From positions 31,997,332-32,061,331 of the forward strand of contig NC_135549.1 in NCBI RefSeq assembly GCF_964340395.1: 64,000 bases of DNA. The letters run 5' to 3'. This DNA comes from Glandiceps talaboti. Its lineage: Eukaryota; Hemichordata; Enteropneusta; Spengelidae. Positions within the stretch are counted from its first letter, which is position 1; each line of letters opens with the position of its first letter. Made by a program: the position numbers and the translations under genes. Shown here one piece after another: positions 1-64,000 of this stretch. The notes beneath the pieces were generated by a model. The model worked only from the letters and a program-made list of their open reading frames with translations. It made no database searches and was not told the DNA's origin.

Positions 1-352
1 TTATTGAACCAGAAGGTTATGGTCAAGGTCAATGCTAATGCTAATAACACCAACAGAAAGGTGAAATCTCATAATATAGAAATAGACACTTGCAATGAAT
101 TATGGGCTAGATAGTGATTTTTTTCTGACAAATGCAATTGCCATTTGATCATAAGTGATAACACTATAAAATGAGGTGACAGACATAAATATCCTACACA
201 TATAGAGAGAGGTTTGGGAGCTATGAAAGAATGTTGAATTGACCAGTGTGTTTCAATATCTAAAGTTGTTCTCAAGAATTTTCAGTGTATTGTTCCCATT
301 ACAGAAATGAGAAATTACTCTGAAAACCTGACTTGAATGTAAACATGTTATC

Positions 353-455
353 ATATGGACGCATCACTATCTTACAAAAATTATGGACGTATCACTATCT
401 TACATCATATGGACGCATCACTATCTTACATCATATGGACGTATCACTATCTTAC
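353..455. repeat. Short tandem repeat, about 27 bp x 4
   Basis: Four copies of a unit containing ATGGACGCATCACTATCTTA, alternating GCATCA and GTATCA. Confidence 0.85.
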
Positions 456-1034
456 TATAAAGTGTCATGTGCAAGAGTCACTAACACCACTGCACACTAT
501 TTGTGTATGTGAGATTGCACTACTGGCAGTGAGCAAACATTACAGTGTTACTATCTCCTATCTTATACTACTAGCACTGATTTCAATCTAATATAACTGA
601 TTAGAGTCTGATAGCTCATCACAGGATTACATACACTAACATCGTATTATGTTTTGCCAAATTATAATTCATCATAAATTTGTAGATTCTGCTAATACTG
701 TTTAAGTTTTGTAAGTAAACAAGGCTTCTTTGCATCTACCATATATACAGATATGATTCAAATAGACATAACAAAACAACTTGTAAGTAGCAAAGCTGAA
801 ACTTGACAATACTAAAATGATCTAACTGTACATGTGTACAACAACAAAATATGAACTAAATGGCCCCATCTCTATTTATATAGTACTAAAGCCATCTTGA
901 TGACTACAATTATAATTAATAATCTGTTTACAAACACTACTGAGAATGATAAGAAAATAAAATGACCTGCTTTTCTTAATAAATATAAAGTAAGGTTACA
1001 ATTATTAGTTGGATGGATTTTAAAAGCTCACTGT

Positions 1035-1185
1035 CAACCCATACACAAGGTACAAGGTGCCCAAATCATCAATTATGTCAACTGATACACAAGGTACAAC
1101 TTAAAGGCACCTAAACCTATCAATTATGTCAACCCATACACAGAGTACAAGGTACCTAAATCTATCAATTATGTTAATGGTGGAG
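1035..1185. repeat. Imperfect repeat, about 45-50 bp x 3
   Basis: Three copies of a segment with CAATTATGTCAAC and ACACAAGGTACAAGGTGCC, with small insertions between copies. Confidence 0.7.
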
Positions 1186-1592
1186 TATTTCATATCCACT
1201 TTGATGGATAAACACTAATTTCCATTTATGCGCAATAAACCTGTTTGTCAAATATATTGTGTACAAAAATAGTGTGATATTGTAATGTGTAAGTACACAA
1301 ATTTGAAATGACAAATAACAATCTGATATCAGCCAAATTGTAACTCAATGAATCCACACGTTAACAATGAATACAAATATGAATATGAATCTGAATTAAA
1401 AGTCTAGCTATAATGTACATTTACACACAAGATTTGGATCAAAATATACATTGTAAAAATTCTCAATGACGAAATACACGGTACTCTTTTTTTTTTTAAA
1501 TAAAAAGGCCTATTTCTTTAATTTTATGATAAACAATATTTAATGTGCAGCACAATTCTTTATATGACGGTGGTGGGTGCACAGTGCAATGA

Positions 1593-1688
1593 TTATCCAA
1601 ACACAGTTTCTTCACAAAATTTCAACTGCCAAATCTTGCCAGCAAAAATATCAAACTTATCTCTGCCCATAAGTTCCACAAGACGAGG
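1593..1688 (-). CDS. NEK4: NEK4 coding exon 14 and stop
   Basis: Residues 767-797 and [19 protein letters not shown] then [12 protein letters not shown] matches the terminal human REHMGEKY...RQLKFFEENMNF pattern. Acceptor ATTGCAG. Confidence 0.92.
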   Translation of the reverse strand, partial: PRLVELMGRDKFDIFAGKIWQLKFCEETVFG

Positions 1689-4600
1689 CTGCAATGAAAA
1701 GATGATATCATTTAGTAGGGACAGGAATTTTAACATATGAAATTTAACTGATATGCAGCAATATTTTGAAACAGGGATGTTAGCAAATTTACTTTGCAAT
1801 GTTTTTTTTGATAATAGTAAGCATATTTGATTGAGGTCAGGAAACAAGCACATATTTTATGTTATTTCATAGTAGAGTCATCGACTGACAGACTTTATCT
1901 CTTGTGATGGTTGTCTGTCCATGTGGGTACGTTGACAGCCTTTAGTCATAGCGATGGTTGTCTGTCTGTATATAGGTACATTGACAACTTTTTAGTCGTA
2001 GTGATGGTGGTCTGTCTATGTGGGTATTTTGACAGCCTTTAGTTCTAGTGATGGTGGTCTGTCTGTATGTGGATATGTTGAAAGCCTTTAGTCATAGCGA
2101 TGGTTGTCTGTCTGTATGTAGGTACATTGACGGTCTTTAGTTCCAGTTGTGCTCTGTCTGTATGTGGGTATATTGATGGCCTTTAGTCCCAAAGGTGGTC
2201 TGTCTGTATGTGGGTAAGTTGACAGCCTTAATGATGGTGGTCTGTCTGTATGTGGGTATGTTGATTGCCTTTAGTTCCAGTGGTGGTCTGTCTGTATATG
2301 GGTATATTGACAGTCTTAGTGATGGTGGGCTATCAGACACAATTACTCACCTCTATTTCATTGCCGTCAGTGTCTTCTAAGAGTTCGTAGGCTTGTTTTA
2401 GTACTTCTATTCCAACACCTTTAATGATATCTCTCCTGAGTGCTGCTATTCTATCCATCAATCTACCACAGGTTGTCAACGTCATATTACCTGTTGTTCA
2501 AATAAATAATCATCAAATATACAATTTCAAAAAAGGTAAGTGTCAAAATGAAGGTGAGGTCAATATCTGCTTGAGTTTGAATTAAAGTGACGCAGTCTGA
2601 AACTGTGTGCCAATATTTTCATGAAAATTTTCAGTGTACAAGATGAATGTATAACACATACTGAAAGTGAGTGTACAAGATACCATGTATAACATATACT
2701 GAAAGTTAGTGTACAAGATACACAATGTATAACATATACTGAAAGTTAGTGTACAAGATACACAATGTATAACATATACTGAAAGTTAGTGTACAAGATA
2801 CACAATGTATAACATATACTGAAAGTGAGTGTACAAGATACACAACGTATAACACATACTGAAAGTTAGTGTACAAGATACACAACGTATAACACATACT
2901 GAAAGTGAGTGTACAAGATACACAATGTATAACATATACTGAAAGTGAGTGTACAAGATACACAATGTATAACACATACTGAAAGTGAGTGTACAAGATA
3001 CACAATGTATAACATATACTGAAAGTGAGTGTACAAGATACACAATGTATAACATATACTGAAAGTGAGTGTACAAGATACACAACGTATAACATATACT
3101 GAAAGTTAGTGTACAAGATACACAATGTATAACATATACTGAAAGTTAGTGTACAAGATACACAATGTATAACATATACTGAAAGTGAGTGTACAAGATA
3201 CACAATGTATAACATATACTGAAAGTTAGTGTACAAGATACACAATGTATAACACATACTGAAAGTGAGTGTACAAGATACACAATGTATAACATATACT
3301 GAAAGTGAGTGTACAAGATACACAATGTATAACATATACTGAAAGTGAGTGTACAAGATACACAATGGACAATCATGTATAACATAGATTGAAAGAAGAC
3401 ATTCAACCAACCACAGAGATATGATTGGCTACTCCTGTCTACTAAGACAGGTTTGTTAATATTCATGTACATGTATTATGTTCATTTAATTGTACAGTTC
3501 CATCTCAGAGTTAATTATGTGATGATGCTATGCTTGGTACCTCATATTGAATATTACTGCCTAGACACATCATAAGAATAATAAACATTTGATTTCTTGG
3601 TCGACACCATAACTTCAGCTCCAAGATTTCACATGCGTTACTATAGGCAAATGTGCAAATAAGTCCACCTTCTTGTTCTATTTTAACCCTCTAGCAAGAG
3701 GTCAAACGCTATTGGAGGTACTGACAATTGATGTCATCTGTCCGAGTATTTTTAATTTTTTTAATTTGTTGTTGTTCTGATCATGTAGCTTCATTAAAGA
3801 TGCCAGGAAAGATAATGTAAGATCATGAAATGAGTCTCCAGAACCCATATTTTATGAAAATGTATATTTCCTAGAGTGGTGCTCCCCTTTTAAGTGAAAA
3901 CTGTTAGAGAAATGCTAGTCATGATGAGAGACAATAGTCAATATCCTGAGATGGTAACTAGGTGCTCAACTAAGTTAGACTATTGCTAGAATTTCTTACC
4001 AATGCCTTTTGGAGCTCTTGGTGCAGCAGCTTCTATTTCAATGAATTTGTCACTTTCCCCTGACCTTCCTCCTGACCTATTGTTTTTTGAGACAGGAGTT
4101 GGCATGACAACAGGTTGGGAAGGTTGACTAGAAGGAACAGGTTCTGGTTCTGTTGGCGTGTCACCATCAGTGCAATCTTTATCAATTAAGTTTGTTACAT
4201 CCTCCATCTTTAGTGTGGTTTCTAACATCTTAGAAAATCTTTTCATTTCTTTTTCTTCTTGTTTGTCTTCTCTTCTAAAATGTGATAGTTGATTGGATTA
4301 TTCACCTAGTCTATGTAAATTGCCTCACAGATATAGAATTCAGTTTTTAAAATGAAAATACAACTCTTGACTCTTAGACTATAAGTACAAATGTAAGGTA
4401 GTTGTCTCTTGTTTAATAGCAGTCTAGCATTAATTTGTTCTAACTATTCAAATTCTTTTTTATACATTATTTTCCTTCAGTTAATCAACAACAATTATTG
4501 ATAGGATGGTATTGGTTTTTACAGAATTTCCTAGGTTGTTAAAAGGTTCACATCACTTACCCCATTCCATATGTATCATGTACAATAGACAAGTCAGTCA

Positions 4601-7600
4601 GTATCACTATGTTGCCATGGTAATACTTGATATTTTTATTCTTACCCTTCTTCCTGTTTCTTCTGATCTGAATCATCTTCCTCTGTTGATGATGAACTAT
4701 CACCATGACTCTGATTTTTATCTGTATTGCCTGGTTTCTGTTGTCTATGGATCACCAAATCTTCTTTACTGTGGTTTTTGTCATGGATTTCTGTATTTTC
4801 TACAATTGTCACTTTTTTCTGTAAAATACAAAAATCCAGTAATATACCATATGTCTAGCAACGAAAAGGTTATACTAAGTCTTGTTCATGAGATGCAAAT
4901 ACAAAATTCCTCATTTCAAACTTTGCTTTGTCTTTTTTTCCTGAAGACACAAAACCTGAAAAGATTGTAAAAATTGGTTAATTGTATTTTATATTTATTA
5001 TAATGGTTACTTAAGACCAGAGATGAACTGAAAATGCTCCCATTTGAGGGGAAATGTTGTTAATGTGCTTGCCAAGACTTTGAAATGTCTTTCTGTACTG
5101 TCGTACCTTTATGTAATCAATATCTGTAGTAAGTTCACTTGAAATCTGTACAGTCCTGGCTATATATCTCTTATTGCAAAAGTTCATCAAATATGCAAAT
5201 TAGCATTTCACTGATACCATCATATCTTTCTTGGTCTAGACCCTAATTGCCAAAGTCGTTAATTATGCAAATTAGCAATTAATTGACACCACCAAATTTC
5301 ATTGTATGCCTTTCCCATATCTTGAATGTGTAATAAAATAAGTAGTTGACTTGGTCAGCTGGATCTACACTCTTACATAATGGTGTCATTTCCTTCAAGT
5401 TCAAAGTCTGCCTTAAGATCAAATACAACAAGTGATTTTACAAAGACTGATTTACAGCCAGGCTGGGTGCCTACTAAATGGCTTTACTGTGTGTAGCAAC
5501 ATTGAAAAACATTAGAGTGAAACAAGCCAAGACACATAAAATAATGAACAATTTGAATCTTTAGTATGTCTTCCCATACCTTTGGAAAGGAAATATCAAT
5601 ATTTGAGAGTACAAAAAACTTGTATAAGTATGTAATAAAATAAGTAGTTGACTTCCTTGCTGGATCTATACACACGTGTCATTTCCTTCAAGTCCAAAGT
5701 CTGCCTCAAGATCAAATACAAGTGAGATACAAAGACTGATTAGGCCTGACTGGGTGTCTACTATTAATAGGGCTTCACTATGTGTCATTAATTATAGAAA
5801 GTATCATTAAGTTACAGCCTGACAATGCCACATAGTAAATTGCAGAACATTTGCTTCTGTACTTTTTGAGATATCAGTGGAACAAAATTTCTGCCCAGAC
5901 AGACAGACAGACAGACAGAGACAGACAGACAGAGACAGACAGACAGACAAACGGACAGACAGACAGACAGACAGAAAGACAGACAGACAGACATACCATA
6001 ACCTACCTTCTCTGTGTTTCTGACTTCACCCTATGTACTACAATAACCTACCTTTTCTGTATTTGTCTGTGGATCTGACTTCACCCTATGTACTACTGTA
6101 ACCTACCTTTTCTGTATTTGTCTGTGGATCTGACTTCACCCTATGTACTACGATAACCTACCTTTTCTGTATTTGTCTGAGGATCTGACTTCACCCTATG
6201 TACTACAATAACCTACCTTTTCTGTATTTGTCTGTGGATCTGACTTCACCCTATGTACTACTGTAACCTACCTTTTCTGTATTTGTCTGTGGATCTGACT
6301 TCACCCTATGTACTACGATAACCTACCTTTTCTGTATTTGTCTGTGGATCTGACTTCACCCTATGTACTACTGTAACCTACCTTTTCTGTATTTGTCTGT
6401 GGATCTGACTTCACCCTATGTACTACGATAACCTACCTTTTCTGTATTTGTCTGTGGATCTGACTTCACCCTATGTACTACTGTAACCTACCTTTCTGTA
6501 TTTGTCTGAGGATCTGACTTCACCCTATGTACTACAATAACCTACCTTTTCTGTATTTGTCTGTGGATCTGACTTCACCCTATGTACTACTGTAACCTAC
6601 CTTTTCTGTATTTGTCTGTGGATCTGACTTCACCCTATGTACTACGATAACCTACCTTTTCTGTATTTGTCTGTGGATCTGACTTCACCCTATGTACTAC
6701 TGTAACCTACCTTTTCTGTATTTGTCTGTGGATCTGACTTCACCCTATGTACTACGATAACCTACCTTTTCTGTATTTGTCTGTGGATCTGACTTCACCC
6801 TATGTACTACTGTAACCTACCTTTTCTGTATTTGTCTGAGGATCTGACTTCACCCTATGTACTACGATAACCTACCTTTTCTGTATTTGTCTGTGGATCT
6901 GACTTCACCCTATGTACTGCACTCTTGGATGATTTAGGTGTCGGACCATCCGTAGCATCTACAGATGAGGATGGAGTGGCTGATTCTGATGCTCTCCTCC
7001 TTTCTACCACGACTAGAATTAAAAAACATCATTCATATCCCAGTTAATACATCGCTAAAGTAGATGTTGTGTCTTGGTTTCCAAAATAGTTTCAACTTCT
7101 TTTTTTGAATTCTAATTATTGCAGTTACTTTTGGTACCAAATCCTGTAATAATATTTAGACTTTATAAACAGATTGTTGTCTGATATGAAATAGAAATGA
7201 TACAAGATGACGTCTAAACATGTCGGTATTATAATAATATGATTGATTTATAGCCAGTGACTATCAGCAAGTTAGTTTGGGGAAAAGCAAGTTGGAATGT
7301 GCACTTTGCAGATTCAGTGAAATTCAACATGTATACATGTAGGAACTGTGGTATTTAAAGTGACAGCAGAGAAAGTGTGATATATACTGACCCTCTGAGT
7401 AATCACCTCCTATGACACCGCCAAAGTAGATGTATGCAGGGAATTAGAATGAATGAAATGAACAGTGAATTAAGTATTAGTTATTGTCTGTGAGAAAAAA
7501 ACTGTTACTTGTTAATTACATAGTCAGTGACACAACACAACTGTAGTAAGTATCAGATATTTCATTACTTTGATAGCATAAACCAAACACACATAAAAGG

Positions 7601-9292
7601 TACAAGCACAGGGACAAGCACAGGGAGGAGTAAGCATGTTATCTAGAATTTGACCAACGATTTTTCTTCTTTTTTTTCCGTCATTCAGTATGCCTTACTT
7701 TGTTTCAATTGACAGAATAACCATCTTGTGTAATGACTAAATAAAGATTGAACTCTGATTTTCTGACCGTGTTGTTGTCCTAACCAAACCAGCTGAATAT
7801 CTACACTACTCCTGAGTTAGTCACACCATAAAATATCTACCCTACTCCTGAGTTAGTCACACCATAACATATCTACTCTACTCCTGAGTTAGTCACACCA
7901 TAAAATATCTACCCTACTCCAGAGTTAGTCACACCATAAAATATCTACCCTACTCCTGAGTTAGTCACACCATAACATATCTACTCTACTCCTGAGTTAG
8001 TCACACCATAAAATATCTACTCTACTCCTGAGTTAGTCACACCATAAAATATCTACTCTACTCCTGAGTTAGTCACACCATAAAATATCTATCCTACTCC
8101 TGAGTTAGTCACACCATAACATATCTACCCTACTCCAGAGTTAGTCACACCATAAAATATCTACTCTACTCCTGAGTTAGTCACACCATAACATATCTAC
8201 CCTACTCCTGAGTTAGTCACACCATAAAATATCTACCCTACTCCTGAGTTAGTCACACCATAAATTATACACTTTCACAACTACAAAACAATTTCAATGT
8301 TGTGCTAGGATATTTGGTTATGTCCATGGTTCGAAGTTCCTAAATTTCACATTTAACTTTTTTCAACATTTTCTTTCAACTATACACCTTCTCTTTATCT
8401 GGAAACAAGTCTTTTGTATTTGAAGATATAGCGCACTCCCCCCCCCCCCCTTCCCCTAATACTCTATTGGAGCAATAGTTTCACTATAAATTACATTTTT
8501 AACATGATAAAAACAGTCATCATCATTTCTAAATCCAAATATCATTCTTTTCTTTCCCCCCTTTGATTGGTTCTTTTCTGAATGAATTGTTACATACAAT
8601 TTGATTGGTTCTTTTCTGAATGAATTGCTACTTAAATTAGATTGGTTCTTTTCTGAATGAATTGCGACATACAATTTTATTGGTTCCCCCCCCCCCCCCG
8701 AATGACAAGCTATGTAACATTTGATTGGTTCTCCCTTGAATGACAAGTTAATAAATTATGTAAATTTTCATCTGCATTATCTTTCGTAACTTACATTGAG
8801 GAAACACAGTTGATTAATTAGTATTGCTAGTGACAAGTAGGGTAATACTACATGTATGCAGCAGCTCAAAAACTGATGTCTTAGTTTGCAGCTCACTCTA
8901 TCAATGGCAAGAAGATAGCACTCAAGAGAAAAAAATAGCGCCGATGGTGTTTTCTTTTGTTTTGAAACTTTTCTTTGCAATAGACACCATCGTTTGGCTG
9001 TTGCTATGGGTATGGTATGTTGCAAGAGATATTTGCATACATTTTTTGAATGTTTACTCACTGGCCTACCAGATGATGTCATTTTAGCAAAATATACTGG
9101 CATTGGGTTGTTACTATAGGCGTGGTCATGGTTGCTAGGTCTAATTGTGTCAAAAAAAAATTTAACATCTGCAGAATATTATGTCTGGAAACATCTTACC
9201 AAAATTCAGTCCCTACGACCAAGTACTTTTTTTAGATAATAATTTTTTGACCAAAAAGTCATATTTTACCCCTAATTTGCATATTGATGATA

Positions 9293-9332
<40 letters not shown>

Positions 9333-12300
9333 TATTATTAGGGTTATTAGTTGAATTACAGTCACCATGTTATTGTCAAATGTATTTTTATTTGATCAAA
9401 GCAACCATGTCACCATCGATCCATAAATGATTATTCAAAAGTTGATACATTGTAAATGTACGTTTTCAAAAAACGTTATCAAAATCTAAAATGCTGGCTT
9501 TAATTAACTTTATACTATTCACTTGTACACAAATGCCATGTCTATGCATATGATAAACATTAAATAGATGATTTCCTCATTAGAATATTTCACAAGAGAA
9601 CTCGGTGACATCTTCCAAGTTTTAGCGACCAATGAGAGTATCTTGGCTCAGATGGTGTTTGGAGTAATGTATGCACAAAATATAAGACGTAACACCTCTC
9701 TTGTGTTTTGTTCAGTACAAGTACAAACTGTTTCCTGTTTTTGTTTGTGATTTTTCAATTTTCTTTTTACTATAATAGCAATTTTCTTTAAAGATAATAC
9801 TGGAAATCAATTTATCAATTGTGAGGTGAAAACATCATCTTGTCAATTTTATCTGGCAATGGTAGTTTACCCAGATGACGATGTAACATACCTGGTAAGT
9901 TGGTGGGGGTTCTTCCTTTCTCTTGTGACTCTCTCAGTCGTCTTCTAGCTCTTGCTGAAGAGTTGGCTGACTTTCTCTGAAAAATGACACATTTTAATTG
10001 ATTTGAAAATGATGATAATTGCAACCCATGATATGTATAAACATTTCACACACAAAAATATGGGTCATTTGTGTTAACATTTGGACACAATATCTTGAGA
10101 GTATTATAGTTAATATTAATATGCAATACTATTGTGCCATCGTTACAAGTACATGTAACAATTACATGTAGAAGTGACAGTATAACTATACATTCATACA
10201 TTCACTGATGGGATTTCTAAAATTTTGTAAACTGCAATGCACAAATCTGGTAGTATCAACATTTGTTCAGGTCTAGGTACTTGTTGAAATAAAAAGCCTC
10301 ATTAACACTGTATCATCATATGGAAACTTTAAAGAGTTAGTAACAAAATGAGTTTATAAGTCTCTTGTCAACCCTGTCAACTTCATGTACATTTTAGTAA
10401 GTAAAATAGTATGGGTATATTGTACATTTTAGTAAGTAAAATAGTATGGGTATATTGTACATTTTAGTAAGTAAAATAGTATGGTAATATTTAACATTTT
10501 AGTAAGTAAAATAGTATGGGTATATTGTACATTTTAGTAAGTAAAATAGTATGGTAATATTTAACATTTTAGTAAGTAAAATAGTATGGTAATATTTAAC
10601 ATTTTAGTAAGTAAAATAGTATGGGTATATTGTACATTTTAGTAAGTAAAATAGTATGGGTGTATTGTACATTTTAGTAAGTAAAATAGTATGGTAATAT
10701 TTAACATTTTAGTAAGTAAAATAGTATGGGTATATTGTACATTTTAGTAAGTAAAATAGTATGGTAATATTTAACATTTTAGTAAGTAAAATAGTATGGG
10801 TATATTTAACATTTTAGTAAGTAAAATAGTATGGTAATATTTAACATTTTAGTAAGTAAAATAGTATGGGTATATTGTACATTTTAGTAAGTAAAATAGT
10901 ATGGGTATATTGTACATTTTAGTAAGTAAAATAGTATGGGAATATTTAACATTTTAGTAAGTAAAATAGTATGGGTATATTGTACATTTTAGTAAGTAAA
11001 ATAGTATGGGAATATTTCAAAATGCACCAAATTGTGTCCAAGGCTTACCCCTTCCCCCTCAACCAACATGCATAGCACCCCCCCCCCCATATATATTGCC
11101 ACCGTCAATCAATAAAACAATGTATCTTTGCTAACCATTTGATCTGTGGGTGTTGATGATGATGGCGTATTCAGATCTTCCTTTGAGCTTGACACTGAAC
11201 TACTTGAACTTGTCACTCTGTCTTTATTGAAATAGTCTGACTTCTTCTTTGCAGCTGTTGAGGAACTTTTTGTAGGTGTTTCTCCTTTGGAGGGTGGTGG
11301 TGGCAATGGGCGGCCTTTATTTGCAGAGCTTGGCTGAAACAAGCATACACAAGTAACTGTCATCATACAATGGTAAAGTTATGGATATCAGCTGTATTTC
11401 CAAAGATCAAATTATACTGTTGTACAAGTGTTGATCTTTATACAAAGAGACAAAGAATTGCATGTAACATGTTTAATTTCACAGTTTAGAGTATGTACAT
11501 GTTGTACATGCAAGTTTAAATACATCAATTCATAAATATGAAACATTCCCTTAACCCTTTCATTCCTAGAGACGACATTGGAATAAATAGAAACTTGATT
11601 GTAAGAACATTTTCTAAAATTTAAGAATATTACTTCATTGGGAAGTAATATTTCTTGAATTCTGATCTAAAATAAAGTTGATCTTTTTCCAAAAATTACT
11701 GAGAAACAAGAATTTTTGTTCAAAAATTTTGGCGGGAAAGTTTCTAGTCCTGAAAGGGTTAACGTAAGTTAGGAAAGTTCTAATGTCCTGAATAAAACCA
11801 AACGACTATATTTAGTCAGCTTTTCATACAGCAATTGTTAATAAATCACTGAATAATTCTTGATATTCAATTATCAATATCTGTATTTATCACAATAACT
11901 CAGACATATAAATATTATATGGTGCATCTGAAGTAAGTCATAAAGTTATCACAATTTACCCTCTCTACTGGAAAACTTGACACAGAGCTGGATTTTCCTG
12001 ATGGTTCCCGTGCTGACCTGGCTTTTCTCTTGGCAACAGCAACTTTAGATCCATCTTTCCTAGGTTCAACAGCTGGTCTTGGTTGGTCTGTTTTAGCTGG
12101 TGGAGCCCTAGGCTGGCTAACTTTTGGTATGTTAACTTTAGGTGTATTCTGTTTAGATTTCTCCACCACAGGACCTTGGTCTTTTGGTGTATTTCTTGGA
12201 CTAGGAGTCTTGGCTGCTTCCCTTTCCTATCACAGACAATAGATAATGTAGCATCTTACTTTTCTCTATTTATACTTGGTATATATGTTTGTTGACGGTT

Positions 12301-15300
12301 TGTGTCAATTGCTCATTCTGCACATGTTTATTTTTAGCATATATATTAGGGGTGGGGGTGGGGAAGGGGGGTGTATGAACATACATGTACCATGGGTCAT
12401 TTGTAGAGTTAGACACTGAAGTGTTACTTTGTACAAATAAAATCAGTTATGATAAATATCATGTTCTTGATATACAATGTACTGGCATTATACATAATGT
12501 AAACATATAGAGGATGAAACTGTTTTTACACAATACCTCTAACTTGTCACAATTTACTGTAACTCAAAGACACAACTTCCATCATAAAAATAATAAACTC
12601 CATGAGAATGAGTCAAGAACAAATTTAATGGCAGAGAAAATGACACATTACTTATAGCTACATTTGTAGGTAGCAACAAGGTTTATCAGATGATACATGT
12701 ATTGACAGGAAAGGGTTCAGTTGGGTCATCAGCAGTTAATGGAGTACAAATTTGGGAATGCCAAAACTCTCAGGGTTTACAGAAGTCCAAAAGGGGACGA
12801 TAGACATTCAAATACTTATTATACTCTCACAATATCTTCTGTAAGTAACACTCTCATACATGTAACATTTTGTAAAACTCAAAAAATGAAACACTACTGA
12901 AATTTACTTTTGTTGAGGAAACTTCTGGGATTGCTGCCAAGGGATCTTCAGTCATTTTTTCATCCCCAGGCTCTGAAGGTTTGTTAATTTCTGCTTTTTG
13001 TTCAGCAGGTATTTCATAGATGTCAGATCGAGCTGATGACGGCCTGACTCTATCACCACTGCCAGATGATGGTCTCCTTTCAGCACTTGTTGAACTAGGT
13101 CTCCTGTGTATAAACAGATGTGATATAACTGACATCATGTATCTGCATTTTATTGATCAGCGTTTATGTGTTACCCTTCAGAATGTGGTTTGTAGCCCCC
13201 TAGCTAGTCTATGAATGTGGTTTGTGGCCCCCTAGCTATTTGATGAATGATTTAAAATCTCTAGTAGAGATGTTCTGAAATCAACTCTGCTAAGTATCAG
13301 TCTATATCAGCTGTAAACATTTCATGCAATCGTTTTCATTGACAATCTTAAGAACAAATACAATAGCCACTGACAACCTACATACACGTATCACGCCTAC
13401 CTTGTTACACTTTGTGTTAGATGAGTGAAGAATACAGAACAAGTTTGAATTATTACCTCTGTCTTGTGCCCTCTAAAAATATTGCAATATGTTTTTTGAT
13501 GAATGGATTTCTAAGAATTCTTGACACACTTGGTCTTTTTTCTGGTGTTTGATGTAACATAGCTTTGATGAGATCTGTAAGGTCTGTACTATATATTCTG
13601 GGCATGGCAGGCATCTAATAGAAAGGTACATGTATAATGTATGTTAGTCTAGTTCCTAGTTCCTAATGACTGTAATCCAATTGTACACTATGTCATCTTC
13701 ATACATTACATCTGTCAATCTTGTTACGCTCACACAGAACTCCCCTACAGCGTTCATATAAACATGACGATGTTGCCATGTCTCCACATGATTTTAGTTC
13801 AATTAGACTGGATGTTGAATTCATTTTCATGTCATATCAGTCCAGTTATATCAATGAATATTAATAAGTGATGATGACAGTCTGTCAATTTGTGATGGAT
13901 TACTACTGACATGCACCATTTGCGCTTTGCCCAGCATGGATCGGAACTACATTTAATGCTGTGAGTAACAAGATTGACTACATGTAATGTGGGAAGATAA
14001 CATAGTGTAAAATTGTCAGGAACTATACTAAATATATGTTAACACAAACAGTAAGTAATGACACAGTAAGATGACTGTAATTCATAGCACTCACACTCAA
14101 GAAACTGAGCAATCTTTGTAAAATCCTGAATCATCAAGGGTTTGGATTACACTCTCCTTCCATGCAGAAATATGCTAATTGATTGGTAACAATCAAAGAC
14201 GTATTGCCCTACATGTAGTCTGTAAGATACAACATGTCATGTCACACCATCAGCTAATATCAACTAATGAGTTCATATCTTACCTTGCCTCTAAGTATCT
14301 TGTAAACTAATGAGTTCATATCCTTAGCATTAAATGCATGCTTTAATGTTGCCATCTCATACACACAGCAACCTAACGCCCATACATCTGACTGCAAATA
14401 CAAAAGATAAACAATCACAGAATTCAAATTCTGATTGTACATACATGTACAATGTAGTCTACAATATTGTTATCCTTCATAGGGTTAGAGATGATTCAAT
14501 CCCATCCACAATTATTGCGAGTTTTTTCACAGACTCAAATTGATGTATCATTGTACACGTCATTTGTTATTACAGCAACCGTATTTCCATGGAATAAAAT
14601 TAGCAAGCCTTCAGTCAAAGATAAATGTATACAATGTAGTCCCAATGTGTGAGTTGTATTGTGTAAGGTGATTAACATTTTGACAATTTTAACATGGAAA
14701 TGCTTTGTTGGACATTCAATGGGATACATACAAAATGTACATTTGTATGTTTGTAGTGTTGGATGTTTAGTATAAGTAGTAATATTATTTGGCTGTCTTA
14801 AGCATACGGCTAGAATATAACCCTTTCTCTCTCTTCACCTTGAAAATGTTTGCCAAGGTCAAAGGTCATTCATGTTCTCATTAAAAATACATTTACTATA
14901 ATTAATGTAAATCACTTGAAAATACCACATATACAATGTACATGAGATGGTGCAATTGTTAGCTACATGTGGATCAAGTCTTTACATGTTATTGATGATA
15001 TTATGTACACTGACTTGATGTCTGTATGTAAACAGTGTCTACAAAATTGTTGATGGTATTGTGTACACTGTCTTGATGTCTGTATGTAAACAGTTTGTCT
15101 ACAAAATTGTTGATGGTACAAAAATTTATTTGATAAGTTGGTTACAGTGATGGAAACAATCTGGTAAATTGTACATATTCTTCTTCTGTTCTGTACATTA
15201 ATATCATAATTTTGGAGACTATTCTCAGAACAAGTATTGCAGGAAATTGATGGTGATTGTAGTCATCAACACTGTGATGTATACAAATACATGTACACTC

Positions 15301-18300
15301 TACATTTGCCATTCTGTGTATAAAAGTGTGATCTACATTTGTACATGGTACAGTATATGTACAGGTAATTTCACTAACCATAAACTGTACTGACATCAGT
15401 TTACAATAATGTACAATTGATCACACACTACATACAGCTATAGCAATCAATCACTTCTATATGTACAGCTGTAGCAATCAATCACCTCTATAAAGTACAG
15501 TGTCTACCTAGACTACTAAATCAGTCTTATTTCCACCTGTCCTGTTTTTACCTTCACACACTTCATATCACACTGTTATCTCATTGTGGGTTTTATTTTT
15601 ATGTTTTCAGGAGTCACAACAATTTCAAATTCATCCTTCTCATTGTCCCTACAGTTATTTTGTTTTACTATTAGGGTAACTTTAGGGTCAGGTCAGAAAT
15701 CGACACTATATTTTTTATTGTCATTTGCAGACATTTTTACGAACTCTACTATTTTATATGAGATTAAAAGTGGAAGGAGGGCCACAGTAAAATGTTATGC
15801 ATATTATAACACCTATATATACATGTAACATCACATACTAAAACTAAAATTGACCAAATGACAACAAATGTCTATATACATGTATGTAATATCAGGGTAT
15901 AAGACTGGAGCCTCAACCTGCTCACCTTGGTAACTGCCACATATGTATACATGTTGCTGTAACTACAACACTTTCCATAATTTGTATTCACATTTGTTGA
16001 CTCATTTGTTATGTTATACTAACTGAGGCATATAGTGTATGATATCACTCAGTTATCAAACCACAATATGAAAATACATGTATTTTTGACAAACATGTAT
16101 AAGTAAAAGGTTCATATCTTATTCATTGCCAGATGTAGGACATCGTGCCAGTGTACACAGTCAGAATGAAAGACTAACAGCTACTAGGAGGTTTTCAAGT
16201 GTTTTATGACATTTAAAACATGTATGACACTCAATACACTTTGTGGTATTTCATTACACTTTGTGACATTGTATTTACATGTACATGTGGCATTTGATAT
16301 ATGTATACTGTCGCTTTCAATGTGCTTTGTGGTATTTCATTCCCTTTGCTATTTCATTCAATACACTTTGTGGCTTTCAAAACACATTATGGTAGCATTT
16401 CATACACTTCAAATACACTGGCATTACATGCACATTGTGGTATTTCATTAAACTGGCATTCACTGCAATTTGTAGTATCTCATTCACTCTGTGGCATTCA
16501 ATAACTAGTATTCACTGCAATTTGTAGTATTTCATTCACTCTGTGGCATTCAATAACTACATGTAGTATTCACTGCAATTTGTGGTATTTCATTCACTCT
16601 GTGGCATTCAATAACTAGTATTCACTGCAATTTGTAGTATTTCATTCACTTTGTGGCATTCAATAACTACATGTAGTATTCACTGCAATTTGTAGTATTT
16701 CATTCACTCTGTGGCATTCAATAACTAGTATTCACTGCAATTTGTAGTATTTCATTCACTTTGTGGCATTCAATAACTAGTATTCACTGCAATTTGTAGT
16801 ATTTCATTCACTTTGTGGCATTCAATAACTACATGTAGTATTCACTGCAATTTGTAGTATTTCATTCACTCTGTGGCATTCAATAACTAGTATTCACTGC
16901 AATTTGTAGTATTTCATTCACTCTGTGGCATTCAATAACTAGTATTCACTGCAATTTGTAGTATTTCATTCACTCTGTGGCATTCAATAACTAGTATTCA
17001 CTGCAATTTGTAGTATTTCATTCACTCCGTGGCATTCAATAACGAGTATTCACTGCAATTTGTAGTATTTCATTCACTCTGTGGCATTCAATAACTAGTA
17101 TTCACTGCAATTTGTAGTATTTCATTCACTTTGTGGCATTCAATGACTAGTATTCACTGCAATTTGTAGTATTTCATTCACTCTGTGGCATTCAATAACT
17201 AGTATTCACTGCAATTTGTAGTATTTCATTCACTTTGTGGCATTCAATAACTAGTATTCACTGCAATTTGTAGTATTTCATTCACTCTGTGGCATTCAAT
17301 AACTAGTATTCACTGCAATTTGTAGTATTTCATTCACTCCGTGGCATTCAATAACGAGTATTCACTGCAATTTGTAGTATTTCATTCACTCTGTGGCATT
17401 CAATAACTAGTACTCACTGCAATTTGTGGTATTTCATTCACTTTGTGGCATTCAATAACTAGTATTCACTGCAATTTGTGGTATTTCATTCACTCCGTGG
17501 CATTCAATAACTAGTATTCACTGCAATTTGTAGTATTTCATTCACTCTGTGGCATTCAATAACTAGTATTCACTGCAATTTGTAGTATTTCATTCACTCT
17601 GTGGCATTCAATAACTAGTATTCACTGCAATTTGTAGTATTTCATTCACTCTGTGGCATTCAATAACTAGTATTCACTGCAATTTGTGGTATTTCATTCA
17701 CTCTGTGGCATTCAATAACTAGTATTCACTGCAATTTGTAGTATTTCATTCACTTTGTGGCATTCAATAACTAGTATTCACTGCAATTTGTAGTATTTCA
17801 TTCACTCCGTGGCATTCAATAACGAGTATTCACTGCAATTTGTAGTATTTCATTCACTTTGTGGCATTCAATAACTAGTATTCACTGCAATTTGTAGTAT
17901 TTCATTCACTCTGTGGCATTCAATAACTAGTATTCACTGCAATTTGTGGTATTTCATTCACTTTGTGGCATTCAATAACTAGTATTCACTGCAATTTGTA
18001 GTATTTCATTCACTTTGTGGCATTCAATAACTAGTATTCACTGCAATTTGTGGTATTTCATTCACTTTGTGGCATTCAATAACTAGTATTCACTGCAATT
18101 TGTGGTATTTCATTCACTTTGTGGCATTCAATAACTAGTATTCACTGCAATTTGTAGTATTTCATTCACTTTGTGGCATTCAATAACTAGTATTCACTGC
18201 AATTTGTAGTATTTCATTCACTGTGGCATTCAATGCATATCATGACATTCAATACACATTGTGGCATTTCATACACTAGCATTCATTGCATGTCATGACA

Positions 18301-21300
18301 TTCAATGCACTTTGTGGCATTTCATACATTTTGTGGCATTCAACCTATTTTAACTCACCTTGTGATTGTAAGGCTTATTTGAGAACAGTTCAGGACTCAT
18401 GTAATATGGGGTGCCTATAAGTGTGGTAGCCATGTCATTATGACCATCTAGGACCTTAGCAATCCCCAAGTCACCCACTTTGATTATCTTGCTCTTGGTC
18501 AGGAAAATATTCTGAGTTTTTAAGTCTCTGTGGAGAATATTTCTTTCATGCATGTACTGAAAAGAGAAACAAATTTAAAAATGGTGATTGTAAACAGGTT
18601 GGTATCATACTGCTGTTGTTGATGAGTACAAAGACTACATCTCATTCAAGTACATGTACATCCAGTAATGCTGTCTTTTGTATCACACTGTCTATACCCT
18701 GACATCATACCGGTACATTTATGCTACATGTAGGTTTGAGTGAAATCAGTTGGTGCATACCAGAGATATGAGGGTGAATGCATGCACACACGCATGCCTG
18801 CCTGCATGGACAGACAGATGGATGGACAGACAGAACCCTGTATAAGTCCCCTCTGGGCGGTGCCTCATTGGGAACTAATAATCCTACATGTACACACACA
18901 CAAAGAAATGATTACACAGATTTAACATGTTTATACAGATGTAATGGTTGTACATGTATGTCAAGAGTGTTCAAAATATCTTAGACTCAACACACACTTT
19001 AAACCACACCTCTGACTCAGCTCTCCAAACCACTTTGTACCCAAGGTAGGCATAACCAGTGTGACTGACATGACACACAATTAATAATATGGGTACAGGT
19101 GTAATACTATTAACAATAGAGAGTTTCGGCTACACGTTCAACATGTACGCGCAAGTGTGACGTAGGAGATTTTGTGCTACTAGGTCGCAATTTTGACCTA
19201 CTTCTCTGCGTACTGACAAGTTTCGCGGGCATTTTGAACGTGGCGACGGCTATTTACACGTAGGTAAATGTGAAATTCCTTTTAAATTTTTTTGTAAAAT
19301 CATCACTAATATAATAAAAAAATTTGATGCTTTTAGCAAGGCTGACCATTCACAACATAATACACCTCAGTAATTTTGTTTTCCTTGATAAAATATTTAA
19401 AATGCAGCCTGGAATCTGTGGCTGCCTTCACGTAACTGATTTTGCACATAAATCACGATGTATGATGATGACTGTCGCAGCAATCGTCAAGATACTACAG
19501 GGTGATTTTATTGTGAACATACGAGATTATTCAAGTAAATATATATTTGTCTTGTCATAATGTTGAGCCATACGGTTATTGTCATTGCGCTATTTATGTC
19601 ATATAACCAAAACATTAATGTAATATTTCCACAATAGACTAACCATGTAATCTATTAATTATTATTGATATACGTAAACGGCTAGCCTAAGCAAAATTAG
19701 GTCACAGCTGGTACGCAAACGTGAATGAGTTGCCCGTTCGTGTACACGTTGAACGTGTAGCCTAAACTCTCTAATGTAGGTCAACAACCTTCCAAAACAA
19801 GGTCAGACTATAGTTACCAAGTAACATTTTTTCTTAATGTATCAGGTCGCTGGGAATTCAAATTACCAATGTCAGTAAACACAGTGGTTACAAGATTTAG
19901 ACAACACAACTTTTACATTGACTGGAGAATATGATGAACCAGCCAATGGTTTGTCTATGGGCTCTACATGTACGTTTGTATTTGTAAGAGAAACATTGTT
20001 GCAGTGTATCCAGCAATCAATGATTAGTCTATACATGTACAAAAAATGTAGGAAAAAGTGTATGAGAAACGCTATGCTTGGGAACAAGATAGAGAATGTC
20101 CACAGTCGTCATATTGGCAGAGGGTATCGTTTATTACATGTACAGTACATGTATCTATGAACACAGTCATGAGTATTTAGACAATTGGTGTACATTTACA
20201 TGTACATTGTGTATGTACATGTATATGTATTATCAGTACTGAACTTGTGACTACATGTACACATAAAGATATTTTGAACAAGAATTCTACAAACAATTGA
20301 GATTAGAGCCTTACCTGCAATGCCATAGCTATCTGTACAAACCATTCTACCACTTGCTTCTCTTCTAAGGCATGTCCTTTCTGTTCTTTTAACTTAGTGT
20401 ATAAATCACCCCCATCACAATATCCCATCGCTATGTACAGATACCCATCATTTGTCTCAAATGAGTCTTTGTAAGAAACTATATTGGGGTGCTTTAATTT
20501 GGATAAAAGTTTGGCCTCCAGTTCAGCAGCTTTCCTTTCCCGTTTTGAAGCATTCACTAACTCCATTTTCTTCAGGACATACTAGAAATGGAAGAAAAGC
20601 CTACATCAATTCATGTATGTGTACATTTGTACATTTGTACATGTATTAATAGTGTCCCTCTAATGGATTTTACCAAATTATTTGCTTACATGTACGTAGA
20701 CATGTTGAAATTCCCTACTACGACTTTGCCATATTTACAAACAATGTAGGTACTATACTCAATAGTACTCTGATAAAAAACCATGATGTAGTATGAGTTC
20801 CAATGTGGTGTAGTACTTGAGGTACATGTACAATGAAATTGCATTGTGTGTTTGTGGTATACATTTTGGCTGTCCACTCATGAGAATGCAGTAGGAAATG
20901 ATGCAAGCAAAATACCAAATACATGAATACCTACACTTGTACTTGTACATGTACGTGTATGTGTATATGTGTACTGGTACTCATAGCATACATGTACATG
21001 TAAGTCATGGAGGTTTTGTTATTACATAAATTATGTTTATCAGAAACAGCAAATTTCAATAAAAACCATAGAGTGCAATTAAGTGATATTGTTTACAGGG
21101 AGTGATCACATCCTCATATCATATCATATCATGTACATTTTGTAGGTATGAGTCTATGACATACATTTTGTAATGATTTTTGTATTACACTACACTACAA
21201 ATACTATTAGTATATCATGTATACTGATATTAGAGATAATAATGTACACTGTGTACATGTACATTTGTAGATGTACTTGTTTTCTGTACAACAAACACAA

Positions 21301-22644
21301 GTCAGTGTACATTTGTATTGTACATGTACATGTATACATTATACATGTACACTAGTCTGGAGGAAACAGATTACTAGTAAGTGATCTGAATCCAACTAAG
21401 TAGCAAAACAAAGATCTCTGTGGTTTTAAATATCAGCTAAGTCTGATACAAGTTAGTACATTTGTAGCATTTCAAGTGGGATACATTTATTTATAGTATT
21501 ATCAATATAAACCAATATAATTTTATCAACAAATGCAATGAAATCTATTTAATTCGTGAATGCCTGTAAAACAAGATGACATATTTTGGGGGGGCATCAG
21601 ATGAGGCATGGCAGTATGGTGACTGTTTCCATGGCAACAACATGAAGACTGGGTGGGCTCCTGTATGACTCATGTATACCACAAATACAGCTTGTATTAA
21701 TACCATTTTGTATGCCATGAACTTGGAATTGGAATTGGCATCACCATGATGAGTTGTAATCAATTTTGTCAGACTTTATCATCCTGTTTATTTTATCTTT
21801 CATTTGTTTTGTTTACGCCTTGTCATTATGACAGGGTAGGGTCACACAATTACATTATTGGACAGTAGCCAACATAGGTACAAACATGCTGCTACATTTG
21901 TATTGATTAGTTATACTATAGTGATTTCACAGCTCACATTCTAGTCACTACTAATTTATATTTCTAATATGGCAGTCAATGCTGAAATATCATGTACACA
22001 GTCACTTCTCACCTTGACAATGAGGTGATTCAGTTTGCATGAATCACACAATAAAGGGACATTCTTATGAACACAGTTATCACCATCCACACAATGACCC
22101 ACTCCACAGTAACAAGTACTTTGTAGATATCATTGTAATGTGTGTGTACCACTTCACAAGGAAATATAACTATTTTAAAAGTATAATGTGCACGAACTTT
22201 AAAAGAATACAATTTAACACATCTAAAACTGCCAACATTATTGCCATTTATAATCTCATACTAGGTACATTATTTATTTTATTAAAAATGTAAACAAGTT
22301 ATAATTGTATATGTATGCACTACGCATTGTGATTGTGACAGCAAGGAGGCTTCTAACAACCTTTGCGTTCATTGATGATATACGTACGTCTTTCTTTACA
22401 AACAAATCAGACAGAGCACAGTGTCTGACTACTAGTAAATGTATAAATATTTAGTGCCAGTGACATTTCTCTTGACACCCACTGCATTGACCACTGACAC
22501 AATCCATATACACGTACAAATGTACATTTGCACGTTTACGTTACCTACCTGTTTTCTGTCCTTACAGTGCTTTACCAGCCACACTTCGCCATAGCTACCT
22601 TTCCCGACGACCCTTAATTTTTCGTAATCTGACATACAAGCCAT
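1593..22644 (-). CDS. NEK4: NEK4 serine/threonine kinase, whole spliced gene (14 coding exons)
   Basis: NIMA-related protein kinase. Coding exons on the minus strand: 22644-22549, 20581-20315, 18556-18359, 14391-14284, 13614-13457, 13103-12908, 12226-11960, 11333-11136, 9976-9892, 7012-6876, 4818-4646, 4274-4000, 2490-2351, 1688-1593. All junctions are GT-AG and phases agree, giving 797 residues (human NEK4 is about 840). Seen in the kinase domain: Gly loop GKGSYGEV (14-21), KK at 36-37, catalytic HRDLKTQN (130-137), DLG (150-152, the NEK form of DFG) and GTPYYMSPE (169-177). The middle is low-complexity Ser/Pro/basic, with one NEK4-like block RRRLRESQE. The C-terminal exons resemble the human tail ([15 protein letters not shown]). 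Known for the family: roles in the DNA-damage response, cilia and microtubules; the function here is inferred. No reading-frame break was found, so the gene looks intact. Exon calls are by eye. Confidence 0.93.
1906..2335. repeat. Minisatellite, about 47 bp x 9, intron 13 of NEK4
   Basis: Degenerate copies of GATGGTGGTCTGTCTGTATG followed by TGGGTATGTTGACAGCC. It reaches to within about 15 bp of the exon 13 donor. Confidence 0.85.
2351..2490 (-). CDS. NEK4: NEK4 coding exon 13 (conserved tail)
   Basis: Residues 720-766, ending in phase 0. [19 protein letters not shown] aligns with human IRRLVEVLRTDVIRGLG, and [12 protein letters not shown] with LEQVYDLLEEED. Acceptor CAACAG, donor GAG|GTGAGT. 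Confidence 0.9.
2627..3366. repeat. Minisatellite, 40 bp x about 18, intron 12 of NEK4
   Basis: Nearly perfect 40-bp units (GAAAGTTAGTGTACAAGATA then CACAATGTATAACATATACT). The units lack stops on the minus strand, which creates false long open frames. Begins about 140 bp upstream of the exon 13 acceptor. Confidence 0.97.
4000..4274 (-). CDS. NEK4: NEK4 coding exon 12
   Basis: Residues 628-720 (split at both ends). Contains [11 protein letters not shown], matching the QLMTQTLKLDS block of human NEK4, then Pro/Ser-rich sequence. Acceptor TTTTAG, donor TTG|GTAAGA. Confidence 0.83.
4646..4818 (-). CDS. NEK4: NEK4 coding exon 11
   Basis: Residues 571-628 (split after two bases). Reads [15 protein letters not shown], then a Ser/acidic stretch ([16 protein letters not shown]). 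Acceptor TTTTACAG, donor GG|GTAAGA. Human NEK4 has a similar SSSTSS/acidic stretch just before the conserved tail. Confidence 0.8.
5331..5790. repeat. Duplicated intronic segment, 2 copies of about 160 bp
   Basis: 5331-5500 and 5632-5790 share GTAATAAAATAAGTAGTTGA, TGTCATTTCCTTCAAG and AAAGTCTGCC..AAGATCAAA in the same order, diverged by substitutions and small indels. Lies in NEK4 intron 10. Confidence 0.75.
5897..5992. repeat. (CAGA)n microsatellite
   Basis: About 95 bp of ACAG/CAGA tetranucleotide repeat with a few interruptions. Confidence 0.95.
6001..6925 (-). repeat. 55-bp minisatellite derived from the NEK4 exon 10 splice junction
   Basis: About 16 copies of a 55-bp unit. Read on the minus strand each copy carries the 3' end of exon 10 (GTGAAGTCAGATCCACAGAC, then AAATACAGAAAAG) plus the donor GTAGGT. 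Units alternate between two variants at the same site (TACTGTAACC and TACGATAACC on the plus strand), giving a 110-bp dimer pattern. The rightmost copy is the real exon end; the rest lie in intron 10. Confidence 0.92.
6876..7012 (-). CDS. NEK4: NEK4 coding exon 10 (its 3' junction seeded a minisatellite)
   Basis: Residues 525-570, ending in phase 0. Reads [20 protein letters not shown] and onward, ending [10 protein letters not shown] before donor GTAGGT. The last 40 or so bases and the donor are repeated about 16 times downstream in intron 10 (6001-6875). I take the most upstream donor as the authentic one. Reading through it meets a stop within seven codons in the next repeat unit. Confidence 0.78.
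7795..8265. repeat. Minisatellite, 36 bp x 13, intron 9 of NEK4
   Basis: Units of CTACTCCTGAGTTAGTCACA then CCATAAAATATCTACC, with a few AACATAT and CAGAG variants. Confidence 0.95.
8563..8745. repeat. Degenerate repeat, about 38 bp x 5
   Basis: Units containing GATTGGTTCTTTTCTGAATG followed by AATTG and TACATACAA; one copy has a C-rich insertion (about 8687-8699). Confidence 0.8.
8985..9290 (-). mobile_element. Dispersed repeat copy, inverted relative to the one at 31,770-32,050
   Basis: The reverse complement matches the intron 2 copy in ARPC4 over about 300 bp, including AATGCCAGTATATTTTGCTA and GAGTAAACATTCAA, then CCCATAGCAACAGCCAAA. Non-coding; an interspersed family of unknown class. 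Confidence 0.8.
9296..9330. repeat. (CA)n microsatellite
   Basis: About 35 bp of uninterrupted CA dinucleotide adjoining the dispersed repeat. Confidence 0.97.
9892..9976 (-). CDS. NEK4: NEK4 coding exon 9
   Basis: Residues 497-525 (last codon split after its first base). Contains [13 protein letters not shown], the counterpart of the ARERRRLKQSQEE block in human NEK4 and the best landmark in the disordered middle. Acceptor TTTCAG, donor CAG|GTATGT. Confidence 0.85.
10388..11012. repeat. Minisatellite, 35 bp x about 18, intron 8 of NEK4
   Basis: Units of ACATTTTAGTAAGTAAAATA then GTATGGGTATATTGT, with a second variant ending GGTAATATTTA. Confidence 0.96.
11136..11333 (-). CDS. NEK4: NEK4 coding exon 8 (Ser-rich linker)
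   Basis: Residues 431-496, phase 0 to 0. Contains a polyproline run ([10 protein letters not shown]) and a Ser-rich stretch ([15 protein letters not shown]). Acceptor TTTCAG, donor ATG|GTTAGC. The 35-bp array of intron 8 begins about 125 bp past the donor. Confidence 0.8.
11551..11762. mobile_element. piggyBac-like MITE with TTAA target sites
   Basis: A 204-bp element (11555-11758) flanked by TTAA at 11551-11554 and 11759-11762. The ends are inverted: CCCTTTCATTCCTAGA and, on the other strand, CCCTTTCAGGACTAGA. TTAA duplication with CCCTTT ends is typical of piggyBac-type elements. No coding capacity. Lies in NEK4 intron 7. Confidence 0.75.
11960..12226 (-). CDS. NEK4: NEK4 coding exon 7 (Pro/Lys-rich linker)
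   Basis: Residues 342-430, phase 0 to 0. Strongly basic and proline-rich (for example [27 protein letters not shown]). Acceptor GATAG, donor AGG|GTAAAT. Low complexity, so assignment rests on the open frame, the splice sites and its position in the gene. Confidence 0.8.
12908..13103 (-). CDS. NEK4: NEK4 coding exon 6 (disordered linker)
   Basis: Residues 276-341. It continues the split Arg codon and encodes a Ser/Arg/Pro-rich stretch ([17 protein letters not shown]) followed by an acidic one. Donor AAA|GTAAAT, phase 0. Supported by phase and composition rather than strong similarity. Confidence 0.82.
13457..13614 (-). CDS. NEK4: NEK4 coding exon 5 (end of kinase domain)
   Basis: Residues 224-275. 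It contains the C-lobe Arg in [10 protein letters not shown] and ends the kinase fold at about [10 protein letters not shown]. Acceptor ATTAG; the exon ends two bases into an AGG codon that exon 6 completes. Confidence 0.9.
14284..14391 (-). CDS. NEK4: NEK4 coding exon 4 (kinase C-lobe)
   Basis: Residues 188-223, phase 0 to 0. [20 protein letters not shown] is nearly identical to vertebrate NEK4. Acceptor TTTGCAG, donor AAG|GTAAGA. Confidence 0.94.
14990..15118. repeat. Two-copy tandem repeat, about 62 bp
   Basis: Two copies containing CTTGATGTCTGTATGTAAAC then TCTACAAAATTGTTGATGG in NEK4 intron 3. Confidence 0.85.
16450..18228. repeat. Minisatellite, 52 bp x about 33, intron 3 of NEK4
   Basis: Units of AATAACTAGTATTCACTGCA then ATTTGTAGTATTTCATTCAC and TCTGTGGCATTC. 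Several copies on the left side are longer, with CTACATGTAGT in place of CTAGT. Degenerate monomers (CACTTTGTGGCATTTCAT) flank the array on both sides, suggesting how it grew. Confidence 0.97.
18359..18556 (-). CDS. NEK4: NEK4 coding exon 3 (catalytic and activation loops)
   Basis: Residues 122-187, phase 0 to 0. Contains [13 protein letters not shown] and the activation segment ending GTPYYMSPE. Acceptor TTTTCAG, donor AAG|GTGAGT. The 52-bp minisatellite of intron 3 begins only about 130 bp beyond the donor. Confidence 0.94.
19119..19771. mobile_element. Non-autonomous TIR transposon, 653 bp, TA-flanked
   Basis: Starts GAGAGTTTCGGCTACACGTT and ends with the reverse complement of GAGAGTTTAGGCTACACGTT. 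Imperfect terminal inverted repeats run about 31 bp, with TA on each side (19117-19118 and 19772-19773). No transposase motif is seen. CpG is higher than in flanking DNA. A TA target fits a Tc1/mariner-type or related superfamily. Lies in NEK4 intron 2. Confidence 0.8.
20315..20581 (-). CDS. NEK4: NEK4 coding exon 2 (kinase N-lobe)
   Basis: Residues 33-121, phase 0 to 0. It begins YVLKKMEL after acceptor TTCTAG and holds the ATP-anchoring lysine, the alpha-C helix glutamate region ([12 protein letters not shown]) and the hinge ([10 protein letters not shown]). It ends ALQ before donor GTAAGG. Confidence 0.93.
20600..21360. repeat. TACATGTA-rich palindromic tract, NEK4 intron 1
   Basis: Very dense in the self-complementary words TACATGTA and GTACATGTAC, often overlapping. 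No gene seen. Confidence 0.6.
22549..22644 (-). CDS. NEK4: NEK4 coding exon 1
   Basis: Encodes residues 1-32. It starts at ATG in the context TTAACATGG and carries the nucleotide-binding glycine loop GKGSYGEV. The donor is CAG|GTAGGT and the exon ends in phase 0. The start is preferred because the human protein begins at the equivalent point before [15 protein letters not shown]. Confidence 0.93.
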
Positions 22645-23127
22645 GTTAATATTTTGATATCACAACAACCATTCGTCGACCATAAATTGATCGACGATTT
22701 CAAAGTCTAGTCCAATGTTTTGACGAGGAATAAGCCCAGGGCCAGGCCGGTGGCTCTGTTTTGCACACAATTGTGCACACAAGCAGCTATTTCAACCTGT
22801 GATCACGAGTTCCACTAGGTGCTTTACGCGTAAGTCTTCTCAAATGGTGTATATTATCCCATCCGGCTAATAAAACCTATTTCGAGAAACGGTGCAACAC
22901 ATGGCGTGAGTCCCGCCTGTAAAACAGGCCAGGTATTCCTGTCAACTGACAACGAAACGCGTACGCTAGCACTCACGAAAAGAAATTCAAAATGGCGGCC
23001 TAATATATTCAGTCGTCTGCCCTCTACGGCTGATCATGCTATCTTTTGTTTTTACCTTCCCTGCGCTGCCTTCCCTCTAGCTCTGTGCACCGCGTCACGT
23101 GTATTATAACTTTGCGTCTGTATGTAT

Positions 23128-23130
<3 letters not shown>
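22645..23130. promoter_or_regulatory. Probable NEK4 promoter region
   Basis: Immediately upstream of the NEK4 ATG, with more CpG than the surrounding introns. Contains a small inverted repeat (CGTCGACCA at about 22,674 and its partner TTGATCGACG) and an AAAATGGCGGC word at 22990-23000 resembling a YY1/TISU site on the plus strand. No TATA box is evident. The retrotransposon tail begins at its far edge. Confidence 0.4.

Positions 23131-23225
<95 letters not shown>
23131..23225. repeat. (TAA)n microsatellite, LINE 3' tail
   Basis: About 95 bp of TAA/ATT with one ATT interruption, directly after the LINE polyadenylation signal. On the minus strand it is the (ATT)n tail of the element. Confidence 0.95.
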
Positions 23226-23375
23226 CTTTATTGCAACCTTATCTATCATTTTAGATATCAGTATAGTACAGTAAAGTAAAAAAGAAAATGCTTATATTGA
23301 CCATACACAAAAAACAGAGTAATTTCACAATTTGAAAATCAACATATACATGTAAATGTAATTGTCAAATGTATA

Positions 23376-23645
23376 TCACGAGGCAGCTGGTATATTTTTG
23401 TTCAAGTGGTGTTCTCGAATTTTGAATCCTTGTTGAATAAATGTACCTATTTCAACTAGTTTATTTGTGTCTTTTATTTTGAGAATCTTTATGAGATTAT
23501 CCATGCTTGAACCAGAATATATATTTAATTTGTTAAAGAGTTCTTTCCTTTCATTTTGATATCCTATACAGCGTAATAAGAAATGCTCCTCGTCTTCTAT
23601 TTCACCTTGTTTACATACAGGGCATGTCCTGCTTGATAAGGTGGT
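23376..23645 (-). pseudogene. LINE C-terminal zinc-knuckle segment (other frame)
   Basis: After a one-base shift the frame reads RTCPVCKQGEIEDEEHFLLR followed by Cys, a C-x2-C...H-x4-C pattern typical of the LINE C-terminus. It goes on to a natural stop at 23376-23378. The shift lies between about 23,630 and 23,645 and would have been missed by taking the long frame alone. Confidence 0.82.
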
Positions 23646-25792
23646 GTTTGTGTATCTTCAATTCCAGTTTCTATATGTAGAATATGTGCACTAATTCTAA
23701 GTTTTGTCATTGCTGATCTGTATTGTGGGTTTTTAATGTCTTCTAGATAGTTTTCAAAGTTCATATCCGTTTTAATTTGTCTATATGTACGTAATTTATT
23801 TTTATATTGTTTGTCCTTGTTGTCCTTCATTGTGTCCATTATATTTTTGTGGAGAAGCAACTTTAACGTTTCTTTAAATATAGCTATTAGGTTTTCACTG
23901 TTAGAATGGTTTGGTTCAGCTGTCCAGACCTTATCCATACTCAAGAGTTTTAGTGTTTGCTTCATTCCTGTGGCCCATGATTGTATTCCACTGGACTCCA
24001 GATTTTTACTCAGACAGTAAGCTTCCTTAGTTAGGGTATTTTCTGCTTTCTGTGAGATCTTTAGCCAATATTTGAACATTTGTGTCAGGCCAGATACTAG
24101 TAGGGGGTAGCGGCCTAGTTCCATAAGGCAAGCTGTATTGGCAGCTTTACAGTTCACATTTAGTAGGAATTTGCAGAACTTTATGTGTAGTTTTTCCATG
24201 GGAGTTGAAAATTTCATTAGGTTTTGCGACTGGTTAATGTTTTCATGTGACCAAACCTCACTGCAGTATAGGAGAATGGGCTTCATCACTGCATCAAATA
24301 ATTTAAGATGTAATTTGATGGGGATAGTTGTTTCTAAAAACAGGTCTTGTTTTAATTTAAACAGTGCCTGCAGTGCTCTATATCTTAGGTCATCTTGTGC
24401 CCTGTGTAGTTTCCCTGAGGTGCTCAGTTTTATTCCAAGGTATGTGTAGGAGGGAACGCAGTCTAGTACTTGCTTGTTTATGTAGAATTTAAATTTCTTC
24501 AAACATTTTCCTGACTTATTGAAAATCATGATCTTTGATTTGGCAATATTTATATCTAAGTGCCATCTTTCACAGAAGATTTCGACTGCATTGAGGGCAT
24601 TTTGTAGACCAGTATTTGATTCCGATAGTAACATTAAATCGTCAGCATATAGTAAGCAAGACAGCCTGCTAGTTAGGAGAGTTGGTGGGTCATTGTTTGA
24701 CATATCAATTTGTCTTTTTATATCATTTACATAGATATTAAATAGTAGGGGGCTGAGGCCATCCCCTTGTCTAATACCTCTCTGTATTGGAAATTGGCGG
24801 GTCAGACCATTTTTTGTCTTAACACATCCAGTTGCGTTTGAATAGATAGCTTGGATTACTTTATAGAAACGTCCTGTGATGCCATTGAGTACCAATTTGT
24901 GGAAAAGCCCTTCATGCCAAATTGAGTCAAAGGCTTTTTTCAGGTCTATAAAGCAAGCAAAAATGTATTTATCTTTACTTCGGTATTTTGTAATTAACTG
25001 GTTTAGTACGAATATGTGATCACTAGTACTGAATTTCGGTAAAAAGCCAACCTGTTCTTTAATTATAATCTCATTTTTGTCATTAAATTCAACCAGTCTC
25101 TGTTTCAGGACTGAAGTGAATAATTTACTCAAACAATTTAAAAGTGTGATGCCACGATAGTTACTGGGATCTGTCTTGTCTCCTTTTTTGTAGATAGGTG
25201 TAATTATACCCATATTCCAGCATCTAGAAAAATGGCCACTTTCGAGAATTAGATTGAACAGTTTTTGAATGTGTGTAATGAGAACGTTTCTACTGGCTGT
25301 GATCATTTCATTGGTTATGTTATCTATTCCGGGTGATTTTTTGTGCTTGAGTGTACTTATTGTTTTTTGAATTTCAAGCTCAGAGATTGGCTTATCTAAT
25401 TCTATGGAATCAACAATTTTTTCTAGCCTGTTATTTTTACTAACATAGGTGGTATCTGAAGTAAGTTTTACCTTGTTTAAACTGAGACTTTTGAAATGCT
25501 CAAACAGTTTTTCTTTCTCAACAATTTCTCCATTACATGTCTTACCCTCTTGTGGCACTCTTAAGTTCTTAATAAGTTTCCAGTACTCATCGGGATGTGA
25601 ATCACTCAGGTTTTCTAGTTTAGACAATATTTCATTTTTAAATTCTCGTTTCTTTTTTTTCACAGCCTTCTTGTAATTTTTCTTTTGTTCATAACAACTA
25701 TTTCTCAGTTGATGGTTAAATGGGTCTGTGCTCAGTTTAGTGGAAAGATTGTGTATCTCCTTTTTCATACAAGAAAGTTTTTTGTGTACCAT
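23597..25792 (-). pseudogene. LINE reverse transcriptase, long open frame
   Basis: An uninterrupted 731-codon frame, part of a broken larger ORF. Seen in order: a Lys-rich N-terminal linker, SNYRGITLLNCLSKLF (finger), FIDLKKAFDSIW (palm motif A), GIRQGDGLSPLLFNIYVND (motif B), LLYADDLMLL (motif C with catalytic YADD), YLGIKLSTSGK (motif D/E) and the thumb. The three catalytic Asp are present. It ends in the wrong frame: the true C-terminus continues in another frame from about 23,640. Confidence 0.93.
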
Positions 25793-26225
25793 GTTTGCTT
25801 TCTGGTTTTCTTTTTCTTTTTTCTTTTTTTAAAGAAGCGTTTTTTTAGGCTTTTACCAGCTGCCTCGTGATAGATGTCTGATAACATAATGCCAGCCTGA
25901 TCAACTGACTTTTTAGAATTATCAAAATGTTCTCTCTCAAAGTTCTTAGCCACTACTATTACCTCCTGGCTCTGTAATGCGTTGTAGAAATAATATTTTG
26001 AGTTTGTATCCCATATGTATGAAAATTTGGATTGACAATAGTTATTCGAGTCATCTGCTGTAGAATTAGGTGTAACTTTATCATCTTGTAGTATGTTAGT
26101 CTGCAATGTAAATAACATTTGGCAATGATCAGATAAAACCAGGTTCAATGGCTGAACACTAAAAACACCAATCCTATTGAACAGACTATGACTAACAATG
26201 GTATAATCTACTGTACTAGGGCAAC
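25765..26225 (-). pseudogene. LINE endonuclease fragment
   Basis: C-terminal end of the apurinic-endonuclease-like domain. CPSTVDYTIVSHSLF (upstream of the first start codon in this frame) and LNLVLSDHC are the conserved last two blocks, with SDH supplying the catalytic His. The N-terminal catalytic residues are missing. The frame is lost in an A-rich tract at about 25,808-25,836 before the reverse transcriptase. Confidence 0.85.
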
Positions 26226-26229
26226 GTTC

Positions 26230-27026
26230 TTAACGAGTCGAGCCTGCCACTGGAGGCTCGTTTATCTCGAAATGTAGTGGTAGAAAAAATAACTCTGTTT
26301 GCGAGAATGCTGAGAGTATGTTTTCGCAGTTCGCTTTTCTCAACTTACTTTGCATGCTTGGTCACAATGCTACCATGTGTTAAAAACAAAACAATAATCC
26401 ATTTAAAAGTGGTTACATTACCACCAGGGAAGCCTTGCTTAGCTCTATTATACATGTATTCGGGGAGAACAGAGGAATTTCAATGATTCGTGATTCTACG
26501 ACTTGAAAATTACGAGAGAGCCCTCATCGGTTGATCGAACAAGCTTCAGGATTCGAATACAATACATTTATTTTCAAAATTTGATTACCCTATATTTCAC
26601 CGCCACCACGATAACACTAATTTCGAAGTCTTTTTGTATTTGTCAATTTGTATTTCAGCCAAAATAAATTGAGAATTTATCATTAACTTTTGATAAGTTC
26701 TAAGGTTTCTGATTATTGTAAAATACAAATATACTTTCACTGGCATTTTGACTTGTTGATATGGTTAGCGTTTTAATATCGAAACCTGCCCCTTGCGTCG
26801 GAAGGCTTCACCGGTAGAATCTAAAAATATATCTGCATTAATGCATCGCCCGATGCCCATGCTCATGCTGCACTGCTGGGATGTAGCCATCAACGACAAG
26901 AGGCTGGGTAACCGAGACTAATCCGCGAAGCGACAAATCTTTCCCATGCTGCAATTCGTCACGAAAGTTTACGCATGCGTATAGCGAACGATTTCCGCTG
27001 CTTGTACTTCCTGTTCATTTTCAATC
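26230..27026 (+). promoter_or_regulatory. ARPC4 upstream region and 5' UTR
   Basis: No gene. CpG content is raised from about 26,760 onward. Close to the start codon are ACGCATGCGTA (about 26,981, NRF1-like palindrome) and ETS-like TTCC words (TTTCCGC, ACTTCCTG). This composition suits a TATA-less housekeeping promoter; that is inference. The LINE ends at its left edge. Confidence 0.45.
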
Positions 27027-27029
27027 ATG
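27027..27029 (+). CDS. ARPC4: ARPC4 coding exon 1 (start codon only)
   Basis: TCAATC-ATG-GTAAGT: the donor follows the ATG directly, so exon 1 contributes only Met. Exon 2 begins with GCT, giving MAATLRPYL against human MTATLRPYL, which supports this start. No alternative upstream in-frame exon is needed. Confidence 0.88.
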
Positions 27030-30000
27030 GTAAGTAAACTTTTCGTAAATTTAAAACAAATTTGTTAATTTGTCAGTTTATTTCCGGAAATGACAGTAAA
27101 TCTAGATACCTAAACATCAGTACGAGAGTTTGAAATGCTGGTAACGTACTCACAGACCAGTCGGGACTGACTGCAGTCTAGCAAAGGATCAGACAAGTGT
27201 TTCGTCTGACTGCCGCGGTGGGTGTGGAGCTTTTTCGCCTGCTACTACTATTATATTCTAGTATTAGCTTTCGTAAGTTCTATTTTCGGTATTCGTTACT
27301 ATACCATCATAATAATTATTAGAGTTAATTATTTTCCGTTTCCATATGTTTTTCTGTGTGTTCATTTGTGGTTGCGACACGTATAGTGTAGACGTCTACG
27401 GTAAATTGACTAATGTACTACCATGCTAATTTTGATACTAGTCCTGCTTGCATACGTCGAGTCGTCCCCACCATCTACCCACAGACACTTGTTACCCGAT
27501 ATATGTATCAGAATGTTTCTATCAGAATACAATAAAATGTCGATAATATCGATACTATTGACGTATTTAGCCAACTATATATGAACGGGGTGAAATTACA
27601 CTTGTTTCTGTGATCGCACAAGTCCACTCACCGCGAAATATTAGACAAGGTTTGCAACAGAACACCATTTACCGTACGGCAACATGAACTTTCAGCCTCG
27701 CTGTGGCTACAAAAGTCCCAGTTCGGAGGACCAAAAATCGCGAAATCACAAGTTCAACCTTAATTTGAGGGTTCCGCCTTTCATACGATGACGTAGTGGA
27801 CATCCCGACTAACTAAATACTAATCATACTAACTCGAGTCTCTGTGCATGCCTTCCACTTCCTGGTTGTGTTTTCATAGTGATTATTTAGTCTGATAACA
27901 TACTAGTAGATATATCTCTGTTACTATAGTGTTAGGTTCATTTTTTAGGACAACTGAACTGATAAGGTTCAGTGTAGCTCATAGCTGCAATAATTGTAGC
28001 GTTTGATGTGATTTTGAGGGCTTTTTCGTCTGTTTTGTGCCATTTTTCGTTCCAACAAATGCTACAATTCCTCTAATGCAAACACAAATAGACAGAACCG
28101 ATTCAGATCTGAATCGCAAAGTTGGGCGGACTTTTCTGCTAAATTACGCCTAGCTGGCAAAATAACACCAACATTAATTACGGAGCCTTCAAGCCCCAAG
28201 AAGTGTTCAGAGGTACCCCAATTCCGTCAAAATCGGCAAATGTAGCAACGCATGCAGCATTTTGAAACAGGCAGTACGCTGACATCTCGCTCATGTTTTC
28301 AACGTGGTCTCGTCTATTTGCATTTGCGCTACAGGAAATGTAGCGTTTGATTTGGGTTAAATGGCGGAACGAAAAAAGGCACAAAAACAGACGAAAAAGC
28401 TTTCAAAATCACATAAAACGCTACAATTATTGCAGCTAGGTTCAGTAGTGCTATACTGTATACATATAATGATGTAGGCATGGCAAAGTGTCTGTCTGTG
28501 GATGTGTGTGTAAACAACTTAAAGTTAAAACCGATGGACTGATTGTTATGATATTTGTTGGGTGTACTACCTTGGTGAATTGTTCAAATCAAAATGATTT
28601 GGGTAAAAAATTATGATTATGGTCAAAAAACTTAAACTCAAAAATTATTGTGCAGATTGGTCTGAAATTTGGTGGGAATATTCTTAGAGGTGTTTAGATT
28701 AAAAGTTGTTCATGACATGATGATCCTATCAATGATTTGCAAATAAGGTATAAAAATGTGTCTTTTTTGGTTAAAAATCTTTAATTTCAAAACTACTAAG
28801 CAGATTAAGCTGAAATATTTGGTGGGAACATTCTTAGGTTTATTTATATATATATATATTTCTGTCCTTTTTTGATAATGCCCCCCCCCCCCCCCCACCA
28901 GTACAAAAAAATGTCCCCTAATTTTTCATGGAAGGCCCAAGTGCCCCCTAATCATGACATCCAAGAATGAACACTGGTGATGTTTCTAGAGGTATTCTGT
29001 ATTTATTGTTGAAAACATTTTTACACAATTGGCAAACAGCAACCTTAACCCAAGCCCTTATCAACAGTGAAATGATGATGCATATTACACAATGAAGGGT
29101 AGATAATAGACTGTCGACAGTCGCTAGTGCCTTGTTTGCTACGTTTATTTAAAGTTAAAGTCGTTGCCATGCTTCGATCTGGAGCAATACTACTATAATC
29201 GCATACTGATAGCGCAGCGACGACTTTAGTTTTAGATAAAATATAGCAAAAAAGACGCGAGCAACTGTCGACAGTCTTGGTAGATAAGTGAATAAATATA
29301 TTTAAATGTACGCAAATATGCCTAGACCACGCCCATAGCAATGGATAAATGATGGCTTACAATACATTGCAAAGATGAAAACTGGAAAGGGTAGGCAAAT
29401 TAATAAATATTCCACAAATGTATGCAAATATGCCAAGCAACGACCATGTCCATACCAACAGCCAACTACAGTTGTGCTACAGTGCCATTGGTAGTATTTT
29501 ATGATAAAGATCTTTGCCAACAATACTTCCATTGTGGATACAAATAGAATAATGAATTATACATTAATTAGTAAACTGCATGAGTTCAAAAGAGGAAAAG
29601 TTCAAAAGATTTGTTTTGTTCACATTTAGTCTTTCATATTGCAACATATAACATTTCTGTTTTATTTTAGGCTGCAACACTGCGACCATACCTAAATGCA
29701 GTCCGTTCAACATTAACGGCTGCAATGTGTTTGGAAAACTTTCCTTCACAAGTTGTTGAAAGACACAACAAACCTGAGGTGGAAGTCAGGTAGGAAAATA
29801 AATGTTCAATATATACAGAAAGGGACTGTCCAGGAATTTTAGTTGCGTGTACAAAAACACATTTATTCACGTCAAGATCCCTCTATGAAAATTGACAAGT
29901 GTGACATGGGATTGTTACATGATTACTGAATACAATATTTTAATTTGCCCATGATTGTTCAGTAACAATAACATGTAAAGGAAATCAGTCAAAATACATG

Positions 30001-30228
30001 ATCATTGTATCTGCATCCTGATGTTTCTATTCTTTTACAAGACAAAATATTACATGTACATTTGTATAACAGTATTCACAAACATGGTATTCCAAGTGAA
30101 CATTAAGGAAGTTCAATTGGGAGATGTTTGCAGTTTTTAGCACAACTGACTGATAAGGTTCAGTTGTGCGATAGGCATGGTGCGGTGTCTGCCCGTGTCT
30201 GCCCGTGTGTGTGTGTGTGTGTCTGCCC

Positions 30229-30265
<37 letters not shown>

Positions 30266-33200
30266 CATGCGTGTGCGTGCGTGCGTGCGTGCGTGCGTGC
30301 GTGTGTGACTTAAACTCAAAAACCGCCAGACCGATTGCCTTGGTATTTGGTGGGGACATTACTTTTGGTGTCTAGTTGGGAAATTGTTCAAAGCAAAATG
30401 ATCGCATCTTAGGTATGTGATTTGGGTCAAAAAATGTCATTTTTAGCACAACTGAACTGAGTCTCTGTACATTTGTAGTGCTATAGGGATCGCCCGGCGT
30501 CTGTGTATGTGTGTGTGTGTGTGTAAACAACTTAATGTCAAAAACCACTGAACCGATTATTATGATATTTGGTGGGTCCATTACCTTGGGTGTCTAGTTG
30601 GGAAACTGTGATCTTACCATTGGTTTGTGATTTGGGTCAAAAAATGTGATTTGAGGTAAAAAAACTTAAACTCAAAAACTACTGGGCAGATTGGGCTGAA
30701 ATTTGGGTGAAACATTCTTCAGGGTGTTTTTACTAAGAATTATTCATAATATGAGTGATATGCAAATTAGGGCTACATGTAAAATGTGTCTTTTCGGTAA
30801 AAAATCTATAATTCCAAATTCACTGAGCAGATTGGGCTGAAATTTAATGGGAATGCATCTAGGGATATATGGACGAAGAAATTAAGCATACAATGATTCC
30901 ATCAGTGATATGCAAATTAGGTGTAAAATAATCACATATATTGCAAAGATAACAGGAAAAGAAAGACAAATGAATAAACATTCAAAAAATGTATGCAAAT
31001 GTGCCTAGCAACAAGACCACGCCCATAGCAACAGCCAAATGATCACATATATTGTGAAGATAACTATGGGGATTAATAGACAATTGAATAAACATTCAAA
31101 AAACGTATGTAAATTTGCCTAGCAACAAGACCACGCCCATAGCACAGCCAAATGATCACATATATTGTGAAGATAACTATGGGGAATAATAGACAAATGA
31201 ATAAACATTCAAAAAATGCATTCAAATGTGCCTAGAAGCAAGACCACGTGCATAGCAACAACCAGATGATCACATATATTGTGAAGATAACAAGAGGATT
31301 AATTGACAAATGAATAAACATTTACAAATGTATGCAAATATGCCTAACAACAGCCAAATGATCGCGTATATCGCAAAGACAGCAACATGGTTGGATAGGC
31401 AACTGGATAGTCATTCAGCAAATGAACACCTATTGTTAGCATAGACTAGCATATGGATAAACATTTTTAAAAACTGTACAATTGTTCTACAACACCATTG
31501 GCGGTATTCTTGGTCAAGAAACTTAAACTGAAAAACTACTTGGCAGATTGGTCTGAAATTTGGTGGGAACGTTCTTAGGGGTGTGTGGATTAAGATTTGT
31601 TCATCGTATGATGTTTCCCTCAGTAATATGCAAATTAGGGCTAAAATGTGTCTTTTTGGTCAAAAATGTTTCATTCCAAAACTACAATGCAGATTGGGCT
31701 GAAATTTAATGGGATGCATTTGGGGGTGTATAGATGAAAGAATATTGAGCATGTAACAATCGCATCAGTAATATGCAAATTAGGTGTAAAATTGTGAATT
31801 TTGGTCAAAAACGTACATCTCAAAAAGTACTTGGTCAATGAGACTGAAATTTAGTGAGATGTTTCTAGCAGTGTTATTCTGCAGATTTTGTTCAAATGTT
31901 TTGACACAACTGGCCCAAGCAACCATGACCAATCCCTTAGCAACAACCAAATGCCAGTATATTTTGCTAAAATAACATCATCTGGTACGCAAGTGAGTAA
32001 ACATTCAATAAGTATGCAAATATGCCTAGCAACAAGACCATGCCCATAGCAACAGCCAAATGATTACATATTTTGCAAAGATAACAAGAGATTAATAGAC
32101 AAGTAAATAAACATTCAAAAAAATGTAAATGTGCCTATCAACAAGACCACGCCCATAGCAACAGCCAAATGATCACATATATTGCAAAGATAGCAACAGA
32201 GATTTAATAGACAAATGAATAAGCATTCAAAATATGTATGCAACATAGCAACAATACGAAGCCCATAGAAACAGCCATATGATGATGTATATCTCAAAGA
32301 TAACAGCAGGGATTCATAGACAAGTGAACGAACATTCAAAAAATGTATGCAAATATGTCTAGCAACATGACCACGACCGTAGCAACAGCCAAATGATCGC
32401 GTATATTGCAAAGATCAGAACAGGGCTGGGTAGGATTTTTGCATTAGCGGTTCAAGTGTGACTTTCCCCGACTTGGTGAGCCACCAAGTCAGGTGAAAAT
32501 TGTTTGCATCTCTGAAGCTATTTGCAATGTCACTGATAATAGGTCAGTAAAACTGATAACAACTGATATAATGTATGACATTAGGGGCTTCACACTTAGA
32601 TATTGAGCTTAGCTTTGCCTGATGTGTTATATAACAGTGCTTTATCTCATTTGTAAATATTGCCAACAAACATTATTCAGTGATAAGAAAGATAAGAAAC
32701 CCCACTTCTTGATTCTGTAATGTAATTATGGAATACCACACTCTAACTCAGTTATTGTTTTTGTAGCATGTTACTAGTATGCAAATTTCAACTTCCAGAT
32801 TTAAATAAACATACAAACAGATCCCCTGAGGCCTCATGAATCTCATCAAACCCAAAGTCATTAAACATTTCTATCACGTCACACTCCAAAAGTATTGTTT
32901 TGTAAGTCAAATAATGTAGCTTGAAAATCACAGCTCATAATGAAAAATTTTTGGACCCTTTCGTAGTTCTAATGGACTACAACTTTCAGAATTCCATAGC
33001 CCAAAGATGGTGACCAGTAGTCACATTCCTTAACTGTAAAATAGGATCCCCTGTGGACATACATGTACAGTCCAAAGATGGTGACCAGTAGTCACATTCC
33101 TTAACTGTAAAACAGGATCCCCTTTGGACATACATGTACAGTCCAAAGATGGTGACCAGTAGTCACATTCCTTAACTGTAAAACAGGATCCCCTTTGGAC

Positions 33201-36200
33201 ATACATGTACAGTCCAAAGATGGTGACCAGTAGTCACATTCCTTAACTGTAAAACAGGATCCCCTTTGGACATACATGTACAGTCCAAAGATGGTGACCA
33301 GTAGTCACATTCCTTAACTGTAAAATAGGATCCCCTGTGGACATACATGTACAGTCCAAAGATGGTGACCAGTAGGCTCATTCCTAAATTGTAAAATAGG
33401 ATCCCCTGTGGACATACATGTACAGTCCAAAGATGGTGACCAGTAGTCACATTCCTTAACTGTAAAATAGGATCCCCTGTGGACATACATGTACAGTCCA
33501 AAGATGGTGACCAGTAGGCTCATTCCTAAATTGTAAAATAGGATCCCCTGTGGACATACATGTACAGTCCAAAGATGGTGACCAGTAGTCACATTCCTTA
33601 ACTGTAAAATAGGATTCCCTGTGGACATACATGTACATGCACAGTCCAAAGATGGTGACCAGTAGGCTCATCACTAAACTTGAAACAGGATCCCCTTTGG
33701 ACATACATGTACAGTCCAAAGATGGTGACCAGTAGTCACATTCCTTAACTGTAAAATAGGATTCCCTGTGGACATACATGTACATGCACAGTCCAAAGAT
33801 GGTGACCAGTAGTCACATTCCTTAACTGTAAAATAGGATCCCCTTTGGACAATTACAGTCCAAAGATGGTGACCAGTTGTCTCATCACTAAACTTTAAAC
33901 AGGATCCCCTTTGGACATACATGTACAGTCCAAAGATGGTGACCAGTAGGCTCATTCCTAAATTGTAAAATAGGATCCCCTGTGGACATACATGTACAGT
34001 CCAAAGATGGTGACCAGTAGGCTCATTCCTAAATTGTAAACAGGATCTCCTGTGGACATATGTATATGTACATGTTATCAAAATATCAAAATACATGTAT
34101 CCAAGTGCTAAATAAATTGTAAGACAATCAGTGGCAGCCTAGTCTGGGTGGACAACCACTGCAACTTTTGCTATCCATATGCCAAGATGGCTGTAGACAT
34201 GGAACTACGGTTACCATACCATTAATTGTGAGACCTGAAAACACTATACAATTGAAACAACCATACATGTATGCATATTTTGCAAAAGATCAATTGTTAT
34301 CAATATTTGTGTTGTTTTGTATTGTAGGAGCAGCAAAGAATTGCTTCTACAGCCTGTTACAATAAGCCGCAATGAAAAAGAAAAAGTTCTAATTGAAGGA
34401 TCAGTAAACTCTCTCAGAATAAGTATTGCAGTTAAGCAGGTAAGTAAACTTCTCTTTTTGATATAAATTTCAGTGTTGTTGGTTTTGGATATTTAACATA
34501 TCTATACATTTTTTTGTATATCTGACTGGTTTGTATGATAGAAGGTTCAGTGAAACTTGTAAATACACATGTTTTGAAATGTTGCCAGTGTCTTTGGCAG
34601 TAAGATTAGATGCACTGCTTCATAACATGTCCATGTAGTACTACACAGAATGAATGATGATGTCATTCCTAGTATAAACCATTACTGCTTTGAACCGATT
34701 GTGTCAATACTGTAGTAACCATGGTAATGCTAAGAAACCTTGGGTCTTGCTGTATACATTACAATGTACATGTACATGTACTGTAACCATGGTAATGCTA
34801 AGAATCTTTGGGTGTGTGTTGAAGACGAAGGGCCACTGGTTGAGGGTGCTTAGTAGAACTAAACTCATAAATAATTAATAAGGTAGTCATAGTAAAGCTG
34901 GTTTATTGAAGTTAAAATTGATTGAGAAAAAAAACCCGCCAGCTTTGAAATCATTACTTTATTACATGGCACCTAGGGAAAATATATTTTTTAAAAAGCA
35001 AAAAAGAAAGAAAACAACACCAAAACATCTTTAGTAGTACCTGTTATCGCCAATATCAGTACCAGAATATCTTTAGTAGTACCTGTTATTGCCAATACCA
35101 GTACCAGAATATCTTTAGTAGTACTTGTTATCACCAATATCAGTACCAGTACCAGAATATCTTTAGTAGTTCCTGTTATCTCCAATACCAGTACCAGAAT
35201 ATCTTTAGTAGTACCTGTTATCTCCAATACCAGTACCAGAATATCTTTAGTAGTACCTGTTATCTTCAATACCAGTACCAGAATATCTTTAGTAGTACCT
35301 GTTATCGCCAATACCAGTACCAGAATATCTTTAGTAGTACCTGTTATCTTCAATACCAGTACCAGAATATCTTTAGTAGTACCTGTTATCGCCAATACCA
35401 GTACCAGAATATCTTTAGTAGTACCTGATATTGCCAATACCAGTACCAGAATATCTTTAGTAGTACCTGTTATCGCCAATACCAGTACCAGAATATCTTT
35501 AGTAGTACCTGTTATCGCCAATACCAGTACCAGAATATCTTAAGTAGTACCTGATATCGCCAATACCAGTACCAGAATATCTTTAGTAGTACCTGTTATC
35601 TCCAATACCAGTACCAGAATATCTTTAGTAGTACCTGTTATCGCCAATACCAGTACCAGAATATCTTTAGTAGTACCTGTTATCGCCAATACCAGTACCA
35701 GAATATCTTTAGTAGTACCTGTTATCGCCCATACCAGTACCAGAATATCTTTAGTAGTACCTGTTATCGCCAATACCAGTACCAGAATATCTTTAGTAGT
35801 ACCTTTTATCTCCAATACCAGTACCAGAATATCTTTAGTAGTACCTGTTATCTCCAACACCAATACCATACATGTACATCACATTCTAATAGTACCTGTT
35901 ATCTCCAACACCAATACCATACATGTACATCACATACTAGTACCTGTTATCTCCAACACCAATACCATACATGTACATCACATTAATAGTACATGTTATC
36001 TCCAACACCAATACCATACATGTACATCACATTCTAATAGTACCTGTTATCTCCAATACCAATACCATACATGTACATCACATACTAGTACCTGTTATCT
36101 CCAACACCAATACCATACATGTACATCACATTCTAATAGTACCTGTTATCTCCAACACCAATACCATACATGTACATAACATTCTAATATATAACTTCTT

Positions 36201-39200
36201 GACCAATTTGTAGGCTGATGAAATTGAGAAGATTTTGTGTCATAAATTTATGAGGTTTATGATGATGAGAGCAGAAAATTTTTTCATTCTCAGAAGGAAG
36301 CCAGTTGAGGTAAGGATGGTCACTCCATTCATGGAAAATCTTGTGTTTAATAATTAATTTATGTTTTATCATTTATACGATCACAAACTTATCAGTGTTC
36401 TTTTATATCAAAGCAGATTAGAATATTCCACTGTAGACCGAGTACCACACTGGACTTTATTACAATTTGTTTAACAAATCAATTTTACCATGACTTCCTA
36501 CTTGAAAAATCAATGTGAAACAACACATCCAAAATACTTGGTTGTAACTCAATAAATTGCAGAAGATTGATATATATGTAAAATCTTTGTTTGTGTACGC
36601 CAATGCACGCTAATAAGAGCAATCAGAAAATACCATTACTTCAAGGGCAGTACCTGTATGCCAATGCACGCTAATAAGAGCAATCAGAAAATATCATTAC
36701 TTCAAGGGCAGTACCTGTACGCTAATGCACGCTAATAAGAGCAATCAGAAAATACCATTACTTCAAGGGCAGTACCTGTATGCCAATGCACGCTAATAAG
36801 AGCAATCAGAAAATATCATTACTTCAAGGGCAGTACCTGTATGCCAATGCACGCTAATAAGAGCAATCAGAAAATACCATTACTTCAAGGGCAGTACCTG
36901 TATACCAATGCACGCTAATAAGAGCAATCAGAAAATACCATTACTTCAAGGGCAGTACCTGTATGCCAATGCACGCTAATAAGAGCAATCAGAAAATACC
37001 ATTACTTCAAGGGCAGTACCTGTATGCCAATGCACGCTAATAAGAGCAATCAGAAAATACCATTACTTCAAGGGCAGTACCTGTATACCAATGCACACTA
37101 ATAAGAGCAATCAGAAAATACCATTACTTCAAGGGCAGTACCTGTATGCCAATGCACGCTAATAAGAGCAATCAGAAAATATCATTACTTCAAGGGCAGT
37201 ACCTGTATGCCAATGCATGCTAATAAGAGCAATCAGAAAATATCATTACTTCAAGGGCAGTACCTGTATGCCAATGCACGCTAATAAGAGCAATCAGAAA
37301 ATACCATTACTTCAAGGGCAGTACCTGTACGCCAATACACGCTAATAAGAGCAATCAGAAAATACCATTACTTCAAGGGCAGTACCTGTATGCCAATACA
37401 CGCTAATAAGAGCAATCAGAAAATACCATTACTTCAAGGGCAGTACCTGTATACCAATGCACACTAATAAGAGCAATCAGAAAATACCATTACTTCAAGG
37501 GCAGTACCTGTACGCCAATGCACGTTAATAAGAGCAATCAGAAAATACCATTACTTCAAGGGCAGTACCTGTATGCCAATGCACGCTAATAAGAGCAATC
37601 AGAAAATACCATTACTTCAAGGGCAGTACCCTATCAACAATTATCTGTACTCGTATTCATATCTGTCAAAGTCATTCATTTCCGGGATTTGTCTCCAGTA
37701 TACAGTTTGTCTGCCTGTCATTTCTGGGATTTGTCTCCAGTATACAGTTTGTCTGTCTGTCAGGATAACATTAACGCTGCTGTTAACGTTTTGAAATTAT
37801 ACCAATCTTCATGAGAAGGTTTGAACGTCATGATGTCACCAGTCATGTATAATTAATACCCATGCCCAGCAAGTCGTTTTCTGACAGAGTACTCTACTTT
37901 GATGCTAGGAAATATATACTCTTGACATGTGAGAATATGCAAATGTTGATGGATTCTTATCATTTTAACCAATTTTAAGCATTGTCATTACAACTTGCTA
38001 GGTAAAAGAGAACGCGATCTATGCATTAAAGTTCCTTAAAGTATCAAATTCTTTTTTTGAAACCGGTGTGACTACTGCCCTCTACAATCAGGAGTATATT
38101 TGACCTTGTTTTTGTTTTATTTTCAGGGCTATGACATCAGTTTCTTGATCACAAACTTCCACACAGAACAGATGTTCAAACATAAACTTGTAGACTTTGT
38201 TATTCAGTTTATGGAAGAAATTGACAAAGAGATAAGTGAAATGAAGTTAGCTGTCAATGCAAGGGCACGTATTGTTGCAGAAGAATTCATGAAAAAAGTA
38301 AGTTGGATTAAGTTTGATACTCTTCAGGTGTGTTGAAATATATATCTATTATAAATCAATATTCAAAAACATCTCATTGTGTTATAATTGTATGGTATAG
38401 TGCTTATAATTAATAGCCATATATGTAAATTAGTCTCCATTTTATGTAGCAAGTTTAAAACTCTGATGATGAAGCAGCCATATAAACTACGGCATGCAGT
38501 CTTGTTCTCTATTCAAAGCTGTATGGTTGTTGTTTAGCACACTAATTCAGTTCTTTTGGGACTGATGACTCACCATCTACAGTACACGTATGTCTTGTAG
38601 TACTTTGAGTGATGTTGTCCATCCAGCTGGGTCAGCTCTGCCATGAAAAATATGTCCCATAAATAAACACTGCTTTTAACAATTTATGATAGCATGGATT
38701 GTGAGAATTTCTCTGGAAAGAACACTGAACTGATTACTCAGATCTGTTTGTGATGCCCACCTGATTTGAAGGTTAAACAAAGACTATGATATGGAATACT
38801 CTTTGTTATCATCTTGCCCTTGGACAAACATTAATGGTTATTAAGTGCACTGCATCAACCCATTCTTGATGAATAACTTCAACTAAAATGTATACACACA
38901 TATGTCCATTGAATGCTCAATTTATAATTGAACATTGCCTATGTTTTCAAACACATTCCTGAAAGTCAAGTGCATGTTACTTTATTTGAGGTGACAGTGG
39001 GTCTAATCAGTGTTGCCACCCAGAGAGAAATAACCAAGTCAAGCACTCCCTTTTATCTGATCCAGATAATTTAGTCATGTCTGTAAGGAAATGGTTACTT
39101 TGATGTGCCTTACTGGCAACATGTTTGTTTTGCTTGCTCTCAGGGGGTGTTGAATGTATGACAATAACTGATAATTACACTCTGTGTAGTAACATGTCTT

Positions 39201-42200
39201 TGCTCTCTTAATCCATCACAATACTTAACTGTACTTGAGACACATTTGTTATGGTTGGCTGCAGTCTGGCTCTAGTCATAGATCAGATGACTATATCTAG
39301 TGTCAAGTTTCTGTGTACATAAAACTTGTGTTTATAACTGCGTTTGTTAGGTGTTAGCTGTGGACAGTCGTTCATGCCTTTTTTCGTTGTGTTTCATCTA
39401 AAACAAAGTCGTCACCTCACTCCATAGCACTGAATACTAACGCATACTGATAGGAACAGCGAGTGCCAAAGGTACATGCGACTGTTATAGCATGCTGGAT
39501 ATCCACTTGCTATTACTTATTCAAGAATGTGATGTCATGGCATTGGGCACTACTCTATCATATGATTTTCATACAGTTCAATATAAGGTCACTCAACATT
39601 CAATGCATATACACGTACACTGCAGCGCAAATTTGACATCGTAAATGTATTAAGATGGTCATAATCAAGTAATTTACCTTTCCTATCTTTCTTTGTTAAA
39701 GCTTGAAACTGTGCATTTTTATAACATTTGTAAATGACATTGTTGGATGACCTCATCACCAGACATGCAATGTGAACTATGACCCCAATGTCAAACATTC
39801 TACAATAAAAATCTTCTTACTGTTATCGTGTGAGGGCACTGCAAGGAACGAGTCAATCGTGCCTTCTGCACTCGCTGTTACGATCAGTATGCGGTTATTG
39901 TATTGCTCCGAATTGGAGCAAGGCAACGACTTTAGTTTTAGATAAAATGCAGCAAAAAAAGGCACAAACGACTGTCGACAGTCTAGGTAGGTGTGTCTCT
40001 TTCAAAACAACCATATCTAACAGTGCTCAACCTCTTTCTAAGCAAATAACACAACATTGACACCACAGCTAGACAAAATTAGATTTGAGCATTATATATT
40101 GTGTACACTTTGGGACAGTCCTTGATGCATGTGTAGTTATACGAATGCCTTTTTATAGTACAAAATATAAGCATGTGATTAGAATATGTTTAACCTTGTA
40201 CCCTCTCCTAACTTACTGCCATGTTTGAAGAATGAAATATGTACAGACTACAGTTTAATTAGCCCTCAATGGCAAAGCTGAAGGGGGTGGGTGCTACTAC
40301 TTTCAGTCGGCCATGTGTCTGTCTGGCCATGTCAACCTCTATCTCAAATATGCATGGGCCAATTTCAACCAAACTTTCAGTAAACACCAAATACTATCCT
40401 CTACATATGCATGTCATTTTTAGTCCCCGCGGACGAAGTCCGGAACGGGGACTTATGGATTGGGTTCTGTCTGTCCGTCTGTGCGTGCGTCCGTCCATCC
40501 GTCCGTCCGTCCGATGCTGTTTCTTGGAGATGCCTGGACCGATTTTTTTCAAACTTGGTACAGGGGCAACATACTATGGCATACATATGCACGTCAATTT
40601 GTTTTATGATACGATCCAATATGGCCACCTAGCAACCATTTTGTTTGCGAATTTTCCCTGTCTAAAGCCATAACTCAGACATGCTTTAACAGATCTCATT
40701 CAAAGTTGGCATTAGGACAGTGTTCTATGACATACATGTGCATATTCATTGTTGTCATGATACGATCCAATATGGCCGCCTAGCAGCCATTTTGTTTGTG
40801 AATTTTCATGTCCAAAGCCATAACTCAGACATGCTTGAACAGATCTTATTCAAAGTTGGTATTAGGACAGTGTTCTATGACATACATGTGTATATCCATT
40901 TTCGTTGTGATACGATCCAATATGGCTGCCTGGCAGCCATTTTGTTTGCGAATTTTCATGTCCAAAGCCATAACTCAGACATGCTTGAACAGATCTCATT
41001 TAAAGTTGGTATTAGGACAGTGTTCTATGACATACATGTGCATATCCATTTTCGTCGTGATACGATCCAATATGGCTGCCTGGCAGCCATTTTGTTTGTG
41101 AATTTTCCATGTCCAAAGCCATAACTCAGACTCCATTTTCATCGTGATATGATCCCCCATACCCAACTAATCCTTTATTGTTGGAGGCATATTCCATGTC
41201 CAACAAGCACACACAACATATCTAAGTCTGTTTGTTTTAGGTTCACAAATGTTGTTGCGTGATCAGACTTGTATTTCTTGACTCTCGGGATAAAGTCCAA
41301 AATGGCGACCATTTTTGTCATAAAAATTCACATTTTGCCTAGTATTAGTAACATCGGAAGCTTAGTAGATAAAAACTTTATATTAATGTCTACACCCATG
41401 TCGTGATACAACCTTTTTAATGACACTTTGACCTTAACCTTTATCTTCAAGGTAATTTTGTCATGAGATTAACATTTTGCTTAGTAACATGGAAAGATTA
41501 GTACATATAGATAGAAACTTTATTCTAGTGTCTACACCCATTTTATCAATGATAAGCTTTCTAATGACACTTTAACCTTGACCCTCATTTTCAATGTCAA
41601 ATATGTGTTATGTTGTTGAAATGCATATATCTATACATATCAGTGACATAAATGGGCCAATTTGTACTAAATCTTGTTTAAAGATCCAGTATACATGTAG
41701 TAGTAGTTCACATGTGCACATCACTTCATTCTATTAAATGTAGTATTAGCTTTGCGGCAGTGTCTTGACAGCAGCCATTTTTTTGCCATAAAAATTCATT
41801 TTCACCTCTCACACTGGAAACACAGTAGCGACATCATGTGAGTATCTATTCCCATGTTTTCCAATCAACAGCTTTCTAATGAGACCCTGACCTTTGACCT
41901 TAACCTTTATTAAAGTTTAAGGTCAAATAGTTAAAAATATTCAAAGTGTGTATACACACCTACATTCACTAGCTGATTTCAAACAAATCTGGTACTGATG
42001 TTTGAGACTGAGGTCAGCATATATCACTTTTGCTGTGTGGTATTAACACCAATGGCCAAATGGTGGCTGTTTTTATCCCATTTTTTCCATTTACTCTGGA
42101 GGCTTTGTAGTTAGTCCTCATTTGAATGTCTCCACGAAATCCATGACGACTTTTCAGATAACAACATAGTCTTTGACAATAATCACTGATTTCAAGGTCC

Positions 42201-45200
42201 AAAGACTGAAAATGACAACATACCAAGATTTAGCTGTGAAAGACGAAAATATCCAATGACTGAATTGTGTTTTGATCTAAAATAATATATGTAGAGATAT
42301 AGGAAAGTTGGCAAGTTTGAGATAACTTATAACTTTCATTGTAAAACACCAAGTTCCTTTCCTATCTTGTGATTTGTCAATATGTGGTTATGTGGTATGT
42401 TGAAATTTTACACTGTTCAACACGTACGACAAGTTAAACCTGTTCCAAACCTATTTACCTTGAACCAAATCTACCGGTAGTACATGTACATGTAAAACCA
42501 CTAGGATAACAATATTTGAAGGAGTTAAGGAGTATAAAGTAAGAATGAGGAAAGATTCGTTGTAATTGAAAATGTAACTTGCTACAAACTCACGATCGTA
42601 TCATAATCTGATGGTACACTAAAATAATGATGTCATCTGTCCAGGCTTATTAGCCTGCCACTCAGGAAAGTGAGATTAGACCGCACCCACAATGGCTGAT
42701 CTGTCAGTCTAACAGTACACAGCATCGGAGGAATCCATGCTCTCATCCAAACCCTATTTGACACTTCCAGGCAAGATTTGTAAGTCGTTATTTTCTGTTC
42801 ATATCATTCCAATCTTGTCTGTATAATGACTAAGTTAAATTTCGGCAACAAGAACCGAGCTTGTCCCAGTCAGTTTTCAGTGTGTGTGTGTGTGTGTCCT
42901 GCTGAGGCAGTGTATATTACATGGTATGTTTGAGGCAATCTGATTGGTTGTAGTGTTGAGGTACAAAGCCATGGAGATAAATACTACTTTGTAAGTGAAT
43001 GAAACCACAGCCTCTTGGCAGTGGGGTGCGTCTTGAACTGTGCCATAAAAGAGGCTGTGGTTTACGACGATGCCCACGGGAGAAACAGTCTGTGATTGGG
43101 TGACCCACAGTCCCCCAATGTTATTCAACATCTGTTTAATTATACCCTTGTGTGTAAATGTGTTCCTTTCATGATTGGATTTGACTGAATGATATATTCA
43201 TTCTACAGTACACCTCAAGAATACTTCTCCTATTTTTATTTTTATCTTGTATGTCATCCATGAGTTAGCCTGGTGTTACTGTATCTATAGGGATTTAATT
43301 TTCTTTTGGGGGCGAAAATCAACATAAAAATGTTGGAAGATGTGTGTTATGTTTGTATTTGAAATTTAGATAAAAATGATGTCAAACTGTCTCTGACAAA
43401 GTGATAGCATTGTCCTTTCAAAATAGTTTACACAATTCATTCCTACAAGTCAACTAACAGCAGTTATGTATATTGCCCCAAGTGATGATTTAGATTGTTA
43501 AACTTGGCCTAAGACATGCAGCCTTGAACTTATTGCTACTGTTATCACCATGTATACATCAAAGTGCAAAGTACTGTTTGTGTAGTTGTGCTTCAGGAGA
43601 TACATTATAAACTCAAAATTGTGTGAATAAATAGGAACATTGAATTTGTAACATTCCACAACTTTGTTACTTTGGACTGTAACATAAAATCCCCCCCCCC
43701 CACACTGTACTGTACTACTTTGGACTGTAACATAAAATCCCCCCCCCCCCTCACTGTACTGTACTACTTTGGGCTGTAACATAAAATCCCCCCCCCCCAC
43801 ACTGTACTGTACTACTTTGGGCTGTAACATAAAATCCCCCCCCCCCCCTCACTGTACTGTACTACTTTGGGCTGTAACATAAAATCCCCCCCCCTCACTG
43901 TACTGTACTACTTTGGACTGTAACATAAAATCCCCCCCCCCCTCACTGTACTGTACTACTTTGGGCTGTAACATAAAATCCCCCCCCCCTCACTGTACTG
44001 TACTACTTTGGACTGTAACATAAAATTCCCCCCCCCCCACACTGTACTGTACTACTTTGGACTGTAACATAAACCCCCCCCCCCCCCCCCCCCCCCCCTG
44101 TACTCCTTTGGGCTGTAACCAGTCTGATTAAAATCTGATGTAGATGTCGGCTAATCGTTCATTGCTATTTTACCTTCGTTATTTTGCCTGAATTGACCTT
44201 GGTAAATGTTTACATTTTTTAGCCTGATCGCCTCCTCTACATCTGAACTGGCACACATGCAATCGAATTTCTGCTCAGTGAGACACGCAGCAAATCAGGT
44301 TGCGTCTTACTTGTCATGGGCATACATGTACGCATTGAATATCAACAAACATCAACAAACATTGAATATATTGGGTACAATGTACGTGCCACTCTGGGTG
44401 TCTTTGGGTACAATGTATGTGCCACTCTGGGTGTCTTTGGGTACAATGTATGTGCCACTCTGGGTGTCTTTGGGTACAATGTATGTGCCACTCTGGGTGT
44501 CTTTGGGTACAATGTGTGTGCCACTCTGGGTGTCTTTGTGTACAATGTATGTGCCACTCTGGGTGTCTTTGGGTACAATGTACGTGCCACTCTGGGTGTC
44601 TTTGGGTACAATGTACGTGCCACTCTGGGTGTCTTTGGGTACAATGTACGTGCCACTCTGGGTGTCTTTGGGTACAATGTATGTGCCACTCTGGGTGTCT
44701 TTGGGTACAATGTACGTGCCACTCTGGGTGTCTTTGGGTACAATGTATGTGCCACTCTGGGTGTCTTTGGGTACAATGTACGTGCCACTCTGGGTGTCTT
44801 TGGGTACAATGTACGTGCCACTCTGGGTGTCTTTGGGTACAATGTATGTGCCACTCTGGGTGTCTTTGGGTACAATGTACGTGCCACTCTGGGTGTCTTT
44901 AGGTACAATGTATGTGCCACTCTGGGTGTCTTTGTGTACAATGTATGTGCCACTCTGGGTGTCTTTGGGTACAATGTACGTGCCACTCTGGGTGTCTTTA
45001 GGTACAATGTACGTGCCACTCTGGGTGTCTTTTGTAAATGTACACAGTGATAAACCTATCACAATCAGACATTGTAAATGTACACAATGATAAACCTATC
45101 ACAATCAGACATTGTAAATGTACACAATGATAAACCTATCACAATCAGACATTGTAAATGTACACAATGATAAACCTATCAGAGTCAGACATTGTAAATG

Positions 45201-45454
45201 TACACAATGATAAACCTATCACAATCAGACATTGTAAATGTACACAATGATAAACCTATCAGAGTCAGACATTGTAAATGTACACAATGATAAACCTATC
45301 ACAATCAGACATTGTAATGATATAACACATGATTTTAAACATTCATATGCTGCTATTATAATAATTGGTTTTAGAAGTCCTTGTTGTTTTTAGTGAATTG
45401 CATATTTTAATAATCATTTGTCAATACATTGTTCTCTTTCTGTTTCAGTTTTAA
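27027..45454 (+). CDS. ARPC4: ARPC4, Arp2/3 complex subunit 4 (p20), whole spliced gene
   Basis: Arp2/3 complex p20 subunit, which with ARPC2 forms the structural core that mounts Arp2 and Arp3 on the mother filament during branched actin nucleation in the cytoplasm. Coding exons: 27027-27029, 29671-29789, 34328-34439, 36214-36309, 38127-38297, 45449-45454. All introns are GT-AG and phases are consistent. The product is 168 residues, the same length as human ARPC4, and nearly identical to it (for example [59 protein letters not shown]). It appears complete and under strong constraint. Its 18.4-kb span is mostly repeats. It runs divergently from NEK4. Confidence 0.97.
27974..28438. mobile_element. 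MITE with about 75-bp terminal inverted repeats
   Basis: The left arm (from TAGCTGCAATAATTGTAGCG at 27,982) and the right arm (to 28,438) are near-perfect inverted copies over about 75 bp, including the words TTTTTCGTCTGTTTT and GGAACGAAAAAAGG. GGTTCAGT occurs on both sides (27,966-27,973 and 28,439-28,446), an 8-bp candidate target duplication as in hAT elements; the arms are also bounded by TA. No transposase. Confidence 0.8.
29107..29278. mobile_element. Palindromic MITE, 172 bp, 9-bp target duplication
   Basis: Both ends carry ACTGTCGACAGTC-type sequence in inverted orientation and the arms pair internally (AAAGTCGT/ACGACTTT). GGTAGATAA flanks it on both sides (29,098-29,106 and 29,279-29,287). 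Paralogous dispersed-repeat copies lack the insertion. A 9-bp duplication suggests a Mutator-like mover. Confidence 0.78.
29671..29789 (+). CDS. ARPC4: ARPC4 coding exon 2
   Basis: Residues 2-41 (last Arg codon split AG|G). [20 protein letters not shown] through NKPEVEV. Acceptor TTATTTTAG, donor CAG|GTAGGA. Confidence 0.95.
30128..32450 (+). mobile_element. Hairpin-headed dispersed repeat, two tandem copies, ARPC4 intron 2
   Basis: A short copy (30,128-30,440) precedes a longer one (30,441-32,420). Each starts TTTTTAG then GCACAACTGA with an inverted partner, followed by GT-rich microsatellite (30,200-30,305 and 30,505-30,525) and blocks such as ACTACTGGGCAGATTGGGCT. From 30,930 on, a roughly 115-120-bp module (AAACATTCAAAAAATGTATG, GCCTAGCAACAAGACCACGC) recurs imperfectly six to eight times. 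No coding frame. Confidence 0.75.
32996..34055. repeat. Minisatellite, 71 bp x about 15, ARPC4 intron 2
   Basis: Units of CAGTCCAAAGATGGTGACCA then GTAGTCACATTCCTTAACTG and AGGATCCCCTGTGGACATAC. Two sub-variants (GTAGTCACATTCC and GTAGGCTCATTCC) are interspersed. Confidence 0.97.
34328..34439 (+). CDS. ARPC4: ARPC4 coding exon 3
   Basis: Completes Arg41 and encodes residues 42-78, [20 protein letters not shown] to SIAVKQ. Acceptor ATTGTAG, donor CAG|GTAAGT, phase 0 at the end. Confidence 0.96.
35018..35850. repeat. Minisatellite, 42 bp x about 20, ARPC4 intron 3
   Basis: Units of AGTACCAGAATATCTTTAGT then AGTACCTGTTATCGCCAATA. The unit is a multiple of three, so long false reading frames arise on the minus strand. 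Confidence 0.97.
35850..36187. repeat. Minisatellite, about 51 bp x 6-7, fused to the 42-bp array
   Basis: Units of AGTACCTGTTATCTCCAACA then CCAATACCATACATGTACAT. The first 20 bases are shared with the neighbouring 42-bp unit, so one array arose from the edge of the other. Ends about 27 bp before the exon 4 acceptor AG. Confidence 0.93.
36214..36309 (+). CDS. ARPC4: ARPC4 coding exon 4
   Basis: Residues 79-110, [20 protein letters not shown] to RRKPVE, phase 0 to 0. Acceptor TTTGTAG, donor GAG|GTAAGG. A minisatellite array ends only about 27 bp before the acceptor AG. Confidence 0.96.
36597..37630. repeat. Minisatellite, 61 bp x about 17, ARPC4 intron 4
   Basis: Units of GTATGCCAATGCACGCTAAT then AAGAGCAATCAGAAAATACC and ATTACTTCAAGGGCAGTACC. 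The last unit runs into non-tandem sequence (37,630-37,770) that is homologous to 47,470-47,620 on the other strand, so the array grew from the end of a dispersed element. Confidence 0.96.
38127..38297 (+). CDS. ARPC4: ARPC4 coding exon 5
   Basis: Residues 111-167, [20 protein letters not shown] to AEEFMKK, phase 0 to 0. Acceptor TTTTCAG, donor AAA|GTAAGT. Confidence 0.97.
39360..39984. mobile_element. Two more copies of the ACTGTCGACAGTC MITE family
   Basis: 39,360-39,490 and 39,838-39,984 match each other in inverted orientation and match the intact copy at 29,107-29,278: GCATACTGAT, ACGACTTTAGTTTTAGATAA and terminal GACTGTCGACAGTC. Both share a distinct end (CAGCGAGTGC) and so form one subfamily. 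Confidence 0.72.
40262..42240 (+). mobile_element. Hairpin-headed dispersed repeat, second family, ARPC4 intron 5
   Basis: Non-coding. Contains a strong hairpin at 40,422-40,453 (AGTCCCCG / CGGGGACT and GCGGAC / GTCCGG arms) directly after TTTTT, then a (CCGT)n microsatellite, GACCGATTTTTTTCAAACTT, a roughly 119-bp tandem block (40,676-41,130) and diverged modules (CTTTCTAATGACACTTT, CCTTAACCTTTAT) to about 42,240. Boundaries approximate. Confidence 0.65.
40676..41130. repeat. Tandem repeat, about 119-120 bp x 4
   Basis: Units contain GACATGCTTGAACAGATCTC, ATTAGGACAGTGTTCTATGA and GATACGATCCAATATGGCTG. Internal to the dispersed element. Confidence 0.9.
43665..44110. repeat. Poly-C-bearing minisatellite, about 47 bp x 9
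   Basis: Units of TGTACTGTACTACTTTGGAC then TGTAACATAAAAT followed by a C run. The C run varies from 8 to 25 (longest at 44,074-44,098). The minus strand is correspondingly G-run rich. Confidence 0.94.
44373..45030. repeat. Minisatellite, 33 bp x 20, ARPC4 intron 5
   Basis: Units of GGGTACAATGTATGTGCCAC then TCTGGGTGTCTTT, with TACGTG and TATGTG variants. Because 33 is a multiple of three and the unit has few stops, several frames on both strands stay open, giving false 11-residue repeat proteins. Confidence 0.97.
45031..45316. repeat. Minisatellite, 40 bp x 7
   Basis: Units of TGTAAATGTACACAATGATA then AACCTATCACAATCAGACAT, directly abutting the 33-bp array and ending about 130 bp before the exon 6 acceptor. 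Confidence 0.96.
45449..45454 (+). CDS. ARPC4: ARPC4 coding exon 6 (Phe and stop)
   Basis: After acceptor CTGTTTCAG the exon reads TTT TAA, giving the conserved C-terminal Phe (human ends in KNF, here KKF) and the stop. The rest of the exon is 3' UTR. Confidence 0.9.
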   Translation, partial: F

Positions 45455-46490
45455 GAAGACATCTTTATCAGGATGACTATTGGTAAAAAATACAATGTAT
45501 CTCCTTGAGTCTTAAGAATTATTTGGATGAAGAATGCAACTATTGTGATGACTACAGGCAGATAGTGTCAACAGCTTTGTATATTCTGGTCTAAGGTCAT
45601 TTGTAAGGACCATTTAGCTTGTACCTCTCTACTCGGTGAACCTACAAAAAAAAGTTGATTTTTCTGGATGCATGAAACATAAAATGCTGTATATTTTTGA
45701 AATCAAGGAAAGTAATTTTTTTGACAGATGTAGTGGCAAAAAGATTGATAGCCTGCCAATTTACATAGAACATACAGGGATAAACACTTCAAAAAACTAA
45801 GTTGAGCTATTAGTTGAAGTATTTAGGAAACTCACTGCTGAGTAATATACTTTGTTAGCGTATTACCATAGTACAAATCCTGTTGTCATACAACTACATT
45901 TTGTACATCATCTTACAAAATACATCAATCCATTCAATTCCTCTTTCAAACCATCACCTGAAATGTATTATGGGGTATGTTGCATCACCGTGTTGATAAA
46001 CATAGATCAGTCATAGTATGGTATCACATTGTTTGTGTTCACAAATAATCTAGTCTTAGTTACCCAGTTCTCTCTGATCACCTCATACTAATCATTACAT
46101 ACAGCCCAAGAGTGCTTTCCATATAAGTATGTTTTGGTTTGATTTCAACTATAGTAGAAACCTGTGTAAAATGTTGTATGATAACAGGCTGGTTGTAATG
46201 TAGGCAATCAACCCACGTTAGCCCTGTAGGAAAGTAAGTACACTTGATCATTACAAGTGTAGTTGTTGAGTGTATTTCTGTGCTATCTTATTATATACAT
46301 ATATATATATACCTTCCACAAAGATCGGTCTCTCTAGTTTTTTCCTCTGTATTTTGTTTTGATAAGAATAATGCTTTTTCATTTATTCCCTTTCCATCAA
46401 ACTTGGGCGTAATCACCAATATCAAAATATTTGGATGAAATCTGTAGATGAAGACAACAATAAAACACCCATTGTTTTTAGCCAGTGGGT
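45455..46490 (+). other. ARPC4 3' UTR (probable)
   Basis: Non-repetitive AT-rich sequence after the stop. The first convincing AATAAA is at 46459-46464, which would end the transcript near 46,480. Extent is inferred. Confidence 0.5.
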
Positions 46491-46661
46491 AAATTGCTAT
46501 TAGTGTTGCTTTCCTTTCATATACATGTGTAGTGATGTGTTCTTGTGTACATGTCTATGACAGATTCACCTTTGTTCTAAGCTATTATTATCTTTGCTAT
46601 ACACATTGCTATATTCTCACTCACAACATGTATTTTCACTGTTATGTCTGCTTCCCACAAG

Positions 46662-46663
<2 letters not shown>

Positions 46664-46712
<49 letters not shown>
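46664..46712. repeat. (GT)n(GA)n microsatellite
   Basis: About 38 bp of GT followed by GAGAGAGA. Confidence 0.96.
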
Positions 46713-46714
<2 letters not shown>

Positions 46715-46895
46715 CAAGTATTGACAAATTGTCAGTCATTGTGTACAAGTATCTTTATATCTAATAATCGTAACTGTCACATAGTCATTAATTTCAATTT
46801 CGTTCACTCTTGCAAGCCATACCACATATTTCTGCTGATGTAAGGACATACAGCTCTGTCTTCTTTCACTGTACAATCCAGTATTTTATAAAAGT

Positions 46896-47465
46896 CTCCC
46901 CACGTACATGATGTATCAAATATCGGCATGTCTCCTCACGTACCGGATGTATCAGATATCGGCATGTCTCCCCACGTACCTGATGTATCAGATATCGACA
47001 TGTCTCCCCACGTACCTGATGTATCAAATATCGGCATGTCTCCCCACGTACCTGATGTATTAAATATCAGCATGTCTCCCCACGTACCTGATGTATCAAA
47101 TATCGGCATGTCTCCTCACGTACCTGATGTATCAAATATCGGCATGTCTCCCCACGTACCTGATGTATCAGATATCGACATGTCTCCTCACGTACCTGAT
47201 GTATCAAATATCGGCATGTCTCCCCATGTACCTGATGTATCAGATATCGACATGTCTCCTCACGTACCTGATGTATCAAATATCGGCATGTCTCCCCACG
47301 TACCTGATGTATCAGATATCGACATGTCTCCCCACGTACCTGATGTATCAAATATCGGCATGTCTCCCCATGTACCTGATGTATTAAATATCGACATGTC
47401 TCCCCATGTACCTGATGTATTAAATATTGGCATGTCTCCCCATGTATGTACCTGGGGTATCAAAT
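46896..47465. repeat. Minisatellite, 36 bp x about 15
   Basis: Units of CATGTCTCCCCACGTACCTG then ATGTATCAAATATCGG. A multiple of three, so a 180-codon frame with 12-residue repeats (MSPHVPDVSNIG) is open, but nothing supports translation. Lies just downstream of the inferred ARPC4 polyadenylation site. Confidence 0.96.
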
Positions 47466-47469
47466 ATTG

Positions 47470-47620
47470 ATTGCCAACTATATATTCAGAGTTTGTCAAT
47501 GTGAAATAAATAAATGACTTCAGTAGATGCCAATATGAGTAAATCTGAGTTTTTATAGGGTCATTCCCTTGAAACAGCAGTATTTTCTGACTGTGTCGAG
47601 TGCAACAGGTGGACATAGCC
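47470..47620 (-). mobile_element. Dispersed repeat fragment homologous to 37,600-37,740
   Basis: The reverse complement shares CAGAAAATAC, TTTCAAGGG and ACCCTAT, then a similar stretch ending GTCATTTATTT, in the same order as 37,600-37,690, at roughly two-thirds identity. Class unknown. Confidence 0.6.
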
Positions 47621-47654
47621 TTAACATGCAATGCTGAACGGTTTATGTGAATGG

Positions 47655-47862
47655 GCAATTCTAAGACCTGTGTAACAATACTAGTCTCATTTCAAACCAC
47701 TGGGATAACCTTCATTTGAAGGGTGATTCTAAGACCTATGTAACAATACTAGTCTCGTTTCAAACCACTGGGATAACCTTCATTTGAAGGGTGATTCTAA
47801 GACCTATGTAACAATACTAGTCTCGTTTCAAACCACTGGGATAACCTTCATTTGAAGGGTTT
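47655..47862. repeat. Tandem repeat, 68 bp x 3
   Basis: Three near-identical units containing GATTCTAAGACCTATGTAAC and CACTGGGATAACCTTCATTT. Confidence 0.95.
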
Positions 47863-48276
47863 ACAAAGAGTATCAAGCAAGAAATCTAAAAAATTTTATT
47901 GGAAATTGCCATAGTGCTGAAATTATTACACAGGCACTGAGTAGTACAGTGTGAGTGCAGTCCTAGAGAACACTGCTAAGATGCAGTACACATAGATTTG
48001 TAACATACACACTTTGTGGTGTGCAGCCCATGTTTAGTTCCTCAAGAAAAAGTGTTGTAAAGAACACTTCAAGACCTACAGCCTGTGAATAATATAATCT
48101 CTTTTGTGAAAATGCATGAATCAGCTTGTCTCGTAGCGACTAGAAAACTTGAAAAGTATAGCCTACAAACCTGTATCGAACTGTACATAAAAAACAGCAT
48201 TAAATTAAAATCCCCTTCATCGAGTTATAACAGTTCAGTGAAAAGTAACTTAGTTGTACCTAAACATTTATTATGT

Positions 48277-49362
48277 TAAGAGAGTTTAATGAGAAGGGTT
48301 GTAGTTATGTTGTGGGTGGACCATTCATTCAGTTGTAACAGTTTAGTGAGAAGGGTTGTAATTCTGTGGGTGGACCATTAATTCAGTTGTAACAGTTTAG
48401 TGAGAAGGGTTGTAATTCTGTGGTTGGACCATTCATTCAGTTGTAACAGTTTAGTGAGAAGGGTTGTAATTCTATGGTTGGACCATTCATTCAGTTGTAA
48501 CAGTTTAGTGAGAAGGGTTGTAATTCTGTGGGTGGACCATTCATTCAGTTGTAACAGTTTAGTGAGAAGGGTTGTAATTCTATGGTTGGACCATTCATTC
48601 AGTTGTAACAGTTTAGTGAGAAGGGTTGTAATTCTATGGTTGGACCATTAATTCAGTTGTAACAGTTTAGTGAGAAGGGTTGTAATTCCGTGGTTGGACC
48701 ATTAATTCAGTTGTAACAGTTTAGTGAGTAGGGTTGTAATTCTGTGGTTGGACCATTAATACAGTTGTAACAGTTTAGTGAGAAGGGTTGTAATTCTGTG
48801 GTTGGACCATTAATACAGTTGTAACAGTTTAGTGAGAAGGGTTGTAATTCTGTGGTTGGACCATTAATACAGTTGGAACAGTTTAGTGAGAAGAGTTGTA
48901 ATTCTGTGGTTGGACCATTAATACAGTTGGAACAGTTTAGTGAGAAGGTTTGTAATTCTGTGGTTGGACCATTAATTCAGTTGTAATAGTTTAGTGAGAA
49001 GGGTTGTAATTCTGTGGTTGGACCATTCATTCAGTTGTAACAGTTTAGTGAGAAGGGTTGTAATTCTATGGTTGGACCATTAATTCAGTTGTAGCAGTTT
49101 AGTGAGAAGGGTTGTAATTCTGTGGTTGGACTATTAATTCAGTTGTAATAGTTTAGTGAGAAGGGTTGTAATTCTATGGTTGGACCATTAATTCAGTTGT
49201 AGCAGTTTAGTGAGAAGGGTTGTAATTCTGTGGTTGGACTATTAATTCAGTTGTAATAGTTTAGTGAGAAGGGTTGTAGTTATATGGTTGGACCATTAAT
49301 TCAGTTTTAACAGTTTAGTGAGAAAGGTTGTAATTCTATGGTTGGAACATTCATTCAGGTGT
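48277..49362. repeat. Minisatellite, 54 bp x 20
   Basis: Units of CAGTTGTAACAGTTTAGTGA then GAAGGGTTGTAATTCTGTGG and TTGGACCATTAATT. Confidence 0.97.
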
Positions 49363-50751
49363 TGGGGGTTGGAGGAGGGTCATGTTTTAGTAACCTGTCC
49401 AAGGGGGAGGGTCATATTTTACGTTGACTCATTTTATGACCTACCTGGACCTACTTGTTTCCATACAGTGAGAAGATAAACTTCTTGTAAAATGCACTCT
49501 GCACTATTTCAAACAAAGTGTACAATTCTGAGAAAAACAACACACATTCCTTCAAACTAAGGCTCGTATTTAGCTAAACTACATGTAGTTACAATTCACT
49601 GTTTTCCCACATGCCAAACAAGTCCTCATGACATCTTGTGTAGCTTGGCTGTTTGGAATGTGTCATGTGACAGAGGACAAGCTGCACATTGCTCATTGTT
49701 TTTTAAAATGCATATACATTGCCATACAAGTTAAGCGCAAAATGTGCACATGTTGAGCCCTGTACGCGATTTCTATGCAAAGATTGACCTGTATCACATA
49801 CATGCTGAAACCAGTCACTGGCTTCAATATCTTGTCTCATGAGAATGTCCATCGAGCAGAAAATAGTGTAGAATATTTTATTTTCACTGGAATTACCGTT
49901 GAAAACGGTAATAAATATATTTTAAAATTTCACAGGTTATTTACATTGTACACTGTCCTACTTAGTTGCATGACAAGTTAAGGAAAAAAATAGTTTGCCG
50001 TTTGCAGGCTGTGTTACACACAAGCCTTTGCCAAACACAGGAGTGTTTCAATGTGCGTTATGGAGTAGAACAAGAAACTAAGAACTGTAGTTGATACACA
50101 GAACAAAACATACTGGAAAAATCATCACAAGTTACAGCTACTCAGTATCCCTTTAATCTGTCCACATAATTTCCATCCATCTATTAGTAAATTTGTCATT
50201 TTGAGATGGGAGAGGGTCAGATTTTATAACTTGGGATTGGGGAGGGTCACATTTTAGAAAAAGGAGTAGGGTGGAGGGTCAAATCTTACAGCTCAGACAT
50301 ACCCTAAATCCCCCCTCGTAATACCGTAGGCTCCCTTGTTACACATTAGAAGAATATAGATCAAAGGTCAAATCGTGTAAACTCGGCGTCTATTTCAACA
50401 CCATTTCTCCTTCTACGCTCAAACCTGTATTTTCCAACATGGACCATTGTAATTAGAGAGAAGTATTAACAACTTACAGCTGGTTGGATGGTTGGTTGGT
50501 TAATTGGTTGGTTGGTTGGTTAATTGGTATTGGGAAGAACATACATGTCTGTCCCGTACACCTCAACCAAGTTTATCTGAAGTTGACGTCTTTGTTTGGA
50601 GGGGTCATTGACCCGACTTGGGCAGACATGTCTGCCAAAACAATGATGATATATCCGGATATAAACACGACTTTTGTAACTCTTTAAAAGTCGCTTTTAA
50701 CGGAATGTCACTAGTCATTTTAATATATGTAACCTTAGACTGAGATGAACT
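49363..50751. other. Intergenic, no gene recognised
   Basis: Unique AT-rich sequence, with two diverged GGGTCA-rich stretches (49,360-49,430 and 50,205-50,310: GGGAGGGTCA-type repeats) and a (GGTT)n stretch at about 50,480-50,530. Short open frames show no recognisable domain. Confidence 0.5.
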
Positions 50752-53700
50752 GTCTAGCAATCCATCTAAAACTTATCGATGTCAGAGTACTTATTCTCAT
50801 CTAAAACTTACTGATGTCAGAGTACTATTCTCATCTAAAACTTACTGATGTCAGAGTACTATTCTCATCTAAAACCTACCGATGTCAGAGTACTATTCTC
50901 ATATAAAACTTACTGATGTCAGAGTACTATTCTCATATAAAACTTACTGATGTCAGAGTACTATTCTCATCTAAAACTTACTGATGTCAGAGTACTATTC
51001 TCATATAATACCTACTGATGTCAGAGTACTATTCTCATCTAAAACTTACTGATGTCAGAGTACTATTCTCATATAAAACCTACTGATGTCAGAGTACTAT
51101 TCTCATCTAAAACTTACTGATGTCAGAGTACTATTCTCATCTAAAACTTACTGATGTCAGAGTACTATTCTCATATAATACCTACTGATGTCAGAGTACT
51201 ATTCTCATCTAAAACTTACTGATGTCAGAGTACTATTCTCATCTAAAACCTACTGATGTCAGAGTACTATTCTCATCTAAAACTTACTGATGTCAGAGTA
51301 CTATTCTCATCTAAAACCTACTGATGTCAGAGTACTATTCTCATCTAAAACTTACTGATGTCAGAGTACTATTCTCATCTAAAACCTACTGATGTCAGAG
51401 TACTATTCTCATCTAAAACTTACTGATGTCAGAGTACTATTCTCATCTAAAACTTACTGATGTCAGAGTACTACTCTCATCTAAAACCTACTGATGTCAG
51501 AGTACTATTCTCATATAATACCTACCGATGTCAGAGTACTATTCTCATATAAAACCTACCGATGTCAGAGTACTATTCTCATCTAAAACTTACTGATGTC
51601 AGAGTACTATTCTCATCTAAAACTTACTGATGTCAGAGTACTATTCTCATCTAAAACCTACTGATGTCAGAGTACTATTCTCATATAAAACTTACTGATG
51701 TCAGAGTACTTATTATCATCTAAAACCTACTGATGTCAGAGTACTATTCTCATCTAAAACCTACTGATGTCAGAGTACTATTCTCGTCTAAAACTTACTG
51801 ATGTCAGAGTACTATTCTCATCTAAAACCTACTGATGTCAGAGTACTATTCTCATCTAAAACCTACTGATGTCAGAGTACTATTCTCATCTAAAACTTAC
51901 TGATGTCAGAGTACTATTCTCATCTAAAACCTACTGATGTCAGAGTACTATTCTCATCTAAAACTTACTGATGTCAGAGTACTATTCTCATCTAAAACTT
52001 ACTGATGTCAGAGTACTATTCTCATATAAAACCTACCGATGTCAGAGTACTATTCTCGTCTAAAACCTACTGATGTCAGAGTACTATTCTCATATAAAAC
52101 CTACCGATGTCAGAGTACTATTCTCGTCTAAAACTTACTGATGTCAGAGTACTATTCTCATATAAAACTTACTGATGTCAAAGTACTATTCTCATCTAAA
52201 ACTTACTGATGTCAGAGTACTATTCTCATCTAAAACTTACTGATGTCAAAGTACTATTCTCATCTAAAACTTACTGATGTCAGAGTACTATTCTCATCTA
52301 AAACTTACTGATGTCAGAGTACTATTCTCATCTAAAACTTACTGATGTCAGAGTACTATTCTCATCTAAAACTTACTGATGTCAGAGTACTATTCTCATC
52401 TAAAACCTACTGATGTCAGAGTACTATTCTCATCTAAAACCTACTGATGTCAGAGTACTATTCTCATCTAAAACCTACCGATGTCAGAGTACTATTCTCA
52501 TCTAAAACTTACTGATGTCAGAGTACTATTCTCATCTAAAACTTACTGATGTCAGAGTACTATTCTCATCTAAAACTTACTGATGTCAGAGTACTATTCT
52601 CATCTAAAACTTACTGATGTCAGAGTACTATTCTCATCTAAAACTTACTGATGTCAGAGTACTATTCTCATATAAAACTTACTGATGTCAGAGTACTATT
52701 CTCATCTAAAACTTACTGATGTCAGAGTACTATTCTCATCTAAAACTTACTGATGTCAGAGTACTATTCTCATCTAAAACCTACTGATGTCAGAGTACTA
52801 TTCTCATCTAAAACTTACTGATGTCAGAGTACTATTCTCATCTAAAACTTACTGATGTCAGAGTACTACTCTCATCTAAAACTTACTGATGTCAGAGTAC
52901 TATTCTCATATAAAACTTACTGATGTCAGAGTACTATTCTCAACTAAAACTTACTGTCAGAGTACTATTCTCATATAAAACTTACTGATGTCAGAGTACT
53001 ATTCTCATATAAAACTTACTGATGTCAGAGTACTATTCTCATCTAAAACTTACCGATGTCAAAGTACTATTCTCATATAATACATACCGATGTCAGAGTA
53101 CTATTCTCATCTAAAACTTACTGATGTCAGAGTACTATTCTCATCTAAAACTTACTGATGTCAGAGTACTATTCTCATCTAAAACTTACTGATGTCAGAG
53201 TACTATTCTCATCTAAAACCTACTGATGTCAGAGTACTATTCTCATCTAAAACTTACTGATGTCAGAGTACTTATTATCATCTAAAACCTACTGATGTCA
53301 GAGTACTATTCTCATCTAAAACCTACCGATGTCAGAGTACTATTCTCATCTAAAACCTACTGATGTCAGAGTACTATTCTCATCTAAAACTTACTGATGT
53401 CAGAGTACTTATTATCATCTAAAACCTACTGATGTCAGAGTACTATTCTCATCTAAAACTTACTGATGTCAGAGTACTATTCTCATCTAAAACTTACTGA
53501 TGTCAGAGTACTATTCTCATCTAAAACTTACTGATGTCAGAGTACTATTCTCGTCTAAAACTTACTGATGTCAGAGTACTATTCTCATCTAAAACTTACT
53601 GATGTCAGAGTACTATTCTCATCTAAAACTTACTGATGTCAGAGTACTATTCTCATCTAAAACCTACTGATGTCAGAGTACTATTCTCATCTAAAACTTA

Positions 53701-54052
53701 CTGATGTCAGAGTACTATTCTCATCTAAAACTTACTGATGTCAGAGTACTATTCTCATCTAAAACTTACTGATGTCAGAGTACTATTCTCATCTAAAACT
53801 TACTGATGTCAGAGTACTATTCTCATCTAAAACTTACTGATGTCAAAGTACTATTCTCATCTAAAACTTACTGATGTCAGAGTACTATTCTCATCTAAAA
53901 CTTACTGATGTCAGAGTACTATTCTCATCTAAAACTTACTGATGTCAGAGTACTATTCTCATCTAAAACTTACTGATGTCAGAGTACTAGTCTCATCTAA
54001 AACCTACTGATGTCAGAGTACTATTCTCATATAAAACTTACTGATGTCAGAG
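50752..54052. repeat. Large minisatellite, 34 bp x about 97
   Basis: 3.3 kb of units GATGTCAGAGTACTATTCTC then ATCTAAAACTTACT. Variation is confined mostly to ATCTAAAAC/ATATAAAAC and CTTACT/CCTACT/CCTACC, with a few TTATTATC and one deleted unit (about 52,950). The longest array in the window. Confidence 0.98.
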
Positions 54053-54059
54053 TACTTTT

Positions 54060-55985
54060 CCTTGCAAGATATTTTGGTCTTGATGCATGTTTTAAAGATT
54101 TTATGTAACGTACAGCGCTCGCACACAACACAAATAATTCCGAAGACCCGGTAAAACTCGCCTTTAATTTTTTCGACTGCTTCTACCGTGATGTAAAATA
54201 CATGTATGCACCAAAGTCGGTGTGAAATTTTGAAGAAGAAAATTGGTAAATATTGCTAGATCAATCAAAGCTAGCGTGTATGAGACATGATATTTTCGGC
54301 GTGAGTTACTTTAAGTCGTTTCCTCTATATATAAGGAAGTTGCCAGTGAAAGTGAATTGTAGCAGATCGATTCACACCCCATCCCATTCCCGTGGTCGTT
54401 TTGTGGAGATGGTGATTCAATATCTTGTAAAATATTACTAGTGAGACAGCGTTGTGCCGCCGAAGCGAGCAGATTGTGTTCATTTGAGTTACATACGAAT
54501 TATTATATGTACTGCTGTTGGTCTCAGCTCAACTCCCTTGACTCTTGGTTAATCACGCTGTGTTGTAGTCATGTCAACACACAGAGAAATGCATACTTCC
54601 ACATAATACCAAACAGGAACCTGCCCCAAAGTTGGATGCATGCCCAATTCTACATTTGCTGTATGAGTGTTGTTGACGTGATTTCAGTACAGTGATTATA
54701 CAGCGATCTGTCTGCCAACAACCAATCACATTATCGGTTACAGTTTAATGCACTGTAATAGTTTTGAAATCATCATTGGGCTACCTTTTTCCCGCGTTCA
54801 ATTCATGCTTGCAGTAAGACACCAACATACTAGAAATTCCAACAACCGTAACGTCGTTTAGACTGTTTTGCTTGTCAAAGTATTATTTCTTCTGTAACCC
54901 CTTGAATATGGTATCAACTGGCATCGTTCCAGACAGTCAATTTAGAACGTCCCAATAGCATTGTGCCAGCAGCAGTACAAATCTATTCGTATCCGGCCGA
55001 CGAACTCTTGTGGGGTTAAACCTCTGCTCTTGAGCATTTCGTGTTTGACCAACGGCAACGAAAGTCGAGACTTCCTATGATATTTACACCCAATTCTAAC
55101 AATGAACAACTTCGCTTTGACTACTGGTAGCCACATATATCCAGTGACCCTGCTGTAACAGGAAGAGTGTCAAGGAAAGCAAAGAGCCTGCAGTGAAATA
55201 GTTAATGCGTGTCTTCCTCTCAGCTTCCTGGCTTTGCAACGTGGAATAATGGCAAACCTATGTTACAACTGAGTGTTAGAGAGGAAATTGACGAAACACT
55301 GAAATAAATCAAAAGTTAAGAAAAGTTAATATTAGCATTTATTTCACATGCATGTTCTTGTACTTATATTATAAAGATACATTGAATTATGAAATTCCAA
55401 GTTTACAATTCACATATGTTTCATTAATATCATTTGACATAAAAGATCTGTCTTCTCTATAGCATACTTCAGCGTCATGGTCGTGAACTGCTAACTACAC
55501 GGCTGCTCTATTCGAGAACAAGCAAAGGCGGAGGGCAAACAACAAAGTATGGGTATAATAAGCGAGGAACTTGGACTATTTTGGACACCCAAAGGGATGT
55601 CCTAGGCTCCAAACTGGTAGCAAAGCAAAGATACTCAAATAACAAATATAATATATACAGTTACTACGATAAAGAGAATAACCATGGAAACAATTTACCT
55701 TTGCCTTAATTTGGTCATTTGTTATTTCTTTCAATGTACAATTTGAATACAACAAACTTAGTAAAGAGTAAAAGACAGCTGACAAAGGTGAAAGCCATAA
55801 CTCGCCGTCATGTTCTAAGAAATTTATATAGCACACAAAAATGAAGTTAGAGCCGAACAGGCTATTAACAGTAGTGAACATAATGAAAGTAACTCATTAG
55901 AGAGCCTTCAGTTAGGATAGGGATGGAGGGGGGGGGGGGTCAAGATATACTTGAAAACTTGACTTCATGTAAACACCCTCCCCCT
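54060..55985. other. Intergenic, no gene recognised
   Basis: Unique sequence with somewhat higher CpG (about 54,100-55,150). Short open frames exist on both strands (for example 54,942-55,136 minus) but carry no motif I know and no convincing splice structure. A G-rich run lies at 55,929-55,939. Confidence 0.45.
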
Positions 55986-55991
55986 CCTTGC

Positions 55992-56785
55992 GATGAATTG
56001 ATGTGACACATCGTTACAATGATTTGGTGTGACGTACCGTTACAATGATTTGATGTGACATACCGTTACAATGATTTGATGTGACGTGCCGTTATAATGA
56101 TTTGACGTGACTGACACATCGTTACAATGATTTGATGTGACGTATCGTTACAGTGATTTGATGTGATATGCCGTTACATTGATTTGATGACATACCGTTA
56201 CAACTTGATGATTTGATGTGACACATCGTTACAATGATTTGATGTGACACATCGTTACAATGATTTGATGTGACGTACCGTTACAATGATTTGATGTGAC
56301 CCGTGACGTACCGTTACAATGATTTGATGTGACGTATCGTTACAGTGATTTGATGTGATATGCCGTTACATTGATTTGATGACATACCGTTACAACTTGA
56401 TGATTTGATGTGACACATCGTTACAATGATTTGATGTGACACATCGTTACAGTGATTTGATGTGACGTACCGTTACAATGATTTGATGTGACCCGTGACG
56501 TACCGTTACAATGATTTGATGTGACGTATCGTTACAGTGATTTGATGTGATATGCCGTTACATTGATTTGATGACATACCGTTACAACTTGATGATTTGA
56601 TGTGACACATCGTTACAATGATTTGATGTGACACATCGTTACAATGATTTGATGTGACGTACCGTTACAATGATTTGATGTGACCCGTGACGTACCGTTG
56701 CAATGATTTGATGTGACACACCATTATAATGATTTGATATGACACATCGTTACTAGGATTTGATTTAACACGTCGTTAATTGCTT
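55992..56785. repeat. Minisatellite, about 26 bp, with 192-bp higher-order units
   Basis: Monomers of TTACAATGATTTGATGTGAC then GTACCG. A longer block recurs at exactly 192 bp: ACCCGTGACG at 56,299, 56,491 and 56,683. Many monomers hold TGACGTA. Confidence 0.93.
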
Positions 56786-56887
56786 TGATTCCACTGTACA
56801 AATAGAAGAATTGACTTTTACTAGAAGTAAATTAAGAAGAAAGTGCAAATAGGGAAAAGATAAAAAGAACGAATGAAAGAAAGTTTG

Positions 56888-57520
56888 GCCCATGGCAAGG
56901 TAGCAAACAACCCATGGCAAGGTAGCAAACAACCCATGGCAAGGTAGCAAACAACTCATGGCAAGGTAGCAAACAACTCATGGCAAGGTAGCAAACAACT
57001 CATGGCAAGGTAGCAAACAACCCATGGCAAGGTAGCAAACAACCCATGGCAAGGTAGCAAACAACCCATGGCAAGGTAGCAAACAGCTCATGGCAAGGTA
57101 GCAAACAACCCATGGCAAGGTAGCAAACAACTCATGGCAAGGTAGCAAACAGCCCATGGCAAGGTAGCAAACAACTCATGGCAAGGTAGCAAACAACTCA
57201 TGGCAAGGTAGCAAACAACCCATGGCATGGTAGCAAACAACTCATGGCAAGGTAGCAAACATCCCATGGCATGGTAGCAAACAACCCATGGCAAGGTAGC
57301 AAACAACCCATGACAAGGTAGCAAACAACCCATGACAAGGTAGCAAACAGCCCATGGCAAGGTAGCAAACAGCCCATGGCAAGGTAGCAAACAACCCATG
57401 GCAAGGTAGCAAACAACTCATGGCAAGGTAGCAAACAACCCATGGCAAGGTAGCAAACAACCCATGGCAAGGTAGCAAACAACTCATTAGGCCCATGGCA
57501 AGGTAGCAAACAACTCATTA
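56888..57520. repeat. Minisatellite, 22 bp x about 29
   Basis: Units of AACCCATGGCAAGGTAGCAA plus AC, with CTCATGG, CATGACA and CATGGTAG variants. Confidence 0.97.
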
Positions 57521-57714
57521 AATATGTTTAATCGCCTGTAAATGTTATTTTCTTGTGTCACTATATCTACATTGAATAGACTGCATTGAATAGTTACTGT
57601 GTCGAAAGGGTTATCCAAGGAGCTGTTCCCCAAATACACGTCACTTTATCTTTGCTTTCATTTACCCATCCCATGATGCTACGAATACAAACACCTCATA
57701 TTTTTTAAAAAGAA

Positions 57715-58105
57715 TGTGATACTAGTAAATGTGAGATATATGTAGAGAAGTGATAACTGTGAGATTTGCCGCATATATAGAGAAGTGATAACTGTGAGAT
57801 TTGCCGCATATATAGAGAAGTGATCGATAACTGTGAGATTTGCCGCATACATAGAGAAGTGATAACTGTGAGATTTGCTGCATACATAGAGAAGTGATAA
57901 CTGTGAGATTTGTCGCATATTTAGAGAATGATAAATATGAGATTTGCCGAATATATAGAGAAGTGATAACTTTGAGATTTGCCGCATATTTAGGGAATTG
58001 ATAACTGTGAGATTTGCCGTGGATATAGAGAAGTGATAACTGTGAGATTTGCCGACATTTATATGTAAGATGTGTTATATATAGAGAGAATGATAACTGT
58101 GAGAA
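57715..58105. repeat. Minisatellite, about 35 bp x 11
   Basis: Units of GAAGTGATAACTGTGAGATT then TGCCGCATATATAGA, degenerating at both ends. Confidence 0.94.
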
Positions 58106-58739
58106 TGTGTTGTAACTGCAGACAATACCAATACCGTCGTCGTAACAGTCATTTGCAATGGATTAGGTGTGTAAACTACGAACAAAACACTAGGTATATT
58201 ATTTGGTCACATGTTTGTATAGTCCGTTATGCATGAGTAAACGAGTCATTCTTAATTTCTTCGTTCTTCATGGACAATTAATGAATCAAACCTAACAGCT
58301 ATACTGTTGATAAATTCTATTTGTTGGAGTTTAATGGTTTCAAGTGGTTCCATTCAATGTTGAAGAGAAACTGCAGAAAAAAATGTCTTCATTGTTTGGT
58401 TTATGTGAGAGAAAGAATGCCAAATAGTCCCGACCGATATAATTCATTGCAAATATAAATCAATTTGGGCTTCCGTTCAGTTTGCGTGTGTGTCAACATT
58501 ACCATCCAAGTTAGGTGAATCCGACCGCTGGACTGTATAAGTGACAGCTTAATAGAAACTTATAAACTCAGCTTGCGCCCCTTTAAATATGGCACTGGCC
58601 CATGTCAGTTGTACTTGAGATAGAATTATCCCAATTAGACGTATAACTGAACATCAGACCACTAACTGAGCTGCAACCTATGGTAAGACACTATAGAGGG
58701 CTATGGCTTGCCAAACTTGGTTTGTTATATTAACATGTT

Positions 58740-58990
58740 ATGGGGCGAACAACACTCCATAAAGAGTGGGTATAGAAGAGAACAATCGCTAGTTTCCGAG
58801 AAAAAATTCTTTATTAGAAATGACACCGACGTTTCAGTCTCCCACAAGAGATCCTTTTCAGGGATAGGCTATAAACAACATTGTATTGTATAAAGTGCAC
58901 GGTATTCATCATACCTGCTCCAACCGGTAGACATTTCTAATAAACTAGACCGTGTTTTCTTTCCTACCCACTACCATATTGCTATCAAGT
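58740..58990 (-). mobile_element. Penelope-like element terminal fragment (probable)
   Basis: On the minus strand: CCCTGAAAAGGATCTCTTGT, then GGGAGACTGAAACGTCGGTG, then TTTCTAATAAAG. This layout (CTGA core, short stem, GAAAC, polyadenylation-like end) resembles the hammerhead-bearing termini of Penelope-like retroelements. A second ATTTCTAATAAAC in inverted orientation lies at about 58,934. No reverse transcriptase nearby. Confidence 0.45.
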
Positions 58991-61900
58991 CCTGTTTCCA
59001 TATACAACAACTAACGTTCGTCTGTAGTTGCACTGATACACATTCTGCTTACAAACCAATCAAAAGATTGTTAACTGTCTACATTTCTGTTTATAAATAA
59101 GTCGGATCGAGACAAACGTCTGTTAAAATAGTTTGAAACGCTATACATATCAAATGTGAGAGTTCGCCTCAGGATATGTTTTTGTCCCCAAAAGTTGCCA
59201 TTTAATCACAATTGAGTAATAAAGTCAGAAGTGCTCTTCCATCTATTGCCGTTCCTCCAGTCATTTTGACACAGGACCTTTCTCAATGTTTTTTATTATT
59301 ATTCACAACATACAAACGCATAATTTTCCTTGGAAGGTTTGCACATTGACTTTAGTATCCAGTTTTATGAATTCTCTACAAATTGTTCATAGCAGTATGA
59401 TATGAGATTCTATATACCTAGGTGCGTGTGGGGGTGTTGTTTCCGGTTAACGAGATGTGTGTGTGTGGGGGGGGGGGAGAGACGTTATCGTAACAGCTTC
59501 AATGTGTCCAATGAAAGAATCGAGTCATTTAGTGATCTGTGGGATTCAGTCAGTTCTTATTCAGTGCACATAAATGACATTTGGTTCACACTGGGCGTTT
59601 TTCCTTTCGTAATACAGAAAGGCAGTTCCATACCTTTTTAACACTCTCAATTGTGTATTTGTTCTCCCTTTGGCTCCAAACAGTCGACACCCACGGACAT
59701 CACACAAATACGGCTGGTCACTGACACTCGCAGCCTGAATTCAATAGGCAGTAAGGCGATATAGATAGTCACTCTGTCTTGGCTATATATTTGAATTGGA
59801 CACTCTACAATACTATTTTCAAACTTTTCTGATTGGTATACTTAAGTCACACAGTCGTTAGAAATCTGAAGACACAGATATAAGGTAAGCAGTATCAACT
59901 TATCTTGGTAAATTAATGTAGAATGTGTATCGACTAAGTAAATTCGTTTATTTTAACAATTTCTAGGTAATCAGCCCCATTGTTTAGTCATTTTAAAATA
60001 GTTATAGGAACAAAGTTCAGCGATTGGTCATTGTTGTGGTCTTATTAAACTAACCAAGTAGATTCAACTCCAAACAGTATGCAAGTGTATGTATACTCAT
60101 AGACTACACGAAATGATATTCTTCGAATTCATAGCTCTATGTGTTCCACCTATCAATGATCGAATGGATATTGCGAATCAAACTGCACGAACCCCGTACT
60201 TTAAGTCAAAGATCTACTACTGTATTGCCATTAAGTAACGTGACGTACACAGACTCCATGTCGTTTTCGCCGAGCGGTTCAAGTTCACCAGTATACTGGG
60301 CGGTACATGTCTGCTCAGACGATGAAAGGAAGGATAATGTCTTAGATGTATGGTAACCGTCGCCCACTGAAAACCATGAAATTGTAGGCTATATTTCGTT
60401 CATTTTGGTGGTGACGATGATGTACAATGAAAACCTGTTTACAAAATTAACGTTACTATCATAGCTTCCACCTATCCTCTTAAGTTACACCAGTGTGCCT
60501 ATAACTGTACGATATAACGATGATCGATTGCAAGTTCACACGATGTTATCGTTACATTCATTAACTGGTCAAACACCGTGTTATTTTCTTTCACGACATT
60601 ACTATTTGAGCTGTCATCGAGTTGAGAGGCATGGACTGTTTCACTGCCATGCATGCTGCTTAAACTAAAGTTCGTCGACATCCGTCACAACATTGGGTAG
60701 ACTTCACGTGTTGAAGTCGTCAGAGTATAATGAATGAATGCCTTCATATCAAATAGGGATATAATGTTACAGTTATTCTATCTATAAACATTATGTGATC
60801 AGACTATAGAGTAAAGAGTATACATTGAATACCTGTATGTAATGTGTGTATCTATCATAGGTGTGATATACTGAATTTAGTCGCATTATTGTATTTTCAC
60901 TCTGTTTGTTTGGTTGGTTGTTGTTGCTGTTTTTTGGGGGTTTTTTGTTTGTTTTTTCTTCTTTTTTTCTGTTTGTTTTTTTTTGGGGGGGTTGAAAGTT
61001 GCTTCATCCGGTTTCGATTCTCTCCTTAACCTTTTCGACATGCAGTTATTTTCTATGATTCATCTAATCTGTGTACTATTAGTACACCTGTCAAATGTCA
61101 TAGTACTTAGTTTTGTTTGCAGACACGTTGCACAGTATTCAGATAAATGATTCCGACAGTTTGCATACAGTCCAAAACTCTCAGTTTATCAAACGCTGTG
61201 TGGCACGTATTGATCATTTCCATGATGATTCTGACGACTGTAGCTACAATTATGTTACTATTTGTAACAACAGTCAAGTTCTATCACCATATAGAAACAG
61301 GACCAAGCAAGTTATATGTGCATGCCTCAACCCCACCATTTATTGATCGTCACCGAAAATTTCAGTCAACTGATAGGAAAGTTTAACACGAGCCTTGGAT
61401 TGCGATGGGTTCTTTTTACCGGCAGTAAAATTTGATGAATTCTTACGGCAACATTGATATGCCAATTTCAACAAAAGTAATACTAACGCAGAAAAAACCG
61501 AGAATTTGCCCGAAGTTGCTTTGTTATTCTCAACACATCTAAGTAAGTAAGAAACAAAGTCAAGCTGTCAGTGTGTAGAATTAATTCACACACTTTTCCA
61601 TAGTCTGTTTTTCTTCTAAGTAGCTCACCCTTTGGCGTGAAATTAAACCGCACGCTGCTTGTTTGTTTTGCGTTTTCTGTAATTCAATGTATTATTGTTC
61701 TTTCTATCACTAGCTGTGTTGTTTTACGTCTGTCTAGTCACTGGATGCCAAACTCCTCTACGTTCAAAACGAGTGTAGCAGTCACAATTGGAGCTAGTAT
61801 ACTGGCTATAATCACACTACGGCGTATGTCTACTCCTAGGAAATACGTGAGACCGTACTGTCGGCTCAACTATACAAAACAAACACATCTATCTCCTCAT

Positions 61901-62185
61901 AATTACCATCAATTCCAACAACTATTCGTCTCTGACCCTCAAGTCACACTTGTGAAAATGTTCAGTAATCCTCTTTAACGTTAAGGTTCGCTTTAGAAAC
62001 AGTCAGTCAAACGAGAGTCACTTTAACAGCTGTCGAGTTGAACTATTGGAACCCTCACATCCATGCATGTAATGAAAAGGCCAGATACATTGGTATGGTA
62101 ATACGTGAAACTGGTGATTACATCCCCACATAATGTATTTCACAACATACTCGTCAACACACAGTGCCTATCTTTTCTCCATATA
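58990..62185. other. Intergenic, no gene recognised; small frames with hydrophobic segments
   Basis: Unique sequence. Plus-strand frames at 61,147-61,386 and 61,637-61,978 each contain hydrophobic stretches long enough to span a membrane (for example VLIISMMILTTVATIMLLFV), but the second opens with GTG and neither matches a family I know. T/G-rich tract at 60,918-60,990 and G run at 59,466-59,477. Confidence 0.4.
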
Positions 62186-62189
62186 ATAT

Positions 62190-62625
62190 ATACTATATAG
62201 AACCACTAGAACTATATAGAAACACTAGTAAATATATAGTAATATAAGAACTATATAGAACCACAAGAACTATATAGAAACACTAGAACTATATAGAAAC
62301 ACTCGACCTATATAGAAACGCTAGAACTATATAGAAACACTAGAACTATATAGAATCACTAGAACTATATAGAAACACTTGACCTATATAGAAACGCTAG
62401 AACTATATAGAACCACTAGTAACTATTTAGAAACACTAGTAAATACATAGTAATATAAGAACTATATAGAACCACTAGAACTATATAGAAACACTAGAAC
62501 TATATAGAACCACTAGTAACTATATAGAAACACTAGTATATACATAGTAATATAAGAACTATATATAAACACTAGAACTATATAGAAAAACTTGACCTGT
62601 ATAGAAACGCTAGAACTACATAATG
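62190..62625. repeat. AT-rich minisatellite, about 19 bp x 22
   Basis: Units of AGAACTATATAGAAACACT with variants TCGACCTATATAGAAACGC and a longer TAGTAAATACATAGTAATAT that recurs, hinting at a higher-order pattern. Confidence 0.93.
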
Positions 62626-64000
62626 ATATGGATTACAGAGAATTTAACAAAACTTTGTCTGCATTTCAATGTTTTAAGAAATTTGTAGATTTTATACGTA
62701 AAGACAATCCAGGCCGTGATCATCGGTCAACAATTATGATAGTTCAAACTTCTAACAGATTTCACTGTCTGATGGTCAACTTTACGATCAAAAGCCCGAA
62801 TGATTAAGATTGCCAAATGTTCGGCCTACGCCTCAAAGGCTGACATTAAATTTTAAGGGGACTTGGTCAACAACTTGATACTTTCTCTATAATTAAGTGT
62901 GTTATGTCAGTTCATTGAAACATCATGCATTGCTGAAGCATATATAGTTTAGAAGAAAAACATATCACACCAAACAAGCATCGAAATTTGAATTACATAT
63001 ACGTCATTTGGGGTGTACTGAATGACGTCATGATTTCATCATTACATTCTTTATGTGTTAATGTTGCGATAGAAATGGGACGAATCGTTAAAAATTATCA
63101 GTTGCGTAAATGAGTCGAACAGGAACAATTCGACAGTAGCAAACTACATAAAAGGCAAGTTCCGAGCTTGCCATTCCGAGCTTGTTATCTTCATAAACTG
63201 AGTAAAGCATTCACTTCAACAACTGATTGTTTATAGGTAAATTAATAATGTTGTCAAAGTGAATACACTACACTCATACACAAGAAATGAGACGATAATG
63301 AATTCATTTGGTATTTATGGGTGATACTCTGACATCTAATGGCGTCAATCTAACTTTTTACAGATATCCCCACATATAAATGAACCACTGGCCTATATTA
63401 TGTGAAATGTCCTACCAACAAAGTATCCATTTCCCAGGTTGGCCTGTATGTAAATCTTAGACTATAGTGGTGTGAGATGTGATTAATATTAAAGTTGACT
63501 TACTAGGCGGTCAGAAAATAAATAATTTCTTGCACATACAATAAACAAATCAATCCTTCTAAAAATCAATCAATCAAAAAGTCAATCTTTCGTCATGAAA
63601 AGACACGGCGGATATTACCATATGATAATGTATTAGAGAGTCTTTACATATTAGGAGCTTTCATGAGAGGGAGATTGGGCCTGGAGAAATCAAACCTAGT
63701 ATTTTGCATATATGATAAAGTGTGATCCTCTCCGATTCCATCTTCTAAAACATGGCCGTCCCCAGTTTCATTCCCATATAGGATGACCCCCTTCAAATAG
63801 ATATAGAAAAAAAGTTAAATTGCTGACAGAAGAGCAAAGATATGCGAGTCTTAGAAGCAATGGTATAGGACTCTATTTCACAACTGCCACAATATTGATA
63901 CACTAATACCACCAATACCTACCAGTTCAATGTCCTGTAATAATTAAATCCTGTGTTTGAATCAGAGCTGAAGGCCAGAAGACTAAATGGGCGCATTACA
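62626..64000. other. Right edge, no gene recognised
   Basis: Unique AT-rich sequence. A 72-codon plus-strand frame runs from inside the 19-bp array to about 62,807 without a known motif. A short repeated GCAAGTTCCGAGCTTG/CATTCCGAGCTTG occurs near 63,150. Confidence 0.4.

Follow-up and report, generated by a model that had tools for sequence, protein, structure and literature searches.

A splice-donor minisatellite in a NEK4-like gene that looks like the mirage repeats of amphioxus

Introduction

What becomes of an exon when its splice donor turns into a minisatellite? In the window, the stretch of 64,000 nucleotides analysed here, an exon of a NEK4-like gene on the minus strand runs into a row of near-identical 55-bp units, each of which repeats the end of the exon and the beginning of the intron. 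A preliminary description of this DNA took the row for a minisatellite made from a NEK4 exon-intron junction and proposed that it could affect donor choice or yield variable microexons. We therefore ask which of the repeated donors is likely to be spliced, whether the units could themselves serve as exons and how such an array may have arisen.

Repeats of this kind have been described in the literature, and the statements below refer to the cited parts of each report. Amphioxus globin genes contain minisatellite-like tandem duplications of exon-intron boundaries, and the same repeat type, characterized by length instability, was reported earlier in Adh3, where it was named mirages (PMC3087553). 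PGBD5 was later added to the mirage cases in a report that also mentions TnC (PMC3902484). Regular splicing is apparently undisturbed by mirages according to the Adh3 data and the globin RT-PCR presented (PMC3087553), and the corresponding part of the second report states the same for the Adh and TnC mirages (PMC3902484). The edges of the globin clusters escape homogenisation, and mirages have been proposed as a route to new introns (PMC3087553). Related phenomena include human repeats at exon-intron boundaries that change introns (PMC2812944), dual-specific splice sites in UBC (PMC10809524) and intron gain by tandem duplication (PMC4974935).

Results

Host gene and its neighbours

The model of the NEK4-like gene contains 12 exons from 22644 to 4000, identified from their splice sites, open frames and phases, and further exons may be missing. 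With that proviso, the exon that bears the array is the tenth, consistent with its earlier designation as exon 10. By our reading of the sequence it continues the frame of the preceding exon, is entered in phase 1 and left in phase 0, and its final 43 nt double as the first array member (Table 1). The Pfam kinase family was found in three of the four kinase exons scanned (E-values of 2.7e-14, 7.3e-21 and 5.7e-05, the last below the gathering score), and no Pfam family was found in the first of the four. NEK1 was the best PDB match of the kinase exon at 20315-20581 (E-value of 1.8e-23; best 60 of 133 matches). Five kinase exons are 53-87% identical, and the exon at 20315-20581 is 74% identical, to human NEK4. 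The gene is provisionally called NEK4 because of these matches.

ARPC4 is located on the plus strand with four exons at 29671-38297, two of which match PF05856 (Pfam), and it also has a PDB match. A 743-aa open reverse transcriptase frame at 23600-25828 (PF00078, 1.6e-39) represents a minus-strand retroelement just upstream of the NEK4 start.

Table 1. Features of the NEK4-like gene and its donor-spanning array (a slash marks the splice junction)
Feature	Position	Strand	Details
First unit	6864..6918	-	43 exonic and 12 intronic nt around the real donor
15 further full units (14 of 55 bp, one of 54 bp)	6040..6863	-	Decoy donor AAG/GTAGGT in each
Degenerate last unit	6000..6039	-	Exonic part of 33 rather than 43 nt; 17th GTAGGT at 6006-6001
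(CAGA)n microsatellite	5896..5993	+	Adjoins the intron-side end of the array (TRF)
NEK4-like exon, tenth of 12 recognised	6876..7012	-	137 nt; acceptor TTCTAG/TCGTGG, donor AAAAG/GTAGGT
Next exon, phase 0	4646..4818	-	Acceptor TTTTACAG/AAAAAA; continues the frame of the array-bearing exon, joint frame open
Kinase-domain exon	20315..20581	-	Pfam PF00069, 2.7e-14; marks the gene as NEK-family

Seventeen identical donors in a row

TRF detected a 55-bp minisatellite on the minus strand of the NEK4-like gene at 6011-6918 (16.5 copies, 95% matches, score 1662). Its unit consists of the final 43 nt of the exon, as called from splice sites and frame, and 12 nt of the intron. The array is made up of 16 full units, 15 of them 55 bp and one 54 bp long, and of the degenerate last one. 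The minus strand carries 17 GTAGGT donors, whose first intronic bases are 6875, 6820 ... 6051, 6006 and whose spacing is 55, once 54 and at the end 45. AAG/GTAGGT is present in all 17 units, and the donors are identical over 9 nt. One donor is the gene's own, at the exon end 6876, and the other 16 are decoys. The central observation of the preliminary description, a NEK4-like exon-intron junction turned into a minisatellite with a full donor per unit, is thereby confirmed, and its count of about 16 competing donors becomes 17. The array occurs once in the 590-Mb assembly of 47 contigs, as judged by a DNA search that scored the best candidates alone and skipped very common words.

The 16 full units vary at columns 25, 52 and 53 of 55 (with the 54-bp unit padded) and by one 1-nt indel. 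Their variants are periodically arranged. Units two positions apart are identical in five of 14 pairs and units six apart in six of 10, as against none of 15 adjacent pairs, and the mean number of differences is 0.93, 0.70 and 2.33 at lags 2, 6 and 1, respectively. The 110-bp dimer alternation noted earlier is thus real, but it is broken once, at the units at 6259 and 6204, and a 330-bp period fits as well. The near-identity of the units together with these periods points to a recent block-wise expansion and, in this one assembly, agrees with recent turnover.

Donor choice and read-through

Read-through past the real donor proceeds for six codons and then meets a stop, as anticipated by the earlier claim of a stop within seven codons, and all 16 decoys lead to the same outcome. 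With a generic matrix the real donor scores 9.9; among 16 donors from the NEK4 and ARPC4 genes, six score higher, and its strength is thus ordinary. Because the same 9 nt are found at every one of the 17 donors, position or the order of transcription, rather than donor strength, would have to decide between them. RNA structure that hides the decoys was considered and rejected, given that in predicted local folding none of the 17 donors is less accessible than the first (probability unpaired of 0.019, compared with 0.032-0.126 for the others). From the sequence, the upstream-most of these donors (6876) is most likely the one joined to the acceptor that precedes 4818, although its low predicted accessibility speaks against this.

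Potential acceptors within the array

Do the units also contain usable acceptors? On a rough matrix built from 15 sites, the best array AGs are TTGTAG (5.2; three copies), TCGTAG (2.9; six copies) and TACATAG (1.9; 16 copies). Real acceptors span -4.6 to 14.6 by leave-one-out scoring with the same rough matrix, and five of 15 fall below 1.9; the AGs in the remainder of the intron have a median of -3.0, a 90th percentile of 3.7 and a maximum of 7.8. The best array AGs therefore score inside the range of real acceptors, and their use is compatible with the score. The AG of AAAAG/GT scores -15.3, the lowest among the array AG kinds listed. Between positions -20 and -5, none of the array AGs examined exceeds a pyrimidine content of 0.50, versus 0.56-0.81 for the 15 real acceptors (NEK4 and ARPC4), of which one had its register off by a base.

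The proposed 34-nt exons fare differently in their parts. The AGs that would delimit them exist, and three copies amount to 102 nt as suggested, yet these 102 nt hold a TGA; stop codons are brought in whether one, two or three copies are included. The microexon proposal is weakened mainly by these stops. A microexon series is accordingly disfavoured by the stops and the low pyrimidine content, yet a few array AGs score like the weaker real acceptors. Recursive or dual-specific splicing at AAAAG/GT, which is without a pyrimidine tract, is disfavoured as well. Nor are the units in frame and coding in the manner of UBC, since the unit measures 55 bp and the read-through frame soon closes. As a whole, the earlier interpretation is partly supported.

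Minisatellite context and exon edges

With arrays counted from a period of 10 and a copy number of 2.5 upwards, the window contains 30 merged arrays, which make up 29.8% of its length. The share is 21.7% across the NEK4 span and 49.7% across the ARPC4 span. The largest copy number in the window, 97 copies of a 34-bp unit, is found at 50763-54060 (TRF). In so array-rich a window, an array seeded across a junction is to be expected now and then.

Arrays touch one of 24 exon edges in NEK4 and none of eight in ARPC4; circular shifts of the arrays lead one to expect 5.2 and 4.0. Counted among the 24 is the beginning of the first exon, which is not a splice site, and a few edges were placed one or two bases off. 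Pooled over both genes, one of 32 edges is touched versus about nine under random placement. A fraction of 0.065 of the shifts in NEK4, and of 0.114 in ARPC4, touches no more edges than observed, and the corresponding fractions for NEK4 and ARPC4 are 0.165 and 0.114 for exons touched and 0.034 and 0.114 for exonic bases. Because exons buried in arrays would be missed, which biases the comparison, the deficit is suggestive at most and the test is weak. It nevertheless fits selection against such arrays combined with occasional survivors.

Discussion

The NEK4-like array is probably a mirage minisatellite, in which a donor-spanning segment was duplicated and expanded, the first donor is the one spliced, and the repeat is a near-neutral by-product. 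Seeding of the array across the donor is its simplest origin. A 55-bp segment comprising 43 nt of NEK4-like exon end and 12 nt of intron would have been duplicated in tandem, and the observed 110- and 330-bp periods suggest that later expansion took place partly in blocks of these sizes, by unequal exchange or slippage. Since unit 1 of the array is formed by the end of the exon, and nearly any first unit offers the same codons and donor, copies could be gained or lost without harm to the exon. Use of a decoy would lead to the computed stop six codons on and probably to nonsense-mediated decay. The minisatellite-rich context and the lack of a clear excess of donor motifs (see below) lead us to regard the mirage as one array among many, tolerated after it was seeded across the edge of an exon, and a genome so rich in minisatellites probably produced it as a nearly neutral by-product.

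Could the array instead regulate NEK4? If some transcripts took a decoy donor, stopped early and decayed, unit number would set protein dose. The 16 decoys match the real donor over 9 nt, each is followed by the same early stop and predicted folding leaves the first donor least accessible, all of which would suit dose control, as would the report that splicing of human genes can be altered by variable tandem repeats situated where exon and intron meet (cited part of PMC2812944). Against it stand the lancelet mirages, reported without interference in regular splicing in the cited parts of PMC3087553 and PMC3902484, and the absence of a mark of constraint in the array, where the donor shares its invariance with the rest of the 52 constant columns out of 55. 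We judge dose control unlikely. A related and broader reading, which we hold to be unlikely, places the exon end and the donor permanently inside a fast-turning minisatellite, such that concerted evolution rewrites the last 14 codons of the exon and the donor while unit number tunes NEK4 output via decoy use and decay.

We give very little weight to the proposal that the units act as variably included microexons or as dual-specific AG/GT sites in recursive or UBC-like splicing. Each unit does contain AGGT, tandem units in human UBC are bounded by stochastically spliced dual-specific sites (cited part of PMC10809524), and the scores of TTGTAG, TCGTAG and TACATAG lie among those of real acceptors. 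The pyrimidine-poor surroundings of the array AGs and the stops, carried by the 55-bp units as well as by the 34-nt pseudo-exons, speak against it, and the very AG that a dual-specific site requires is that of AAAAG/GT, with its strongly negative score. A directed process by which splice donors preferentially give rise to the minisatellites of this genome is highly improbable. Strong donor-like motifs do occur in two other arrays, namely CAGGTACGT at 46894-47446 and AAGGTGAGA at L003:4731-4996. When 42 arrays (period 15-200) in 256.5 kb (the window and 22 further pieces) were compared with equal-length random non-array segments, a donor-like motif of at least 7 bits was found in eight of the 42, versus 5.8 +/- 2.1 in the random segments, and 41 of 200 draws reached eight; thresholds of 6, 8 and 9 bits likewise gave no clear excess. 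Moreover, exon edges are touched less by the arrays than by shifted arrays. Donor motifs as a general minisatellite source are thus disfavoured.

Analysed against known systems, the NEK4-like array looks like the amphioxus mirage type, a kind already described. It shares with the Adh3, TnC and globin (BflGb6 and BflGb9) mirages the presence of splice signals in many units (PMC3087553, PMC3902484) as well as a homogenised interior with a divergent edge unit (PMC3087553), and its 55-bp unit falls inside the 10-72 bp range given for amphioxus Adh3. BflGb6 haplotypes have three or six units of 150-160 bp, in contrast to the 17 nearly identical units found here (PMC3087553). The lancelet mirages also come with splicing data, and the likeness described here is one of structure. 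A look for mitochondrial COX1 as a guide to the host species found none in 22 pieces of 10 kb and in L001. Internal tandem repeats of human duplicated genes similarly expand as minisatellites over an exon-intron boundary, but they differ in their transcript evidence of altered introns, their location in segmental duplications and their units, which average 30 bp and are repeated four times (cited part of PMC2812944). The described intron gain by tandem duplication resembles our case in that the duplicated segment spans an intron-exon boundary and copies splice signals; there, duplication of an acceptor boundary created a new intron, whereas here the donor is multiplied (cited part of PMC4974935). 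The UBC array has AGGT in each tandem unit too, but its units are whole ubiquitin monomers, of which a variable number is spliced (cited part of PMC10809524), unlike the NEK4-like units, which are not a multiple of three, contain stops and are without good pyrimidine tracts.

As 17 identical donors that differ in position alone, the array offers a clean test of the choice of the first 5' splice site among equals. It is also an example of how concerted evolution can capture the edge of an exon in a genome where minisatellites abound, and a junction array of this kind is possible raw material for new introns. If the reading by dose tuning and concerted evolution were true and the host is not a lancelet, mirages would not be a cephalochordate peculiarity.

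Further arrays were observed in and around the window. In the 36-bp array at 46894-47446 the unit includes its donor-like motif on the minus strand; open frames run through much of this array, and no gene was identified there. The array at L003:4731-4996, to the left of the window, has a 35-bp unit that includes its donor-like motif. Within NEK4, a 52-bp array (16451-18328) starts approximately 50 nt from the donor at 18359, and by eye similar sequence begins nearer. The ARPC4 arrays at 35019-36189 stop 25 nt short of the acceptor for the exon at 36214, and a branch-point-like CTAAT can be seen by eye in their last units.
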